64,000 nucleotides of DNA. Source: Nitrosospira multiformis. GTDB lineage: Bacteria > Pseudomonadota > Gammaproteobacteria > Burkholderiales > Nitrosomonadaceae. A program made the position numbers and the translations under genes. Shown here piece by piece: positions 1 to 64,000 of the stretch (position 1 is its first letter; every line of letters starts with the position of its first letter). The DNA lies in the NCBI RefSeq assembly GCF_900111585.1, contig NZ_FOHI01000003.1:62001-126000 (forward strand). The letters are read 5' to 3'. The notes beneath the pieces were generated by a model, which saw only the letters and a list, made by a program, of their open reading frames with translations, was not told the origin of the DNA and ran no database searches.

Positions 1-540
1 CACGATAGCGGTTTTGATGAACCATTCCGGTTTCGCGGCTTCACTCAGAAACGCCGCTGTCCCCTTGAAGAAATTTCCGATAATCAGCCCGATTGCGAGG
101 GCGAGCAGGTAAGAAAAACCGCCACCAAGAGACAACCCCCAGGATAGGTCATGCTTGGCGAACTCGTGAACAGGTACTTTGAAGTGCGCTTCCTGCCCGA
201 TGATCCAGACAACCCAGGTCAGCACAAAAAGCACGGTCCATGCGGCGAAGAATCGCTTTACATCGAGCTTCATCGCCCATGCGGCAATGCAGGTCAGCGT
301 GGTGAATACCAGATAGGTGACCAGCAACGACATGGCGGGATGCAGCGCAACCTTGCCGCTCGGTTTCAACGCCGCCTCGATGGAAAATTTTCCCCATACC
401 CAAGTGCTGGTTTTCGCCATCCAACCAGTGAGATCCCATCCCCAGAGGGAACTCACGCTTGCAAGAAACATGATCAGCCCCAGCCACACGGCCCACCAAT
501 CCTCGGTGCTTGCCATCCCGGAATACCATTTTCTGTTCAT
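1..540 (-). CDS. YeiH-type putative sulfate exporter family transporter (3' end outside window)
   Basis: Reading the minus strand from the ATG at 540 gives 180 codons open to the window edge, so only the N-terminal part is present. The protein begins MNRKWYSGMASTEDWWAVWL and shows hydrophobic helices at about residues 17-30, 70-88, 96-112 and 133-150, as in an inner-membrane permease. The start, with its conserved TEDWWAVW segment, resembles the N-terminus of the Cons_hypoth698/YeiH family. Transport of sulfate is only a family-level label. It is the last gene of a minus-strand trio with the DUF5395 gene 27 bp upstream and a tiny membrane gene before that. The family assignment rests on recognition of the N-terminus and is fairly sure; the substrate is not. 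Confidence 0.72.
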   Translation of the reverse strand, partial: MNRKWYSGMASTEDWWAVWLGLIMFLASVSSLWGWDLTGWMAKTSTWVWGKFSIEAALKPSGKVALHPAMSLLVTYLVFTTLTCIAAWAMKLDVKRFFAAWTVLFVLTWVVWIIGQEAHFKVPVHEFAKHDLSWGLSLGGGFSYLLALAIGLIIGNFFKGTAAFLSEAAKPEWFIKTAIV

Positions 541-567
541 TTCGCTTATCCCCCTTGTTTTTCCTTG

Positions 568-846
568 TTATTGCGCTTTTTGCATGGGTGATTTCAGATC
601 CAACTGGATGTAGCGATTGAAGTAGTGATAGGCGTATTGCCGTATCCAGGTTGGAATGCAGGTGTAGTCAAAAGCCATGAAAACCATGACCTGATTATTC
701 TGCTGAAAGAGCTGTCGATCAAGCAGGCATCTCGTCACATCCTGATCCAGTTCGAGCAAGGTCTTTCCGCACGCCTCAAAGCTGGGGTGGTGCGCTATCC
801 ATCTATGACCGTCGTGCGTCAACCGAACTTCGAGATCGGCTTGCAT
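568..846 (-). CDS. DUF5395 family small protein
   Basis: A 92-residue soluble protein starting MQADLEVRLTHDGHRW. It carries the family-like core FMAFDYTCIPTWIRQYAYHY near its C-terminus. An open frame extends 29 codons upstream, but that part overlaps the next gene upstream and is Arg/His-rich without family resemblance, so the ATG at 846 is preferred. It sits between a tiny membrane gene and the YeiH-type transporter on the same strand, with gaps of 5 and 27 bp, so the three are probably co-transcribed. No function is known; association with the transporter is inferred from the spacing. Confidence 0.75.
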   Translation of the reverse strand: MQADLEVRLTHDGHRWIAHHPSFEACGKTLLELDQDVTRCLLDRQLFQQNNQVMVFMAFDYTCIPTWIRQYAYHYFNRYIQLDLKSPMQKAQ

Positions 847-851
847 CCGTC

Positions 852-1043
852 TTATTTGGGTAGCAGGAACAAGTCGACCAGCACGCCCAGGATGACAAGC
901 CCGGCGATGCCGATCCCTATGCTCCACAAACACAGTTGGGTTTCCCAGCTTTCCCAGGGTTCGGGTTCGCCGAGAATGGATTCGCTGGATAAAAGCGTGC
1001 CGACATTTTCAAGAGACTGCTCTTCATTCTTTATATGATCCAT
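852..1043 (-). CDS. small single-pass membrane protein, start of transporter operon
   Basis: A 63-residue protein starting MDHIKNEEQS, with an acidic, Trp-containing N-terminal half and one hydrophobic helix at the C-terminus (IGIGIAGLVILGVLVDLFLL). Two ATGs lie close together. The one at 1043 has GAGGA six bases upstream, while the one at 1049 is too close to it, so 1043 is chosen. It precedes the DUF5395 gene by 5 bp. The family is not recognised. It could be an accessory subunit or a stabilising peptide for the transporter downstream; that is inference from position. Confidence 0.6.
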   Translation of the reverse strand: MDHIKNEEQSLENVGTLLSSESILGEPEPWESWETQLCLWSIGIGIAGLVILGVLVDLFLLPK

Positions 1044-1799
1044 TGTCATTCCTCAAATAAAAATGGGTCGCCTCTGATCGATGCGAATGAGATAGCGGTA
1101 GCGGTGCTGAGCGCTGAGTTAATAGCCGCTCATTGATGTTGTCTTCGTGCGCTCCTGGGAGGTGCTTGCCATCGGACTATAGTTTTCCCGAAAATTTCTT
1201 ACAAGTTGTTTGCCAATGATTTTATGTCATAAGTTGGGCGCGAGCTAGAACTGTCTTGAAGGTCAGGAGCCGGGGGCGGTAAGCCGAGTCACTTTGCCTT
1301 AACTGGTCTGAGGTTTGCTACTAACAACTGAGAAGTACTGCAGATTTTGTTGGCACAGGGGTAGGGCACAGGGGCACAGCACGGTTGGTATGGATCGACT
1401 AGCGAAATCTAGCGAAATATATATTCACAATCACTCTGGACGGAACAGATAAGTGATGCGAGTCGTATTCCGGCGCGATTGTCCTTCATGGAAATGGCAT
1501 CAGAAATCCAGCACTGTACTCCACAGTTCGGGTCCCAGAGTTTGAAAACAGGAGCAGGAGCAAGAGCATGACCAAGAGAATGAGACGAGATCTCTCAGGG
1601 GGAGGGGGTCAGGTACCCGAGTTGTGCCGCAAGCAAGGAATGAGCGATACCCGTTTTGCTGTCGATCATCTGGCATTTTCCACCGTCCTTGCAGCCTACC
1701 GGGCGGCAACTTTCCCCCGGCAGGCACTCCTGAGCACACTAGAAAGTGCAGTAGCGAAAGCCTTTATGGGCGACTGAAACCATCTGCTGGGTCAGATTT
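1044..1799. other. 756-bp intergenic region
   Basis: No convincing gene. It holds short imperfect repeats (two ctagcgaaat copies near 1400-1415, a purine-rich gagcaggagcaagagc run near 1550-1570) and one transposase remnant described separately. The promoter for the minus-strand transporter trio should lie just above 1044, but no clear -35/-10 pair is visible. Confidence 0.5.
1607..1660 (+). pseudogene. remnant of IS3-family transposase OrfA helix-turn-helix
   Basis: About 18 codons read GQVPELCRKQGMSDTRF. This is very close to the helix-turn-helix core of IS3-family OrfA proteins (pattern VPELCRKHGISDATFY). The similarity stops on both sides and no OrfB, inverted repeats or target duplication could be found, so it is a scrap of an old insertion. 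The fragment is short, so a chance match cannot be excluded. Confidence 0.4.
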
Positions 1800-2240
1800 T
1801 CAAAGCATGGATTTGCCCTGTTCAAGTATCGTCTCGCACACCTTTTTCACTGCGGAAGCCTTCATGCCCGCCATGCTCAAATCCACGTTCTGGCCCGCAC
1901 TGCCGCTCACGATACCCTGCGCGCCGTTGATATAGTCGGGATTATTTTGAGCGGATTGATCTCCGCCGCCGGTAATCTTTCCCATCAGCTGATCCCTGAC
2001 CGAAGAAGCGTTGTCGCCACTCAGATAGTTGTTTTTCATGCAGTACTCAATAATTCCCGCGGCATTGCCCGTGCTCCCGGACGTTATGGATGACAGTCCC
2101 AATGACGAGGCTGCGCCGCCGAGACCGCTTCCCGTGATGTCTTTCAACTGATCGAAACCCTGAGCTGCAAGGGCGCCCGAAAATACGGCGAACCCGATGC
2201 CGCAACTCAATAACAAAGGATGACGTCTGAAAATATTCAT
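1800..2240 (-). CDS. DUF2501 domain-containing secreted protein
   Basis: A 146-residue protein with a typical signal peptide (MNIFRRHPLLLSCGIGFAVF then cleavage near ALA-AQG) and a Gly/Ser-rich mature part. It contains the EYCMKNNYLSGD segment and a C-terminal Cys (KVCETIL) typical of DUF2501/YjjA-like proteins. The ATG at 2240 has AGGA at a suitable distance; the longer frame to 2294 adds 18 residues before the signal peptide and is rejected. The product is probably periplasmic. Function unknown. It stands alone between the transporter operon and dnaE2. Confidence 0.78.
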   Translation of the reverse strand: MNIFRRHPLLLSCGIGFAVFSGALAAQGFDQLKDITGSGLGGAASSLGLSSITSGSTGNAAGIIEYCMKNNYLSGDNASSVRDQLMGKITGGGDQSAQNNPDYINGAQGIVSGSAGQNVDLSMAGMKASAVKKVCETILEQGKSML

Positions 2241-2386
2241 GGGCTTTCCTCCCGGATTATTTGAACCAAATATCCCAACTACAATGTAGCACATGATTTA
2301 TAGCAAATCCTGGGGAAACATGTTTTTGCAAATATTTCTGTCCTTGATGCCTGCACAAAGTTTCACAAGTTGAGGCTTATTGAGGC

Positions 2387-5300
2387 CTAATGAAAATCCC
2401 TGCTTTCTACCACAAGGTTCCCCAGCAAATGGCTATGATCCACCAGCCGTTTGGCGATAAGATGTTTGACGCCGCTTTCGGATTGCCATACGCCGTACAC
2501 TGTCAGAAGCTTCGAGTTCAAGGTTTCGCGGCGGTACTTCAGGATAACCTGGTTCCACAGCACGACGTTCGTTATCCCGGTTTCGTCTTCGAGCGTGACG
2601 AACATGACGCCGCTGGCGGTGCCGGGGCGTTGTCGGCAGGTCACGATGCCGGTGGTGCGGACCAACCGTCCGGTAGGATAATCCGATAACTCCATTGCCG
2701 AGCGCAGGTTCATTCTTGCCAGCTTCGGTCGCAGCAATGCCAGGGGGTGTCTGCGCAGGGTTAGTCTGGTACTGGCGTAGTCGGCGAGGATTTCCTCTCC
2801 CTCTGGCGCGGCCGGAATGACTGGCAGCGTTTCCTTCGCCGGAGCATGCCGCATCAGGTCCCGCTGTGTGATATGAGATGCAACTGTCCACAGTGTCTGG
2901 CGCCGATGTCCCGACAAGGTTTGTAAGGCATCTGCACGGGCAAGCGCATGCACTTCAGCGGTATTCAAGGAGGCGCGGTTTGCCAGGTCGTCAGGGTTTT
3001 CAAAAGATGCGATTTCTCTTGCTTCAACAATGCGGGCGGCGGCATCGAGTCCTATTCCTTTCATCCTGTTCAAGCCCAGCCGGACAATCGGTTGAAGCGC
3101 TTTATCCTCCTGTTCCTCAAGTGAGCACTCCCAATTGCTGATGGTGACGTCTACAGGCTTGGTTTGAACGCTATGGCGCCTGGCATCCTGGATCAGTTGT
3201 GAGGCACTATAGAAACCCATGGGCAGGCTGTTCAGCATGGCGCAAAGGAAAGCAGCAGGCTCATGGCATTTGAGCCAGGCGGAGACATATACCAACAATG
3301 CAAAGCTTGCGGCGTGGGATTCCGGAAACCCGTATTCGCCAAAGCCCTCGATCTGCCGGAAAATGCGCTCGGCGAATTCCCGCGAGTAGCCTCGGCTTGT
3401 CATCCCATCGAGCAGCTTCTCATGGAAGGGACCCAAGCCTCCTTTTCTCTTCCATGCGACCATGGAGCGCCTCAACTGGTCTGCTTCCCCTGAAGTGAAG
3501 CCGGCGGCGAGCATGGCCACCTGCATCACCTGTTCCTGGAAGATTGGGACGCCATAAGTTCGCGCTAAAGCGGTCTCCACTCCTTCGCCTGGATAATCGA
3601 CCTTTTCCACATCCCGCCTCCGGCGCAGATAAGGATGCACCATGTCGCCCTGAATCGGGCCGGGACGGACGATCGCGACTTCTACCACCAGATCGTAAAA
3701 AGTCCGTGGCCTCAAACGCGGCAGCATGGACATCTGCGCACGGGATTCGATCTGAAAGACGCCGATCGTGTCCGCCTTGCAGATCATGTCGTACGTCTTT
3801 TCGTCTTCCGGGGGTATATCCTGCATCTGGAATGGCACACCGCGCCGGCTCGAAATCAGATCAAGCGCGCGGTGTATTGCCGATAGCATTCCGAGTGCAA
3901 GCACGTCGACTTTCATCAACCCCACCTCCGCCAGGTCGTCCTTATCCCATTGGATGATGCGCCGATCCGGCATGGCGGCATTTTCGATGGGGACAATGCG
4001 GCAGAGTTTGTCGCGCGTCAGCACAAATCCGCCCACGTGCTGGGACAAATGGCGCGGATAGCCATACAGGAGGGTAATCAGCAGAATCAGTTGGCGGATT
4101 ACCGGGCTGCCGGGATCGAAGCCGTTCTCGCTCAGGCGCTTATTGATATCCGAGCTTTTATCCCACCAGGCAAGGGAGGTGGATAGGCGTCTGATACGCT
4201 CGATATCCAGCCCTAGCGCTTTACCCACATCCTGAGCGGCCGAGCGGGTACGATAGGTGATGACAGTTGCGGTAATGGCGGCCCGATCACGCCCATATCT
4301 CTGGTAGATGTACTGAATGACTTCCTCGCGACGCTGGTGCTCGAAATCGACATCGATGTCGGGAGGTTCGTTGCGTTCCCTGGAAATAAAGCGTTCGAAC
4401 AGCAGATTGCTGCGCTCCGGATCGATCTCGGTAATACCCAGGCAATAGCAGACTGCGGAATTCGCTGCCGATCCGCGTCCCTGGCATAAAATCCCTTGTG
4501 ACCGGGCGAAGCTTACGATATCGAATACTGTCAGGAAATAAGGTTCATACTTGAGATCAGCAATCAGCTTCAATTCATGCTCGATCTGTTTCCTCACCTT
4601 GATCGAGGCGCCTTTGGGAAAACGCCATCTCATGCCATTTTTGACCATGCGCCTTAGATAGTCGGTATAAGATTCGCCAGTTCCCGTTAATTCATCAGGA
4701 TATTCATAGCGCAGCTCATCCAGGGAAAAGGTACAGCGCGCGGCAATGAAAAGGGTTTCCTGCAGGAGTTCCGATGGATAGAGTTGCGCCAACTCCAATC
4801 GGGTGCGCAGATGCTGTTCTGCATTAGGCTGCAACGCATAACCGCATTCCGCCAGCGGTTGGCCCAGCCGAATTGCGGTCATCGTGTCCTGCAAGGGTTT
4901 GTGGGCACGATCGTGCATATGCACATCGCCTGCCGCCACCAGGGACATGCCGATGGTCTCTGCCGCCTGCCGTATTCTTTCGAACAGCACCTCTTCCCCG
5001 GCATGAAGCAGCCGTTCGACAGCAGTCCAGCCGCGGCCGGGAAACAGCGACTGCACCCAGCGCATATCCTCGACCAAGGAACCGTCTGCTTGATCCCTGC
5101 GAGGAATCAGCAGGATCAGGCAATCGGGCAAGCGCGCAAGATGAGGTGCATCCGTGCAGCTTTCAAAGTCCGCGCAGGTGATGCGATAGGCTCCTTTCGC
5201 GCTACGTTGCCTTGCCAGCGTGATCAGTTCGCACAGATTGCCGTAGCCTTCCCGGTTCATGGCGAGACCCACTAGCCGCAGTCCCTCCTCCAGCACGAAT

Positions 5301-5512
5301 TCACTGCCGATCAGAAGATGCAGTCCCGTTTTTTTGGCTTCCGCATGCGCTCTCACCACCCCTGCCACGGAGCATTCATCCGTGATAGCAAGGGCGCTGT
5401 AACCCAGGGTTACGGCACGTTCGACCAGCTCTTCCGGCATGGAAGCGCCCTTGAGGAAGCTGAAGCTGGAATAGCAATGAAGTTCAGCGTAATCCGGAGC
5501 AGAAGAGGACAT
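2387..5512 (-). CDS. dnaE2: error-prone DNA polymerase III alpha subunit DnaE2 (ImuC)
   Basis: A C-family DNA polymerase of 1,041 residues, the normal size for DnaE2 and shorter than replicative DnaE. The N-terminal PHP domain begins YAELHCYSSFSFLKGAS. The palm carries GRGSAANSAVCYCLG and the catalytic aspartates in PPDIDVDFEHQRREEVIQY. A helix-hairpin-helix region (GLNRMKGIGLDAAARIVEA) and a C-terminal OB fold follow. In known systems DnaE2 performs translesion synthesis during the SOS response with ImuA and ImuB. It is the last gene of the cassette, starting 5 bp after imuB ends. The stop TAG overlaps a short direct repeat (ttgaggcytat) at 2370-2390. Confidence 0.96.
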   Translation of the reverse strand: MSSSAPDYAELHCYSSFSFLKGASMPEELVERAVTLGYSALAITDECSVAGVVRAHAEAKKTGLHLLIGSEFVLEEGLRLVGLAMNREGYGNLCELITLARQRSAKGAYRITCADFESCTDAPHLARLPDCLILLIPRRDQADGSLVEDMRWVQSLFPGRGWTAVERLLHAGEEVLFERIRQAAETIGMSLVAAGDVHMHDRAHKPLQDTMTAIRLGQPLAECGYALQPNAEQHLRTRLELAQLYPSELLQETLFIAARCTFSLDELRYEYPDELTGTGESYTDYLRRMVKNGMRWRFPKGASIKVRKQIEHELKLIADLKYEPYFLTVFDIVSFARSQGILCQGRGSAANSAVCYCLGITEIDPERSNLLFERFISRERNEPPDIDVDFEHQRREEVIQYIYQRYGRDRAAITATVITYRTRSAAQDVGKALGLDIERIRRLSTSLAWWDKSSDINKRLSENGFDPGSPVIRQLILLITLLYGYPRHLSQHVGGFVLTRDKLCRIVPIENAAMPDRRIIQWDKDDLAEVGLMKVDVLALGMLSAIHRALDLISSRRGVPFQMQDIPPEDEKTYDMICKADTIGVFQIESRAQMSMLPRLRPRTFYDLVVEVAIVRPGPIQGDMVHPYLRRRRDVEKVDYPGEGVETALARTYGVPIFQEQVMQVAMLAAGFTSGEADQLRRSMVAWKRKGGLGPFHEKLLDGMTSRGYSREFAERIFRQIEGFGEYGFPESHAASFALLVYVSAWLKCHEPAAFLCAMLNSLPMGFYSASQLIQDARRHSVQTKPVDVTISNWECSLEEQEDKALQPIVRLGLNRMKGIGLDAAARIVEAREIASFENPDDLANRASLNTAEVHALARADALQTLSGHRRQTLWTVASHITQRDLMRHAPAKETLPVIPAAPEGEEILADYASTRLTLRRHPLALLRPKLARMNLRSAMELSDYPTGRLVRTTGIVTCRQRPGTASGVMFVTLEDETGITNVVLWNQVILKYRRETLNSKLLTVYGVWQSESGVKHLIAKRLVDHSHLLGNLVVESRDFH

Positions 5513-5517
5513 GGAAG

Positions 5518-7038
5518 CTATCCAAACAGTCCTTGCAAATACCAGTTTCCGCCTTTGTTCCCCTTATCTTTTTCTACCGGATTGTGTTCGCGGTAAATCC
5601 ATAACAATTGGCCCTGGTTGTTCTCCGCAATAAAATAATCCCGCGCGATGGCGGCATCATTCCACCAGCCGGCCTCGATTCGCTCCGGTCCTGCAAGCAG
5701 TTTCAGTGGCGACTCGTACACCGGCCGGCCACGTTGCACCTTCAGTTCCAGCGGGATTTCCCTCAGCCAGGCTGGACGGGGCGATTCCGGCGGAATGATT
5801 TGCGAGTTTGTCTCTCGCTTCGAAAAGGGATTCAAGCCGCCCGTTCCTGAAAGTTCTAACCTTTGGCTGTATTCAGGGCGATGATCGGAGACAACCTTTA
5901 AACCGGTGATGGCTTCCGGTCCCAGGCGGGAAGAAAGTTTCTCGATGAAGCGATTGAGTGAAGTAGTCTCGGATTGCATGGTGGGAAACAATTCCAGATT
6001 GCCATCTGCTCCCGCTGCTATTTCATCTGCCGTCAGTTCCAGTTCACATACTGGCGCCACTATTTTTGTACGTTCCAGGTGCTCGCGCAGCAACAGCATT
6101 AAATGCGCTGGATCGCTGCTTTGCTCGGAAAGGCGTATGTTTACGGATGTGAATTTATGGTGTTGCCGCAGGGAATATTCGTGATGCAGCACGAATGAAA
6201 AGGCGGATACCGCCGCATGACGCAAAGCCAGCCAGCCGCACATCTGCTCGACCATTCGTTGCGCAGGAACCAGCAGCAATTCGGTATTTTCAACCAGCCC
6301 CATCATTTTTATTTTTTGCTGGAAATCTTCCGGCGCCTCAAACCACTTTTGTGGATCGGGCGAGTCGCCGTAGGCGCGATCGAGTTCTACCGGCAGGTCC
6401 GGACCAAATCGACGCGCTACTCCGCTGCGAGGCAATCGTCGCAAATCGGCCAGCGTTTTACAGCCGATGCCGCGAATGACTTCAAGGTGAGGCTGAACCG
6501 ATTCCAGCAAACCGACAGGCAGAGCGTCGAGCAATATCCGGAATTCCTCACCCTTTCCATTGATGACAGTGCCCTGCTGGGCGGAACGCGCTAGCAGCCA
6601 TGCCGCCGTTGCGGTGGGCGCAATCCCGGCGCTGAGTTGCAAACCTTGCGCCGTCACTACCCGATTGAGTGACTGGCAGAGGTTTTTCAGGCTGCCAAAC
6701 AATTTCAGGCTTCCGGAGACTTCGGCAATCAGGCCGTTGTTCTGCACCGCTATATTGGGTGTAAAGCGTAATGCGGCATACACGGCTTGCTGCAAGGCTT
6801 TTCCTTCTTCACGCGGGTCCTGTTCCATGATCACCAGATCCGGGAAAACAGCCAAAGCACTGGCGAGAGGCTGACCGGCCATTACTCCCCGCGCCTGCGC
6901 CGGTTTATTGGCTTGTTGAATACAGGTCTGGTTCCCTTTGCGGACAGTTACCCCGATTGCGGGAATGAGCGCTTCCGGAAAACGGCGTTCAATCCAGTCA
7001 AGCGATAAAGCGGGAAAGTAAAGGGCAATCCACAGCAT
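5518..7038 (-). CDS. imuB: ImuB, Y-family polymerase homologue of the mutasome
   Basis: A 506-residue DinB/UmuC-fold protein starting MLWIALYFPALSLDWIERR. In active Y-family polymerases this first strand carries a catalytic Asp (D-x-D); here the place is taken by YFPALSLDW. That fits the known view that ImuB is a non-catalytic hub contacting the beta clamp, ImuA and DnaE2. The C-terminus ends GNWYLQGLFG, resembling the conserved WFLHGIF-type tail of ImuB. It lies 10 bp after imuA and 5 bp before dnaE2, so translation is probably coupled. No frameshift or truncation seen. Confidence 0.95.
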   Translation of the reverse strand: MLWIALYFPALSLDWIERRFPEALIPAIGVTVRKGNQTCIQQANKPAQARGVMAGQPLASALAVFPDLVIMEQDPREEGKALQQAVYAALRFTPNIAVQNNGLIAEVSGSLKLFGSLKNLCQSLNRVVTAQGLQLSAGIAPTATAAWLLARSAQQGTVINGKGEEFRILLDALPVGLLESVQPHLEVIRGIGCKTLADLRRLPRSGVARRFGPDLPVELDRAYGDSPDPQKWFEAPEDFQQKIKMMGLVENTELLLVPAQRMVEQMCGWLALRHAAVSAFSFVLHHEYSLRQHHKFTSVNIRLSEQSSDPAHLMLLLREHLERTKIVAPVCELELTADEIAAGADGNLELFPTMQSETTSLNRFIEKLSSRLGPEAITGLKVVSDHRPEYSQRLELSGTGGLNPFSKRETNSQIIPPESPRPAWLREIPLELKVQRGRPVYESPLKLLAGPERIEAGWWNDAAIARDYFIAENNQGQLLWIYREHNPVEKDKGNKGGNWYLQGLFG

Positions 7039-7048
7039 GGATTCAGCT

Positions 7049-7771
7049 TCAGCAGTAGGAGTGGATGAGAGGGGATTTCAATTCAGCGGAGCGGGAAAAG
7101 ACGGCAGCTTGAGGCAGGGGGATGCGAATAGGCAGGACGAACGGAGCGCCACGGCGTTTCAACAGATACAAGGAAAGCGTGTGGGAATGCCCTCGCACGG
7201 GGCTGAGCAGTATCCTCAGCGGGGCTGCGGAGGGTTCGAATCGCGCTCTCGCCGGCCTGAAGAGAAAAACGAGGCTTGCCGCAGTCCGGGAAAGAATTTG
7301 CAGCTTTCGCGTTGCTTGCTGACTTGCTTCCGGTAGCCAGCCGATAATGGTCCCAAAGGCGGCACTCCTAATGCCCTGTTCAAGCGTCCATAATCGCTCG
7401 GCAGGCTTACAAGCTCTTACCATCACGATATGGCGCCCATCGACTCCCAGATGCGCCCAAGCATGCATATAGGGAATATAAGGTGGCGCGATCAGCAGGA
7501 TGTTTCTTTCGCTTCGGGTAATCTCCTCCAGAGCGTAGCTCAACAGCCTTATTTCCCCCAGCCCCTCTGTCGGTAATAGCAGTTCCGTCAGGTTGCGGGT
7601 AGGCCAGCCCCCTCCGGGCAACTCCTTATCCAGTCCCTGAAAGCCGCTGGAAATGACTGGATCATCGGAGGCGCCCAATGCATCCCCTCGCCATATCCTG
7701 TTCCTGAAGCGGGTTTCGATTTGCGAAAGCGATAAGGGCGCCGGGGACCCTGAAGGCGGAGAAGCAGGCAT
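7049..7771 (-). CDS. imuA: ImuA, translesion synthesis-associated RecA-like protein
   Basis: A 240-residue protein of the ImuA/SulA-like RecA-superfamily type. Recognisable parts are RIWRGDAL, SSGFQGLDKELPGGGWP near residue 42, LTELLL, and the second strand NILLIAPPYIPY. The family keeps a RecA-like fold without a standard Walker A and is required with ImuB and DnaE2 for damage-induced mutagenesis. It lies 21 bp downstream of the LexA-type regulator and 10 bp upstream of imuB. No strong ribosome-binding site precedes the ATG at 7771, but no alternative start lies nearby. Confidence 0.93.
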   Translation of the reverse strand: MPASPPSGSPAPLSLSQIETRFRNRIWRGDALGASDDPVISSGFQGLDKELPGGGWPTRNLTELLLPTEGLGEIRLLSYALEEITRSERNILLIAPPYIPYMHAWAHLGVDGRHIVMVRACKPAERLWTLEQGIRSAAFGTIIGWLPEASQQATRKLQILSRTAASLVFLFRPARARFEPSAAPLRILLSPVRGHSHTLSLYLLKRRGAPFVLPIRIPLPQAAVFSRSAELKSPLIHSYC

Positions 7772-7792
7772 GGAAAGGCACGCCCCATTGAT

Positions 7793-8425
7793 TCAGCGGT
7801 CCAAACCAAGGTGATGGAGGCGGGGTGCTGGAACCTGGGCTTTCCGGAACAGGCCTACATAAAAACCGTAGATTTCCAGTTTATGCTGAGGCCGGATAGG
7901 CGGATATTCCTTGCTTCGTGTTTCGTTGCGCGCTTCCAGGTAGTAGCCCTCCTTATCCCTGGCGAGGACCTTGAGCGTGAATTCGTTGTCCACAATCGCC
8001 AATACCACTTCGCCAAGCGAAGCCGAACTGCTGCGTTCAATGATCACCATGTCGCCTTCAAGTATTCCCAGATCGATCATGGAATCGCCTTTGACCGGAA
8101 ACAGAATGGTCTGAGAAGGTTTTTTGATCAGGTAATCGTCTATACGCAACAGTTCAGGTTGGACGTCAGCAGTCTGTTGCGGCCTTCCCGCCCGAACCCC
8201 GGGTCCCACCGTCCGTTCGAAAAAGCGGGATCCGGGACGAAGACGGCTGCCGGGTGCATTTTCAAGAAAATTTTCTTCTTTTAAACGCTGAACGATCTGA
8301 TGCGTCCAGGAGCGGGCTTTCACATTCCATAGCGTGGATAACTGCGTGGTGGAGGGAATGATTTTTTCCCTCGCATAGTAATCCTGAAGCCTGCCAAGGT
8401 AAGAGGAAATGTCGAGCGGTTGCAT
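7793..8425 (-). CDS. lexA: LexA-type self-cleaving repressor heading the imu cassette
   Basis: A 210-residue protein with an N-terminal winged-helix-like region (DYYAREKIIPSTTQLSTLW) and a C-terminal S24 peptidase domain. Ser115 in KGDSMID and Lys152 in FTLKVLA form the catalytic dyad. Ala79-Gly80 in GVRAGRP fits the usual cleavage bond. On RecA activation such repressors cut themselves and release their targets. It heads the operon lexA-imuA-imuB-dnaE2, a known arrangement in proteobacteria, and two operator-like palindromes overlap its own promoter, so it very likely controls itself and the cassette. The N-terminus differs from E. coli LexA, suggesting a different operator. No clear ribosome-binding site is seen before the ATG. 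Confidence 0.93.
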   Translation of the reverse strand: MQPLDISSYLGRLQDYYAREKIIPSTTQLSTLWNVKARSWTHQIVQRLKEENFLENAPGSRLRPGSRFFERTVGPGVRAGRPQQTADVQPELLRIDDYLIKKPSQTILFPVKGDSMIDLGILEGDMVIIERSSSASLGEVVLAIVDNEFTLKVLARDKEGYYLEARNETRSKEYPPIRPQHKLEIYGFYVGLFRKAQVPAPRLHHLGLDR

Positions 8426-8440
8426 GACAGGGGTAAAACT

Positions 8441-8485
8441 GAGAATAGTTGTTCTTATTATAGAGAATGAATGTTCTCAGTTCAA
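8441..8485 (-). promoter_or_regulatory. sigma-70 promoter with two LexA-like operator boxes for the imu operon
   Basis: On the minus strand TTGAAC (8485-8480) and TATAAT (8462-8457) are separated by exactly 17 bp, a near-consensus promoter. The spacer is filled by the palindrome GAGAACATTCATTCTC (8463-8478). A second copy, AGAACAACTATTCTC (8441-8455), covers the expected transcription start. The box centres are about 22 bp apart, two helical turns. The ATG of lexA lies about 25 nt downstream. Binding of LexA here is inferred from position and symmetry. Confidence 0.8.
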
Positions 8486-8624
8486 GTTGATCTGGGTGAT
8501 TCAGGAATCAATCCGATTATTTTCAAAATTGAAGCTACAGACAAAAAAACGGTCATCACAAAGCCGAGTTGGTGTTTCCAAGGGGTGGCATTCGGGAACA
8601 TTGATCGCAGGTCAGTCAGTTTTT

Positions 8625-8654
8625 TCAAAAAATAAACCCGCTGGAAGCGGGTTT
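8625..8654 (-). terminator. rho-independent terminator of the PEP-CTERM gene
   Basis: AAACCCGCT-GGA-AGCGGGTTT (8634-8654) is a perfect 9-bp stem. On the minus strand it is followed by a T-rich run (ATTTTTTGAAAAA, 8633-8621). It lies 24 bp past the stop of the minus-strand gene at 8678. Confidence 0.8.
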
Positions 8655-8677
8655 GGGGCATATAAAAAAACGGGAAG

Positions 8678-9391
8678 TTACTTTTTACGTTTGCGCATCC
8701 AGGCAAGAGAGGCCATCCCCAGGCCCAGCAATGCAAGTGTCGCCGGTTCCGGAACTGTTCCCGGGTCCTCCTGCGGGGGAGTGCTGGCTTCGCTGCCAAC
8801 GTATTTCAAAGCCCCCGATCCTCCCGGCCCGGCACCTACCTGCTGAATATGCACCATTGCAAGCGAAGCGGGTTTATCGCCCCCGCCACTAGCGTCAACC
8901 AGAACAGCAAAATCGCTAACCAGAACAGCTGACACACCGTCTGCCGCGCTGACCGTCCATGTGCTGTATTCGCCATCGGTAAACTGGAGCGCGGAGTTGT
9001 TGTTGCTCGTGGGATAGTCCAGGTCCAGGTAAAAATCGTAACCTGCATCTTTCCCCGGGGGGTTTATTCCGAAGTCAGCGGCAGTCACCAGTTGCGTGCC
9101 GCCGAAGCTCCAAAACGAATCACTATTAAGTGCAGGTGAGCCGTCGTAGGAGAACAACAGGCCGGAAATAAACGCGTCATCCCCGATTGCACCGAGATTG
9201 CTCACGAAGTTCTCGAATTTGAAATCCACGCTGTTCCCGTTCTGGGTGAGTGTCAGTGTGGCAACCGTGACATTGCTGCCAGCGGGATTGCCGGTGAGAT
9301 ACGTATTGATGTCGATGACGAGTGCGGAAGCCGCTAACGGTATTGTCATCAGTGCAGCACCCGTGAGCGCCCCTGCGATAAGTTTATTCAT
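8678..9391 (-). CDS. PEP-CTERM sorting domain-containing secreted protein
   Basis: A 237-residue protein with a signal peptide (MNKLIAGALTGAALMTIPLA, cleavage near ASA-LVI) and a C-terminal VPEPATLALLGLGMASLAW helix followed by RKRKK. That is the tripartite PEP-CTERM signal recognised by an exosortase. The middle is a beta-rich, Gly/Ser/Asn-rich domain containing DAGYDFYLDLDYPTSN. The start at 9391 has GAGGG upstream; the longer frame to 9430 adds 13 unlikely residues. Family knowledge places it on the cell surface or in the exopolysaccharide matrix. A decayed duplicate of its central part lies at 49548-49784. A terminator follows at 8634. Confidence 0.88.
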   Translation of the reverse strand: MNKLIAGALTGAALMTIPLAASALVIDINTYLTGNPAGSNVTVATLTLTQNGNSVDFKFENFVSNLGAIGDDAFISGLLFSYDGSPALNSDSFWSFGGTQLVTAADFGINPPGKDAGYDFYLDLDYPTSNNNSALQFTDGEYSTWTVSAADGVSAVLVSDFAVLVDASGGGDKPASLAMVHIQQVGAGPGGSGALKYVGSEASTPPQEDPGTVPEPATLALLGLGMASLAWMRKRKK

Positions 9392-9820
9392 GTTTCCCTC
9401 TTGTATTGATTGATATTTTTTGTATGTCAAACCACAGGAAGTGTGGTTGTATCAGTACAAGCATGAAGCGTGCCAGGCTTTAAAAGATTGATTAGGAGGA
9501 AAAAAAGACGAGTTGCTTTCATTCCATGTAAGTATCATCGACAGCTCGCAAGTCGCGGGAGTGACCGGGGGACAGTATGCGCAGTAACGCATGACAGGGC
9601 GGGATAGTTGTTTTATGGTGCTGGAGCATGGCAACGAAGGACAGGACAGTTTTTCACGCGCATCATATCCCGTCTCTGGCACATGCCGACCATCCTCATT
9701 CATGGCAACGTCCTGAACTCAGCAGGCTTCATTATGTGGGGAAGCGAACAGTTGTCTCTTTAACTCAACAGGTAACTTAGAAGGGGGTCCAGAGAGGACA
9801 CTCACATAATCGGGGGCATA
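9392..9820. other. intergenic region between PEP-CTERM gene and response regulator
   Basis: Non-coding spacer between divergent genes. A perfect 7-bp inverted repeat, AACCACA-GGAAG-TGTGGTT (9430-9448), lies about 40 bp upstream of the PEP-CTERM start, where an operator or leader hairpin would be expected. An open frame at 9452-9703 (minus) has no recognisable composition and is not called. Confidence 0.4.
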
Positions 9821-10225
9821 ATGAATAATAAGTTGCCCCTATCAGGGGTCAGGGTGCTGCTCGTAGATGACGAGGAAGATGCACTGACTATTACCAGGCT
9901 CATGCTGGAGTTGCATGGTGCGGAAGTGGTTACCGCTCCTGCTGCTGCCGAGGGACTGGAAAAGGTGCAGACATATGCACTTGATATAATCATCAGCGAT
10001 ATCAGCATGCCTCAAATGGATGGCTATCAGTTTATTCGCGCCGTACGGAATCTACCCGCGCATAAGGGCAGGAATACTCCGGCACTAGCACTGAGCGCAT
10101 TCAATCGTTCCAGAGATCGGGCAAGTGCGCTGGATGCCGGTTTTCTGGCATACCTTTCCAAACCGGTCTTACTACAGGAGTTGATTACCGAGATTATGAC
10201 CACCATAAACTCGGCGGCTCCTTAG
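9821..10225 (+). CDS. single-domain response regulator (REC only)
   Basis: A 134-residue CheY-like receiver with no output domain. The acidic pocket is DDE at 16-18, the phospho-acceptor Asp60 in IIISDISMPQMDGY, Ser92 in ALSAF at the switch Ser/Thr position, and Lys114 in LSKP. The next helix ends the protein. Such proteins relay phosphate to other proteins or act as atypical regulators. No histidine kinase lies next to it, so it is an orphan here. It starts at an ATG with GGGG upstream, and a 9-bp perfect hairpin lies 42 bp after the stop. Confidence 0.9.
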   Translation: MNNKLPLSGVRVLLVDDEEDALTITRLMLELHGAEVVTAPAAAEGLEKVQTYALDIIISDISMPQMDGYQFIRAVRNLPAHKGRNTPALALSAFNRSRDRASALDAGFLAYLSKPVLLQELITEIMTTINSAAP

Positions 10226-10266
10226 GAAAAAGCAATGACAGCTCTGAATTTCTCCTGAAGGATCAA

Positions 10267-10288
10267 GAATTTCGCATGCGCGAAATTC
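10267..10288. terminator. perfect hairpin downstream of the response regulator
   Basis: GAATTTCGC-ATGC-GCGAAATTC is a perfect 9-bp stem with a 4-nt loop, 42 bp past the response regulator stop. No T-run follows, so factor-independent termination is uncertain; it may also be an mRNA-stabilising hairpin. Confidence 0.45.
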
Positions 10289-10397
10289 CCCTGATTCCTG
10301 TTCCTGCTTATCATAAGCCAAGCCAACCGCCCATTACTTGAGGCGGAGCACATCGCCTGTCACGGATTCTGCGCCAGTCACTGGCAAGCCCTAAGCG

Positions 10398-10532
10398 ATG
10401 GAGTCATCGGGATCACAGATGGAGACACTAGTATCCGCTTTCTGGCGCTTTACAGGCGGTTTACTGCAACTGTTGATCAGAGGTCCAAATAGCTTCTTGA
10501 TCAATAGACCGGATGCCTGGGCAAATAAGTAA
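10398..10532 (+). CDS. possible 44-residue small protein
   Basis: An ATG-started frame reading MESSGSQMETLVSAFWRFTG and onward, ending PDAWANK. It has an amphipathic central helix. No clear ribosome-binding site and no known relatives. It lies in the spacer between the response regulator and the VanZ-like gene. Reported only as a possibility. Confidence 0.2.
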   Translation: MESSGSQMETLVSAFWRFTGGLLQLLIRGPNSFLINRPDAWANK

Positions 10533-10570
10533 ATTAGCTCGCCTAGTGAATATCATTCAGGAATTTCATC

Positions 10571-10978
10571 TTGCACCTGCAGCGCTTAACATACCGTCAT
10601 TTTCCTGCTGTCGCCATATTGGCGGCACTCGGCATTGTAGCCGTCCTGTTTGTCGGGGGACGGCAATCTATAGCTGTCGGTTTGATACCCTCGCCCTGGG
10701 ATAAACTGGTCCATGCCAGTGTTTTTGCCTTGCTTGCTTGCATGATCGGTTTGTCGAGCAATCTGCGTGGATGGCACAAACTAGCCGTTGCATTTTTTAG
10801 CGCCCTGCTCGTTGGCGCGCTCGATGAATTGCATCAGATGTATCTCCCGGGTCGCGAGGCAGGGCTGGCCGACTTCATTGCCGACATTATTGGAAGCATT
10901 TTAGGTACGGCATTTTTGGCAATGAAAAGCTCGCGTTCGTTGCATACCCCCTCCAGATACAGGGGAGCTTCGCGCTGA
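10571..10978 (+). CDS. VanZ-like family membrane protein
   Basis: A 135-residue inner-membrane protein with helices at about residues 12-29, 46-62, 68-84 and 101-118. The VanZ-type landmarks are present: WDKLVHASVFALLA near residue 43 and GALDELHQMYLPGREAGLADFIADIIG near residues 82-108. It has no ATG near the 5' end; the only reasonable start is a TTG at 10571 with AGGAA 8 bp upstream, below an in-frame stop at 10547. VanZ-like proteins have poorly defined roles (some affect teicoplanin resistance, many are unstudied). It stands alone. Confidence 0.8.
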   Translation: MHLQRLTYRHFPAVAILAALGIVAVLFVGGRQSIAVGLIPSPWDKLVHASVFALLACMIGLSSNLRGWHKLAVAFFSALLVGALDELHQMYLPGREAGLADFIADIIGSILGTAFLAMKSSRSLHTPSRYRGASR

Positions 10979-11005
10979 TGAGGAGCCGTGGTCAGGGAAA
11001 TGGGG

Positions 11006-11265
11006 CTAGATACCGGCCCCGCCGTCGTACACCTCATAGCATGCTTGCGCCTGTGAAACGGTACTGCCGGGGGGAACGCTGCGCGTGAGTCAGACGTTGC
11101 CACCAATCGTGGCGCCACGTCCAATGGTGATACGGCCCAGTATGGTGGCGCCTGCATAAATAACAACATCGTCCTCTACTATGGGACGACGCAAATTGCC
11201 TTTTAACAGTACGCCATGCTCATCCACCGGAAAACGTTTCACCCCCAGAGTGACAGCTTTGTGAT
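11006..11265 (-). pseudogene. epsC: 3' remnant of EpsC-type serine O-acetyltransferase, with nonsense mutation
   Basis: The minus strand encodes AVTLGVKRFP, then RRPIVEDDVVIYAGATILGR and ITIGRGATIGGNV, left-handed hexapeptide-repeat text typical of serine acetyltransferase. A TGA (11092-11090) follows where homologues have Trp (GGNVWLTR), and the same frame then continues LTRSVPPGSTVSQAQ to GGAGI and a TAG at 11006. The N-terminal domain is missing and unrelated sequence joins near 11265. The enzyme would make O-acetylserine for cysteine synthesis; this copy cannot. Confidence 0.75.
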
Positions 11266-11516
11266 TGGGTTGGGTTAAATGCGAGCCAGCGCGCAAGTGG
11301 CTTCACAGAGGTGGGGGGGTTAGAGCGATCCAACTTGATATCAGGGGTCGCTGCCTGTACCCGCGCGATTAGATCGGGGTCATCGAAGGCATCGTAGAGC
11401 GAATCGTTGGCTTCTAAGCACATTCCGTAGCGGCTGCAGGAGGGATGCCCGATCAAGGACGCGTCGAAGTGGATCGATGTATCCGCCTCCAACTCGATCT
11501 GGCGGATCAAAGTCTC
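11266..11516 (-). pseudogene. unidentified protein fragment fused to the epsC remnant
   Basis: An open frame with protein-like composition reads LIRQIELEADTSIHFDASLI, then MCLEANDSLYDAFDDPDLIA and PDIKLDRSNPPTSVKPL, before running out of frame into the epsC remnant. I do not recognise the family. It has no plausible start or ribosome-binding site and looks like the tail of another broken gene joined to epsC by a deletion. Confidence 0.3.
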
Positions 11517-11720
11517 TTGGGTGATGCGCGGCTATTATCCGATTGATCCTGTTTTTACTTATCCTTCAGCCTCATCTATAACAGCGAGCGCCCTCCAACT
11601 CCTCGTTCCATAGTCGAGCCGCCTATTCCTTTGAGTCGCTCACGTCTAATAGACTCAAACATTGGATCCTCTGCTATGCTTCAGTGGGTATACGATGTTT
11701 GAAAGCAACTGGAGAACATA

Positions 11721-11861
11721 ATGCAGGTTCAGATAAACAATGGCAGCGGCAATGAGGTGAATAGTGAACTTTCCCGGAGTGTTGAACCGACCGTGACCAG
11801 GATATTGAACCGGTTCGAAGACCAAATTACCTGTGTGAAGATTCACTTGAGCGGCTGTTAA
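11721..11861 (+). CDS. truncated HPF/RaiA-like ribosome-associated protein
   Basis: A 46-residue frame, MQVQINNGSGNEVNSELSRS followed by VEPTVTRILNRFEDQITCVK and IHLSGC. It matches the first half of the short betaproteobacterial HPF/RaiA-like family (MQIQINT... RVEVHLSDENGDK) and stops just where the DEN-type loop should begin. GGAGA lies 6 bp upstream of the ATG, so it may still be translated. Full-length relatives of about 110 residues bind ribosomes in stationary phase; this form lacks the second beta-alpha half. It is probably a gene cut short by a deletion. Confidence 0.55.
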   Translation: MQVQINNGSGNEVNSELSRSVEPTVTRILNRFEDQITCVKIHLSGC

Positions 11862-11889
11862 CGCCTCATCTGCACAAATGGAGGACGAC

Positions 11890-12090
11890 ATGAACGACGA
11901 GTATAAAGGGTACCGGATTACCGCCTGGCCGGAGCGTGACGACACAACCGGCCTCTGGAACGGCCGTTTCCGCATTCTTGCTGGCGATGGCAAAGTTGCA
12001 TACGAGAGCTTCGCCGAGCCGGTGGATGATGAAAACAAGGCGTATGAGGCCGCAAGCGCAAAGGCCCGGAATTGGGTCGATGAGCAATAG
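11890..12090 (+). CDS. small hypothetical protein
   Basis: A 66-residue acidic protein starting MNDEYKGYRITAWPERDD and ending AKARNWVDEQ. GGAGG five bases before the ATG at 11890 makes this the likely start rather than the ATG at 11878. The pattern of a short beta-sheet domain (YRITAW, GRFRILAGDGKVAYESF) with a C-terminal helix resembles small uncharacterised betaproteobacterial proteins. The function is unknown. It follows the truncated HPF-like gene by 28 bp and may share its transcript. Confidence 0.65.
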   Translation: MNDEYKGYRITAWPERDDTTGLWNGRFRILAGDGKVAYESFAEPVDDENKAYEAASAKARNWVDEQ

Positions 12091-12340
12091 CGAATCCCGC
12101 ATGAACTCATCCAAGGTCTACATTCGCGAATTTCTTCTGGTACCGAGAAAACCAGACGGAGCAATCAAGAAATAGGCAACGAACGCGTGCCTTTCATTGG
12201 CAAAACCTTCAGGCCAGCAAGGCAAAAACCACCAGCGTGGAGCACCTTATCGCAGGTATGCGATACCAAAGCAAATTGTTGGTGAAAACTCGACCGCGGG
12301 GGGCGCCTCGACTAGGCGACGGAACGTCGGTACAAAAAGA
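12091..12340. other. non-coding spacer
   Basis: No feature that I can support. Short open frames here have no recognisable protein character. Confidence 0.4.
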
Positions 12341-12377
12341 AGCCGATGCTCTTGCTTTTTGGGTTTGAGCATCGGCT
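12341..12377 (-). terminator. strong rho-independent terminator
   Basis: AGCCGATGCTC (12341-12351) and GAGCATCGGCT (12367-12377) form a perfect 11-bp stem with a 15-nt loop. On the minus strand the stem is followed by TCTTTTTGT. It lies 50 bp past the stop of the 26-residue minus-strand frame at 12427-12507, which it would serve. Confidence 0.7.
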
Positions 12378-12426
12378 GATTGATTTGAATGAACGGTTAA
12401 CTTTGAGTGTCGTAGTCAGATCAGTA

Positions 12427-12507
12427 TTATTCTTTCCGTCCATCTTTGGACATGAAAAACCAAAGAGCAACGGCACCTATACCTACTACGAGAATCGCCA
12501 TTTCCAT
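12427..12507 (-). CDS. 26-residue membrane microprotein
   Basis: The frame reads MEMAILVVGIGAVALWFFMS then KDGRKE: one transmembrane helix with a positively charged tail. The ATG at 12507 is preceded by AAAGGGGG at proper spacing, and a strong terminator lies 50 bp downstream, so a short dedicated transcript is plausible. Proteins of this size are normally missed by annotation. The family is not recognised. A regulatory role on a membrane complex, as for other such peptides, would be speculation. Confidence 0.5.
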   Translation of the reverse strand: MEMAILVVGIGAVALWFFMSKDGRKE

Positions 12508-12990
12508 GATAACCCCCTTTCAGAATTGAGATGCTAAAAAGAATATGATCAACTTGATGAGCAGCTAAGATAACGCTCCCATTTCGGGTACCAACACCTT
12601 GAAACACATATTACGGATGGAAAAAGCTATGTCCGTATACATTTGACGGAACTCAAAATAAAAAATTCCCAGCTTTTCTAAAATCCCCATAAAAAATTGT
12701 GGATATCAATAAGCGGGATGTTGATATTCTGGAACTGGCGCGCATTGGCTTACACACAGCGACTTGGAATTTAAGGCACTCACCATCCTGCATTCAGATC
12801 GACTGTAATGGATTCGACGTCTTCCTATCGCTATAAGTGGGATTCCGCACCGATTAATAAACGAGCGCCAATTAAAGTTTATTTTTTAACGTTCGTGTTC
12901 GCGAACGGCCAGCATTCTCAATAACATTCCAACTCTTCGTATCAATAGTCGTCGGTTGCCATTTCCGCTCCCCCAAACACGGCTGGTAAC
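12508..12990. other. AT-rich non-coding region
   Basis: About 480 bp with no supported gene. The promoter of the microprotein at 12427-12507 should lie in the first part. AT-rich runs (aaaataaaaaattccc near 12655) are visible but no clear -35/-10 pair could be fixed. Confidence 0.4.
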
Positions 12991-13367
12991 GTGAACCAGG
13001 TGGATCAGTATTTAGGCCAACCGGTTCAAATCACGGGTTTCGAATCTGCAGGCCTGGTCCAGCCTGATGGCAAGGTGATCGTTGCCAGCGATCGCAAGAG
13101 CTTGTCGAGACCTTCTCCAGCCTTTGTCCCGATGTCGATCTGAATATTAATGAAATCAAGTTAGAAAAAGCTGGTAATGGAACCTTTCGTGCCATTATTC
13201 CCATACCCGGCCTCAATAAGCAGCTGGGATGGTGGTAGTAGAATACGTACCATCTACTTATATGCCGCAATAACCAGTGCATGCGAGAGCTGGTTACAAA
13301 GAAAGGCAAAATCGGTTTCTACGTCGATAGACGGCGTACTTATCTGCCGGAGCTTATCGACCTATAG
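12991..13367 (+). pseudogene. degraded unidentified gene with frameshift and stops
   Basis: From a GTG at 12991 the frame reads VNQVDQYLGQPVQITGFESA and GLVQPDGKVIVASDRK. Restoring one base near 13095 continues with ELVETFSSLCPDVDLNINEI, KLEKAGNGTFRAIIPIPGLN and KQLGWW to TAG at 13236. After two stop codons the same frame continues MRELVTKKGKIGFYVDRRRT to 13367. The codon use is protein-like throughout, which suggests a real gene broken by one deletion and nonsense changes. I cannot name the family. Confidence 0.35.
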
Positions 13368-13425
13368 CCGGTTGCTCAGTGATCCCTTGGAGAGGCTGCA
13401 CGAAATAGCGCTGCTATGCGCAGAG

Positions 13426-14640
13426 TCAGATACTCCCCACGTTTTCATCGCGCTTTGTGTGCCTTGTGTCGGTTGTCCACGCAATGAGCAGGGCAGTGCC
13501 TATGAGTCCCGAGAATAAAGATCCCGAGAGTACTCCAATTTTAACGCCGGCCTGCAGCTCTGGGGTAGTGGGAAACGCGAGCAACCCGATAAACAGGCTC
13601 ATTGTGAAGCCGATGCCGCACAACATTGCGACGCCGTAGAGCTGGGGCCATGTGGAACTGGCAGGCAACTTGGCAAGATTTGCCCGTATTGCGACCCAGG
13701 CGAATAAAAAGACCCCAAGTTGTTTGCCAATGAAGAGCCCGAGCGCAATGCCCAGAGGGACGGGCGTGAGCAGCACGGAAGCGTTCATGCCGGCAAACGA
13801 CACGCCCGCGTTCGCAAAGCCGAAAATCGGTATGATCAGAAATGTCACCCATGGATGCAACGAATGCTCCAGACGCAGCAACGGAGACTCGGCCTCTGAT
13901 GGCCGGCCTTGGAGTGTTCCAATCGGAATCATCATGGCCAGCGCCACGCCAGCGAGGGTCGCGTGTACGCCAGACTTAAGAACAAAAAACCAGAGCACGA
14001 GGCCAAGCCCCAGGTAGATACTAAGGTGCCTGACACCGCTGCGGCCGAGCACAGTTAAAATCACCAGTACGGCCAGCGCTGCAAGCAGGTGGGGCCAGGA
14101 CAGCTGGCTGGTGTAGAAGATGGCGATGATCACCACTGCCGCGAGGTCGTCGAGGATCGCAAGCGCGGTCAGAAAGACCTTCAGCGAGACGGGAACACGG
14201 GAACCAAGCAGCGCCAGGACCCCGAGCGCAAAAGCGATATCGGTGGCCGAGGGGATCGCCCATCCCCGCAAAGTCTCGGGAGTCGACCAGTTGAAAGCAA
14301 TATAGATCAAGGCCGGTACGAGCATGCCGCCCAGGGCCGCAACCCCAGGCAGCGCTCGGTCAGGCCAGGTCTTGAGCTGACCATCCAGAAATTCACGCTT
14401 GATTTCGAGACCGACAAGCAAGAAAAATAGCGACATCAACGCGTCGTTGATCCAGTGCAGCACTGATAGGCCCAACACGTGCGACCCCAATACCCCGAAG
14501 TACGCCGGGGCGGCTGAGGAGTTCGCGAGCACAAGCGCGAGCAGCGCAACCCCCATCAGCACGAGACCGCCGGCAGCCTGACTGGAAATAAATTCCCTAA
14601 AAATACTCTTCACGCGGCGGGGCGGAGTTGATTGCTGCAT
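13426..14640 (-). CDS. nhaA: Na+/H+ antiporter NhaA
   Basis: A 404-residue inner-membrane antiporter with about twelve hydrophobic helices. The ion-binding acidic residues are present: Asp134 in [10 protein letters not shown] and the pair Asp164-Asp165 in [10 protein letters not shown], matching D133, D163 and D164 of E. coli NhaA. The start reads [17 protein letters not shown] and the family signature [18 protein letters not shown] is intact. The protein exchanges internal sodium for external protons and sets pH and salt tolerance. It stands alone, flanked by decayed sequence at both ends. The 3' end runs into a pseudogene-like area but the protein appears full length. Confidence 0.95.
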
Positions 14641-15260
14641 GGAAGGTCACCTGTTAAGTCAGAGGCCAGAGTTGTTGCGTTTATGGTTGCAGGGATTTCG
14701 TGGCTGGTTTGCACCCAATAATGCAACTCATCACATTTGCTGGGCAATGATCGAATCCGTGATTTTGCATGCGCAAAACGGTTCTAAGTCTCACCGTACG
14801 CCGTCAGCTCCAATTGCTGCCTCTTCTTCAAGTCATCTCACCTTTCAACCATTTCCCTTTTTAATACCACTACATTGAAACGCCATTAATTGAATCCGGT
14901 TCGATTAACCATAAAGTAGACCAATCGATTTGGCTGAGAATGGAGACCAGAGGAATCGGCTCCCGGCAGCCATGTGCCAAGCACCAGCCGCACCGCAAAA
15001 CGCACTTCTCGTACTTTTTCTCGTGTGACTCGCTTTTTAACACCTTTTACTTGTATATGTTCCATTTTTGTCAATTTTCCCCATTTTTTAACAATTTTTC
15101 TTATATTTCTTCCTATTTTTTATACTTTTTCAACTTTTATTTCACAATTTCTAAACTTATACTTCACCTTAACTTCACAATTTAGACATGAGAACAGGAC
15201 TGGAGGGGAATTCACTCCATCGTGAAACTGAATTTCACATGACAAAGGGGGAGACAGAAA
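14641..15260. other. 620-bp intergenic region between nhaA and the peptidase gene
   Basis: The two flanking genes are divergent, so both promoters should lie here. The right half contains the phased A-tract block described separately. Frames at 14940-15225 translate to Phe/Tyr-rich low-complexity text caused by the T-runs and are not called as genes. Confidence 0.5.
15015..15150. promoter_or_regulatory. helically phased A/T-tract block, predicted curved DNA
   Basis: T-tracts of 3-6 bases are centred near 15017, 15036, 15046, 15067, 15076, 15086, 15097, 15107, 15118, 15128, 15136 and 15149. Successive centres are mostly 9-11 bp apart (or twice that), in phase with the DNA helix over about 120 bp. 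Phased A-tracts are known to bend DNA. The block ends about 110 bp before the peptidase start and may act as an upstream bend or a nucleoid-protein site. The spacing is read directly; the function is inferred. Confidence 0.65.
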
Positions 15261-16385
15261 ATGGAATTGCTTGTGTGGTTTTTCCTCGCTCAGCAGCAAA
15301 CAAATTCCAGAATTATATGCAGATTGATGGCAACACCAATCATGGTTGCTGTATTTTCCACAGGGATAGGCTTGGTAGAGGCAGCCAATAAATCGCGATT
15401 AGGGATCTCTCAAAATGGTGAGCCGGTCGATTACCTGCCCTGCGGCACAATTCCGTTAAGCACCCGAACTGCTGTATTAATGGGTGGAGGAGACGACGTC
15501 AAGGAGGCCTTTAGCTGGATGATTGCCAAGATGACTCAGTGTGGCGATGGCAGTACAGGGAGGCCGGGAAATTTTGTCGTGATTGATAATGGCAGCGACC
15601 CGCCTGACGATACTTACCTCAGCATAGTCGGGCCTGTCGCCTCGGTAATAACTCTGGTTGTTCCTACCATCGAAACGGCTAACGACCCGGCCCTCGAGCC
15701 TTACATTCGAAATGCCGGCGCAATCTGGCTAACGGGGGGCGATCAAGGCCGATACTACAATTTCTGGAAGGGTTCGTTACTGGAACAGTTGATATCGGAG
15801 CAGGTTCGGAATTTCAAGATTCCCATCGGCGGAACAAGCGCGGGAACCATGGTCCTTAGCGAGTTCGCCTATGTCGCTGACCCGTGCGCGATCACTTCGT
15901 CAAAAGCCTTGATCGATCCCTACTCACAATGCATTGCGTTGAGGCGTGATTTTTGGAGCGACAGGACACCTTTACCCCCCTTGCTATCGACTGTCACTGA
16001 TTCCCATTTCAATGCGCGCGATCGCATGGGCCGGCTGATCACGTTCCTGGGGCACGCGATAAATAGCCAATGGACCACTGCTGCCATTGCCCAGGCTATC
16101 GGAATAGATGAGGAAACAGCATTATTGATGGAAAATAATGGCAACACAGACCCATCTTCTCCAGGCACCAATTACAGTTACAAGGTTATTACAAATACAG
16201 GAGTCAGCGGGTCAGCCTATATTCTGAGCCCTGATTTGCAAAGCCAACTGAACCTTGAGCCTGACCAGCCTCTTAGCTTTACCAATGTAAAAGTGAGAAA
16301 GATACAAACCACGGGAAATGAGAGTGATTACATCATCGACGTCAAAGAGGGCAGTTTAATATCCAACACCGGCAGCATTTACTGA
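15261..16385 (+). CDS. secreted cyanophycinase-like peptidase (S51 family)
   Basis: A 374-residue protein with S51/cyanophycinase landmarks: MGGGDDV at 74-80, IWLTGGDQGRYYNFW at 155-169, the nucleophile elbow GGTSAGTMVLSE at 190-201 with Ser193, and DSHF at 247-250 with His249. A hydrophobic stretch at 22-41 (LMATPIMVAVFSTGIGLVEA) looks like a signal peptide, so the product is probably periplasmic or exported. The ATG at 15261 has AGGGGGAG upstream; an internal ATG at 15327 gives a cleaner signal peptide but lacks a binding site. Cyanophycinases cut cyanophycin to beta-Asp-Arg dipeptides; no cyanophycin synthetase is present in this window, so the substrate is open. It follows a predicted DNA bend. 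Confidence 0.85.
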   Translation: MELLVWFFLAQQQTNSRIICRLMATPIMVAVFSTGIGLVEAANKSRLGISQNGEPVDYLPCGTIPLSTRTAVLMGGGDDVKEAFSWMIAKMTQCGDGSTGRPGNFVVIDNGSDPPDDTYLSIVGPVASVITLVVPTIETANDPALEPYIRNAGAIWLTGGDQGRYYNFWKGSLLEQLISEQVRNFKIPIGGTSAGTMVLSEFAYVADPCAITSSKALIDPYSQCIALRRDFWSDRTPLPPLLSTVTDSHFNARDRMGRLITFLGHAINSQWTTAAIAQAIGIDEETALLMENNGNTDPSSPGTNYSYKVITNTGVSGSAYILSPDLQSQLNLEPDQPLSFTNVKVRKIQTTGNESDYIIDVKEGSLISNTGSIY

Positions 16386-16499
16386 CCGACATGCACTAAG
16401 CTAGCTTGGGTCTGTTCGATTTATGAACGTCACTCCCACGTCTCCCTCCCACTACCAGTGAATGCATCCGCAGGCTATTCGTTCCACCCTCCCCAAAAC

Positions 16500-16984
16500 A
16501 AGGAGGGAGGGGATTGATCGAGCCAGGAAACAGGATAGTGCGAGAGTCCGGGGTAAAGACGACTCCAACAGCTGCCACGATAGCCAAGCGGAACACTCCA
16601 ATGAAAACCGGCTCCCAAAGCGCAGTCAGACTGGGAGTGAGCGTGAATCATGATCATCGGATTGGCCCCGGCTGGAGGATGTACTGTCCTGGTGAGGAGC
16701 ATATACCACAAGGCCAATACCTGAGCGAGCGCATAGACCCATAGCGAATCGCCGAAGAGCTGATAGCAGGCAATGCCAATGAGAGCGCCTCCAGGGTGAC
16801 CGCCAAAGAGCGCCCGTGGCTGTGCCGCCGGCGCGCGGGTAAGGCCAAATAAAAATACGGCAGAGCCGCCTGGCGAAGCAAGAACGGCGAGGCAGGCGGC
16901 GAAGCAAGGGACAAAGGCTACTGCGCCACCCACTGCAGCGCCAAGTCCGCACCACAATAGACGAGCTATAGCTGAACGTTGCAC
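16500..16984 (-). pseudogene. HPP family membrane protein, frameshifted
   Basis: From 16984 the minus strand reads MQRSAIARLLWCGLGAAVGG, then GGSAVFLFGL, AQPRALFGGH and the family-naming motif LTRTVHPPAGANPM. After MIMIHAHS the frame breaks near 16640. The next frame restores the fourth helix as LTALWEPVFIGVF and LAIVAAVGVVFTPD. One indel therefore separates the two halves. HPP proteins are four-helix inner-membrane proteins, some of which transport nitrite. The broken copy is unlikely to function unless the indel is a sequencing error. Confidence 0.72.
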
Positions 16985-17575
16985 TGTATCCGCGTTGCTT
17001 CCAGGAAACCTTTATCAGGGTTAGCGCATTTGGATTTATCTATCCTATAAAGTTAAGGTATGTCAGCGAGATGGTCCTGAACTTTAGCGACATAATGCTC
17101 ATAGGCAGCGGGAGAGCGTTCTGCAAAAGCAGGATAAATTCGTAATGACTCTTCCTAGACCTCACGAGCCTCGTCCAGGCGATTCTGAGAAATTCCTATC
17201 TGGAATGCTGCTGTCCCCCGCTCGGTTTGATCCAAAACCGGGGACTTTATTTTTCTGTACTTTCTGAATGGGAAAAGGCATAGCCTAATCCCATCCCCTT
17301 CCCCGTAAAATGACTTTTTGTTTCATATAGATAGAAGAAATAAATATTTTCTTGGCAATACCGGCAATGCTAGGCTTCCTACTGGAAAGACAAGGCGCCA
17401 AGGTACTTATCCAATGAATATTCTTCCTCTTGATGAGCTATCGCTATGATCGGGTTGATTAGTCTTGATGATTACTTTTCATTTATGCAAAAGAGATATC
17501 TGGGGTTGAAAGTTTCCATTTTTTATACCCGATGTTATTGAGGAGGAGTCTCATAATTGTCAAAAAAGAGGATTA
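16985..17575. other. 590-bp region with only a decayed TPR fragment
   Basis: Apart from the TPR remnant at 17059-17205 I see no gene. The stretch 17220-17570 is AT-rich and probably holds the promoter of the gene at 17576. Confidence 0.4.
17059..17205 (-). pseudogene. TPR-repeat protein remnant
   Basis: The minus strand reads FQIGISQNRLDEAREV, a TAG stop, then EESLRIYPAFAERSPAAYEH and YVAKVQDHLADI. This matches the kinesin-light-chain-like TPR consensus (NRLDEAREAYEESLRIYR..LAERNPAAYEPDVA) with TAG in place of a Tyr codon. About one and a half repeats survive. No start or neighbouring domain is left. Confidence 0.55.
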
Positions 17576-17896
17576 ATGTCTCATGCTGCAAACATCTCTA
17601 ACAGGTGGGGGATTAAGAAAATGGAAATACTTTACGATGCGGGTGAGTATCCAAGTCCGGTTTTGAGAATGATCGGGGAAACAGGAGACATCGGGATAGC
17701 CATTGCCAATTGGTGGAAACTGGGGTGGCCGGAGAGAGTCGCGAAGCTGCTGGCTCAGAGAATTTATGAGGCTGAATTTCGGCATCAGTTCTCGCAAGTA
17801 CAGAATATCCTGGCGAGAACGGAGGACATGGCTCACTTTTCTCCCGTTCAGGTGGTGGTGATGTCCGGTTTCAGATTAGAGCCGCCGAAACTGTAG
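17576..17896 (+). CDS. hypothetical protein
   Basis: A 106-residue soluble protein. AGAGGA sits 4 bp before the ATG at 17576; a second ATG at 17621, after GGGGGA, would give 91 residues starting MEILYDAGEYPSPVLRMIGE and is an equally good start. The text includes AIANWWKLGWPERVAKLLAQ and a helical C-terminal half. No known domain is recognised. It is isolated between a TPR remnant and an mgtC remnant, yet its frame is intact. Confidence 0.6.
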   Translation: MSHAANISNRWGIKKMEILYDAGEYPSPVLRMIGETGDIGIAIANWWKLGWPERVAKLLAQRIYEAEFRHQFSQVQNILARTEDMAHFSPVQVVVMSGFRLEPPKL

Positions 17897-18414
17897 GGAA
17901 TATCTCTGATGATTGCCTTCTTTTGACCCGAGGGACCGGAATGAGCTTTGCCATTCAACACAAATCTCGATTGCGATATATCGATTCAGTATGATCCTGG
18001 TTGGGGTGTCACTGCTTAAGTGACGGAGAGAGGAGGCAATAGGAAACAACAATAAAAACAATAATAATAGAGAGTGAAGTAGGGTCGGGAAGAAATTTAT
18101 TCCTATAGTTTGTTATCCCAATATTCACTGATTCTGATTTGCGGCCGATTGGGCTTGTGGGGCCCTCTGGAAGTCCTGTTGGCCGCAACAGCCTTTTGGC
18201 AACTTCCGTAGCGATGAAGTTGAGATGAGAATAGGCAGGCTCGTGAAACAAGATAGTAAAAAGCGATCCGGTACTTACCTATAGCGCGTACGCTCCATAT
18301 CGAAAAAGACATGGCGTGCTGCTCAATTTGATTTGTGTCGATACTTTTCGCAAGGAGCGTAAACGGACACTGATAGGGTGTATGGCGCTACGTACCGTGG
18401 TGGAGACACGAAAT
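17897..18414. other. intergenic region, no gene seen
   Basis: About 520 bp without a supported gene, repeat or hairpin. Open frames on both strands lack ribosome-binding sites and recognisable motifs. Confidence 0.4.
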
Positions 18415-18720
18415 TCACGTACGAATTCGATATTTTGCAAGTCTGGCAACCCTGCCGGCATTTATCGTCCTGACATCCATGCAGTACTCGAACAAGTCGC
18501 CTCGGTAATACGGTACCTCATGATTGCAGTCCCAAACCCATGGTCGATCGCTAGGGCACAGACCTGATCTTCCGGCATCACCTTTGCTATATTTGGCGGC
18601 AGCCCCTTCCACTGATAGAGCGTGACCAGTATCAGCAGACTGGATGCAAGGCAAACCAGTGCATGCGTTCTGAAACCGGCGGATGCTCCAAGTGAGCTGA
18701 CCATTTGTGCCAGACGCCAC
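18415..18720 (-). pseudogene. MgtC/SapB family remnant with internal deletion and frameshift
   Basis: The minus strand reads LAQMVSSLGASAGFRTHALV and CLASSLLILVTLYQW, the characteristic MgtC loop and second helix. It then jumps to ALAIDHGFGTAIMRYRITE, which belongs to the C-terminal ACT-like domain, so the central helices are deleted. A frameshift near 18500 leads to GDLFEYCMDVRT and GRVARLAKYRIRT in the neighbouring frame. Intact relatives are inner-membrane proteins linked to magnesium limitation and ATP synthase control. This copy is dead. Confidence 0.62.
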
Positions 18721-18998
18721 CGTGTTATCCCGCCATCATTCCGGAAAAAGTGAATGCTTTGTCAGAGCGGATGAGGGGAGTCGCGTCGGGGAACTATTTA
18801 TCGCAGGTTTCGAAGGGTAGGGCCCTGGCGCTGATTACTGAAACGGGTGTTATCCTACAAATTGCAATAAAGGAACGTGATTTATACTGGCTCATAAAAC
18901 CCTTCTTCTCCGAATCATCATGCCGAAGCTGTCATTTTCATCAGAATCTCCCGCGAAAAGCACATGACTGATCCTTATCGCCGGATAGCGGGTCGTGC

Positions 18999-20372
18999 AT
19001 GATGCCGGTCAAGGTCATTGCGATCATTGGTGCAGGTTATTGCGGAACACTGACTGCAGTCCATATTCTTCGCCAGAATCCAGTAAACCGGGTCCGCGTC
19101 GTTCTTGTGGAGCAGCACTCCCGTCCAGGCCGAGGGCTTGCCTATCGTACTTGGGACGATAATTTCCTGCTCAATGTGCCCGCAGGCAATATGAGCGCCC
19201 TGGCTGATGATCCTGAGCATTTCGTGCGCTTTTGCCAGAACATTGATCCTGCATTCAACGCGGCCAGTTTCATCTCACGGCGTCTTTATGGAGATTATCT
19301 GGAACTTACCTTGCGGGAGGAAATTACACGCCACCGTGAAACCGTGATTGAAACGATCCATGACGAAGCCATCGCTATTCATCATTCTGGCAATGATGCT
19401 TATCAGATTGATCTTAGGAATGGAGCAAGTATTTGCGCCCACCAGATTGTTCTGGCATTAGGACATTTTCCTCCGCTGCCCCCCGCGCCCGTAACCGAGT
19501 TTTACAAGACTCCAGCCTATATCAATAACCCTTGGGATTCATCCGCATTGGAGCGTATCCTCGGCAATGCGCCTGTGGCGCTCCTCGGTATGGGACTCAC
19601 CGCTCTTGATGTCCTGTTTCGTCTCACCAGCAGCAGCGATACAAGAAAAATATACCTCATCTCTCGCCGCGGGCTTTGCCCACAGCCTCACCGCTTTCAT
19701 CCAAAAGCTCCCGTAGTGGTGGGCTTTCCCCATTATTTGAAGAATCTCCCGCCGACTGCGAAGGCATATTGTCGCGCCCTGCGCCTGGAAATCGAGAGAA
19801 ATGCAGTTCGAGGAGGCGACTGGCGCGATATCATAAATGCATTGCGCCCCCATTCGCCTGAAATATGGCGTAGATTCTCTGTGAAAGAGCGTTGGAAATT
19901 TCTTTCCCACCTTGTTGCATACTGGGATATTCACCGTCATCGGCTTGCACCCTCTGCACACTTGCGCTTGAGCGACATGCTCAAATCAGGGCAGGCGGAA
20001 ATGATTGCTGGATATGTACGGAATTATAAGACGCATGCCGGACAGGTATCGGTTGAGATCAGCGAACGTCATACTGGGCGGATAAGATGCGTAGACGTGC
20101 GGCATGTGGTCAACTGCACAGGTCCCAACTTCAACTTGGCTTGCATCACCTCACCGCTGATCGTTCAGTTGCGAAGCGAAGGGTACCTGCGACAGGACGC
20201 AAACAGGCTCGGGATCGAGGTTAACGAGCACTATCAATTGATCGACTGCAGGGGGGACGCGGCAAAGAATCTGTTCTATGTGGGTCCCATGCTGAAGGCT
20301 AGGTTCTGGGAAGCAATCGCTGTTCCCGAGTTGAGAATACACATTCAAGCCCTCGCGAAAATTCTCAAATAG
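18999..20372 (+). CDS. FAD/NAD(P)-binding protein (HpnW/FAD-NAD type oxidoreductase family)
   Basis: A 457-residue protein with an N-terminal Rossmann fold (VIAIIGAGYCGTLTAVHIL), an FAD-family segment HSRPGRGLAYRTWDDNFLLN, and a second nucleotide site VALLGMGLTALDVLFRL near residue 194. A typical late motif, VVNCTGPNFNL, is near residue 370. This matches the broad FAD-NAD(P)-binding family (PF13454 type) whose substrates are largely unknown. Two ATGs open the frame (18999 and 19002); neither has a strong ribosome-binding site. It is a single gene with no co-oriented partner close by. The name gives only the fold; no reaction is claimed. Confidence 0.82.
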   Translation: MMPVKVIAIIGAGYCGTLTAVHILRQNPVNRVRVVLVEQHSRPGRGLAYRTWDDNFLLNVPAGNMSALADDPEHFVRFCQNIDPAFNAASFISRRLYGDYLELTLREEITRHRETVIETIHDEAIAIHHSGNDAYQIDLRNGASICAHQIVLALGHFPPLPPAPVTEFYKTPAYINNPWDSSALERILGNAPVALLGMGLTALDVLFRLTSSSDTRKIYLISRRGLCPQPHRFHPKAPVVVGFPHYLKNLPPTAKAYCRALRLEIERNAVRGGDWRDIINALRPHSPEIWRRFSVKERWKFLSHLVAYWDIHRHRLAPSAHLRLSDMLKSGQAEMIAGYVRNYKTHAGQVSVEISERHTGRIRCVDVRHVVNCTGPNFNLACITSPLIVQLRSEGYLRQDANRLGIEVNEHYQLIDCRGDAAKNLFYVGPMLKARFWEAIAVPELRIHIQALAKILK

Positions 20373-21167
20373 CTGAAGCATCCAGGGTATCCGGGCGCAA
20401 CGCAAAGGCTTGTTTCTGTCTAAACGAAGTGTCGATCGCGAATCTCCGTAAAGATGATGAGGTGAAAATTTCACCGTCCAGCGCTGGGATGAGGTCCACT
20501 CCGCTTTCCCTGCCTGGAGATGGATCGGGCAGAAGGATATAGGTGTTATTGCTCTTTGAGCAGGAGGGTGCTTCCGCGTCATGCGTTGCCTTGCCGGCAA
20601 CTTGTATCTGCGGAGACGCGTTTATGAATTTCTCCAATCCCAAGGAACGATCGGACGATTGACACCAGCAGAACTCGGATCGACAGGGATGACAGGGATA
20701 AGGGGAAATGAGGGCAATAGATGCCAAATACGTGAAAGCGACGTGAAAGCGGAAAGCGAATGGAATACCTGTCGGCGCGCAGAATAGTACAATTTTTCCT
20801 GTGACGCAAGCAGGGTTATCGCACCCAGTACCCCGTTTCTTCTCGCTTTCAGTTACCTGAATGTGTTCAAGAATAGCAGGCATGGAAGTGGAGGGGCACT
20901 TGAAGTCAGCGGGTTCCGCCGGCGGAAGTATCATCGGCTCGGGGATCACGGATACTCTCTACTGTACTGGAATGGAAAACCATCGAAAACACTGCATGTG
21001 AGCGATGACCGCGATGTTGTTTTCCCTTATTACTTGCGAAATTACAGGGAAGTTAATATGATTCGCGCGGTTTTTAGCCGCCAGTCAATCGGATTTTTTA
21101 GCTCTCCTTGCTCGTTTTTAGTAATAGTTTTGTCACGTAAGACACTTACACTTGGTTGTGGAAGTCC
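20373..21167. other. 795-bp region upstream of the secretion operon
   Basis: No supported gene. A minus-strand frame contains CSKSNNTYILLPDPSPG and nearby text that faintly recalls the start of an OmpA-family lipoprotein, but the match is too short to call. Small repeats (gacaggga twice near 20690) occur. The promoter for gspG should lie in the last 150 bp; I could not fix a convincing one. Confidence 0.35.
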
Positions 21168-21638
21168 ATGAGCAGATATCAAAATCAAAATCAAAATACT
21201 GAAATGAGGGAGTCAAGCGCGCTGCGCTGGCGTAAAACGGCTGGCGGATTCACGTTACTTGAATTGCTCGTCGTGATGGTCATCATCGGCTTGCTGGCAG
21301 GTTATGTGGCGCCCAAGTATTTTTCCCAGGTAGGGAAATCCGAAGTAAAAGTGGCTCAGGCCCAGATTGATTCTCTGGAAAAAGCCCTGGACCAGTATCG
21401 CCTGGATACCGGACACTACCCGACCTCCGAGCAGGGTCTTGTGGCATTGACGATGCGTCCATCCAGCGAGCCGAAATGGCAGGGTCCTTACCTGAAAAAA
21501 ACATCGCCGCCGGATCCCTGGGGACGGGCATACGTTTATAGATATCCCGGTGAACATGGGGAGTACGACCTGTTTTCCTACGGCAAGGACGGTCAACCCG
21601 GGGGTACAGGTGAAGCAGCCGACATTACGAACTGGTAG
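21168..21638 (+). CDS. gspG: type II secretion major pseudopilin GspG
   Basis: A 156-residue prepilin-like protein. The cleavage site is Gly27-Phe28 in AGGFTLLELLVVMVIIGLLA, with Glu32 at position +5. The C-terminal part has the GspG hallmarks TGHYPTSEQGLVAL, PYLKKTSPPDPWGRAY and a calcium-site loop FSYGKDGQPGGTGEAADI. The ATG at 21168 has GGAAG upstream; a TTG 12 bp earlier is less likely. Known role: polymerises into the periplasmic pseudopilus that drives substrates through the secretin. It is the first gene of an 11-gene operon. The N-terminus contains a short QNQNQN run from a caaaat triplication. Confidence 0.95.
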   Translation: MSRYQNQNQNTEMRESSALRWRKTAGGFTLLELLVVMVIIGLLAGYVAPKYFSQVGKSEVKVAQAQIDSLEKALDQYRLDTGHYPTSEQGLVALTMRPSSEPKWQGPYLKKTSPPDPWGRAYVYRYPGEHGEYDLFSYGKDGQPGGTGEAADITNW

Positions 21639-21644
21639 GCTGCA

Positions 21645-22829
21645 ATGCGGTATGAGGTAAAAGCTGTGCTCGCCGGACGGGGCGCAGTACTTCTGGAACT
21701 CGAAGCCGATAGCGAGGAGGATGCTCGTCTCCAGATCGCCGCGCAAGGGGGAATGGTCCTGCATGTCAGGCGCAGATTTACAGGTTGGATGCCCAAGCCG
21801 AAATCGCGCTTTCCGCTGGCGCATTTCAGCCAGGAGTTGCTTTCCCTGCTGGTCGCCGGGCTCAGTCTGGTGGAAAGTATCGAGACACTGGCTGACAAGG
21901 AGCAGGATAATGGCACGCGCAAGATTATCGAAGGGCTTCTTGCGCGGCTCTACGAAGGCGTAACTCTTTCGCGGGCACTCGAATCTTTTCCCCAGGCTTT
22001 CCCACCGCTCTATATCGCTACCGCACGCGCGAGCGAACGTACGGGGGATCTGCCCGAAGCGTTGACGCGTTTCATCGCCTATCAGACGCAGATGGATCTG
22101 GTTCGAAAGAAGCTGATCGGTGCGTCCATCTACCCGGTTCTCTTGCTGATAATCGGATTGCTGGTTGCTATCTTCCTGCTGATTTTTGTAGTACCGAAAT
22201 TCAGCGCCATTTACGAAGATACCGGAGCGGACCTGCCCTTTCTTTCCGTGCTACTGATTCGATGGGGACATTTCGTGCATGAGCAGGGGGGGCAGTTGGC
22301 AGTTCTTGTGGCGGCGGTATCCAGCATCATCCTGTACGGGGTCACACGTCCTTCTTTCAAGATGCATGCGGCACAGCAGTTATGGCGCATTCCGGCCATC
22401 GGGGAACGCATGCGCGTTTACCAGCTTGCGCGTTTTTACCGGACACTGGGCATGTTGTTGCGCGGAGGCATTCCGGTTGCAAAAGCCCTGGAAATGGTTA
22501 CCGGTCTGCTTCAGCCGCACTTTCGGCCAAAGGTCGAGGCAGCGGCGGTTCTTATCCGTGAAGGAAAAACCATTTCAAGCGCGATGGAAGCGCAAGGATT
22601 GACCACCGCAGTGGGAAACCGGATGTTGCGAGTCGGCGAGAGAACCGGCCTCATGGGTGAAATGATGGAGCGCATCGGCAACTTTCATGATGAAGAAATT
22701 GCGCGGTGGGTCGAATGGCTGACGAAGCTGATCGAACCGGTGTTGATGGCTGTGATCGGCGCAGTCATCGGCGGGATCATCATCCTCATGTATATGCCCA
22801 TCTTTCAGTTGGCGGGAAGCGTGGGTTGA
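21645..22829 (+). CDS. gspF: type II secretion inner-membrane platform protein GspF
   Basis: A 394-residue protein with two GspF domains (about 60-185 and 265-385) and three transmembrane helices, at about 160-182 (SIYPVLLLIIGLLVAIFLL), 213-232 and 365-385. Typical motifs are FSQELLSLLVAGLSLVESIE and FYRTLGMLLRGGIPVAKALE. It forms the platform under the pseudopilus that couples to the GspE ATPase. It starts 6 bp after gspG. A strong hairpin lies downstream before gspE. Confidence 0.95.
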   Translation: MRYEVKAVLAGRGAVLLELEADSEEDARLQIAAQGGMVLHVRRRFTGWMPKPKSRFPLAHFSQELLSLLVAGLSLVESIETLADKEQDNGTRKIIEGLLARLYEGVTLSRALESFPQAFPPLYIATARASERTGDLPEALTRFIAYQTQMDLVRKKLIGASIYPVLLLIIGLLVAIFLLIFVVPKFSAIYEDTGADLPFLSVLLIRWGHFVHEQGGQLAVLVAAVSSIILYGVTRPSFKMHAAQQLWRIPAIGERMRVYQLARFYRTLGMLLRGGIPVAKALEMVTGLLQPHFRPKVEAAAVLIREGKTISSAMEAQGLTTAVGNRMLRVGERTGLMGEMMERIGNFHDEEIARWVEWLTKLIEPVLMAVIGAVIGGIIILMYMPIFQLAGSVG

Positions 22830-23145
22830 GCCTATTGCCGTCCTCTGGTTACCCCTGAAGATGCATTGCTTCTGCTGAGGAGAAAGCTTCCTTCAGCTAT
22901 GGGGATTTTCGCGTTTTGCTGCGGCAATCGAAATGAGGCAGCGCTGTGCTGGCGGGTGCGAACAGGCCAGATTGCTCAAACGGGCGGTAACAAAAATTGC
23001 TCCCGGTCTTCCATGAATCGTTAAGCCTGATGTGGTGCTGGTGCTGTTGGGCCGCCTGCAGATCAGAATCTGCAGGACGGATTCCGGTTTTTTCTTTCGT
23101 TGATCCATTGCCGGATCGTTCGATAAGGGCGATGGGATATACATT
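22830..23145. other. 316-bp gap inside the secretion operon
   Basis: Unusually wide for this operon, where the other genes overlap or nearly touch. It contains the hairpin at 23055-23076. No small gene is visible on the plus strand, and minus-strand frames look like chance. Confidence 0.5.
23055..23076 (+). terminator. hairpin between gspF and gspE (possible attenuator)
   Basis: CCTGCAGAT-CAGA-ATCTGCAGG is a perfect 9-bp stem with a 4-nt loop. A T-rich run (ggttttttctttc) starts 11 nt later. It could partly terminate transcripts leaving gspG-gspF and so allow more pseudopilin than ATPase. That role is inferred. Confidence 0.45.
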
Positions 23146-24945
23146 ATGAATGCACCTTCCGTACTCATCAGCGAGCGCAGGGAGAATCCCGAGCAAACAG
23201 GGCACCCGTCTCTTGCGCTCCAGGAAGAATATTCCCGGGATGAGCGCCCGGTAGACGAGCAGGCGCCACAGTCGGCGTCTCCGATACTGCTGCTGGATGC
23301 GCACCGGTTGGCCGCGGCGCGCAGCGAGGCCGCTAACCGGGCTGTTCCGGTGGTCAGCATCCTGGAGGAAACACTGGGATGCGAGCCGGAGCAGTTGATG
23401 GCAGAACTCGGCCGTCTGCTCAGGATGCCGGTATTGACGATGGAGAAGTTGCGAGCATCAACTCCGGCGTTTGAAATATTGCCTTTCAGTGAAGCCACTA
23501 AAAAGGAGTGCGTATTGCTTCGCCAGCAGGGGAAGCACATCCTTGCCGTCAGCAATCCCTTTTCCTCCAGCCTGAGGGCCTGGGCGGAAGAATATATCGA
23601 TATTCCCGCGCTATGGCACCTGGTTCATCCCGCCGATCTGACAGCCTTTTTCAGTCAGCAGGAGCAGACCATGCGCGCCATGGACAGCGTGCTGCCTGCG
23701 GCAGAGCGGGGCGCCAGGCAGTCGAGCGAGGAAGATCTCTCGCTGAAGACAATCAACGAAGGCACCAGCCAGGTGGTCCGTTTGGTGCATTCGACGCTGT
23801 ATGATGCCCATAAGTCGCAGGCGAGCGATATTCATCTGGAAGTCGTTCCCGGCGCCCTGTCGATCAAATATCGCATTGACGGTGTACTGACCATGATCGG
23901 GGTGGTGCAGGGGGCTGATCTGGCGGAACAGGTCATTTCCCGTATCAAGGTAATGTCCAATCTGGATATAGCTGAGCGGCGAGTTCCCCAGGATGGTCGC
24001 TTCAAGATTTCCATTCAGGGACGGGAGATCGACTTTCGTGTTTCGATCATGCCCAGTGCTTTCGGAGAAGATGCCGTATTGCGCATTCTCGACCGCCAAG
24101 CGTTGGCTGATCATGTCAAGGGCTTGACTCTCGATCATCTTGGATTCGATCGGGTTGCCATATCCACCCTGCGACGCTTGAGCTCGGAGCCCTATGGAAT
24201 GCTGCTGGTGACAGGTCCCACCGGCAGCGGGAAGACTACAACGCTTTATGCGGCGATTTCGGAAGTCAATCAGGGTCACGATAAGATCATTACCATCGAA
24301 GACCCGATCGAGTATCAATTGCCTGGCGTATTGCAGATACCCGTCAACGAGAAAAAAGGATTGACTTTCGTGCGCGGCCTTCGCTCCATCCTGCGCCATG
24401 ACCCCGACAAGATCATGGTGGGCGAAATCCGCGATCCGGAAACGGCGCAGATTGCCATTCAGGCCGCTTTGACCGGGCATCTCGTATTTACCACCGTGCA
24501 TGCCAATAGCGTTTTTGATGTTATCGGCCGTTTTACTCACATGGGGGTGGATCCCTACAGTTTCGTTTCTGCCTTGAATGGGGTTGCCGCACAAAGGCTG
24601 GTGCGCCTGCTTTGTGTGCACTGCGCGGTAGAAGAACAGCCCGACGAGCAGCTTATTGCGGAATCCGGGATCGATCCTGAGCAGATCGCCACGTTCAGAT
24701 TCCGCAACGGCAAAGGATGCGGCCATTGCCGGGGAAGCGGCTATCGCGGGCGAAACGCAATCGCGGAAATCCTGGTATTGAATGATGAAATCCGCGAACT
24801 CATCGTAGCGAAAGAACCTGTACGCCGTATAAAGGAAGCCGCACGGCGGGGAGGCACTCTGTTCTTGCGGGATGCCGCTTTGGCCATGGTCAGGAGCGGG
24901 CAGACGAGTCTACAGGAGGCAAACCGTGTCACTATTGCGGCGTAA
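23146..24945 (+). CDS. gspE: type II secretion ATPase GspE
   Basis: A 599-residue secretion ATPase. Residues 70-180 form the N1E/N2-like domain. The ATPase shows Walker A GPTGSGKT at 357-364, an Asp box around ITIEDPIEYQ at 382-391, Walker B KIMVGEIRD at 422-430 and the His box TGHLVFTTVHAN at 443-454. A four-Cys zinc site is C490-x2-C493 and C525-x2-C528. The first 50 residues are disordered and poorly conserved. It powers pseudopilus assembly through the platform. Its end overlaps the GTG start of the next gene. Confidence 0.95.
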   Translation: MNAPSVLISERRENPEQTGHPSLALQEEYSRDERPVDEQAPQSASPILLLDAHRLAAARSEAANRAVPVVSILEETLGCEPEQLMAELGRLLRMPVLTMEKLRASTPAFEILPFSEATKKECVLLRQQGKHILAVSNPFSSSLRAWAEEYIDIPALWHLVHPADLTAFFSQQEQTMRAMDSVLPAAERGARQSSEEDLSLKTINEGTSQVVRLVHSTLYDAHKSQASDIHLEVVPGALSIKYRIDGVLTMIGVVQGADLAEQVISRIKVMSNLDIAERRVPQDGRFKISIQGREIDFRVSIMPSAFGEDAVLRILDRQALADHVKGLTLDHLGFDRVAISTLRRLSSEPYGMLLVTGPTGSGKTTTLYAAISEVNQGHDKIITIEDPIEYQLPGVLQIPVNEKKGLTFVRGLRSILRHDPDKIMVGEIRDPETAQIAIQAALTGHLVFTTVHANSVFDVIGRFTHMGVDPYSFVSALNGVAAQRLVRLLCVHCAVEEQPDEQLIAESGIDPEQIATFRFRNGKGCGHCRGSGYRGRNAIAEILVLNDEIRELIVAKEPVRRIKEAARRGGTLFLRDAALAMVRSGQTSLQEANRVTIAA

Positions 24946-25756
24946 CTGGATCAGCACTTTTTTGTCTCCGCACCGGGTCGAGCTCGTCCACTTGCGGCGC
25001 CACATAAAATCAGCTCAGGCCGAGAAACAGGTGGCAGCATGTGAAGGCGCTGACGAGGGAACCGCCTGGGGGGCAGCGCTTGCCCAGTTGAAACGGATGC
25101 TTCCGGCCGGAACCGGCGCTGAGATCCATATTCTCCTGTCCAATCACTTTGTCCGCTACGCCGTGATACCGCCCCAATCAAGGATCGAGACTCCGGCGGA
25201 GCTGCAGGCTTACGCCGCCTTCCAGATGCGGGAAATATACGGAGAGCGAACGGGGGGATGGGAACTCATCACAAGTTCCTGGGATCCGGCAACCGGAGCC
25301 GTTTGCGCAGCGATAGAGCGCGGTTTTCTGCAAGAACTGGAAGAACTCGCTGCCAGTCAGCGAATGAAGCTCAAATACGTGGAACCCTATTTCACCAGCG
25401 TATTCGACCACTGGCACGACCGTTTCGGAAAGGGGCGCGCATGGTTCGCGCTGGTCGAAACCGGGCGGCTTTGTCTGGCGCTGCTGGAAGGGGGCGCATG
25501 GCTGCGCATCCTGAATCAGAGAATACTAGATGATGTGGAAGAGGAGCTCCTTGTCGCGCTCGAGCGTGAAGCGCTGCTTTTTTCCGGGCCTGCCGGAACC
25601 TCGGGACAAGTGTGTCTTTTCGCGCCGGAGCATCCCGGTTTGACCTTGCCAGAAGGCAGTGGCTGGCAAATTGTTCCACTGGAGGATAAAACGCGCCCTG
25701 CCCCGGCCCATTACCCTTTCAATAACATGACCCGGACCGCAACACCTGATGCGTAG
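24926..25756 (+). CDS. GspL/PilM-like cytoplasmic assembly protein
   Basis: A 276-residue protein. The start is a GTG at 24926, six bases after a perfect AGGAGG and inside the end of gspE; the frame is open further upstream but without a binding site. The text (STFLSPHRVELVHLRR, then EIHILLSNHFVRYAVIPPQ) resembles the start of the actin-like domain of GspL/PilM. It lacks a transmembrane helix, unlike full GspL, because the membrane part is the next gene. With its neighbour it probably replaces GspL. The family assignment is from position and faint pattern, not strong motifs. Confidence 0.68.
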   Translation: MSLLRRNWISTFLSPHRVELVHLRRHIKSAQAEKQVAACEGADEGTAWGAALAQLKRMLPAGTGAEIHILLSNHFVRYAVIPPQSRIETPAELQAYAAFQMREIYGERTGGWELITSSWDPATGAVCAAIERGFLQELEELAASQRMKLKYVEPYFTSVFDHWHDRFGKGRAWFALVETGRLCLALLEGGAWLRILNQRILDDVEEELLVALEREALLFSGPAGTSGQVCLFAPEHPGLTLPEGSGWQIVPLEDKTRPAPAHYPFNNMTRTATPDA

Positions 25757-26273
25757 GTTGAAGCTGAGATTCCCTCCCGAGGGAGAGGCGCGGAGTGCGG
25801 GCTACTTCCTCGTCTTGCTGGGCGCTGTCGTCCTGGCAGGGGTATTGCATCAGTTCAGATCGGCCATGGACGAGGTAGCTTATTGGGAGCTGCGCATCGC
25901 CAGCATGGATCGGCGAGCGCAACGCAAGACCACGCCCCGTGTCTGGTCGGCACAGGTCGGGCGCGAAATAAAAAACGAGCTCAAAAAAGCCAATGCGGTG
26001 ATGAGCGAGATCGATTTGCCATGGGAGTCTCTTTTTGATTCAGTCGAGCATGCGGCGAGCCAGGAGGTGGCCTTGCTGTCGTTTCAACCGGATGTTTTTG
26101 GGCGCACAGTCCGTATCGGTGGGGAAGCAAAGAATACGTCGGCCATGCTTGATTTTGTCAGTGCACTGGAGCGCCAATCCGCTGTCAAGGATGCTTACCT
26201 GCTCAAGTATGAAGTCAAACGGGATGATCCCCAGCGACCAGTGGTTTTTTTCCTGACGGCATCATGGACTTGA
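25749..26273 (+). CDS. PilN/GspL-C-like inner-membrane assembly protein
   Basis: A 174-residue protein with one N-terminal transmembrane helix (SAGYFLVLLGAVVLAGVLHQ at 16-35), a coiled stretch and a ferredoxin-like periplasmic domain (VALLSFQPDVFGRTVRIGGE, MLDFVSALERQSAVKDAYLL). This is the build of PilN or the C-terminal half of GspL. The ATG overlaps the end of the previous gene by 8 bp, so the two halves of a GspL-like protein are translated in tandem. No catalytic role is expected; it should bridge the ATPase complex and the periplasm. Confidence 0.72.
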   Translation: MRRLKLRFPPEGEARSAGYFLVLLGAVVLAGVLHQFRSAMDEVAYWELRIASMDRRAQRKTTPRVWSAQVGREIKNELKKANAVMSEIDLPWESLFDSVEHAASQEVALLSFQPDVFGRTVRIGGEAKNTSAMLDFVSALERQSAVKDAYLLKYEVKRDDPQRPVVFFLTASWT

Positions 26274-26842
26274 ATTCCATTAAAACGGTATGGCTGCGGG
26301 TGCGCTGGCAAACGGAGCGGCTTGGTCCTGCGGGAAAAATCGGCTTCGGGCTGCTTGTATTCTCCGCCGTATTTTTTCTGGTAGCCGTGTTGCCGAGACA
26401 GGAGGAATCGAAGGCGCTAATGGCTGAAGCCGAGACGCTGGAAGCAAGGATAAGAATGGAGCCTTCCGCCGAAAGCGGAAGTCCCCGGCGAAGGCTGCAA
26501 GGCGACCAGGCATTGCCGGTGTTCTACGCATTTTTTCCAAAGCCGGATTCATCCCCGTTCTGGATTGGAGAACTGGTACGGATTGCAGGAGAACGGGGCG
26601 TGGAAATCAGCGGCACTGAGTATCGCATGGTACGAGAGAAGGATCTGAAACTGGCGCGCTACGAAATGATGGTGCCGGTCCGCGGAAATTATTCCCAATT
26701 ACGGGGTTTCATTGCCGATGCCCTGCATGCGGTACCGGCAATGGCGCTGGTTGACGTTGCCATCCGGCGCGAAGGGGTACACGCGGAGCTGCTGGAAGCG
26801 AATATCAAATTCAATCTCTATCTGGGCGAAGGCACGCATTGA
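26264..26842 (+). CDS. PilO/GspM-like inner-membrane assembly protein
   Basis: A 192-residue protein with a transmembrane helix at about 26-44 (IGFGLLVFSAVFFLVAVLP), a charged coiled coil, then a ferredoxin-like fold (DLKLARYEMMVPVRGNYSQL, ALVDVAIRREG). This is the layout of GspM or PilO. It overlaps the previous gene by 10 bp. It should pair with the PilN-like product. The family is inferred from topology and order. Confidence 0.72.
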   Translation: MDLNSIKTVWLRVRWQTERLGPAGKIGFGLLVFSAVFFLVAVLPRQEESKALMAEAETLEARIRMEPSAESGSPRRRLQGDQALPVFYAFFPKPDSSPFWIGELVRIAGERGVEISGTEYRMVREKDLKLARYEMMVPVRGNYSQLRGFIADALHAVPAMALVDVAIRREGVHAELLEANIKFNLYLGEGTH

Positions 26843-27363
26843 AACCGACAGAGAAGGCGCGCAAGTTATGGCTGGCCGGAGCGCTGCTGGCCACGCTTCT
26901 CGCGGCCCAATGGGTGAGCGGAGAAGAAGGCGAAGCAGATCCGGAAACGCTTCCAGAATCTGCTGAAGCACGCAATTTCCGAAAGGAAGCGCCTACAGGC
27001 AGGAGCACCCCCGAAAATGAAGCCGGCGAGCTGGATCTCGAGCGGTTGGAGCGCAGAAAATTCAGCGCCCAGGCGGGTGACATTTTCGGACAGAGGTCGT
27101 GGGTGCCGCCGCCTCGCCCGGAACCGCCAAGGCGGCCGTCTCCGCCGCCGATGCAATTCAGGTATCTGGGCAAGGTTGTCGAAGGGAATGAAACACGCGT
27201 GTTTCTCGCCCTGGGAGAACGCAATTATATCGTCAGACCCGGTGAGAGCATCAATAACCAGTATCGATTGGATGAGGTGAGCGACCACGGCATCACGTTC
27301 ACCTATCTTCCCCTTAACGCCAGACAGATGCTTGCTACCGCGGGAGCGGCAAACATTCCATGA
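26839..27363 (+). CDS. PilP/GspC-like periplasmic linker protein
   Basis: A 174-residue protein from a TTG start that overlaps the previous stop (cattga). The N-terminal helix (LWLAGALLATLLAAQWVSG) is a signal or anchor, followed by an acidic linker and a proline-rich stretch (PPPRPEPPRRPSPPPM at about 91-106). A compact beta domain comes next (FRYLGKVVEGNETRVFLALG and YIVRPGESINNQYRLDEVSD), as in the HR domain of GspC/PilP. That domain normally contacts the secretin N0 domain, encoded by the next gene. Some databases use the odd name secretion system X translation initiation factor for this family; nothing here suggests translation. Confidence 0.72.
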   Translation: MKPTEKARKLWLAGALLATLLAAQWVSGEEGEADPETLPESAEARNFRKEAPTGRSTPENEAGELDLERLERRKFSAQAGDIFGQRSWVPPPRPEPPRRPSPPPMQFRYLGKVVEGNETRVFLALGERNYIVRPGESINNQYRLDEVSDHGITFTYLPLNARQMLATAGAANIP

Positions 27364-29615
27364 AAACGGGCAAACACGTTCTGCTCGCCCTGGTTCTTGC
27401 CGGAATTGCAGGATGCGCAACAAACAATGCGTTCGTGGAGGGCAAGCGGCTCATAGCCGAGGGCAAGCTCGACACCGGGCTTGCCAGTCTCGAACAGGCG
27501 GCCCGCGAAAATCCGGATAATCTTGAAATTCGTGCGGTGCTCGCGCGTCAGCGCGAAGCGATAGCCGCGCGTTTCGTATTCGAGGCGGAAGCCGCCAGGT
27601 CGACAGGTGATCTGGAAGCGGCTGACCGGAGTTTTCGCCGGGCGCTTGAAATAAATCCACGTCATGAACGCGCACTCGCCGGACTGGAGGCGATCAATAT
27701 GGATCGCCGCCATACAGCGGCAATAAAACGCGCGGAAGAATTGCTGGAGCGGGGGGAGTATGCGGCTGCTTCAAGCGAGGTCCGCTCCGTGCTGCAGGAA
27801 AACCCGATGCAGCGGGATGCACGCAGGCTCATTCAGCGTATCACCGAAATGGAAATGCAGGCTGCGCAAGCGGGGCCTGTCCTGAAAACCGCGTTTAAAA
27901 AACCTATCACGCTTGAATTTCGCGACACGGGGCTGAAATCGGTATTCGAAATCCTGGCGCGCACTGGCGGCATCAACGTGGTCTTTGACAAGGACGTCAA
28001 GCAGGATAGCAAGACGACGATTTTCGTGCGCGAGACCAATATCGAGGATGTATTCAAGCTCCTGCTGGTGACGAACCAGCTCGCACACAAGGTGCTCAAC
28101 GAAAATTCGGTGCTGATCTATCCGAATACTCCGGCCAAGCAGAAGGAATACCAGGAATTGATGGTGCGCAGTTTCTTTGTCACGAATACCGATGTGAAGC
28201 AAATGGTCGCGATGGTCAAGGGATTGATCAAAACCAAGGACATGCACGTCGACGAAAAGCTGAATCTGTTCGTCATGAAAGACACGCCGGAGGCGATCCG
28301 GCTGGTCGAGCGGCTGGTTGCGCTGAATGATCTGGCCGATCCCGAAGTTATGCTGGAAGTGGAGGTGCTGGAAATCGGGCGCAACAAACTGCTCAACCTC
28401 GGATTGCAGTATCCTGAGAAGATCAATGTGAATTACCTTACCGCAGCCAGTGCTGCCGGCGCGGCTCCTTTTCCGCCCTTTCAGATCAGCAGCGCGGGCG
28501 TTAACGGCAATGGTTCCAATCTCGACAATCTGATTGGATTCGTTGCCAACCCCGCCCTCATCGTCAACCTCAAGCAGCAGGACGGGCTTATCAATGTGCT
28601 TGCCAATCCGCGCATCCGCGTCAAAAACCGGGAGAAAGCCAAGGTCCTGATCGGCGACAAGGTTCCGGTCGTCACCACGACCGCAGCCGCCAACGTGGGC
28701 GTGGCATCATCGGTCAGCTACCTGGATGTGGGGCTCAAGCTGGATGTGGAATCCACTATCTCGCTGCAGGATGAGGTTTCCATGAAGGTCAGCCTGGAAG
28801 TGAGCAATATCGTCAAGGAAGTGCCGGTAACGGGAGGAGGACTTGCGTATCAGGTAGGCACGCGCACGGCAGCGACCACCCTCGCGTTGAGAGATGGGGA
28901 AACCCAGGTTCTGGCAGGATTGATCAGCGATGACGAGCGCACCACGCTTTCCAAGGTTCCCGGCCTGGCAGAGTTACCCTGGGTCGGAAAGCTTTTCATC
29001 AATAAGAACGTTGTCCGAAACAAGACTGAAATCGCGCTGCTGATTACGCCGCGCATCGTGCGCAATATTGCGCGTCCGGCGAAAGCGGCCAGCGAAGTGC
29101 ACTTCGGTACGGAGAACGCGATAACGGTTTCGCCGCTGATGATCGGTAAAGTGGCGCCGCGGGCGCTGGCGATGGCTTCTTCCTCTCCAACCTCCGGTGC
29201 TGACGCCAACCGGCAGTGGCCGCCCGCGCCTCCCAGGGAGGAAACCCGCCCGCCACCGCCGCCCGCTCCCGAGGGGATACCGGTTGCGACACTGACTGCG
29301 CCGGAACAGGTGTCCGCAGGACAGGAATTTGTGGTGAGCGTGGCCGTCGCCGGTGCAGATGCACTTCCGCCCGCCGAACTGGATCTGAATTATGACTCCG
29401 CGGCGCTTGAACCGGTGGACGAGGGTGATAAATCCGGAACACGCATGTTGAAACTGGGCAAGGGTGGCGGCGCCGTGGATGTGCGATTCAGGAGTCTGGC
29501 GCAAAAGCCTGTCACGACACAGATCAGTATCGGGAATATCAGTTTCAAGGACGAAAGCGGGCCGTTTCCCGTTCCGGTGCCTTTGCCACCGGCTGTCAAT
29601 GTCGACATTCGTTGA
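27360..29615 (+). CDS. gspD: secretin lipoprotein GspD with TPR and C-terminal cohesin-like domain
   Basis: A 751-residue outer-membrane secretin. The signal ends in the lipobox IAGC with Cys19. TPR-like helices span about 25-150. An STN/N0-like domain is at 180-260 (ITLEFRDTGLKSVFEILART), N1 to about 320 and the secretin channel domain to about 575, ending in VGKLFINKNVVRNKTEIALL. Unusually, a Pro-rich linker (about 620-640) is followed by a beta domain (ATLTAPEQVSAGQEFVVSVA) like a cohesin fold. Its start overlaps the previous stop by 4 bp. The built-in lipidation may remove the need for a separate pilotin. Classical T2SS GspD lacks the TPRs and the tail. Confidence 0.9.
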   Translation: MKTGKHVLLALVLAGIAGCATNNAFVEGKRLIAEGKLDTGLASLEQAARENPDNLEIRAVLARQREAIAARFVFEAEAARSTGDLEAADRSFRRALEINPRHERALAGLEAINMDRRHTAAIKRAEELLERGEYAAASSEVRSVLQENPMQRDARRLIQRITEMEMQAAQAGPVLKTAFKKPITLEFRDTGLKSVFEILARTGGINVVFDKDVKQDSKTTIFVRETNIEDVFKLLLVTNQLAHKVLNENSVLIYPNTPAKQKEYQELMVRSFFVTNTDVKQMVAMVKGLIKTKDMHVDEKLNLFVMKDTPEAIRLVERLVALNDLADPEVMLEVEVLEIGRNKLLNLGLQYPEKINVNYLTAASAAGAAPFPPFQISSAGVNGNGSNLDNLIGFVANPALIVNLKQQDGLINVLANPRIRVKNREKAKVLIGDKVPVVTTTAAANVGVASSVSYLDVGLKLDVESTISLQDEVSMKVSLEVSNIVKEVPVTGGGLAYQVGTRTAATTLALRDGETQVLAGLISDDERTTLSKVPGLAELPWVGKLFINKNVVRNKTEIALLITPRIVRNIARPAKAASEVHFGTENAITVSPLMIGKVAPRALAMASSSPTSGADANRQWPPAPPREETRPPPPPAPEGIPVATLTAPEQVSAGQEFVVSVAVAGADALPPAELDLNYDSAALEPVDEGDKSGTRMLKLGKGGGAVDVRFRSLAQKPVTTQISIGNISFKDESGPFPVPVPLPPAVNVDIR

Positions 29616-29621
29616 GCTGGG

Positions 29622-30134
29622 ATGAAGCGTATTTTTGCTGCATCGGCGGTGGTAGTAAAAAAAACAGGCGAACGGGGATTTACCCTGGTGGAACTGACCG
29701 TGGTCGTAGCCATTACAGCAGTGCTCGCTTCTGCCGCGATACCGTTATATGAACTCACGGTAAAGCGTGAAAAGGAACAGGAACTGCGGGTGGGATTACG
29801 TCAGATCCGCGAAGCGCTGGACGCATACAAGGGCGCGGTGAACGAAGGGAGGATTGTTCGGCAAGCCGATGAATCGGAGTATCCGCGCAAGCTGGAAGAT
29901 CTGGTGAATGGCGTGCCGGATCTCAAGCATCCCGCCAAGCGCAAGATATATTTCCTGCGGCGACTACCAAGAGATCCGATGGCGGATGATCCTGCATTGC
30001 CTGCTGCTGACACCTGGGGCAAGCGTTCCTACGAGAGCTCACCGGATAACCCGCAGGAGGGGAATGATGTTTTCGACGTGTATTCCCGTTCACCGCGGAT
30101 CGGCTTGAACGGCATTGCCTACGATAAATGGTGA
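29622..30134 (+). CDS. minor pseudopilin (GspH/I-like)
   Basis: A 170-residue protein with prepilin cleavage Gly19-Phe20 in ERGFTLVELTVVVAITAVLA and Glu24 at +5. The mature part is short and contains KREKEQELRVGLRQIREALD and PRDPMADDPALPA, with a C-terminal YDKW. It begins 6 bp after the secretin gene. It is processed by the prepilin peptidase, which is not encoded in this window. It is a minor pseudopilin by position; its exact letter (H, I or J) is not clear. Confidence 0.85.
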   Translation: MKRIFAASAVVVKKTGERGFTLVELTVVVAITAVLASAAIPLYELTVKREKEQELRVGLRQIREALDAYKGAVNEGRIVRQADESEYPRKLEDLVNGVPDLKHPAKRKIYFLRRLPRDPMADDPALPAADTWGKRSYESSPDNPQEGNDVFDVYSRSPRIGLNGIAYDKW

Positions 30135-30556
30135 ACAGGGTGCGTGAAGCCAGGGACAGGTTTGGTTCGAGAAGCAGTCAAGACGGTTCGTTCCGTTGCG
30201 GATTCACCCTGGTCGAGTTGCTGGTCGTCATGGCCATCATTGCCGTTCTTCTCACCATTGCCGCTCCGCGGTATTTCAACTCCGTGGAAAGATCAAAGGA
30301 AGCAGTATTGCGCCAGGACCTGAATGTCATGCGGGATGCCATCGACAAGTTCTACGGCGATACGGGGGACTATCCCCGTGATCTGGCAGAATTGGTCGAG
30401 AAACGATACTTGCGCGCCATTCCGGTTGACCCCTTGACCGAAAGTTCCGAAACCTGGGTCACCCTCCCTCCCCCTGACTCAACCGAAGGACTCTACGATG
30501 TGCATAGCGGCGCGGAGGAGGAGTCAAAGGATGGAACCTCTTACGCGACCTGGTAG
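30128..30556 (+). CDS. minor pseudopilin
   Basis: A 142-residue protein with a long 24-residue leader and cleavage in RCGFTLVELLVVMAIIAVLL after Gly25, with Glu at +5. The mature domain has AVLRQDLNVMRDAIDKFYGD, TGDYPRDLAELVEKRYL and PVDPLTESSETWV. It overlaps the previous gene by 7 bp. It belongs to the same pseudopilin set as its neighbours and carries a GspG-like DxxTGxYP segment. Confidence 0.85.
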   Translation: MVNRVREARDRFGSRSSQDGSFRCGFTLVELLVVMAIIAVLLTIAAPRYFNSVERSKEAVLRQDLNVMRDAIDKFYGDTGDYPRDLAELVEKRYLRAIPVDPLTESSETWVTLPPPDSTEGLYDVHSGAEEESKDGTSYATW

Positions 30557-31337
30557 CGGTGTGATTGGACGGCAAGGAATACGGCGCCCTATACACGTAG
30601 GAGGCGTGGGAGGCGCAAGGCAAAGGGGTTTTACCTATATCTGGATCCTGTTTGTGGTGGCGCTGACCAGCGTTGCGCTGGCAGGCGCCGTGCAGGTATG
30701 GCGTACCGAGGTACGGCGGGAAAAAGAAAAAGAACTGATGTTTGCCGGAGAACAGTTCAGGCAGGCGATCGGCTCTTATTACGAAAATTCCCCCGGCATG
30801 CCGAAGCGTTATCCCGATTCGTTGGAAAAATTACTCCTGGATAAGCGTTTTCCCACCATCAAACGGCATCTCCGGAAAATATTTTTCGATCCCATGACTG
30901 GCTCAAGCGAGTGGGGTCTGGTCACACAACCGAATGCCGGAATAACCGGCGTGTACAGCCTTTCAAAAGAGCCTCCGCTCAAGCGCGCCAATTTTCCGGA
31001 ACGCTATGCGGATTTTGTGGAAGCGAAGGATTATCGCGACTGGAAATTCATCTATTTACCCGGAGACTCTGCCACTATCCTGCCCCAAACGCAAGCTGCG
31101 CCGGAAGACTTGCCAGCTACTCCACCACAATCTTCCTCTGAGTGGCGGCCAGGAGATCTTCGGCCGCAGACAGAAGCTTCCGGTTCCCAGCCGCGACCCG
31201 AATCGGAAAGAGGTATCCCATCACCATCCTCGCCTTTCTCGCTTTCCCCGAGCCCATCGGATCAAGAGGATGGGGGGTCCTCGCAACCCGATTCATCCCC
31301 ACAATTCGGTTCCTCCCCGCAGAGCGTTCAATATTAG
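30531..31337 (+). CDS. atypical pseudopilin lacking Glu+5, Pro/Ser-rich tail
   Basis: The ATG at 30531 follows AGGAGGAG and overlaps the previous gene; 268 residues. The prepilin-like segment is RQRGFTYIWILFVVALTSVA: the Gly-Phe site is present but position +5 is Trp, not Glu. GspK-type tip pseudopilins also lack this Glu. A globular part (YPDSLEKLLLDKRFPTIKRH, KIFFDPMTGSSEWG) ends near residue 190. The last 75 residues are a disordered Pro/Ser/Gln tail. It is the last gene of the operon and probably caps the pseudopilus. Confidence 0.8.
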   Translation: MEPLTRPGSGVIGRQGIRRPIHVGGVGGARQRGFTYIWILFVVALTSVALAGAVQVWRTEVRREKEKELMFAGEQFRQAIGSYYENSPGMPKRYPDSLEKLLLDKRFPTIKRHLRKIFFDPMTGSSEWGLVTQPNAGITGVYSLSKEPPLKRANFPERYADFVEAKDYRDWKFIYLPGDSATILPQTQAAPEDLPATPPQSSSEWRPGDLRPQTEASGSQPRPESERGIPSPSSPFSLSPSPSDQEDGGSSQPDSSPQFGSSPQSVQY

Positions 31338-31615
31338 AACTCCTGAAGTTCAGGACTAGAAGTTTCTGCGGAGTCGTGTTCCCACCTATCTCTTCACAGG
31401 TGCATATTTCATGGAACCATGGGAAGGCGTTCCTGCATTTCCTCCTGTCGTCTGTATGGTCCTTTCTACCTACATCGGATTCATGAATCTGACACCTGAT
31501 CTTAATGATTCAGTCATATCCTGCCATGAAAATACGCAATCGCGCGAATCGAAAAAAATAATATCGGGAAGACCGTTGCAGCCCGAGAACGATATGAATA
31601 ATCAGGGCATAAGGA

Positions 31616-32389
31616 ATGATGGGGGGAGAGTTTACGCTGACGGAGCGGGAGGCGGAATACCTGTTCCGGATTATCGATTCATCGATCAATATATTCCGCC
31701 GTCATCAGTTTTTCTTGTGGGCGCAGGGTGAACTGCAGGGCCTTCTGCCGCATGGCATGCTCATATGCCTGTGTGATGAGGGCAATGGTCAGGCTGTGAA
31801 CATCGAAAGATTCAGCCGCACGGATATGGACGAAATCCGGTTTTCAGAACTTTGCCGTCCCGATGGGGGGATTGTATTTCGCGCCATGTCCGCGTGGAGC
31901 GCGGGCAAAAACCAGCCGCTTCTGGTTTGCCCGAATAATTCGCATACACCCACCTACAAGCGTTTTTCTCACGACCTGAAACGTGAGAATCTGCAGCGTA
32001 TCGCGGCGCACGGGATGTTCGATGCCAATGGCCGGACCACCTGCTTCTTTACCTTTACCCAGATTTCCGCGGCATTGAGCGAGCGTCATGCCTATTTCCT
32101 CGAGCTGTTGATGCCGCACATGCATATGGCGCTGGTGCGTATGCTGTTTCATGAACGCCATCACAAACAGGGTGCCGTGCGGGAAAGAAGCAGAAAACTC
32201 ATCACGGACCGCGAGACGGAAATTCTGCGCCATGTTCAGGCGGGAAAGAGCAATCATGAAATAGCCCAGCTACTTCACATCAGCCCGCTTACCGTCAAAA
32301 ACCACATCCAGAAAATCCTGAAAAAGCTGGATGTCAATAATCGGGCTCATGCGGTGGCCAAGGCGATGGCGCTGAAGATCACGCTTTGA
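31616..32389 (+). CDS. LuxR-family regulator, EpsA-like (PEP-CTERM/exopolysaccharide associated)
   Basis: A 257-residue protein with an N-terminal sensory region (about 10-180, with FFLWAQGELQGLLPHGMLIC) and a C-terminal GerE helix-turn-helix: LITDRETEILRHVQAGKSNH, IAQLLHISPLTVKNHIQKIL, KKLDVNNRAHAVAKA. The N-terminal text resembles the EpsA regulator family found in exosortase/exopolysaccharide gene sets. It stands alone between the secretion operon and the c-di-GMP riboswitch. A role in controlling either is likely but unproven. Two adjacent ATGs (31616, 31619) are possible starts with AAGGA very close. Confidence 0.82.
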   Translation: MMGGEFTLTEREAEYLFRIIDSSINIFRRHQFFLWAQGELQGLLPHGMLICLCDEGNGQAVNIERFSRTDMDEIRFSELCRPDGGIVFRAMSAWSAGKNQPLLVCPNNSHTPTYKRFSHDLKRENLQRIAAHGMFDANGRTTCFFTFTQISAALSERHAYFLELLMPHMHMALVRMLFHERHHKQGAVRERSRKLITDRETEILRHVQAGKSNHEIAQLLHISPLTVKNHIQKILKKLDVNNRAHAVAKAMALKITL

Positions 32390-32681
32390 ATCCTCTGGGC
32401 CGATCCCTCCGACCCTAGAGTCCGCGCTCCGGATTCTTCGCTGTATCCGAAGTGACTCCTCGCAGTGACTCCTAGGGCGTGTCCTGGCATCCATGAAAAG
32501 CGGGAAACAGCACTTCTGCTGCCCCTATCCGTCACATCCAATACACGCCGATGGCGAGTTCCCGCATGCAGGCCAAAAGAATAGGCAGAAAGTACCACGA
32601 AAACAACGATTGTGTTTCACAGATGGTTAACGACCGTCACATATAGTGGCCCACGTCCGGTAACAGGTACAAGCGTTCTAG
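32390..32681. other. spacer before the riboswitch
   Basis: 292 bp, no gene seen. A short direct repeat (agtgactcct twice, near 32449-32474) is visible. The promoter of the riboswitch transcript must lie here or just before. Confidence 0.4.
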
Positions 32682-32775
32682 CCGGTCAGGAACAAAGCCA
32701 AACCCGTTGCGAGGCGGGGACGGAAAGCTGCGGGTCTCCACTGCAAGCGGAGGTAGCCGGGTTGCTCCAGGACGG
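32682..32775 (+). ncRNA. c-di-GMP-I (GEMM) riboswitch
   Basis: The core reads CAAACC at the start, the first hairpin, GGGGACGGAAAGC, a second helix with GGGTCTCC..., then GGTAGCCGGGTTGC. These are the conserved landmarks of the GEMM/c-di-GMP-I aptamer (usually GGGACGCAAAGCC and GGTAGCCGGGTTGCC). Positions 32682-32693 can pair with 32764-32775 to close P1, 9 of 12 pairs. A hairpin that could be the expression platform follows. It lies about 80 bp upstream of the PEP-CTERM gene that starts the matrix/adhesin locus. Direction of control (on or off) is not readable with certainty. Confidence 0.88.
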
Positions 32776-32776
32776 T

Positions 32777-32806
32777 TGATCAGATGAAGCGGGGCTTCAT
32801 GGATCA
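32777..32806 (+). terminator. expression-platform hairpin of the riboswitch
   Basis: TGATC-AG-ATGAAGC-GGG-GCTTCAT-G-GATCA forms a long stem directly after the aptamer. A T7 run (ggattttttt, 32816-32823) follows 10 nt later, so it may be a terminator, with the 3' side of P1 within reach to form the alternative structure. Confidence 0.6.
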
Positions 32807-32856
32807 GTCAGCCGGATTTTTTTGGTGCAACACTAATTACCTACGGAGTATCCGCA

Positions 32857-33738
32857 ATGAAGATGGATTTCAAACTCAAGACACTCGCAATCACAGCCAT
32901 CATGGCAGCCTCGACTCCTGCCCTTGCTGCTATCGAGGGCGGCGTCACCGGCAATAGCGAACTGCTGCTCAACGTCCGCTATTACGGCGGTGCTTCTGCA
33001 ACTACGGGCGGCGATGACATTTCAGGTCTGTTCGATCTCGGTTTAAAAATGGACGACATGCTTGCCCAGAACGGTCAAGTCTTCAACAAAAGCTGGGATT
33101 TGACGAGTGGCAGCTATGGTGCTTCCTGGAATCAATTGATGAGCTTTGTCGGTCCTGCCAACGCACATCTCGTCGAGTTCAGCGTTATCGCACTGGATAA
33201 CACGGATTTCGGCACGATTGGCGGTTCGCGTTATCTCACCACGATGAATGTGGAAACTGCCCCGAAGCTGGCAACTCGTCCACTGGTGGCATTCCAGAAT
33301 ATGGAAAAGTACATCGATGCCAATAACAGTCGCGGTACGCATGCGAGCGATGCAAATGGCGCCAGCGTTGCCACGCCCACAGATGCTCCTGATACCTTCT
33401 TCGGCGCAATTAATGGTGTGGGCCAGGGTGACAATTGGCTAGCGAATACCACTGCTGATACCACCCAGCCTCTGGGTACGGACCAAAATTTCTGGTTCCT
33501 GACCACATCCTCTATCTCAAGTTTCGCTCAGGCCGTCAAGACTCCGTTTGGCATAGATCTGAATAACGACGGCAGCATTGGCGAAGACGAGTTCAGCAAA
33601 TTCAAGTTGACCGAGAATGGGGTGCTCACCTTCACGAGCCCATCCGTCTCTCCTATTCCCGAAGCGGATACCTGGGCCATGCTGCTGGCAGGACTGGGCA
33701 TGCTCGGCATGATCGTCCGCCGCCGCACGACCATCTGA
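32857..33738 (+). CDS. PEP-CTERM protein with EF-hand-like loop
   Basis: A 293-residue secreted protein: signal peptide MKMDFKLKTLAITAIMAAST with cleavage near ALA-AIE, and a C-terminal SPIPEADTWAMLLAGLGMLG helix with VRRR. This is the PEP-CTERM variant with PEADTW. DLNNDGSIGEDEF at about residues 238-250 is a calcium-binding EF-hand-like loop (D-x-N-x-D-x-S-I-x3-E). It is the first gene after the c-di-GMP riboswitch, with GGAG before the ATG. It should be sorted by an exosortase; none is encoded in this window. Confidence 0.87.
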   Translation: MKMDFKLKTLAITAIMAASTPALAAIEGGVTGNSELLLNVRYYGGASATTGGDDISGLFDLGLKMDDMLAQNGQVFNKSWDLTSGSYGASWNQLMSFVGPANAHLVEFSVIALDNTDFGTIGGSRYLTTMNVETAPKLATRPLVAFQNMEKYIDANNSRGTHASDANGASVATPTDAPDTFFGAINGVGQGDNWLANTTADTTQPLGTDQNFWFLTTSSISSFAQAVKTPFGIDLNNDGSIGEDEFSKFKLTENGVLTFTSPSVSPIPEADTWAMLLAGLGMLGMIVRRRTTI

Positions 33739-33829
33739 GGCACACAATAAGCTGCTTATGCCCGGTCAGGGAGTCCGGGAAAGGCGGGCTTCAGCCTGAA
33801 ATATCAATCTGAAAATAAAGGATATCAAA

Positions 33830-35326
33830 ATGAAAATGAAGCTGAGCAAAATAGCGCTGTCCATCGCGGCACTCAGTATGGCCCCGGCTGCTTTCGCCCT
33901 GACACCCGCTCAGGTCGCAGCCGGTCCCACCACCTACGTCTGGCTGTCGGGCGCATCCGCCCCCACCAATGCCGTATTTCGCAGCGTCATGTCGCTTTGC
34001 AATGGCCTGGCAGGGAATGGCGGCGCCAATGACGCACACATGTACCTGGAAAGCAGTGGTGCTGAACCCGGGAAGAGCAGCGGTGACCGTGTCGCCTATG
34101 CCTGCACCATGAGTTCCGCTGCCGGCGCCCTGGCTGGGAAGAAAGTAGTGGTATATCACACTGTCGAGGGCGGGTCTTTCAATGCCTATGCGCCTCATCT
34201 CAGCATGGCAGGAGAGCCGAACCCCAACGGGTATCTGCCCGGTAACCTGAAGCGCATCAATGACATCGCTCTGCTTGGGGGCGGCGGTAAATGCGCGGCA
34301 GGCGCCGCTGCCTCCACCAACGTCACCCTGAATGGCGTGTCCTATCCCATTGCCCGCTACAACAACTGCGGCGATACCATTACGAAGACCTTTACCGCTT
34401 CGCTCAAGGGCGATGCGGCAGGGCTTCCGGGCCAAAGCTACCCGGATGGTGGTTTTTCGGATACGGAATACCTGATCAACAAGCAGAATCTGGATATTGC
34501 ATTGAACCTGAGCTCCCTTGGCGAGGAAGTGGCGACCAACATCGGACAAGCCTTTGGCGTAGCCGTGAGCTATCCGCTGTACCTCCAGTTGCAGAAGAAC
34601 GACGTTGCTACCGGCATCCTCGCTCCCACTTGCGATGACGGTTCACCCACCGCCCCCAACCTTACGCCTGCCTGCCAGCCCAGCCTGCCGGCGCAGCGCT
34701 ATACCACTATTGCCAGCAGGGATTCGGTCAGCAGTGTGGATGGCAGCCTGCTTGGCGGTCCGGCAGGGTCGATCGTCAATCTGGTGCGCCGCGTACCCAC
34801 CTCCGGTACCCAGTCTGCCTCGAATATGCGCTTCCTCAACAAGCCCTGTTCAACCGGGATATCGCAGGGCGCCTTGGAGCCCGCGCGCGCGACCGACAGC
34901 ACGGCAACCGCCATTGTGAGCGAGCAGTCCAGCACCGGTGGCGTCAAGAGCGCGCTGAATACCGCAACCGGAGTAAGCCAGTTCGCACTGGGGGTGGTAT
35001 CCATGGAAAATACGCCGGCGCCGACCGCCACGACCGAGCGGTGGGCATTCGTCAGGCTGGATCGTGTGTCTCCAAATATCGATGCCCAGCAGCGTGCCGA
35101 GGCGATGGATGGTTCCTACAACTTCTGGTACGAGCTGGCGGCATTCACTGCCGGCGGCTCCATTAGTCCCGCCAGCCCAAGTGCTGCTGCCTTGATCACC
35201 GCGGTTGCTGCCACTCTGGGTGAAAGTGACCTGAAGGGTATCTTCGCCACGCCCGTGGCGGGAGCCAGCGGCCCCACCTCCAAAGGCGCGCGCTTCGGCA
35301 ATTCCTGCTTACCCGCTGGCCAATAG
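33830..35326 (+). CDS. secreted protein of unknown function beside the two-partner secretion pair
   Basis: A 498-residue protein with a clear signal peptide (MKMKLSKIALSIAALSMAPA, cleavage AFA-LTP) after AAAGGA. The mature part contains TTYVWLSGASAPTNAVFRSV near the start, several Cys residues that may form disulphides (two early, CDDG and CQPS in the middle, NSCLPAGQ at the end), and a Gly/Ser-rich C-terminus. The early VWLSGASAPT segment recalls a periplasmic binding-protein-like fold but I cannot place it. It lies 91 bp after the PEP-CTERM gene and 106 bp before the FhaC-like gene, so it may be a co-secreted partner or an assembly factor. Confidence 0.75.
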   Translation: MKMKLSKIALSIAALSMAPAAFALTPAQVAAGPTTYVWLSGASAPTNAVFRSVMSLCNGLAGNGGANDAHMYLESSGAEPGKSSGDRVAYACTMSSAAGALAGKKVVVYHTVEGGSFNAYAPHLSMAGEPNPNGYLPGNLKRINDIALLGGGGKCAAGAAASTNVTLNGVSYPIARYNNCGDTITKTFTASLKGDAAGLPGQSYPDGGFSDTEYLINKQNLDIALNLSSLGEEVATNIGQAFGVAVSYPLYLQLQKNDVATGILAPTCDDGSPTAPNLTPACQPSLPAQRYTTIASRDSVSSVDGSLLGGPAGSIVNLVRRVPTSGTQSASNMRFLNKPCSTGISQGALEPARATDSTATAIVSEQSSTGGVKSALNTATGVSQFALGVVSMENTPAPTATTERWAFVRLDRVSPNIDAQQRAEAMDGSYNFWYELAAFTAGGSISPASPSAAALITAVAATLGESDLKGIFATPVAGASGPTSKGARFGNSCLPAGQ

Positions 35327-35373
35327 GCCTGTCACTTACGGGGGTGGTGCAACGCCGCCCCCATATGCTGCTC

Positions 35374-35398
35374 GGGACAGCTCTTTCAGAGCTGTCCC
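35374..35398 (+). terminator. perfect hairpin between the secreted protein and the FhaC-like gene
   Basis: GGGACAGCTC-TTTCA-GAGCTGTCCC is a perfect 10-bp stem with a 5-nt loop, 47 bp after the stop. No T-run follows. A second GC-rich hairpin (ggggg...ccccc, 35339-35361) lies just before it. The pair may set mRNA ratios within the locus rather than terminate fully. Confidence 0.5.
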
Positions 35399-35432
35399 AT
35401 TCGCACGTACAGGAACTGGTTCGGCTTGGTTG

Positions 35433-37001
35433 ATGTTGCCAATATTAAATAAATTGCTGCGGGTGGGAGGGCTGCTTAGCCTCGCAGGCTGGATCCACTT
35501 GTCTCACGCGCAGGAAGCCCGTTTCGATGTATTCGAATACCGGCTGGAAGGTGCCACATTGTTGCCCGTCACAGTGGTGGAGCAGGCGGTTTATCCCCAT
35601 CTCGGTGAAAACAAGAGCCTGGAGGACGTGGAGCGGGCACGTGATGCACTCGAGCGCGCCTATCATGACGCGGGCTATCTGACTGTACTCGTGAGCATTC
35701 CCCAGCAGAAAGTCGATGAGGCGGTGGTCAGGCTGCAGGTGACCGAAGCGCCGGTAAAGCGTCTGCGCGTGGTGGAATCCCGCTATTTCAGTCCGGCGGA
35801 TATCAAGGCGGCGATACCGGAACTGGCAGAAGGCAAAGTGCCTAACTTTCCCGAAATGCAGAAGCAGCTGGAAAGTCTGAACCGTTCGGCCGATCGCAGG
35901 ATAACCCCCGTTTTAAGGGCAGGAAAGACACCCGGCACGGTCGAGGTGGATCTGAAAGTGAAGGATCAGTTGCCCCTCCATGGGAGCGTGGAGTTGAACA
36001 GCCGCCAGATTCCCAATACGACCTTGACCCGGCTGAGCGCGAACCTGAGTTGGGACAATCTGTGGCACCGGCAGCACAGTCTGGGCGTGACAGGATTGAT
36101 TGCCCCAGAGAATCCGGACGAGAGCAAGGTCATTTCCGCCAATTACACTCTGCCGATACCGTTCGGCGGTTTTCTCGCCTTATATAGCGTCTATTCCGCT
36201 TCGAACGTGGCTTCACTGGGTACGCTCAATGTGCTCGGCAATGGCCTGATCGTGGGGGGGCGCTACATTCTGCCGCTGCCAGGAAGTGAAAAATTCTTCC
36301 ATACAGCAACGCTGGGATTGGATTACAAGGATTTTACCCAGACGGTAAACCTCATCGACGGTGGCAATTTCAACACGCCGATTACCTATCTTCCATTCAC
36401 CGTGGGCTGGGATGGAAGCTGGCTGGGAGAAGGAAGAACAACCAAGCTCGGGTTATCGGCGAATTTCCATGTGCGCGGACTGGTTGGTGACGAAGAGGAA
36501 TTCGCCAATAAGCGCTTTAAAGGCAGCGCTAATTACATCTATCTGCGTGGCAATTTTTCCCACACGGAAACGTGGCGCCAGGGTTGGGGATTAGCCGGCC
36601 GGGCGAGCTGGCAAATTGCGGGGCAGCCGCTTATCGCAAATGAGCAGTCTATCGTGGGCGGCGTCAATACCGTGCGCGGTTATCGTGAGGTTTCTGCCCT
36701 GGGCGACGACAGCGTTACGGGAGGCCTCGAGGTCTTTACGCCCAATTACGCCACATATCTGCTCCAGGGACTGGATGAATTCCGTCTTCTGGCCTTTATT
36801 GATGCAGGAATCGTGCGAGTGCAGCAGCCCTTGCCCGGGCAGAAAGATCGCTTTGATCTTGCGGGTACCGGGATGGGTTTTCGTCTCAAGGGTTGGAAGG
36901 GCTTATCGGCCGACGTGGCCTGGGCCGTGGCGCTCGAAGAAGTTGGAAGAACGAAGGCGGGAGACAAGCGCGTGCACTTTCTTTTTCGGCACGCGTGGTG
37001 A
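35433..37001 (+). CDS. ShlB/FhaC/HecB-family two-partner secretion transporter (TpsB)
   Basis: A 522-residue Omp85-superfamily protein. The signal ends near SHA-QEA. Two POTRA domains follow (FEYRLEGATLLPVTVVEQAV and VKRLRVVESRYFSPADIKAA, about 30-190), then a 16-strand barrel. The loop-6 motif VNTVRGYRE is at about residue 411. The C-terminus ends VHFLFRHAW with the aromatic last residue of barrel proteins. The ATG at 35433 is preferred over a TTG 3 bp earlier. It exports the large haemagglutinin encoded next. A lone TpsB-TpsA pair with 127 bp between the genes is the normal arrangement. Confidence 0.95.
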   Translation: MLPILNKLLRVGGLLSLAGWIHLSHAQEARFDVFEYRLEGATLLPVTVVEQAVYPHLGENKSLEDVERARDALERAYHDAGYLTVLVSIPQQKVDEAVVRLQVTEAPVKRLRVVESRYFSPADIKAAIPELAEGKVPNFPEMQKQLESLNRSADRRITPVLRAGKTPGTVEVDLKVKDQLPLHGSVELNSRQIPNTTLTRLSANLSWDNLWHRQHSLGVTGLIAPENPDESKVISANYTLPIPFGGFLALYSVYSASNVASLGTLNVLGNGLIVGGRYILPLPGSEKFFHTATLGLDYKDFTQTVNLIDGGNFNTPITYLPFTVGWDGSWLGEGRTTKLGLSANFHVRGLVGDEEEFANKRFKGSANYIYLRGNFSHTETWRQGWGLAGRASWQIAGQPLIANEQSIVGGVNTVRGYREVSALGDDSVTGGLEVFTPNYATYLLQGLDEFRLLAFIDAGIVRVQQPLPGQKDRFDLAGTGMGFRLKGWKGLSADVAWAVALEEVGRTKAGDKRVHFLFRHAW

Positions 37002-37128
37002 TCATGCCTGCTGTCGTAACGATCCGTATGACGCATGATTTTTCTGAAGCAAGATTGAGGAATCACTCTATTGCCGCCATGCTCGGCAGTATGAGTGTTC
37101 CCTCCTGTCTCCTCGAGGAATTGAAAAG

Positions 37129-40100
37129 ATGAATCGGAATATCTACCGGCTTATTTTCAACAAGGCTCTGGGCATGTTGATTCCCGTTGCAGAAACCACA
37201 CGGTGCCGTAGTGGCAAGGCTAGAAGCGGTACAGTTCTGCTCATGACCGGGCTGCTGGCGACAACCGCGCAGGCGGAACTGCCCGTGCCTTGCGCAGGAG
37301 GGAGCTGTGGCGGCACCGTTCCTGATTTCGTCACCGCCGGCCAGGCGAATTATGACGTTCATGGCCCCAATGCGGTGGTCAACCAAGTGGGCGATAAAGC
37401 CATCCTCAACTGGGAAAGCTTCAATGTCAGTCCCGGTCATTCGGTTCAGTTCCAGCAGGTGGAAAGTCTTGCTACGCAGAACCTGGTGCAGGGCGCGAAT
37501 TTTACGACACTGAACCGCGTCTGGGACAACGATCCGAGCGTGATTGCAGGCATCCTGAGCCAGGCTGTCGGGCAGAATGCAAACGTCATTCTGGTCAATA
37601 CCAATGGTATTGCCTTCATGGGTTCCTCTCAAGTAAATCTCAACAGCTTTACCGCCAGCAGTCTGGATATCCACGACAACTTCATCCTCAATGCTTTTCT
37701 CACTACCGAGAAGGCGGTTCCACAATTCGAAGGTTCAGGCGGTTTCATCAAGGTTTTCGAAGGTGCGCGGATCACGGCCGGTAGCCAGGGGCGGGTCATG
37801 TTGATCGCACCGACAGTGATCAATAAAGGCATAGTGGAAGCGCCCGACGGACAGGTGATTGCAGCCGCGGGCACCAAGGTGTTCTTGCGCTCCGCCTCGG
37901 CCGAGCCCGTGGATGCCAATGTGCGCGGGCTTCTGGTCGAAGTCGACAGTCCGGCGGGATTGAGTGATTTCGAGACTTCCAACACGAACATCAAAGACGG
38001 CAAGCTCGATGGCCAGGCAGTTGCGCTGAAGGATACGGCACTGGACAAGCTCGGCCACGTGACCAATCTGGGTGAGCTGAGCACGCCGCGCGGCAATATC
38101 ACCATGGTGGGTTATGCCGTCAACCAGGAAGGCATCGCCCGGGCCACCACCTCGGTGATCGCCAATGGCTCCGTATACCTGCTGGCGAAAGATGCTGCCA
38201 TGGCTCAGGACAGCTCGATGCGCGGCGGCCGGGCAACGCTCGGCGCCGGTAGCCTGACGGAGGTGTTACCGGATGTATCCGATCAAACGGGTGTGCTGGA
38301 TGGATTGACAGGCACCGGCCTGGTGCTGCCCTCTCAGGTGAGAGTGCTGGGACAGGACGTGCGCATGGAAAGGGGGGCTGTGATCAACGCGCCGGCAGGC
38401 CAAGTGGATTTTTTCGCGCTGGATAATCCAAGTTTGCTTTTTCAGCCCGGTGATCCGTTCAGGCAGGCATTCGATGCTCCTGCTTCCAATACTGCCCGCA
38501 TTCACATTGACAGCGGCGCCCTTATCAATGTCGCCGGATTGGAAAATGTAAAAGTTTCCACGGCACGAAACGCGGTGGAAGTGGAATTGCGCGGGGATGA
38601 ACTGAAAGATTCTCCCGGCAACCGGGACGGTCCGCTGCGCAGCCAGAAAGTTTATGTCGACATCAACCGCGCACTGGCCAACGCCGATTCCGGCACTCCC
38701 ACGCTGATCGCGAAAGATAGCCTGCAAGCTTACCAGGCGCGCCTCGAGCGTACGGTGGCGGAAAGATCCACGGAGGGCGGCGCGGTGCGCGTGAACTCGC
38801 AGGGAGAAGCCATCATTGCTCCCGGCGCGGTGATCGATATATCCGCCGGTAGCTTGAGCTACACGCCTTCCAGCGTGAAAACGACCTTGCTCATGTCCCG
38901 GGGAGTATTGACCGACATTGCGAATGCCCGGGCCGATGTGCGTTACGACGGCATCGCCACCCGTTACGTGCAGGATTTCGGCCGCTGGAACGTGAAAGAA
39001 GTGATCGACCTCGGGCAGACCTTCAACTATGACCCCGGTTATAACGAAGGCAAGAATGCCGGCGCTCTGGAAGTCATGGGCCTGCGCGCGGTGGTCATGC
39101 AGGGGGACGTGCAGGGGCGCACGATCGTGGGAGAAGTACAGCGCGACAAGGGCATCATGCCGGAGGGTGCGCGGTTGACTCTTGGCAGTAATCCGCTAGC
39201 GAACAATATCAACGGTCTCGATTACAAGCATAACCAGCAGATCGAGCTGAGCAGCGAGGGACCCTTGCTGCCGGGAAGTTTCAAATTCGGCGACACGCTG
39301 TCATCCGATCTCGTCAATAAACTGCGCCTCAACCCGGCGCTGCTAGGCAGGGACAAGGTCGCCAACCTGGAAATTTTCAGTAATCAGGCAGGGGAAGTGC
39401 GCGAGGCTTTACGGGTGCCGCAAGGCGGCAGCGTGCATATCACGGCGCAGGGAGTGAAGGTCGAAGCGGACATCGACGCCCCAGCCGGCTCAATTATGCT
39501 TCATGCAAACAGAAACGATCTTCCGGGACGTTCATCCGGTCCGCTGAATCTCGTTGTAGCCGAAGGAGTCACGCTGTCCGCGCGCGGTGCGTGGGTAAAT
39601 GAATTGCGTGGAGTGCCTGCAGGCTCCGACGAAGTAGGTCTGGTAAACGGCGGCAGGATAGCTCTCTCGGCTATTGACGATCTTGCTCTCGGGAAAAATA
39701 CGCTGCTGGATGTCACTGGCGGCGGCAGGCTCAAGGTGGATAGTCAAGGCAGCGTGATTGCCGGCAACGGGGGTGACATCAGCCTGTCCGGCAATGCCGT
39801 TTCCGGGCTGGCTGATAATGTGCGCGGTTACGGGATTGGCAAAGGCGGTACTTTCTCGGTTGCGAGCAATAGAATTCAGATTGGCGGCACGCCGGATAGT
39901 ACGGCCGGGGCAGTCAATCTCGATCCCGGGTTTTTCGAGCGGGGCGGGTTTGGCGATATCAATCTGGCAGGAAATGAGAGCGTCACGTTATCCGAGGGTG
40001 TGAAGATCAAACCCACCCTCCTTAGCCTCGAATTGCAGCCTGACTACAGCTTGAGACCAAGCGGCAGCAGAATGGAAGATTTTACGCGCCTGGTCAAACT

Positions 40101-43100
40101 CGATGATCTCGTGCGCGAGCCGGTCAGCTTGAGCCTTACAGCAGAAAATCCCGACGAGCGGGGCGCAGCCGATGTGGCAATCGGGGTGGGCGCGCATATC
40201 GAGGCGGATCCCGGAGCAGAAATCACGCTGGCAGCAGCGCGTTCGATGAACATACAAGGGCGTATCACCGCGCCCGGTGGCAGCATCACGGCAACGCTCG
40301 ATCATAGCCACAGCTTCAACTTCAATGCAAGCAACAGTCTCTGGCTGGGCAAGCAGGCGTTACTCGATGTATCCGGCAAGGCTCTTACATACCTCGACAG
40401 TCAGCGCCTCACCCAGGGCGAGGTGCTAAGCGGCGGGTCAGTGACGCTGAACGCGCAGTTCGGATATGTCGTGGCCGAGCCAGGGTCTCATATCAATCTG
40501 GCGGGTGCTGCGCCCGTCCGCCTGGACATCCAGAACCAGGCCGGAGGCCTGGGGCAATGGGTAGGCAGCGATGCAGGAAGATTGAGTGTCATTGCGCGCG
40601 AAGGCATGCTGTTCGAGGGCAGCATTATGGCGCAGCCGGGTAGCGCGTCAAATCGTGCGGGGGCACTTGATGTCGTTCTGGGACTTCTGGACGTGGACGA
40701 TGCCCAGAATAAAGGCTTTCCGCTCGGAGAGCGCGTATTGAGTCTGGGGCCGACGGGAACGCCGCAGACGCCAGGCCTCGCTCCCGGATCCATTATTCCG
40801 GCTGGACTTAACGGGAAAGCCACGATTGGCGCCGCGGCACTCGAAGCGGCAGGGCTTGACCGTATCGCCCTAAAAAGCCGGGATGTCATCCGGCTGGAAA
40901 ATGACCTGAATCTCGGCGCCAACCGCCCGTTGCCGTTGAAAGAAGTGGTGCTGGATACACCACGCATTGAAATGGCAGGAGGCGAAGCTGCACTGAAAGC
41001 GGAAGTCTTGCGGCTTGGCAATTTCGATGCCAATCGCGTGGATGTGGCCAATACGCCGCTTGCCGGCGCCGGTGGGTTCAAGGCGGAGGCACAGTTGCTG
41101 GAACTGGCAGGCAACCTGACGCTCAGCGGGATGTCACGTGCTGAGTTCACCGGTGCTCAGGAAATAAGGTTTTCGGGTATAAGCAGTGGCGGCTCGCCGC
41201 GTCCGGCAGGCACGCTTTCAAGTGCCGCTGACCTGGCTTTCAGTGGCGCCGTGATCGCCCCCACAACTTATAGCCAGGTCAGCATCCTGGCGCCGGACCG
41301 AACGGTGGCGTTCAGCAGCAACGCAACGCGCCCGATACAGCCTCTTTCCGCGCTCGGCAGCTTGACGGTAACAGCCGCAAATATCGTGCAGGGGGGCAAT
41401 ATATGGGCTCCGTTCGGCCAGCTGACCTTCAGCGCGACCGATACGCTTACATTCAAGGATGGCAGCCTGACTTCGGTTGCTGCCGGACCCGGCACCCTCG
41501 CTCCGTTTGGCGTGCTCGCGAATGGCCGAAGCTGGCTTTATAAACCGGATGCCTTCGAGATTCCGCAGCTTGCGTTACCAGAAAAATCAGTTCGGGTGCA
41601 GGCGGCGAATATCGATATGCGAGCAGGAGCGGTAGTCGATCTGGCAGGTGGAGGAGACTTGCAGGCTTACGAGTTCAGCGTGGGGCCCGGGGGGTCGCGT
41701 GATATTCTCGGCGATACCGGCATCTATGCCATCCTGCCCGGCTATACGAGTGGATTTGCGCCGGGCGATAGGCAGGAGAATACCGGTTTCGACCGCGGGA
41801 TGGGAGATGCGGTTTATCTCTCCGGTGTATCGGGGCTGCCGGCGGGAGTTTACACGCTGCTTCCAGCGCACTATGCCTTGCTGCCGGGGGCCTATGCCAT
41901 AAGACTCGATACCGGCGTGCATAATCTGCTGCCGGGGCAAGCGTACAGCAAACAGGATGGGACACAGGTCGTGCCGGGCTACGTCACCGACAGCCGGGCC
42001 CGGGATTGGGCGGGAACCCCGCGTGATGCAGTCTGGAGCGGTTTCGAAGTACTCAACCGCGAACAAGTCTTGCAACGCTCGGAAATCACGCTCACGCGCG
42101 CCTCGGATTTTTTTACGAGCAGTAACAGCCGGCCGCAGGATGCCGGCCTCCTTTCCATGGATACCACCGGCAATCTCAAGCTGGATGCCGTTTTCAAACT
42201 GGCGGCAGGCACTGGAGGGCGGGGTGCCGCAGTAGACATCAGTGCTCCCAGAATTGCAATCACCAGCGATACGTCTTCGGAAGCAGGCGGAGTCGATCCG
42301 CTGGCTACACGAATTTCAGCGAGTGCGCTCAATGCCCTGGGTGCATCGAGTCTGCTCATCGGGGGCACGCGCAGCCGCGGCGACACCACAAGCGATGGCA
42401 CTACGCTGCTGGTGGGCGCTGAAGAGGTAACACTGGCCAATGACGTCAATCACGCGCTGAAGGGAGATGAAGTCATTCTGGCGGCAAAGGACGCACTCAC
42501 CCTGAAATCGGGCAGTGCCATCGAGACTCAAGGCGGTGAGGCCGCCAGCGGGGACGGTAGCTACAATACAGCCGGTAACGGAGCGCTGGTACGGTCAGCC
42601 TCCACTTTTGCCCCATTTTCTCGCAGCGGCGGACCTGATCGGAGTCAGGGGACGCTGATCGGTGAAGCAGGCAGTGTTATCCGATCTGGAAATTCAATCA
42701 CGCTCGATGCCACCAGGCAGAACACTTTTGCAGGGACGCCCGTTTTTGCTGACCGTCAGAATAATCCGATCGCCGGAAACCTGACGATCGGCGCCGCGCG
42801 TGTCAACTTCGGCAATGCTCCGTCAGGTTCCGAAGGCCTGACTCTCAGCCAGGGTGAACTTGACGGTCTGAACAACCTTAATTCGCTGACGCTGACGAGT
42901 TATTCCACTTTTGATCTTTATGGCGACGTGAGCGTGGGTGGCGTGAACGCCGAGGGCAAGCCTACGCAGCAGGCCTTGAATCTGCTGGGCGCGGGATTGG
43001 CCGGGCTGAATAACAGCGGTAAAACCGCTACCCTGCGCGCGACCAATATACTCATTGCCAATCCTGCGGGTGCGGCGTTTACGATGGGCGGAACACCCGG

Positions 43101-46100
43101 CAATGGGTCGCTGACAATACAGGCCGACACGTTGATACTGGGTGAGGGTGCCAAATCCGTCGAAGGATTCTCCCAAGTCGCTATCAGAGCGAATGAAATG
43201 GTTGGACGCGGTTCCGGCAGGGCCGATATTGCCGCCATCGAAACAAAACTGGATGTGGCAAGAATCCGCGGCGAGCAAGGCGCCACCCAGACTCTGGCTG
43301 CAGCGGGCAAACTCGATGCTTTCAGAAAGGAAGCGGATCGTGCACTCGCAGACGGAAATACGCTGGGAGCGAAGTGGATGCTCTCGGGCACCGAGGTGAT
43401 GTTCGATACGGAGGCTGATCTGCCTTCGGGACAACTTAAACTCGCGGCAACTACGGGCAATCTTGAGCTGGGTGCGAATGCGGTGGCGAATGCGGCGGGT
43501 CGCTTGGTGGCGTTCTTCGATGTAGAGCGCGCATCGCCCGGTGGCGTCATTGAACTGGCAAGTGAAGATGGCAACGTGGTGGTGCAGCCGGGGGCGCAGG
43601 TGAATGTATCTGCCGCATCCGGTGGAGACGCGGGCAAGGTGATCGTGCGCGCGGGCAATGGCACGGCGGCGATTGCCGCAGGCAGTCTGCAGGGCTCCGC
43701 CATGGCAGATACAGGCGGCAATACAGGTGGCAACACAGGTGACAAAAGAGGCAATGGTGCGGGTTTTGATCTGGATGTGGCAGCGCTGGCGGATTTCTCC
43801 ACGCTTAACACGGTTCTCAATCAGGGTGTATTCGATGGCGCAAGAACATTCCGTGTTCGTACGGGCGATGTCAGCCTCTCCGCATCCGATACGGTTAGGG
43901 CAAGAGAGATCCAGATTGCCGTGGATGATGGCAAGCTCGACCTCGCTGGGCATATCGACGTATCAGGTAAGGATGCGGGCCGCATCAATCTTTATGCAAG
44001 GAATGATGTCAACGTGCTGGTGGGCACGAAGCTCGACGCCTACTCCACCGGCAATGGAAAAAAAGGCGGTGGAGTCGAAATCGGTACCGCGGAAGGCAGG
44101 TTGAGTCTGGCTGAGGGCAGCGTGATCGATGTGCATGGCTACAATAGCGACCATGGTGGAGAGGGCGGAGAGGGTGGCAGAATCCTCCTGCGCGCACCCC
44201 GTCTGGGGAGTGGCGCCGGTAACGAAATCGCTCTGGACAATATAAACAGCAGTATCAACGGCGCTAAATCGGTGGTGATCGAGGCAGTCAAAATCTATGA
44301 TGGCATCGATGCGCTCACCGCCAGCGATGAGAGTGGAGGAAGCGGCGGCAGCGGTGTCACATTGAGTCTGGCTACTGTCAACGCCGACAATACCAGCTTT
44401 GCGTCCCACGCCGGAACAATTATGTCGCGTCTGGGCAAGACGGGCGAGAGCAGCTTTCATTTGCGTCCCGGCGTAGAGATACGTTCGACAGGCGATCTCA
44501 CGCTTGCCAATGACTGGAATCTTGGAGCCAGCCGCGCTGCGGGCGAACCCGGCATGCTCACCTTGCGGGCAGGGGGTGATCTTAAGCTGAACAGCAATCT
44601 CTCCGACGGCTTCAACGCAGCGACACCATTCAGCAGCGGAACCACCCCTGCCACGCTGCTGGCCGGAGATTCCTGGAGTTACCGGCTGATTGGAGGGGCA
44701 GATATCGGCGCCGCCGATCCCATGGCAGTCAAGACCGATGGAGGTGATGTCACGCTGGCGGCGGGCAAGCTTGTGCGCACGGGCACGGGGGATATCGGCA
44801 TTGCGGCGGGAGGGGATATCAAACTCGCCGATGGCAAATCGGTCATCTATACGAGCGGTCGCCCAGCCAATCCGGCTGATGGCTTTGTCACACCTGCAAA
44901 TGCTCAGTTCAGCCAGGACGGCGGTAATGTCAGCTTGGTAGCCTTGGGTAATATAGTCGGGACACCTTCGGCGCAGCTCTACTCCAATTGGTTGTTCCGC
45001 CAGGGCCGGTTGAATGATTCAACCGGCGCATATACGCTCCAGCCTGCCTGGTGGGTACGTTTCGATCAGTTCCAGCAAGGCGTTGGCGCCCTGGGAGGCG
45101 GTAACGTCACGCTGACTGCCGGCGGCAATATCGAGAATGTTTCGGCCAGTGCGCCGACCCAGGCGCGCATGACAACCATGAGCCCGGGTGCAGCCAAATT
45201 GTTCAAGACCGGTGGCGGCGATGTGCAAGTGGAAGCCGGAGCGGATTTACTGGGTGGACAGTATTATGCAGACCGGGGGGTTCTGGAGCTGAAGGCAGAC
45301 GGCAAGGTGGACAGCGGACAGAACGTGAATGGCAGTCCACTCTACACCATCCTGGCTGTGGGTGACGCGCAGGCGAGGGTTCAGGGGCGGGAAGATGTCA
45401 ACATCCAGACCGTATTGAATCCGCACCTGGTGGTTCAGTCATCCGGCAACAGTACGGCATTCAACATCAGAAATGTAACCAGCCCGACCTGGAGCCTGTT
45501 TTCCACCTATGGCCCGCGCAGCGGCGCGAGCCTGCAGAGCCTGTATGGCAATGTGGCGCTCCAGAATGGCGGAGGAGCAGGCGCAAATATACAGAGTGCA
45601 TATAGGGCGTCGCTCAACTTCAACATCAGTTCGGGAAGCTACAAACCGGCTCTGCTTTCCCTCCTGCCACCCAGCCTTTCCATTACCGCGTTTCGCAGCA
45701 ATATCGCGCTGAGCGCCGTGGACGACATCGTCCTGAGTCCAGCCGCCGATGGTCAGCTCACGTTGCTGGCCGCAAATTCGATCAGCATTCCAACTGTCGT
45801 ATCCATGAGTGACAGGGATCCCGCGCTGATTCCCGGCGCAGTCCGGCCAGGCAGGGAATCCAGTCAGTTTCCGAATACGGCGGTGAGCGCTGCTGACCTC
45901 GATCTTGTTCATGCTGCCGTTCCTGTTCACACGGGTGATATTCAACCCGCGCGTGTTTACGCGGTAGCCGGGGATGTCAAGGGCAATCCTTTCGAACTCT
46001 CCCTGGACCTGTCCAAGGCATTTTGGCTACGCGCCGGGCAGGACGTGCGCGATATAGGCATCCTAGCGCAGCATGCCAACCCTTCGGACGTCAGCCGGGT

Positions 46101-47391
46101 GACAGCGGGCCGGGATATCGCTTTTACCGCAGGAAACGACCGCGCAGGCCTGGCAAAAATCTGGGTCGGGGGTTTGGGGCGGCTGGAGGTAGCAGCCGGA
46201 CGCAATATTGATCTTGCTACATCCGCGGGGATCGTCAGCCGGGGAGACCTCGACAATGCTGAATTACCGGCAGGAGGCGTCGATATCGATGTTGCGGCAG
46301 GAGTGGGTGTGAAGGGAATCGATTACACCGGTACCATCGACCGCTTGATCGCCGATCTGGAAAAAACGGACGGGAGTCCGGACGATATCCTTCTGTGGCA
46401 GGCGCGCTGGCTGGTAGGCAACAACGATCTGGATGGCGCCGATGCGCTCCAGGCGGTCAGGGATGTGCGCGCTCTGGATGCGGATACCCAGCGCATCCTG
46501 GTGCGCGAGATGGTCTATTCCGCACTGCGTACCACAGGGCGCGATTTCAATAATCCGAATAGCGCCTATGCCGGAAACTATGAGCGCGGCTATGCGGCGC
46601 TGGAGCGGATATTTCCGGGTTTGCGCGAGAAAAATGAGGATGGAAGCTTCAAGAATTATCAGGGAGAAATCAACCTGTTTGCCAGTCGCATCAAGACCGA
46701 GCGCGGCGGAAATATCGAGTTCATGGTCCCAGGTGGAGGGGTGGTGGTCGGCCTCAGCAATACACCGGAAGTACTGGTCAATACGGGCAATGATGTCCTT
46801 GGCATGCTGACGGTGGCAAAAGGCAATGTGCGCGGATTTGCCCGCGACCACATTCTCGTCAATCAGTCACGCATCCTGACGGTAGGAGGTGGCGATGTCC
46901 TGCTGTGGTCGAGTGAAGGGGATATCGATGCCGGCAAAGGCAAGAAAACCGCGACCGCCGTGCCGCCGCCGGTCATCAAGGTGGATGCACAGGGTAACGT
47001 AACCCAGGAACTGCAAGGCGCCGCTTCCGGTAGCGGAATTGGCGCGCTCTCGAGCGGAGGAGTCAAGGCAGGCGACATCGATCTGATCGCCCCCAGGGGG
47101 ACGGTGAATGCGGGAGATGCCGGCATTCGCGCCAATAACCTCAATATTGCGGCACAGGTCGTGCTGGGGGCGGATAATATCGCGGTGGCAGGTACTTCCA
47201 CCGGTACCCCGGTAGCCGATGCCAGCGCGGTCACCGCCACCACCTCCGGCGCTACCCAGCAGGGGGATGACGTTTCCAAGGCAACGGCTGCCTTGTCGCA
47301 AAATCTGTCGGAAGCGGCGCGCACATCCGATGAGATGAGGAAACTCAAGCCCACCTTTATCTCGACCGAGGTAATCGGGCATGGGGAATAA
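37129..47391 (+). CDS. giant filamentous haemagglutinin-like adhesin (TpsA)
   Basis: A 3,420-residue secreted adhesin. The N-terminus has an extended signal peptide (MNRNIYRLIFNKALGMLIPV, then a charged region and LLMTGLLATTAQA cleaved at about 49). The TPS domain at about 62-300 includes NWESFNVSPGHSVQFQQ and NTNGIAFM in place of the common NPNGI. The rest is a beta-helix of repeated GG-rich strands (for example GGDVTLAAGKLV). No RTX, intein or protease domain is seen. The C-terminal 500 residues include regular TVNAGDAGIRANNLNIAAQ text seen in large haemagglutinin-family proteins (DUF3739 type). GAGGAA precedes the ATG. It probably forms a cell-surface filament used in adhesion or biofilm. 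It is the last gene of the locus. Confidence 0.95.
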   Translation: MNRNIYRLIFNKALGMLIPVAETTRCRSGKARSGTVLLMTGLLATTAQAELPVPCAGGSCGGTVPDFVTAGQANYDVHGPNAVVNQVGDKAILNWESFNVSPGHSVQFQQVESLATQNLVQGANFTTLNRVWDNDPSVIAGILSQAVGQNANVILVNTNGIAFMGSSQVNLNSFTASSLDIHDNFILNAFLTTEKAVPQFEGSGGFIKVFEGARITAGSQGRVMLIAPTVINKGIVEAPDGQVIAAAGTKVFLRSASAEPVDANVRGLLVEVDSPAGLSDFETSNTNIKDGKLDGQAVALKDTALDKLGHVTNLGELSTPRGNITMVGYAVNQEGIARATTSVIANGSVYLLAKDAAMAQDSSMRGGRATLGAGSLTEVLPDVSDQTGVLDGLTGTGLVLPSQVRVLGQDVRMERGAVINAPAGQVDFFALDNPSLLFQPGDPFRQAFDAPASNTARIHIDSGALINVAGLENVKVSTARNAVEVELRGDELKDSPGNRDGPLRSQKVYVDINRALANADSGTPTLIAKDSLQAYQARLERTVAERSTEGGAVRVNSQGEAIIAPGAVIDISAGSLSYTPSSVKTTLLMSRGVLTDIANARADVRYDGIATRYVQDFGRWNVKEVIDLGQTFNYDPGYNEGKNAGALEVMGLRAVVMQGDVQGRTIVGEVQRDKGIMPEGARLTLGSNPLANNINGLDYKHNQQIELSSEGPLLPGSFKFGDTLSSDLVNKLRLNPALLGRDKVANLEIFSNQAGEVREALRVPQGGSVHITAQGVKVEADIDAPAGSIMLHANRNDLPGRSSGPLNLVVAEGVTLSARGAWVNELRGVPAGSDEVGLVNGGRIALSAIDDLALGKNTLLDVTGGGRLKVDSQGSVIAGNGGDISLSGNAVSGLADNVRGYGIGKGGTFSVASNRIQIGGTPDSTAGAVNLDPGFFERGGFGDINLAGNESVTLSEGVKIKPTLLSLELQPDYSLRPSGSRMEDFTRLVKLDDLVREPVSLSLTAENPDERGAADVAIGVGAHIEADPGAEITLAAARSMNIQGRITAPGGSITATLDHSHSFNFNASNSLWLGKQALLDVSGKALTYLDSQRLTQGEVLSGGSVTLNAQFGYVVAEPGSHINLAGAAPVRLDIQNQAGGLGQWVGSDAGRLSVIAREGMLFEGSIMAQPGSASNRAGALDVVLGLLDVDDAQNKGFPLGERVLSLGPTGTPQTPGLAPGSIIPAGLNGKATIGAAALEAAGLDRIALKSRDVIRLENDLNLGANRPLPLKEVVLDTPRIEMAGGEAALKAEVLRLGNFDANRVDVANTPLAGAGGFKAEAQLLELAGNLTLSGMSRAEFTGAQEIRFSGISSGGSPRPAGTLSSAADLAFSGAVIAPTTYSQVSILAPDRTVAFSSNATRPIQPLSALGSLTVTAANIVQGGNIWAPFGQLTFSATDTLTFKDGSLTSVAAGPGTLAPFGVLANGRSWLYKPDAFEIPQLALPEKSVRVQAANIDMRAGAVVDLAGGGDLQAYEFSVGPGGSRDILGDTGIYAILPGYTSGFAPGDRQENTGFDRGMGDAVYLSGVSGLPAGVYTLLPAHYALLPGAYAIRLDTGVHNLLPGQAYSKQDGTQVVPGYVTDSRARDWAGTPRDAVWSGFEVLNREQVLQRSEITLTRASDFFTSSNSRPQDAGLLSMDTTGNLKLDAVFKLAAGTGGRGAAVDISAPRIAITSDTSSEAGGVDPLATRISASALNALGASSLLIGGTRSRGDTTSDGTTLLVGAEEVTLANDVNHALKGDEVILAAKDALTLKSGSAIETQGGEAASGDGSYNTAGNGALVRSASTFAPFSRSGGPDRSQGTLIGEAGSVIRSGNSITLDATRQNTFAGTPVFADRQNNPIAGNLTIGAARVNFGNAPSGSEGLTLSQGELDGLNNLNSLTLTSYSTFDLYGDVSVGGVNAEGKPTQQALNLLGAGLAGLNNSGKTATLRATNILIANPAGAAFTMGGTPGNGSLTIQADTLILGEGAKSVEGFSQVAIRANEMVGRGSGRADIAAIETKLDVARIRGEQGATQTLAAAGKLDAFRKEADRALADGNTLGAKWMLSGTEVMFDTEADLPSGQLKLAATTGNLELGANAVANAAGRLVAFFDVERASPGGVIELASEDGNVVVQPGAQVNVSAASGGDAGKVIVRAGNGTAAIAAGSLQGSAMADTGGNTGGNTGDKRGNGAGFDLDVAALADFSTLNTVLNQGVFDGARTFRVRTGDVSLSASDTVRAREIQIAVDDGKLDLAGHIDVSGKDAGRINLYARNDVNVLVGTKLDAYSTGNGKKGGGVEIGTAEGRLSLAEGSVIDVHGYNSDHGGEGGEGGRILLRAPRLGSGAGNEIALDNINSSINGAKSVVIEAVKIYDGIDALTASDESGGSGGSGVTLSLATVNADNTSFASHAGTIMSRLGKTGESSFHLRPGVEIRSTGDLTLANDWNLGASRAAGEPGMLTLRAGGDLKLNSNLSDGFNAATPFSSGTTPATLLAGDSWSYRLIGGADIGAADPMAVKTDGGDVTLAAGKLVRTGTGDIGIAAGGDIKLADGKSVIYTSGRPANPADGFVTPANAQFSQDGGNVSLVALGNIVGTPSAQLYSNWLFRQGRLNDSTGAYTLQPAWWVRFDQFQQGVGALGGGNVTLTAGGNIENVSASAPTQARMTTMSPGAAKLFKTGGGDVQVEAGADLLGGQYYADRGVLELKADGKVDSGQNVNGSPLYTILAVGDAQARVQGREDVNIQTVLNPHLVVQSSGNSTAFNIRNVTSPTWSLFSTYGPRSGASLQSLYGNVALQNGGGAGANIQSAYRASLNFNISSGSYKPALLSLLPPSLSITAFRSNIALSAVDDIVLSPAADGQLTLLAANSISIPTVVSMSDRDPALIPGAVRPGRESSQFPNTAVSAADLDLVHAAVPVHTGDIQPARVYAVAGDVKGNPFELSLDLSKAFWLRAGQDVRDIGILAQHANPSDVSRVTAGRDIAFTAGNDRAGLAKIWVGGLGRLEVAAGRNIDLATSAGIVSRGDLDNAELPAGGVDIDVAAGVGVKGIDYTGTIDRLIADLEKTDGSPDDILLWQARWLVGNNDLDGADALQAVRDVRALDADTQRILVREMVYSALRTTGRDFNNPNSAYAGNYERGYAALERIFPGLREKNEDGSFKNYQGEINLFASRIKTERGGNIEFMVPGGGVVVGLSNTPEVLVNTGNDVLGMLTVAKGNVRGFARDHILVNQSRILTVGGGDVLLWSSEGDIDAGKGKKTATAVPPPVIKVDAQGNVTQELQGAASGSGIGALSSGGVKAGDIDLIAPRGTVNAGDAGIRANNLNIAAQVVLGADNIAVAGTSTGTPVADASAVTATTSGATQQGDDVSKATAALSQNLSEAARTSDEMRKLKPTFISTEVIGHGE

Positions 47392-47674
47392 TGGACTGCT
47401 ACTCGACAGCTTGCTGATCAGAACATCGGAAAATTGTCAGTTATTGCCCCGATGCTTTCGAGGAAGGGGAGGAAGAGGCTTGGGTCTCCTTTTGCAACTT
47501 TCCTTCTCGTTTTATCCGGTTCCCTGATGGCAGAAGGCAGAAATCGTCTTTCATCCTTTTAGCGTGAACTTGCAGCTGCAATTATCCAGGTCTATAAAGA
47601 ATTCAGGATTTCCTCAATAGGCTGCGCGAGAGCTCATTTGAACATCCTGGCTTTAGGGTAACCATGAAAGCCTG

Positions 47675-47911
47675 ATGATGAAAGAAGATTTCATAGCCAC
47701 TACTGATCGCGTGCCATTGGCATCCGAGGATCTTTACGCTATTGACCAGCTGGCGCAGAAAACGGGGTATTCCGCGGAAAAAGTAAAGAGAATTTATGTC
47801 GTTGTGCTTGCACGCCTGCGTTCAGGGGCTCGAATCCAGAACTTCCTGACGTTGCTTACATGCAAGAAAGTGCATGACATATTGCGCGAGACAGGGAAAC
47901 CCCGGGCGTGA
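47675..47911 (+). CDS. DUF3562 domain-containing small protein
   Basis: A 78-residue helical protein. LYAIDQLAQKTGYSAEKVKR followed by IYVVVLARLRSGARIQNFLT is the DUF3562 pattern, a short helix-turn-helix-like unit (LAxxTGxxxxxVxxIY). Two adjacent ATGs open it; the second (47678) is also possible. It may be a small regulator or RNA-binding protein, but no function is known. It stands alone downstream of the giant adhesin. Confidence 0.78.
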   Translation: MMKEDFIATTDRVPLASEDLYAIDQLAQKTGYSAEKVKRIYVVVLARLRSGARIQNFLTLLTCKKVHDILRETGKPRA

Positions 47912-48013
47912 GATTTATTTCTGCGGGTCAGTTGTGTAGCTGTGGCGAAGCCGAAGGCTGGAACGGCGGATGCGACAGGACTAGAGCGCTGCGCGCCCTA
48001 GTCCTCGTAGCGG

Positions 48014-48667
48014 TTAAACCGGCTCCTTGTATTTCGCAGGGGGAACATGCTCTGGCGGCCGCGTACGGTCCGAGGGAGGAGTATATTCCGGGGGTGTGCG
48101 GTCTTCAGGAGGAATGCGATCTTCCGTACGATAGGAGGAGCGCGGCATTGCCGCAATCGCTACGTCTTTTATGCCTCCGACGACGCTGACAAGAATGTCG
48201 CGCACGCTTGTGACAGCGGTAGTGCCAATTTCGCCTATCCCTTGAGCCGCCGCATTTACCGTTGTCCTTGTGACATCGACGGCTTCCGTACCGACCGCGC
48301 CCGTCGCTTGCAGCGTATGGGATATCGTGTTACGTACCAGGTTGACCATATCAGCTTCAATTTCATCGATGCCTCTTAAGCCGCTGGCAATGCCTGTCTT
48401 TACGGTATTGCCTGCATCCTCCACTGCACGGGCGGCGTCCGAGTGATAAGGGGGCGTCGTATCGACGTACCTATCATCTCCGCGGACATACCTTTCGGAG
48501 GGGCGATAGGTTTCATCTCTGGGAGGCGTGCCCGCTTCGGTATACCTTTCTTCCTCCGCAGTGCTGTGCAAGGGTTCCTCATCTATGGGTGTTGCTATAT
48601 GCGTCCGCTTTTTTTCATCGGGACGTGGCTTTTCCCCAGGGTGCTTATCTGATTTCGGCGTATTCAT
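48014..48667 (-). CDS. hypothetical amphipathic, Pro/charge-rich protein
   Basis: A 217-residue hydrophilic protein with charged, Pro-rich ends (RPDEKKRTHIATPIDEE, then RTPPEYTPPSDRTRPP) and a central helical part (IDEIEADMVNLVRNTISHTL and TVNAAAQGIGEIGTTAVTSV, RDILVSVVGGIKDVAIA) without a true transmembrane span. The central repeats of Thr/Val-rich helices resemble phasin- or LEA-like stress proteins. AGGAG lies 8 bp before the ATG. No family is recognised. A role in stress or surface protection is a guess. Confidence 0.65.
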   Translation of the reverse strand: MNTPKSDKHPGEKPRPDEKKRTHIATPIDEEPLHSTAEEERYTEAGTPPRDETYRPSERYVRGDDRYVDTTPPYHSDAARAVEDAGNTVKTGIASGLRGIDEIEADMVNLVRNTISHTLQATGAVGTEAVDVTRTTVNAAAQGIGEIGTTAVTSVRDILVSVVGGIKDVAIAAMPRSSYRTEDRIPPEDRTPPEYTPPSDRTRPPEHVPPAKYKEPV

Positions 48668-48857
48668 TTCAAATTCTCCTAGGCATAGTTACAAATTGCA
48701 CGTTATGGCCATGCAAATGCTTCTCGCGTTCTGCTGCATTTTGCTGCTTCCCTGCAGAGTCCTGGCTGGAACTCCGCAACCCCTTGGCTCGCTCGTTTTC
48801 TGCAACAGGTTTTTATTTGGCGAGAGTTTCGGAACTGCTATTCCCGCAATTTCGGAT

Positions 48858-49163
48858 CTAGGAGAGCGTGGTTCTTCCTTGCGCATTGGCGGCCTGAGTT
48901 TCCGAGGCGACCACCGCGCTTCCCTCCCCGCCGGTTTCCATCTCTGATCTGACCTCGGCCATCAGGTCGTCCACTGTTTCGCCCAGCTCTGCGAATGATT
49001 CCCGCCCCTTCTCGTAAAGACGGATGCTGCCCTTGATGGTCGCTTTGGTAAGCGACCGGGAGGCATTGGTCAGGAACGGCCGCAGCACTGGTGCGAGCAG
49101 TGTGGCGCCAACGCCAGCAACCAAGCCGACGATCAGGTTGCTCTTGAAATTTTCGGAGGCCAT
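48858..49163 (-). CDS. DUF5132 domain-containing small membrane-associated protein
   Basis: A 101-residue protein. The ATG at 49163 follows AGGAGAG; an earlier frame start at 49187 has none. An N-terminal hydrophobic helix (NLIVGLVAGVGATLLAPVL) is followed by an amphipathic, charged C-terminal half (KGSIRLYEKGRESFAELGET). This is the DUF5132 layout. Function unknown. It is transcribed toward the amphipathic protein at 48014, 190 bp away. Confidence 0.75.
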   Translation of the reverse strand: MASENFKSNLIVGLVAGVGATLLAPVLRPFLTNASRSLTKATIKGSIRLYEKGRESFAELGETVDDLMAEVRSEMETGGEGSAVVASETQAANAQGRTTLS

Positions 49164-49547
49164 GCTCTCTCCTGTTTCACAGTTCATAGTTATTTCTAGA
49201 CAGATTTTTCATTTTTACAAGTCCTGTCATAACACCTTAATATCCGAAACACCTGCTCCCGAAGCAGCGGTCGAGATGAATGACTCCTATCTTTGCATGT
49301 TCTACTTGTTCAGAGCTTGCTTTGGTCAAATGCTTCAGGCGCGAAGCGTCCTTTCCTGGAAAGGAGATTTCCGAGGAATCGTGGATAGGATGTGGAAATT
49401 TGTTGATAAGGAAAGAATCCGGAATAGATTCTGAAGCATGGGACTCTTTACAGTTGCTCACGGTCATCTACTCACACTACCGCACTACTCACACTACCGC
49501 AGTCGGATATCAAAGTGGGTGAAGTGTGGGTGTCAGGATAACGGTAA
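49164..49547. other. intergenic region with a small tandem repeat
   Basis: No gene supported. Contains the 17-bp tandem duplication at 49468-49501 and leads into the decayed PEP-CTERM copy. Confidence 0.4.
49468..49501. repeat. 17-bp direct repeat, two copies
   Basis: CTACTCACACTACCGCA occurs twice in perfect head-to-tail order. It lies about 45 bp from the start of the decayed PEP-CTERM copy and may mark a rearrangement point. Confidence 0.7.
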
Positions 49548-49784
49548 CTCCCGGCCGGCACCTACCTGCTGGATATGCACCATTGCAAGTGAAGCGGGTT
49601 TGCCATTAGCAGTGACCGGGGTAGTGGTCACTTACCAGAACAGTGAATACGCCGTCTGCCACGCTGACCGTCCACGTGCTGTATTCGCCATCGGTGAGCC
49701 GGAGCGCCGGATTCTTGTTGCTGGTAGGGTAGTCCAGGTCCAGGTAAAAATCGTAACCTGCATCTTCCCAGGCGGATTTATTCC
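49548..49784 (-). pseudogene. decayed duplicate of the PEP-CTERM gene at 8678-9391
   Basis: The nucleotides closely follow 8821-9070. Long runs are identical, for example ggtccaggtaaaaatcgtaa, and the translation again gives DAGYDFYLDLDYPTSN and GEYSTWTVS. A segment of the middle is lost or scrambled near 49610-49640, and both ends of the gene, including the signal peptide and the PEP-CTERM tail, are missing. It is a partial copy moved about 40 kb away. Confidence 0.8.
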
Positions 49785-49872
49785 TGTTTTCCCAATAACA
49801 CAATGCTTGGAATAAGGCTTATATTTTGATGAGGCGCTCCCCGTGGAATAAACATTTTCCCTAACCTGAAAA

Positions 49873-49893
49873 GTGGCGCGGTCTTCGCGCCAC
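49873..49893 (-). terminator. hairpin, probable terminator for the gene at 49986
   Basis: GTGGCGCG-GTCTT-CGCGCCAC is a perfect 8-bp stem. On the minus strand it is followed by CTTTTCAGG. It lies about 95 bp past the stop of the minus-strand gene at 49986-50189. Confidence 0.5.
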
Positions 49894-49985
49894 GCTCTTC
49901 ATGAGAGGAGAGGGTATTGACTCTGAATGTCTTGAAAGGTGTCCAGGAACTCCACCGGATTAACGGGGATCTGAGCAGTCGGAGA

Positions 49986-50189
49986 TCAGGTGGCAGTGCG
50001 CATTTCGCGGAGCCTACGGCGGGGAAGTTTGCGAGTTTCGTCGTGATAAGCCGCAAAGACAGTGTGCATGTCTAATTCCGACCTGGATTTTCCGGTAGAA
50101 CGAAGCTTTTTGTTAATACCTTTTTCCAGCCAGTGATCAAACTCATCCTGAGTGTAACCATACAGATCAATGTATCTTCGTTTCTTCAT
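49986..50189 (-). CDS. small basic hypothetical protein
   Basis: A 67-residue helical, basic protein (MKKRRYIDLYGYTQDEFDHW and DMHTVFAAYHDETRKLPRRR). GAGAG precedes the ATG. A terminator hairpin lies downstream, supporting a real transcript. No known family. The Lys/Arg-rich ends would allow nucleic-acid binding, but that is only a guess. Confidence 0.5.
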   Translation of the reverse strand: MKKRRYIDLYGYTQDEFDHWLEKGINKKLRSTGKSRSELDMHTVFAAYHDETRKLPRRRLREMRTAT

Positions 50190-50579
50190 GTTTAATATTT
50201 CTCTCGATATGGAAGCTTGTCAACCAAGGAGGACGGGTGATTTCAGAAAAGGAATCTCCGATAAAGCCTGGGGACCGCTTGTACGTCGAGACGCATTTTG
50301 ACAATCCTTAGGTAAAAGATATGTTCGGTACCGCACCTTCGCCAAGGGGGGCAAGCAAACGATTTTTCATGGACGAAGGCGGCATCGATCAGCTTACAAG
50401 CGCTCGCTCCGCAAGGCCGCAAATGCGGCTGGGCGCGGACGTGTGGCGGAAGCATCCGAGAGCAGACTTGCGTATCCTTCTTCATAGGTTGTTCGAATAA
50501 GCGCCCATGTTCTCCAGGGAAAGGCTTCTCATGGAGGCCAATCAAAGATTTTTGAGCTGCTGCCCCAGCCAACGGCAAG
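50190..50579. other. 390-bp region, nothing identified
   Basis: A minus-strand open frame (50243-50590) overlaps the end of the PhoX gene and has no family resemblance. The plus strand shows a basic stretch (tacaagcgctcgctccgcaa) without a start. I call no gene. Confidence 0.4.
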
Positions 50580-52676
50580 TCAGGTGCCAATCACGCCGCC
50601 ATCATCTTTAGTGATGACCACCACGGCGGAGCGTGGCTTGGAGGGGGAACCGCCGGCCGTAGTGGGACCATTTTGACCGCTGTCGGGCCAAGTCGAGTTC
50701 TGGGTAAAATGTGTTTCCCAATCCTCCCCGGGGTGCTGGATGCCAACGAACAGGGTCTTGCCGTCCGGGGAACTTGTAACCCCGGTGACCTCGCAGTACT
50801 TCGGCGCAGTGAGGAACCTGCGCGTCTCGCCCGTGGAAGGATCCGCGCACAGCATGACATTTCCCCCGATATTGGCCCAGTCGCCGGTGGCATCACCTGC
50901 CTGGTCGGTCTGTATCCACAGGCGGCCATCCTGATCGAACCAGAGGCCGTCCGGAGCGCCGTAATCATCGCCGTTAATATTGCCTCGATGATGCGGCTGC
51001 GGGTCCAGCTTGTCACCGCATTCAACGAAAATGTCCCATTCGAAATCCAGGGCGTCGACTTTGCCCGTGTTTTCGCGCCAACGGATGATGTGACCGTAAC
51101 GGTTGTCCAGCCTGGGGTTTGCGGCATCTACGGGAGGACGCGCACTGCCGGCGGGCGTACTTCCGTAGATGCTGTTGCCGGACGGCGGGTTGCTTCCACG
51201 GCGGTTGTTGTTGGTGAGCGTCATATAGACTTCACGCGAGGCGGGGTGCGCTGCTATCCATTCCGGACGATCCATCATCGTGGCGCCTGCGCGATCCGCC
51301 GCGTGGCGCGCCTTGATCAATACTTCGGCTTGATCGGCAAAACCATTTTCCGGCGTCAGTCCATTCTGGTTCCAGATCAGTGGCAGCCACTTCCCGCCAC
51401 CATCCGCATTGAACCTTGCCACGAAAAGCGTGCCGGAATCCAATAGATCGCGGTTGGCCGCGCGGTTGCGGGGGTTATATTTGTTGGCGCAGACAAACTT
51501 GTAAAGGTACTCGTTGCGCTCATCATCACCCATATATATGACGACCGTATTATCGGGATCCACGACGCAACTGGCATTTTCGTGCTTGAAACGTCCCAGC
51601 GCAGTGCGCTTCATCGGCGTGCTCCTTGGATCCCATGGATCGATTTCCACCACCCAGCCGAAGCGATGCGGTTCATTCGGGTTAAGGTCGGCGCGGAAAC
51701 GCGCATCCATTTCGTGCCAGCGGTAACCGGATCCGCCCTTGCCGATACCATAGCGTGCTTGCCCGTTTAGAATCCGACGCTTCTGCTCCGGATCGTTTGC
51801 GCCTGCCACATCTCCGGTCTCATTGGAGAAATAGCCGTTCCAGTTTTCCTCGCATGTGAGATAAGTGCCCCAGGGGGTATGGCCGTTGGCGCAGTTGTTG
51901 AGTGTGCCGAGAACATTCATGCCGCCCGGGTCGGCGGCCGTTTTCATCAGATCATGCCCGGCGGCGGGGCCGCTCAGCTTGCAGAGGGAGTTGCCGGTAA
52001 TGCGGCGGTTGAAGGCGGAAGTACGCTTGACCTCCCACATGCCGTTCTTTTTCCATACCTCGACCACGCTGATCCCATGCGCGGCCTGCTGTGCGCGCAC
52101 CATCTCGAGAGTGATCGAGGTGGTCGCATAGCTGGATGCGGGAGTGATGTTATTGACCAGAGGAGGATCGACATACTCATGGTTCGTCACCAGCAGACCG
52201 CGGATATTGGCGACGCTAGGTGATCCGGAGGATCCCATGGGAGGGAAGGGAAACAGATGCATTCCGTCCACGTGGGCGCCGAATGTGTGCAATTGTATCA
52301 TCTCGGTCATTGCGCTCCCCGGATTCCAGTGCGGCGCCTGGGTGAGGGAGTCCCCCCAAGCGATCAGTACGCGCGCGGTATAGCCGACGGGAACGGTAAC
52401 GGCGTCATCCCCGGGTGAAAGATATAGGTTGGCAGGCACTGAATCGAAACCGATGCCGTTCACAGGCGCCGGTGCTGCGTAAGCAAACTGCACCAGACCA
52501 TCGAGCAGGGAGCCGCCGAATGCGACAGCCGTAAGGCCCAGCGAGCGTTGGAGGAAGGCCCGCCGGGAAAGCCTGCCGGCTTCGATCAGGTCATGCAGGG
52601 ATGCATTGCCGGATTCGTTGCTGCTGGTGCGATCGGGATTGTTTTTCCTATCGGGATGGAGGGTGCTACTCATCAT
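50580..52676 (-). CDS. Tat-exported PhoX-family phosphatase
   Basis: A 698-residue protein with a twin-arginine signal (GRLSRRAFLQRSLGLTAVAF, Arg38-Arg39, cleavage near AYA-APA). The body is a DUF839/PhoX beta-propeller: GLLVTNHEYVDPPL, GTYLTCEENWNGYF, GWVVEIDPWDP, CVVDPDNTVVIYMGDDERNE and DGLWFDQDGRLWIQTDQAG. PhoX enzymes are calcium- and iron-dependent phosphomonoesterases folded before Tat export, active in the periplasm or outside. AAGGAGAT lies just before two ATGs (52676, 52673); the second has better spacing. A monocistronic minus-strand gene upstream of a glycerophosphodiesterase. Confidence 0.92.
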   Translation of the reverse strand: MMSSTLHPDRKNNPDRTSSNESGNASLHDLIEAGRLSRRAFLQRSLGLTAVAFGGSLLDGLVQFAYAAPAPVNGIGFDSVPANLYLSPGDDAVTVPVGYTARVLIAWGDSLTQAPHWNPGSAMTEMIQLHTFGAHVDGMHLFPFPPMGSSGSPSVANIRGLLVTNHEYVDPPLVNNITPASSYATTSITLEMVRAQQAAHGISVVEVWKKNGMWEVKRTSAFNRRITGNSLCKLSGPAAGHDLMKTAADPGGMNVLGTLNNCANGHTPWGTYLTCEENWNGYFSNETGDVAGANDPEQKRRILNGQARYGIGKGGSGYRWHEMDARFRADLNPNEPHRFGWVVEIDPWDPRSTPMKRTALGRFKHENASCVVDPDNTVVIYMGDDERNEYLYKFVCANKYNPRNRAANRDLLDSGTLFVARFNADGGGKWLPLIWNQNGLTPENGFADQAEVLIKARHAADRAGATMMDRPEWIAAHPASREVYMTLTNNNRRGSNPPSGNSIYGSTPAGSARPPVDAANPRLDNRYGHIIRWRENTGKVDALDFEWDIFVECGDKLDPQPHHRGNINGDDYGAPDGLWFDQDGRLWIQTDQAGDATGDWANIGGNVMLCADPSTGETRRFLTAPKYCEVTGVTSSPDGKTLFVGIQHPGEDWETHFTQNSTWPDSGQNGPTTAGGSPSKPRSAVVVITKDDGGVIGT

Positions 52677-53148
52677 ATCTCCTTGTTTAAATGGGTTCAG
52701 GCTTTATTCCCATGTTGGGAATTGATGCGAGTCACTGTGCCTGGATGAGCTTCAGCAGCGAACCCATTATTACGGTCTTGTGTTACAGAATTTGTATTGG
52801 CATATTCAGTCAAAAAACTGAGCCGAACGTATCTGGACGGCTTGGTTGCGCGGCCAGTTCTGCAGATCAGGAGCGGAACCGGGGCTGCCTCGAAAGGGGT
52901 TCTTGTTTACAGCGAGAGGCGATGCATGAAAGGAGGCTGTGTCTTATTCAATTCGTAGGAGCGTGTCAGCAAAACGAAGAAAATGAATCCGGCATAACCG
53001 ACCGATGAAGGAGGGTCAGGCGAACAGGATTAACTGATGAGATGAATGGGCTAACATTCATCGACGTTGCGCACATAGGGGAGAGCGGGCGGTCCTGGCG
53101 GGCTCGAATAAGGGAGTTTGGCCTGCGCAGGTTGTGGCCACAGAACTT
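52677..53148. other. 472-bp region between PhoX and GDPD genes
   Basis: Holds the PhoX promoter. I see no clear pho box or gene; the small plus-strand frames lack motifs. A short perfect palindrome (TGTGGCCACA, 53134-53143) lies near the end of the GDPD gene. Confidence 0.4.
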
Positions 53149-54474
53149 CTACTTTAGGCCCATGCAGTTGGCGTAATAGGTCACCGTGGCAGGCCAATCG
53201 CTGAAGATGCCCAGAATACCTACATCCCGGTTCAGGACGTCCAGCACTTTCATCACATCGCCTTCGCGCCTTATCGCCGAATCGAAAGTCTGGTAATAAA
53301 AGCCGTTATCGCCGTCAGCCAGTATTCCGGAGCGCTCCAGCGTCCAGGTGATGAGGTCTAGTCCTGCGGCCCTGGCCTGCATGGCGTAGCTGGACGGGAT
53401 GATATTGCCGCTCCCATCGACATCCAGCAGTGCGAATATGGGAGGGGCGACAATATTGATGCCCTCGGCTTTGTAAGCGGTCAACTGACCGGCATTGGGA
53501 AGATCAGCGACCGTATTGGCATCGTCGAGATAAACCGCCTGCCTCCCAAACTCGGGCTCCTTGGCGATCCAGTAACGGATATCGCGGATATCGAAGGACT
53601 GTGGAAAGACGTCGCGAGGTTTGACATCGGCAGCCTTGTACTCGTCGATCATCTGTTGAGCATAATGTTCCTGCGTGTAGTCGCCGACTCCGTCCCCCTC
53701 GCTGTCATAAGGCATTGCTACCTCCGCGTTCTTGAGTTCGGGTGTCATTTTTGCCCCCAGCTTGCTGAAGAGTTCGATACTCTCCCGGTGGCTGAGCAGA
53801 GTTCCACTGGTAGGGCCGGCGTACAAGTCAGTGCGCCATGCAGGTGTGCCGCCCACGTATTCCCCTACATTCCTTGCGGCAGGGTTGAAGGCGTCCATCT
53901 TGCCTTTCAGGCTCTTGAATTCATCCAGAGTGATGTCGCTCGTGCAGCAACGGGCGGAAGCTTCCTGAATCAGGTTTCCCGAAGCATCGAACTGGGCAGG
54001 TGTAAAAGGCCGCGTGCATTTTTCGGCAAGGGATGTTTCCAGAATATTCGTGGTGGTGTGCAGATCACACTGCGAATGGCGACACACCAGTTCCTTGTCC
54101 CTGGTAAATGTTACGTCGCACTCAAGAATGCCGGCGCCCATGCGAGCGGCGGCCCGATAGGACTCCGCCGTATGCTCGGGAAACTGCAATGGCGCGCCGC
54201 GATGACCGATGGAGAAGTATGTTTTCCTGAACGGGCCGGTACCGCAACGCGCGAGCTTGCTCTTGAGTTCACCGGCCTCCATATCCTCGACAAGGAAAAA
54301 GGGACGAGGGCCGAGTTGAACATTGCCGCCGGAATTATCAGGAGAAGCATCATGGAAGGGAGTTCCTTCCATGCCGTCGTTTTTTCCGCCGGCCAGGGCG
54401 GGCGCAATAATCAGCAAGACAAGGAAGAAAAATAAGATTGTCAGTACGGGATGGAAGAATGTTCGGCGGGTCAT
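53149..54474 (-). CDS. secreted glycerophosphodiester phosphodiesterase
   Basis: A 441-residue protein with a hydrophobic signal ([17 protein letters not shown], cleavage near residue 28). The GDPD catalytic residues are in place: His91-Arg92 in [14 protein letters not shown] with Glu100, Glu118 and Asp120 in [11 protein letters not shown], and His133 in CRHSQCD. It hydrolyses glycerophosphodiesters such as deacylated lipids to glycerol-3-phosphate and an alcohol. It is longer than cytoplasmic GlpQ-type enzymes, with an extended C-terminal part. It is divergent from the ExbB operon and adjacent to PhoX, so the three may serve organic-phosphorus uptake; this is inference. Confidence 0.92.
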
Positions 54475-54626
54475 GTTGTCATTTCTCCTTTGTTCCGGGG
54501 ACGGATTTAGCCGCGAGGTGAGTTGGGCAAACGTTAGCCGGCTTCTTTTTCATTTTGATGAGAGATTTGTTAAACCTGGATCATGACCCCCCATTCTTTT
54601 CCCACATGCAGTTCCATGGCAGTCAT

Positions 54627-54644
54627 ATGATCCGTTCGGATCAT
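54627..54644. promoter_or_regulatory. 18-bp perfect palindrome, possible operator
   Basis: ATGATCCG-TT-CGGATCAT has 8-bp perfect arms. A half-site-like copy (ggatcatgac) lies at 54579-54588. Both sit in the 220-bp divergent spacer between the GDPD gene and the ExbB operon, about 70 bp before the latter's start, where a repressor could control either. Confidence 0.5.
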
Positions 54645-54711
54645 GATTCATTACCAATGGCTGTAATCAGAGGCAGGGATAATCCCCCTGTGTTTATTGG
54701 GGTTAATTTGC

Positions 54712-56367
54712 ATGCGTTTCCTGCCGTTTCTGCTCGCCTTTGTGTTGTCGACGTGGTCTTTTTCCAGTTATGCGTGGTGGAATGAGGACTGGACAAGCCG
54801 CAAGAAAATCACGCTGACAGGCCCATCAAGCGAGGTAACGGACGTACCCGTATTAATCCGCCTGCATACAGGCAACTTCGACTTTTTCTCGGCAAGCGAT
54901 AATGGCGGTGATGTGCGGCTGGTCTCGGGAGATGACAAGACCGAGCTCAAGTTCCATTTTGAAAAATGGGATGTTGCAAACGAGTTGGCGCTCATCTGGG
55001 TGAAATTACCCAGACTCTCGGCCCAAACCGAAATTTTCCTTTACTACGGTAATGAAAATGCGACATCGGCAGCCGACCCCAAAGGGACGTACGATGCCAG
55101 CAGCGCGATCTATCATTTTGCCGAATCGCAGGGAAACCCTCAGGATAGCGGCTCCAACAACCTGCACGCACAGTCCTCTGCGCAGCAGGTGGCGGCATCA
55201 TTTTCGAATGGCGGCGCAGGGTTCGATGGCGCACAAAGCCTGATTCTCCCCCCAGTACAGGCAGCAGGAGGCTACAGCTTCAGCGTATGGATCAAGCCTG
55301 CCTCCCTCAGTGGCATCATTTATCAGTCCGGTAGCGTGAACATCTCGCTTGATGGCGGCCTGATCAGGGCGCAATCAGGGGGCGCGAGCGTTGTTTCCGA
55401 CCAGCCTTTTGCTGCCGGGCAGTGGCATCACGTCGGTTTCACGATTTCGGATGCGCTCCGCCTGTATATAGATGGCAAGGCGGCTGGCGAAGCCCGGAAT
55501 GCGGTATTGCCTTCGGGCAGCGTGATCCTGGGGGGGAGATTCAAGGGCGAGATGGACGAAGCGCAGGTGTCGGGGCTTGTGCGGGCAGCCGAATGGATTG
55601 CGGTTCAGGCTGCGCTGGGACCGGACGGCAAGCTGGTTGTGATGGGTGAAGAAGAGACCACCGAAAGTGGCTCCGAGGTCTCGCACATGGGCATCATCCT
55701 GAAATCGCTGACCGTGGATGGATGGGTTGCGATTGGTCTCCTGACGGTGATGCTGCTGATTGCGATATGGGTGATGTACAGCAAGGCGGTCTACATCAAC
55801 CGCGTGGATAAGTCCAACAACCGCTTCATGGACAAATTCCGCGAGCTGTCAACCGATCTGGCCATGATAGACAAAGCCCAGGGATTGGGAAAAGACTTCG
55901 AGCATTCCTCTCTTTATCGAATCTATCACATCGGCGCGGTTGAACTGGCGCATCGCTTCCAGGATACCGATGCCGCGCATACCGACAAGTCGTTGACACC
56001 TCAATCGCTCGACGCCATCCGTGCAAGCCTGGATGCCGGGCTGGTGGAAGAAATCCAGCGCATGAACAGGTTCATGGTGCTGCTGACCATTGCCATTTCC
56101 GGTGGCCCTTTCATTGGCCTCTTGGGAACTGTGATGGGGGTAATGATCACTTTTGCGGCCATTGCCGCGGCAGGGGACGTCAATGTCAACGCCATCGCGC
56201 CTGGCATCGCCGCCGCCCTTGCGGCAACCGTCGCTGGCATGGGTGTGGCGATTCCATCCCTCTTTGGCTACAACTATCTCGCCTCGCGTATCAAGGCCAT
56301 CGTATCCAGAATGCATATTTTCGTGGATGAGTTCATCACCAAGCTTGCCGAAAACTACAGCCGCTGA
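54712..56367 (+). CDS. DUF2341-LamG-MotA/TolQ/ExbB fusion protein
   Basis: A 551-residue protein. The signal-like segment MRFLPFLLAFVLSTWSFSSY is followed by WWNEDWTSRKKI, a DUF2341 start (VPVLIRLHTGNFDFFSASDN, ALIWVKLPRLSAQTEIFLYY) and a LamG/concanavalin-like beta-sandwich (about 135-295: GYSFSVWIKPASL, GQWHHVGFTI). A transmembrane helix at about 330-355 leads to a MotA/TolQ/ExbB domain with two helices (MVLLTIAISGGPFIGLLGTV and AIAPGIAAALAATVAGMGVA). Standard ExbB lacks the DUF2341/LamG front end, which should lie in the periplasm. It forms the proton-channel pentamer with ExbD, encoded next. ATG 54712 is chosen over TTG 54697. Confidence 0.9.
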   Translation: MRFLPFLLAFVLSTWSFSSYAWWNEDWTSRKKITLTGPSSEVTDVPVLIRLHTGNFDFFSASDNGGDVRLVSGDDKTELKFHFEKWDVANELALIWVKLPRLSAQTEIFLYYGNENATSAADPKGTYDASSAIYHFAESQGNPQDSGSNNLHAQSSAQQVAASFSNGGAGFDGAQSLILPPVQAAGGYSFSVWIKPASLSGIIYQSGSVNISLDGGLIRAQSGGASVVSDQPFAAGQWHHVGFTISDALRLYIDGKAAGEARNAVLPSGSVILGGRFKGEMDEAQVSGLVRAAEWIAVQAALGPDGKLVVMGEEETTESGSEVSHMGIILKSLTVDGWVAIGLLTVMLLIAIWVMYSKAVYINRVDKSNNRFMDKFRELSTDLAMIDKAQGLGKDFEHSSLYRIYHIGAVELAHRFQDTDAAHTDKSLTPQSLDAIRASLDAGLVEEIQRMNRFMVLLTIAISGGPFIGLLGTVMGVMITFAAIAAAGDVNVNAIAPGIAAALAATVAGMGVAIPSLFGYNYLASRIKAIVSRMHIFVDEFITKLAENYSR

Positions 56368-56376
56368 CGGATTGAC

Positions 56377-56781
56377 ATGAAGGTTCAGGAAGAAAACGAG
56401 CTTTACGACGAGATCAATGTCGTTCCCATGCTGGATCTCGCCTACGTCTTGCTGGTGATTTTCATCATCATGACAACAGCATCTGTCCAGGGGATAAAGG
56501 TCAATCTGCCCAAGGCCAGTAATTCCCCCAGTCTGGCCAAGCCGCAAACCAAGGCGATCACGATCAACGAGAGCGGGCAGATTTTTCTGGATGCCTACCC
56601 GGTAACGCTGGATGAATTGAAAACCCGGCTGAGCCAGTTGAAAGCAGTCAATCCGGAGCTGCCGGTCGTAGTCAAGGGGGATACGGTGGTGCAGTACGGC
56701 AAGGTGATGGAAGTCCTCGAATTACTCGGGCAACTGGATATAACGCAACTGGGCCTCGTCACCCAGCGCCTGGTGAAGTAA
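56377..56781 (+). CDS. exbD: ExbD/TolR-type biopolymer transport protein
   Basis: A 134-residue protein. The N-terminal transmembrane helix with its essential Asp is MLDLAYVLLVIFIIMTTAS (Asp20). A periplasmic domain follows (VNLPKASNSPSLAKPQTKAI, ITINESGQIFLDAYPVTLDE and LPVVVKGDTVVQYGKVMEVL), typical of ExbD. It is nine bases after the fusion gene. It pairs with the ExbB part to harvest the proton-motive force. Confidence 0.93.
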   Translation: MKVQEENELYDEINVVPMLDLAYVLLVIFIIMTTASVQGIKVNLPKASNSPSLAKPQTKAITINESGQIFLDAYPVTLDELKTRLSQLKAVNPELPVVVKGDTVVQYGKVMEVLELLGQLDITQLGLVTQRLVK

Positions 56782-56795
56782 TGGCATGACGGCTG

Positions 56796-57473
56796 ATGGA
56801 GGTGTCTAACCCGGATTCGCCCAATTGGCCTGGCTGGGCACGATGGGGAGTTGTTGTACTTTGCCTGGCTGTGGCGATCATGCTGGGATTATGGTTGAAG
56901 GAGCTTTTGGGAAGCGACGAGCCGCCTCCGAAGCGCTCGCTACAACAAATCACGTTGATCAAGCCCCCGCCTCCTCCCCCTCCGCCCCCGGAGCAGAAGC
57001 CGCCCGAACCTGTAGTAAAGGAAGAAGTGAAGCTGCCGGATCCTGCCCCCGAACCCATGGAGAAAGCGGATGAGCCGCCGCCCGGCCCAGACTTGGGTGT
57101 CGATGCCGAAGGGACGGGCGACGGCGATGGATTCGGCCTTGTCGGGAAAAAAGGCGGCGCCGATCTGATAGGCGGCGCCAGGGGGAATCCTTGGGCCTGG
57201 TATGACGCAATAGTAAACGAGGCGGTGAATTCCGCCTTTCAGGATGCGCTATCGCGGGAACAGGCGCTCAAGGACAAGACGTACCGGGTAGTAGTGAAAG
57301 TGTGGATCGATACCCATGGGAAAGTGGCACGGGTTGCGCTGGTTGACAAGACCGGCAACCCCCGGGTTGATGAATTGCTGGAAGATGTACTGCAGAGCTT
57401 GAAGGCGTTACGCGAAGGTCCGCCGGCAGACATGCCGCAGCCGCTAAAAATACGTGTGACCTCGCGCGCCTGA
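56796..57473 (+). CDS. TonB-like energy transducer
   Basis: A 225-residue protein with an N-terminal transmembrane helix at about 17-36 (RWGVVVLCLAVAIMLGLWLK), a Pro-rich periplasm-spanning stretch (nine prolines at 58-66, then EQKPPEPVVKEEVKLPDPAP), and a C-terminal TonB-like domain (TYRVVVKVWIDTHGKVARVA, DKTGNPRVDELLEDVLQSL). It should carry energy from ExbB-ExbD to an outer-membrane partner. It starts 14 bp after exbD with a weak ribosome-binding site. The TonB-box receptor is not obvious in the window; the next gene encodes a porin. Confidence 0.88.
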   Translation: MEVSNPDSPNWPGWARWGVVVLCLAVAIMLGLWLKELLGSDEPPPKRSLQQITLIKPPPPPPPPPEQKPPEPVVKEEVKLPDPAPEPMEKADEPPPGPDLGVDAEGTGDGDGFGLVGKKGGADLIGGARGNPWAWYDAIVNEAVNSAFQDALSREQALKDKTYRVVVKVWIDTHGKVARVALVDKTGNPRVDELLEDVLQSLKALREGPPADMPQPLKIRVTSRA

Positions 57474-57488
57474 TGTCCGGAGAATGAA

Positions 57489-59174
57489 ATGAGAATCCCT
57501 GCGATGCTCGCAGGCGCGGTCATGGCCCTAGCGGCCATGGGCAGCGTCGACGCAAAAACCGAAGAGCACGAAAAGATAGAAGTCCTGTATGAGACTACCC
57601 TGAACCTGATTCATCTCCTGGTGGAGCAGGGCGTCATCAAGCAGGAGGTCGCTGATGAAATGATCAGGAAGGCGGAGCAGAAAGCTAAAGCCTCCCAGCA
57701 GCAAGCACGGGAACAGAGTGGGCAGCCCCAGGCCGGGGAGCCGAAAAAGGGTGAGGTACGGGTGACTTACGTTCCCGAGCACATCAAGAAAGAGATTCGT
57801 GATCAGTTGCGCGAGGAAGTGGTGGGCCAGGCCAAGCAGGAACGCTGGGGCAATGTAAATGCGACTCCTGAATGGCTGGATCGCTTTACCCTGGAAGGGG
57901 ATATACGGCTGCGCGAGCAGGCAGATTTCTTCGGCGACCGCAATGCGCCGGCAGCCAATTTCCAAGCGATCGGCCAGCAAATCGACAACACGACGAAAGA
58001 CAGTCATCACCGCGAGCGCATCCGCATGCGTCTCGGGATTAATGCCAACGTCACGCGCGGAGTAGATCTGGGGCTTCGCTTGACCACCGGTAATGTCAAC
58101 GGGCCGGCCGTCACGGGGGACTTGATGGGCGGGTCCCCCACCTCTACCTTGCAGACGCTGGGCACTTACAACAGTAAATTCAGCTTCGTGCTGGATCAGG
58201 CTTATCTCAAGCTTTCCCCCTGGGACTGGCTGACTGTCAGCGGAGGGCGTTTTCCCAATCCTTTCTTCGTGGGCACGGTTGGCAACATATATACCGGCAC
58301 AATCGGAAAGGCGCCCCACACCATACCCACCGCGGGCGTGGTGCATACGGACCTGTTGTGGGACGTGGACGTGAACTTCGAGGGGCTCGCGGTCAATCTC
58401 CATCCCTGGAAGAAGCAGGAGCGAACGATCAAGCCATTTCTCAATGCGGGCATATTCCCATTGCAAAAAATAAATCAAAGCGAGACGGTCAAAGCCAAGG
58501 ATAAGTGGTTTTATGGCGCCCAGGCCGGAGTAGAGTGGGCTCCGGAAGGTGCCGACACCAAAATCCGGCTGGGGGCAGCCTATTATGATTTTGAAAATAT
58601 CAGTGGTGTTCGCAATCCCAACTTCGGCGATACCCTGTTCAACCAGACCGCTCCGTTATTCCGTCAAAAAGGCAACAGTCTTTTCAACATCGACAACGAT
58701 GGCGATCCGACCACGAACTTATGGGCCCTGGCTTCTGATTACAAGATCGCAAACGCGACCATGGTGGCGGACTACTCCAGATTCAAGCCAATTCATGTAA
58801 TCGGAACGCTGGATTATGCGCGTAATGTGGGGTATGACCAGGACAGGATTCTTGCCCGCACCGGCCAGAATATCAAGCCGGAAATCAATGCATATCAGGC
58901 CCGCCTCACTGTTGGTTATCCGGTTATTTCCGAGCGGCATCAGTGGCAGGTTCTCGGGTTTTACCGCCGGTCGGAGCGGGATTCGATGCTGGATGCCTTT
59001 ACCGATTCCAATTACCTCCTTGGCGGCACCAATCACAAGGGTTACACCATTCAGGGTTTCTATGGCGTAGCCCATAATACCTGGGTGGGACTTCGCTATA
59101 TGTCATACGACAATATCAGCGGATTGCCGCTGTCGATCGATTCCGTCAATCTGGATCTGAACGCCAGATTCTGA
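57489..59174 (+). CDS. putative outer-membrane porin with N-terminal coiled coil
   Basis: A 561-residue protein with a signal peptide (MRIPAMLAGAVMALAAMGSV, cleavage near VDA-KTE). A periplasmic helical region (about 30-110, with VEQGVIKQEVADEMIRKAEQ) leads into a beta-barrel (FTLEGDIRLREQADFFGDRN, RIRMRLGINANVTRGVDLGL, SFVLDQAYLKLSPWDWLTVS). The last strand, DSVNLDLNARF, ends in Phe as expected. This is the putative-porin (Porin_5-like) family. The N-terminal coil could be anchored to peptidoglycan or to the TonB-like protein. It starts 15 bp after the TonB-like gene. It is the likely outer-membrane gate of this module. Confidence 0.87.
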   Translation: MRIPAMLAGAVMALAAMGSVDAKTEEHEKIEVLYETTLNLIHLLVEQGVIKQEVADEMIRKAEQKAKASQQQAREQSGQPQAGEPKKGEVRVTYVPEHIKKEIRDQLREEVVGQAKQERWGNVNATPEWLDRFTLEGDIRLREQADFFGDRNAPAANFQAIGQQIDNTTKDSHHRERIRMRLGINANVTRGVDLGLRLTTGNVNGPAVTGDLMGGSPTSTLQTLGTYNSKFSFVLDQAYLKLSPWDWLTVSGGRFPNPFFVGTVGNIYTGTIGKAPHTIPTAGVVHTDLLWDVDVNFEGLAVNLHPWKKQERTIKPFLNAGIFPLQKINQSETVKAKDKWFYGAQAGVEWAPEGADTKIRLGAAYYDFENISGVRNPNFGDTLFNQTAPLFRQKGNSLFNIDNDGDPTTNLWALASDYKIANATMVADYSRFKPIHVIGTLDYARNVGYDQDRILARTGQNIKPEINAYQARLTVGYPVISERHQWQVLGFYRRSERDSMLDAFTDSNYLLGGTNHKGYTIQGFYGVAHNTWVGLRYMSYDNISGLPLSIDSVNLDLNARF

Positions 59175-59187
59175 AGGAAAGGATATC

Positions 59188-59874
59188 ATGAGCCCCCGGA
59201 AAAAAAAGATTCTGCCGCTCCTGGCCCGCGGGATGATCGTTGCTCTGTTGGCAGCCTCCTGGCCCTCCGCCAGCGCAGCGGGCACTGTCACCGACAGGAG
59301 TGCTAAGAAAGAGCGACAGGTGCTGCGGCGCATGCAACAGCAGCTGAACGAAATGCAACAGCAGAAATCGACACTCGATCAGGAGAAAACGGCGCTGGAA
59401 GAAACGCTGAAGAATGCCAGTAAGGAAACGGAGTCTCATAAAAAGTCTGCGGCCAGTGCCGCAGCCAAGGCATCGCGGCTCGAAAAGGATATTGAAGCGG
59501 CAAGCCGGGAAAAAGCGGAATTGGGCGTCCAACTCAAGGAAGCGCAGAAACAGAACCAGGAGCTCGACCTCCAACGCAAACAGCTGGAACAGGATCTGAA
59601 GGTCAAGGCAGCGGCGCTGGCAAAGGAGGGGGAACAAAGAAACCTGTGTGAAACGAATAACGGCGAGCTCTATCGCATCGGGCGCGAACTGGTGGATTGG
59701 TATGCCAGCAAGGGGCCTTTGAACGCGATTCTGGAGGCCGAACCGTTCACCGGGATGAAGAGCGTCGAAATGGAAAATCTGCTCGAAAATTATCGCGAAA
59801 AGCTTGAAACTCGGCATCTGGAGCCTTCCATCAGTCGCGAAATCCGCGAGATCCACGGGCGTCTGCTACCATAG
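59188..59874 (+). CDS. coiled-coil periplasmic protein of the ExbB module
   Basis: A 228-residue protein with a signal-like N-terminus (LLARGMIVALLAASWPSASA), then a long coiled coil from about 38 to 155 (heptad-rich: QVLRRMQQQLNEMQQQKSTL, ASRLEKDIEAASREKAELGV). A short globular C-terminus (NNGELYRIGRELVDWYASKG, MENLLENYREKLE) follows. It begins 13 bp after the porin gene and ends the module. It may span the periplasm as a spacer or linker. The family is not recognised. Confidence 0.78.
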   Translation: MSPRKKKILPLLARGMIVALLAASWPSASAAGTVTDRSAKKERQVLRRMQQQLNEMQQQKSTLDQEKTALEETLKNASKETESHKKSAASAAAKASRLEKDIEAASREKAELGVQLKEAQKQNQELDLQRKQLEQDLKVKAAALAKEGEQRNLCETNNGELYRIGRELVDWYASKGPLNAILEAEPFTGMKSVEMENLLENYREKLETRHLEPSISREIREIHGRLLP

Positions 59875-60029
59875 GGAAGCGAGCGGATGAGTCTTATGTT
59901 TCCCGATGTTCCCGGCGGTGCCGCGCCTGCCAGTCTTGTTTGACTGGTAAATACTGCATCAAGGGAAAGCACTATCGTTTGTTTATGGCTTTAGGATGTA
60001 TATCCCCTTGACCCTTTTCAGGAGAAATC

Positions 60030-60497
60030 ATGACCTCAACAGCAGGCAAGCAGAATTCAAGAAAACAGAATTCAAAAAAACCTGGCCGGACAGCAAAGGA
60101 AGCGGCAATATTACAAAATGACCCGCAGGCTTCCGTCCTGACGGAGGCGCCAGCGGAAGGTGTCAGACCTCGCAGGTCGAGGGCATCGGACAAGACCGGT
60201 CCGCACAGCCCGAAAGAAGACAAACCGCGGAAGCGCGTAGTGGAGGCAAGATCAGAGAAGGAAATGGACACGAATGCGGAGGAGTTTTCCAATACCGCGA
60301 CACCGAAGAAAAATAAACGGATACGCGACAGTTATTCTATCCCTGAGAGCGAGCACAAACAGATTTCCATACTTAAGAAACGTTGTCTGGATCAGGGCCG
60401 GCGGGCGAAGAAGAGCCAGATTTTGCGGGCTGGCATTCTCGTGCTGGCGCAAATGGACGACACCGAACTTCTCGCTGTCATGGAACGGATCAGGTGA
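60030..60497 (+). CDS. basic protein with a possible ribbon-helix-helix C-terminus
   Basis: A 155-residue protein after AGGAG. The first 95 residues are Lys/Arg/Ser/Pro-rich and disordered. The C-terminus, RIRDSYSIPESEHKQISILK then KRCLDQGRRAKKSQILRAGI, looks like a ribbon-helix-helix domain (beta strand SYSIP, then helix, then SQILRAGILVL). It could be a DNA-binding regulator. No target is identified. It is 155 bp after the ExbB module. Confidence 0.65.
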   Translation: MTSTAGKQNSRKQNSKKPGRTAKEAAILQNDPQASVLTEAPAEGVRPRRSRASDKTGPHSPKEDKPRKRVVEARSEKEMDTNAEEFSNTATPKKNKRIRDSYSIPESEHKQISILKKRCLDQGRRAKKSQILRAGILVLAQMDDTELLAVMERIR

Positions 60498-60609
60498 CCG
60501 CGTAGCGATTTTTCATCAGCGATTTCTCATCGATCGCTGACCGCATCGCTCCTGACAACACAGAATTTCTTTCCGCCTCTTTCCGTCTCTTTCCGCCCCA
60601 TGGACGTTC

Positions 60610-60630
60610 GGCTCTTTGCTCGAAAGAGCC
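60610..60630 (+). terminator. hairpin after the basic protein
   Basis: GGCTCTTT-GCTCG-AAAGAGCC is a perfect 8-bp stem. A T5 run (acctttttcc) starts about 14 nt later, so it may be a weak terminator before the trp promoter. Confidence 0.4.
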
Positions 60631-60657
60631 GGCGTATCAAACCTTTTTCCGTTGGCC

Positions 60658-60686
60658 TTGCCCGTCAGATTTGGAGAAGAGATAAT
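60658..60686 (+). promoter_or_regulatory. sigma-70-like promoter of the trpGDC operon
   Basis: TTGCCC (60658-60663), a 17-bp spacer and GATAAT (60681-60686) match the -35/-10 consensus in 4 of 6 and 5 of 6 positions. The trpG ATG lies about 105 bp downstream. No leader peptide with tandem Trp codons was found. Confidence 0.6.
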
Positions 60687-60795
60687 ATGGGTCTCTTCGC
60701 TATCCTGGTTGTATCCCTCAGCTTCAGCGTAAAATAAGATATGAGCGGCGTGCGTATGTCTTTCAGGGTGGACTTCATCGGGTGGATTTCTTACT

Positions 60796-61359
60796 ATGCT
60801 GTTGATGATCGATAACTACGATTCCTTCACCTATAACCTGGTCCAGTATTTTGGCGAACTGGGCGAGGAAGTGAAAGTGTTTCGCAATGATGAAATCACC
60901 CCTCAAGAAGTTGCGCAGTTAAAGCCTGAGCGCATCGTGATCTCCCCAGGCCCATGCACGCCGAGCAAGGCTGGAATATCCATACCCCTGATCGAGCGCT
61001 ACAATGAGCAGATTCCCTTGCTGGGTGTCTGTCTCGGTCATCAGAGCATAGGGCAGGCCTTCGGCGGAAAAATAATTCATTCAGCACGACCGATGCACGG
61101 CAAGACCTCTCTTATCTTTCATGATGGGGCAGGAGTGTTTCGTGGTTTGCCCAACCCGTTCACCGCAATCCGTTACCACTCTCTTGTTATTGAACGGGAA
61201 ACTCTGCCCGACTGCCTGGAAATCACCGCCTGGACTGGAGATGGAGAAATCATGGGTGTGCGTCACAAGACCCTGCCCATCGAAGGTGTGCAGTTTCACC
61301 CCGAATCCATTCTGACCGAGCATGGGCACACATTGCTCGGGAATTTTCTGAACCAGTGA
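60796..61359 (+). CDS. trpG: anthranilate synthase glutamine amidotransferase TrpG
   Basis: A 187-residue class I amidotransferase: [20 protein letters not shown], the catalytic Cys79 in [11 protein letters not shown], and His168-Glu170 in [12 protein letters not shown]. It supplies ammonia from glutamine to TrpE for anthranilate synthesis, the first step toward tryptophan; in many organisms it also serves aminodeoxychorismate synthase for folate. TrpE is not in the window. It is 85 bp upstream of trpD. Confidence 0.97.
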
Positions 61360-61444
61360 AAACTGAAGGAAGCGGCATGAATCCCAGCCAAAGGGGTGAA
61401 AGGGTTGAAAGAGTCGGGGCGGTATCATTCAGTAGCAGGCCACT

Positions 61445-62497
61445 GTGAGTCCGCAGGAAGCACTGGCACGCCTCATCGAGCACCGTGAAATCTTTCATGA
61501 TGAAATGCTGGCGCTCATGCGGCAGATCATGCGCGGAGAACTCTCCCCCACGCTGATTTCAGCGATTATCACTGGGTTGCGTGTGAAGAAGGAAACCGTA
61601 GGCGAGATCGCTGCTGCGGCACAGGTAATGCGCGAATTTGCCGCCCGCGTGGAAGTGCAGGATGACCGCCTCGTCGATACATGCGGAACAGGAGGGGATA
61701 GTGCCCATACTTTCAACATTTCCACCACCGCTGCGTTCGTCGCCGCGGCTGCCGGCGCACGGGTGGCGAAACATGGCGGACGCTCTGTTTCCAGCAAATC
61801 GGGAAGTGCCGACGTGCTCGAAGCACTGGGCGTCAATCTCGACCAGACACCGGTGCAAATAGCGGAGAACATAAGTGAAATCGGTCTCGGTTTCATGTTT
61901 GCGCCCAATTTCCACAATGCCATGAAACATGCCGCCCCCGTACGGCGGGAGCTGGGGGTGCGCACCCTGTTTAATATCCTCGGGCCGCTGACCAATCCCG
62001 CCGGAGCAAAAAATCAACTGCTGGGCGTATTCCATCCCGATCTCGTGGGCATCATCACACGCGTTTTGCATCGCCTGGGCAGCCGTCATGTCATGGTGGT
62101 TCATGGCGGCGCCAGCAATCAGGGCGGGCTGGATGAGATCACGATAGCTGGCGAGACGCTGGTAGGGGAACTCAGGCACGGCGAGATCCTTGAATATACC
62201 GTCAGGCCGGAAGATTTCGGCATGAAAGCGGCTCCCATTGAAACAATACAAGCGCATGACACCACTCAGTCTGCAGAGATGCTGAGAGCGGTATTGAATA
62301 ATCAGCCGGGGCCGCCGCGGGATATCGTATTGCTGAATGCGGGCGCGACGATTTATGTGGCAGGTATCGCAGAGTCGCTCGCGCAGGGTGTAAAAAAAGC
62401 GCATGCCGCTATAGAAAGCGGTGCTGCGAGGGAAAAATTGCAGGAGCTGGTGGAATTCTCAAACCGGCAGAACCGCGGTGAGGTTTCTTTTGTTTGA
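61445..62497 (+). CDS. trpD: anthranilate phosphoribosyltransferase TrpD
   Basis: A 350-residue transferase from a GTG start. It shows the phosphoribosyl-diphosphate-binding motif [15 protein letters not shown], then [20 protein letters not shown] and the later [12 protein letters not shown]. It joins anthranilate to PRPP to give phosphoribosylanthranilate. The stop is 2 bp from the ATG of trpC. Confidence 0.97.
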
Positions 62498-62499
62498 TC

Positions 62500-63333
62500 A
62501 TGGCTAATATTCTTCAGGAGATTCTGGCGACAAAGAGACAGGAGATTGCGGCATTGAAAGCGCAGGGTTCTCTTGCCGTGCTTCGTCGCCAGGCAGAGGC
62601 GTTACCGCCGCCAAGGGATTTCGTTGGCGCGCTTCGCAAGAAACTTGCCCTGGGATTACCGGCCGTCATTGCGGAAATAAAGAAGGCCAGTCCCAGCAAG
62701 GGCGTGTTGCGTGAGCAGTTCGACCCCGCGGCTATCGCTGCGAGCTATGCCCAGCACGGCGCGGCCTGCCTGTCGGTTCTGACAGACCAGCAATATTTTC
62801 GTGGCAGCGCGGAATATTTGAAGCAGGCCAGAAGCGCCTGCGATCTGCCGGTCCTGCGCAAGGATTTTATGCTGGACGAATATCAGGTCGTCGAAGCACG
62901 GCTCATGGGTGCGGATTGTATCCTCATCATTGTCGCTGCCTTCCGCGATCCTTTCATTTCGACCGGGAGCCACCGGCAGGAGGAAGAAGCGGTAGCGGAA
63001 ATGCGCAAGCTGGAGTTGCTGGCTCATGCGCTCGGGATGGCCGTTCTGGTGGAGGTTCATGATGGTGCGGAACTCGAGCTGGCGCTGGAACTGGCGTCTC
63101 CCCTGATCGGCATCAATAACCGCAACCTGCATACGTTTGAAACCCGCCTGGATACGACCCTGCATCTGCTTGACCGCATTCCGCCAGACCGCATGACCAT
63201 CACCGAAAGCGGGGTACTCACATCTGATGATGTTGCGCTGATGCGCGGGCACGGAGTAGGCATCTTCCTTGTAGGCGAAGCCTTCATGCGTGCTTCTGAT
63301 CCCGGGGCCGAGTTGGCGAGGTTGTTCGGGTAA
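62500..63333 (+). CDS. trpC: indole-3-glycerol phosphate synthase TrpC
   Basis: A 277-residue TIM-barrel enzyme with [20 protein letters not shown] near residue 60, [20 protein letters not shown] and [15 protein letters not shown]. It closes the indole ring from CdRP. Starting at ATG 62500 gives MANILQEIL; a TTG at 62494 is discarded. It is the last gene of the visible trp operon. A loop insert ([16 protein letters not shown]) is a little longer than in most homologues. Confidence 0.97.
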
Positions 63334-63580
63334 TTCATCAATCATCCGGGTTGCATTCAACCCACCGGGTTCCGAAGGTTCCCCTGCTTTGTTGCAAAAA
63401 AGCAACACATATCCTTATCCAGTTCCCAAACTCTCTTTATTTCCTTGCTAGGCGTTGTTACGTTAGGCACAATCTCTCAACCCTCTCATTTTCGGGAGGT
63501 CCAGGCAGCGGGAATAAACTCCCACCGAAATAGGGTCGGTGCGAGGCCCCACCGTTTCAACTTTAAAGGAGATTTTCCAC
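63334..63580. other. 247-bp spacer upstream of the porin
   Basis: A weak hairpin (GGGTTGCATTCAACCC, near 63347-63362) lies after trpC with no T-run. AAAGGAG (63565-63571) is the ribosome-binding site of the porin. No other feature seen. Confidence 0.4.
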
Positions 63581-64000
63581 ATGAAAAAGAAACTGATTGC
63601 GCTGGCCGTTGCCGGTGCACTCGCGGCCCCGGTGGTTGCATCCGCTCAGGGGACAAACGTTACGCTTTTTGGTCGGGCACAAGCTGAATACAGTCTGGTT
63701 GATTTCGCTGGCCAGCCTAGCCAGGGGGCACTCCAGGACAATTCCCGCTCTTCCCGCTGGGGTCTGCAGGTTACAGAAGATCTGGGCAATGGCCTGAAAG
63801 CAAATGCCCGCCTCGAATTCGGACTTAACACCGGCTCCGGTTCCGCCACCACACCTCGTGAGCAGTGGGTCGGGCTGTCTCACAGCCATTGGGGCGATAT
63901 CAGGTTTGGCCGTCTCCAGTCCCCCTTCAAGGATTTTGCCGGGGGTATGACAATCGATCCGTTCGCCTACACCACCCTGCAAGCGAATGGCGCCGGCGGT
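63581..64000 (+). CDS. general Gram-negative porin (3' end outside window)
   Basis: The first 140 residues are present. A standard signal peptide (MKKKLIALAVAGALAAPVVA, cleavage near ASA-QGT) is followed by the beta-barrel start NVTLFGRAQAEYSLVDFAGQ, RSSRWGLQVTEDLGNGLKAN and LEFGLNTGSG. This is the OmpC-type betaproteobacterial porin (Porin_4). It is probably an abundant trimeric channel for small solutes. The end and C-terminal Phe are not visible. Confidence 0.93.
   Translation, partial: MKKKLIALAVAGALAAPVVASAQGTNVTLFGRAQAEYSLVDFAGQPSQGALQDNSRSSRWGLQVTEDLGNGLKANARLEFGLNTGSGSATTPREQWVGLSHSHWGDIRFGRLQSPFKDFAGGMTIDPFAYTTLQANGAGG

Follow-up and report, generated by a model that had tools for sequence, protein, structure and literature searches.

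A conserved eight-part module combining two-partner secretion with a dedicated Ton-type motor in Nitrosospira multiformis

The 64,000-nucleotide stretch of DNA analysed here (the window) contains an eight-part module made up of a PstS-type protein, TpsB, TpsA (about 3,450 amino acids), an ExbB fusion, ExbD, TonB, a porin and a coiled-coil protein. The last five genes are the distal, motor half of this larger conserved module. In the initial annotation these five were taken as a possible proton-driven device acting on the cell wall, a polymer or a porin gate. A dedicated motor with its own TonB and porin is indeed present, but the TpsB/TpsA pair, the PstS-type protein and the PhoX/GDPD neighbours had been overlooked. 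Nothing found points to the cell wall, and a cell-wall device was dropped because no wall-linked gene or domain occurs among the proteins scanned. Our preferred reading, which we hold to be about evenly poised between right and wrong, is that phosphorus is acquired by means of the dedicated Ton motor, which would drive the stalked porin, the TpsA tail or both; the module is shown, whereas the mechanism is inferred.

The motor operon

The operon consists of five plus-strand open reading frames separated by 9, 14, 15 and 13 bp, with no classical TonB receptor among them, as first annotated. The first frame (54712 with ATG, or 54697 with TTG, to 56367) encodes a signal peptide, DUF2341 (54901-55149, residues 69-151; Pfam E 2.4e-16), a LamG-like sandwich (Laminin_G_3; 55246-55602, residues 184-302; 8.7e-13), transmembrane helices and an ExbB/TolQ channel core (MotA_ExbB; 55999-56313, residues 435-539; 7.2e-27), all in a single open frame. 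To compare this with relatives we used named loci, which are the best 80 of 545 confirmed relatives from a contig scan. The concern that the fusion might be an artefact of two separate proteins is answered by these loci: all 78 recognised fusions are one frame (552-752 amino acids) with all three domain regions, the fusion being unrecognised at L080 and L112. Pfam found all three domains in each of four further fusions scanned. Downstream flanks of 5.5 kb or more were available for 60 named loci, and 59 of these have the same five-gene order; the sole exception, L072, has its porin upstream. Loci with a short flank, together with L080 and L112, were left out of this count and of the TpsA-position count given below.

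The fusion is real, and appended domains on ExbB-type subunits, DUF2341 among them, have been noted before (PMC12505986). In that paper (mBio 2025), A subunits of generic ion transporter (GIT) complexes carry DUF2341 or DUF3450 appendages whose function is left open; LamG, Porin_5 and phosphate have no occurrences in its main text. In the literature searched, DUF2341 and ExbB occur together in two papers.

The ExbB core, the ExbD transmembrane Asp and the TonB C-terminal domain expected of a TonB energiser are all present. The Thr, Gly, Pro and Lys of the ExbB core are invariant (79/79). ExbD (56377-56781, plus strand; Pfam 2.2e-27) has a transmembrane Asp20 that is kept in 76 of 76 sequences. 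The TonB-like transducer (56796-57473, plus strand) has a transmembrane helix, a Pro-rich spacer and a TonB_2 C-terminal domain (Pfam 1.5e-6), and its search against PDB sequences gave three matches with E of 0.32 or worse. In E. coli TonB, a His within or close to the transmembrane helix is important; in 66 of 72 relatives the predicted helix and its vicinity have none. Conservation of the ExbB and ExbD core residues would fit an ordinary TonB energiser serving receptors elsewhere in the genome, with the extra domains incidental. We consider this very improbable. The host genome already has four other ExbB/TolQ-type matches, the linked outer-membrane protein is a predicted 16-strand barrel without a plug, and the operon appears and disappears with DUF3739.

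The porin (57489-59174, plus strand; Porin_5, Pfam 1.7e-147) is modelled by AF2 as N-terminal helices followed by a 16-strand beta-barrel that ends in Phe (mean pLDDT 80.9). A TonB-dependent transporter is a large barrel of 22 strands with a plug domain. With 16 predicted strands and no plug family, the porin does not fit that class. The best fold match of the model is OmpM1 of Veillonella parvula (8byt; E 2.8e-16, TM-score 0.74 on target length and 0.43 on query length), an outer-membrane attachment porin with 14% identity. A search of the porin against PDB sequences gave no matches. Between two helices ahead of the barrel lies VRVTYVPE (residues 90-97; 57756-57779, plus strand), which has no predicted secondary structure. 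Residues 89-97 average 3.50 bits per column versus 2.60 in the barrel in an alignment of 62 of 84 relatives found. The family form VRVxYVPE is near-invariant, with Arg91 in 63 of 63.

The fifth gene (59188-59874, plus strand) encodes a coiled-coil protein with a signal peptide recognised by eye and a conserved C-terminal region. Among 63 sequences the conserved residues are C154 (61), N158 (62), L161 (63), E185 (60), P186 (61), V193 (60) and N197 (59). No family scored above its curated cut-off, and PHROGs gave only one weak endolysin match (0.003).

The five genes could also be a general extra Ton/Tol-like envelope system, for outer-membrane strength or shape or for polysaccharide export, linked to two-partner secretion and phosphate by shared regulation only. 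The profile of the fusion matches both TolQ and ExbB structures, the core is nearest to the TolQ model and to TolQ structures, helices precede the porin barrel, and exopolysaccharide clusters (SLBB export, Wzz, ParA-like) surround several relatives. By contrast, the score with the TolQ model is 115 bits, short of the 221-bit equivalog cut-off, and a scan of eight proteins around the operon showed neither Pal nor TolB, so that it does not qualify as a Tol-Pal system. Co-occurrence and joint loss with DUF3739 also argue against this explanation, which we judge to be improbable.

The secreted protein and the PstS-type protein

TpsB (35430-37001, plus strand) has the POTRA_2 and ShlB domains (Pfam 9.3e-15 and 3.1e-14) of a two-partner secretion outer-membrane transporter. 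Its partner TpsA (37129-47391, plus strand) is an exoprotein of 3,420 amino acids with an ESPR signal, a TPS domain and a C-terminal DUF3739 (46888-47214, residues 3254-3362; Pfam 1.7e-38) in a predicted beta-helix region. With the POTRA domain and ShlB barrel of TpsB and the TPS domain of TpsA, the pair is a two-partner secretion system. This DUF3739 is the only match in the host genome, and the literature searched makes no mention of the domain. The AF2 model of the last 420 amino acids (mean pLDDT 86.3) showed no DUF3739 fold match in the PDB at E≤0.001.

DUF3739 travels with the motor. In a class-wide sample of 276 genomes, the 18 that have DUF3739 over cut-off (15 families by handle) are exactly the 18 that have full-length Porin_5; the chance of such identical sets is 10^-27.9 with shared ancestry ignored. 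DUF2341 is in all 18 and the fusion itself was seen in 17. In 73 further genomes with two-partner secretion, neither DUF3739 over cut-off nor full-length Porin_5 was present. In the relatives' set, an intact fusion and an intact DUF3739 occur in the same 18 of 41 genomes in equal copy number, including four genomes with two copies of each; in G003 both are broken. At 59 of the 66 named loci (from the best 80 of 545 relatives) with sufficient flank, a DUF3739 TpsA is encoded no more than 7.5 kb upstream in the same orientation, and five of the seven exceptions have one elsewhere or past the fetched flank. G317 and G321 have the motor operon, but no DUF3739 was found in either genome.

The length of TpsA is nearly fixed. 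It can be aligned over its full length with 22 relatives of 3,368-3,563 amino acids, and its frames are 3,399-3,593 in 17 of the 18 module genomes (4,193 in G283). TPS protein frames in the same class sample range from 178 to 29,206 amino acids among those listed, the short ones being perhaps cut at contig ends. TpsA ends in the tail PTFISTEVIGHGE (47350-47388, plus strand, by alignment), which follows a variable Ala-rich linker and has the family pattern P-[ST]-F-[IL]-[TS]-V-[ED]-V-[LI]-G-F-G-[DE]. In a 66-row profile the tail averages 2.85 bits per column versus 1.77 in the linker. This profile includes 65 of 82 relatives, which are 89 frames minus six on a skip list and one beyond the length limit. 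The tail ranks 74 of 409 windows and is thus well, not uniquely, conserved; a strict pattern fits 42 of 91 tails, and three of the 91 are unusable (L060 masked; L152 and L153 in the wrong frame). In the AF2 model linker and tail have pLDDT of about 44-63.

These features raise the possibility that the Ton motor acts on TpsA itself. A periplasmic tail would be gripped by TonB or by DUF2341-LamG, and proton-driven force would finish, hold, retract or release the fibre, with the porin and coiled coil as anchors and the PstS-type protein as a co-regulated passenger. This is consistent with a conserved peptide that follows a variable linker and sits at the last end of TpsA to leave, with a near-fixed length, with DUF3739 travelling with the motor while other TPS genomes lack both, and with the title of attachment porin given to OmpM1. 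However, the near-constant presence of the PstS-type protein is left unexplained, and G317 and G321 retain the motor. Also counted against it is that, to our knowledge, two-partner secretion is generally independent of any proton-driven partner. We regard this alternative as unlikely, if less so than the two above.

The PstS-type periplasmic-binding-family protein (33830-35326, plus strand; 498 amino acids, signal peptide by eye) has the phosphate-loop signature RVPTSGT at residues 321-327, with Thr in place of Gly in the loop. It has no direct Pfam or NCBIfam match and none in PHROGs, and it shares one profile family with proteins that match PBP_like_2. The Pfam scan covered ten family members, and L151, L153 and L172 alone reach the PBP_like_2 cut-off; NCBIfam PstS matches in the family are below cut-off or absent. 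NCBIfam searches of ten candidate neighbours gave just two weak PstS matches (0.0043 and 0.042); three of these candidates (L077, L095 and L129) are outside the PstS-type family. A first, narrower family profile (A2) did not find a periplasmic-binding protein in the PDB. The broader profile A5 did: it matched seven sequences, five of them named phosphate-transport or PstS (E 6e-6 to 0.065). R-x-x-x-S-G-T is present in 16 of 16 aligned family members and coincides in the alignment with the PstS loop known from solved structures. The family is thus like known PstS proteins in profile and loop residues but is divergent and lies beside TpsB/TpsA. For the window member these data suggest, weakly, that it may be a PstS-type protein.

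An earlier profile picked up the family in 13 of 14 fetched stretches, the remaining one (L171) stopping about 1 kb too early. With A5 it was found in 17 of 18 module genomes versus two of 258 others, both below 20 bits. Because A5 was built with rows from 12 of those 17, the only independent finds are G048, G073, G126, G173 and G286, and in many genomes just five first-look candidates were scored. The 18th genome, G283, has two PBP_like_2 proteins upstream of TpsA. Most members are 430-610 amino acids long (391 in G283).

Known systems and a possible role in phosphorus acquisition

The nearest described case is PA0690-PA0701 of P. aeruginosa, with the genes pdtA, phdA, pdtB, exbB2, exbD2, tonB4, PA0696 and PA0697 (PMC7035377). 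By published annotation alone the genes are the same and the order is shared (PMC7035377, PMC4971064, PMC2729926). PA0696 is annotated as a putative porin, PA0698 as YbjN, PA0699 as a PPIase and PA0701 as LysR, in the PUMA3/VreI regulon. In the window, and at other loci, TpsA and TpsB are linked to exbB-exbD-tonB-porin-coiled coil in order. Unlike in P. aeruginosa, TpsB precedes TpsA in the window, and the proteins scanned next to the operon include no YbjN, PPIase or LysR. A PhoX-type alkaline phosphatase (50580-52676, minus strand; Pfam 1.1e-172) and a divergent GDPD-type glycerophosphodiester phosphodiesterase (53149-54474, minus strand; Pfam 9.7e-19) occupy the place taken in P. aeruginosa by lapA and hxc genes. 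An operon on a K. quasipneumoniae plasmid (L152) follows the P. aeruginosa order except that phdA is missing, and its ExbB is likewise fused to DUF2341 and LamG. Among the literature matches listed (titles and abstract starts), no description of the module was found beyond the P. aeruginosa papers.

The P. aeruginosa operon is induced by phosphate starvation, and its Ton system is called uncharacterised (PMC7035377). A single promoter serves phdA, pdtB, exbB2D2, tonB4 and PA0696-PA0701, and at low phosphate it requires PhoB and sigma-VreI (PMC4971064); log2 fold changes of 5.92 for PA0696 and 5.97 for PdtA are given for low phosphate (PMC9769906). Insertion mutants in tpsA, tpsB, tonB and PA0696 have wild-type virulence in zebrafish (PMC2729926).

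The preferred reading, phosphorus acquisition, draws on this low-phosphate induction (PMC4971064, PMC9769906) and the PhoX and GDPD genes beside the operon, on the co-occurrence, equal copy number and joint loss of DUF3739, Porin_5 and the fusion, and on a near-constant PstS-type family with a conserved phosphate-type loop. TpsB would secrete TpsA, which probably remains at the surface; ExbB/ExbD would spend proton motive force to move TonB, which may grip the porin via VRVxYVPE, the peptide at the TpsA C terminus, or both. This would drive inward a substrate collected at the surface, phosphate or another phosphorus compound being the likeliest, and the PstS-type protein would capture it in the periplasm. 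More tentative is the full form of this reading, a plug-free Ton-powered uptake in which the near-fixed-length fibre gathers phosphate or phosphorus compounds, the motor drives the porin via VRVxYVPE and the fibre peptide, and substrate is handed to the PstS-type protein; we lean against it, though less than against a motor acting on TpsA itself.

Several points count against acquisition: the window promoters show no Pho box above background, some loci have exopolysaccharide neighbours, G317 and G321 are without DUF3739, zebrafish virulence is unaffected (PMC2729926), and the PstS assignment of the window member is weak. The purpose of energy at a porin without a plug is questionable. VRVxYVPE and the TpsA tail also resemble the TonB-box consensus just loosely. 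The HxuCBA haem system of H. influenzae, made up of TpsA, TpsB and a TonB-dependent transporter, likewise combines a secreted surface protein with Ton-driven outer-membrane uptake (PMC5422565). Here there is instead a Porin_5 barrel in place of a TonB-dependent transporter, a dedicated motor and a linked PstS-type protein.

With this analysis a published loose end in P. aeruginosa, exbB2-exbD2-tonB4-PA0696-PA0697 beside pdtAB, becomes an eight-part module that is defined, widely distributed and open to testing through its peptides, and DUF3739, DUF2341-ExbB and Porin_5 gain a shared context. If the proposals are true, plugged receptors are not the sole clients of TonB-type motors, and one branch of two-partner secretion is proton-driven; plug-free uptake would be a distinct energised class of outer-membrane transport across alpha-, beta- and gammaproteobacteria. 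The module may be a means of gathering scarce phosphorus, and it directs attention to the way in which ammonia oxidisers and other environmental bacteria obtain this element.

The promoter region

No Pho box above background was found in the window promoters; the best intergenic site scores 10.75, and 30 sites in the window reach at least 10.5. Names of trp genes were assigned by eye. The palindrome noted at the outset, ATGATCCG-TT-CGGATCAT, is present at 54627-54644 in the divergent promoter region and is a candidate regulator site. It is imperfectly conserved within the genus, since arms of at least seven nucleotides occur in just four of 11 aligned genus promoters (the window, L041, L043 and L027). 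Beside the dyad, CTGT[AC]A[TC]C and GATAAT are conserved in these 11 promoters.

An eight-part module around the ExbB fusion

Our reading of the open reading frames bore out the initial annotation, which had described five tightly spaced plus-strand genes, in both order and spacing. Pfam placed DUF2341, Laminin_G_3 and MotA_ExbB all within a single frame, followed by ExbD, TonB_2 and Porin_5. The fifth protein (59188-59874) is a coiled coil, for which Pfam and NCBIfam gave zero families above cut-off. Its C-terminal region is conserved, with one Cys in 61 of 63 and an EPF motif, and is possibly a new domain. Asp20 of ExbD is kept in 76 of 76, and Thr464, Thr478 and Thr511 of ExbB (alignment numbering) in 79 of 79.

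A scan of genome contigs gave 545 relatives, the best 80 of which were taken as loci; these include Nitrosospira, Thiobacillus, Burkholderiales, Rhodocyclaceae, Methylophilus and others. Of these 80, 60 had 5.5 kb or more of downstream sequence, and in 59 of the 60 the fusion was followed in order by ExbD, TonB, Porin_5 and the coiled coil. A second ExbD was seen in 14 of the 80. The observation of a five-gene unit is confirmed.

In the window, a 498-aa protein (33830-35326) lies immediately upstream of TpsB (35430-37001), which comes just before TpsA (3,420 aa; 37129-47391). TpsA carries ESPR, TPS and DUF3739 domains, is the sole DUF3739 match in its genome and stops some 7 kb short of the fusion. 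The interval holds a 217-aa frame without a Pfam match (48014-48667, minus strand), then PhoX and GDPD, the divergent neighbours of the operon by Pfam. Frames of similar size occur at roughly equivalent places in two genomes of the genus (L142 14511-15182; L150 13662-14315). In Thiobacillus denitrificans a phosphorus-related 5'-nucleotidase-type protein lies between TpsA and the fusion (L050 7170-9329), with relatives in two more loci.

Of the 66 loci, from the same best 80, that had at least 9 kb of upstream sequence, 59 carry a DUF3739 TpsA on the fusion's strand no more than 7.5 kb upstream of it. Five of the other seven had DUF3739 elsewhere in the genome or past the examined flank, and it was not found in genomes G317 and G321. 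In the G321 locus (L114) the place of TpsA is taken by a TPS-domain protein of 1,661 aa that lacks DUF3739 and, as judged by eye, the C-terminal tail peptide of TpsA.

Co-occurrence across genomes

Intact fusion and intact DUF3739 occurred in the identical 18 of 41 related genomes and in equal copy number, with two copies of each in G011, G014, G017 and G021. Of the rest, 21 had neither, G003 had both broken and G008 had DUF3739 pieces only. The decayed module of G003 (L025, L150) retains pieces of the fusion, coiled coil and DUF3739, and no ExbD, TonB or porin was found for it. Near a full-length PhoX in G008 (L149) lie pieces of TpsA and of the PstS-type gene.

In 276 genomes sampled over the class, DUF3739 was above cut-off in 18, and exactly these 18 had full-length Porin_5 (at least 491 bits); 20 further genomes had partial Porin_5 matches only (at most 118.5 bits). 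G237 had one additional DUF3739 match, below cut-off and with a stop. The chance of identical 18-sets would be 10^-27.9 if draws were independent; shared ancestry leaves this figure no more than indicative. DUF2341 was found in 23 genomes, all 18 module genomes among them, and 17 of these 18, counting the window, gave a reading of the fusion itself; the sole DUF2341 match of G126 is in a different, longer frame, and its ExbD gene is at a contig end. TPS domains were present in 91 genomes including all 18, so that 73 have TPS domains without the module markers. The 18 span 15 families, and genomes of one genus differ: G191 lacks the markers that G059 and G286 have, as does G110 versus G313. Together, these data make a strong case for the module.

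A candidate PstS-type protein as the eighth part

An iterated profile of the 498-aa protein found 15 frames among the loci first examined. Of 14 stretches obtained later as a test, 13 carried the family next to TpsB/TpsA; the remaining one stops about 1 kb beyond TpsB. Ten members were scanned with Pfam: L151, L153 and L172 passed the PBP_like_2 cut-off, two matched below it and five, including the window's protein, had no match. Two G283 proteins also pass this cut-off. With NCBIfam, PstS matches were absent or under cut-off. A broader profile found the family in 17 of 18 module genomes, 12 of which contributed rows and five none, versus 2 of 258 others, both below 20 bits. Against the PDB it matched seven sequences (E 6e-6 to 0.065), five of them named as phosphate-transport or PstS proteins. 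All 16 aligned members have R-x-x-x-S-G-T over PstS loops such as RRADGSGT. In E. coli PstS, the loop aligned with this motif holds phosphate.

Possible roles of the Ton motor

The initial annotation had proposed a dedicated outer-membrane machine, and this interpretation is partly supported. A similar set is known from Pseudomonas aeruginosa, where one report lists pdtA, phdA, pdtB, exbB2, exbD2, tonB4, PA0696 (putative porin), PA0697, PA0698 (YbjN), PA0699 (PPIase) and PA0701 (LysR), an order that by published annotation agrees with the module, and terms the Ton system uncharacterised (PMC7035377). The phdA promoter, serving pdtB to PA0701, requires PhoB and sigma-VreI at low phosphate (PMC4971064). 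Linkage of PUMA3, TPS, ExbBD and PA0696 homologues in a further six species or strains, along with unchanged virulence of single mutants, is reported in PMC2729926. A K. quasipneumoniae plasmid operon has the P. aeruginosa order minus phdA, and has the DUF2341-LamG-ExbB fusion.

A Ton motor driving uptake of phosphorus would account for the PstS-type partner, the PhoX/GDPD neighbours and phosphate control in P. aeruginosa, and we rate this reading as evenly poised between right and wrong. The motor might instead act on TpsA itself. This would account for the tail of TpsA and for the constant length of that protein (3,368-3,563 aa in 23 sequences aligned end to end); we consider it doubtful. 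The two are compatible with each other. Both are weakened by the window, where a promoter search found no Pho box above background, and by exopolysaccharide neighbours: in L077, L095, L061, L079 and L115 the operon is within, or runs into, export clusters (Poly_export/SLBB, Wzz, ParA-like).

The tail, P-[ST]-F-[IL]-[TS]-V-[ED]-V-[LI]-G-F-G-[DE], carries 2.85 bits per column versus 1.77 for the linker before it, and across 19 more distant sequences mean TpsA identity to the window's is 24-52% per 100 residues. The C-terminal 420 residues of TpsA were predicted as a beta-helix into which a helical stretch is inserted (66-161; mean pLDDT 86.3 overall), with linker and tail at 44-63, including a low-confidence helix (380-404); a PDB fold search with this model gave no match at E<=0.001. 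The porin was predicted (mean pLDDT 80.9) to have helices at 26-46, 52-76 and 97-117, then a barrel of 16 strands with a terminal Phe. Among solved folds it comes closest to OmpM1 of Veillonella (TM-score 0.74 by target and 0.43 by query length), then to general porins and AlgE. Residues 77-87 are below 50 pLDDT and 77-96 lack predicted secondary structure; VRVxYVPE in residues 89-97 carries 3.50 bits per column versus 2.60 for the barrel. This peptide and the TpsA tail might each pair as a strand with TonB.

LapG cleaves surface adhesins, and the coiled-coil gene of one relative has as neighbours a Peptidase_C93 (LapG-type) protein and a protein with ankyrin repeats (L018 1450-3603). Upstream of the window's operon (54645-54700), elements CTGT[AC]A[TC]C and GATAAT, spaced about 10 bp, are kept across 11 promoters of the genus. 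On the operon's 3' side is a 155-aa frame without a Pfam match (60030-60497), with relatives in some loci, followed by genes that by eye resemble trpG, trpD and trpC.
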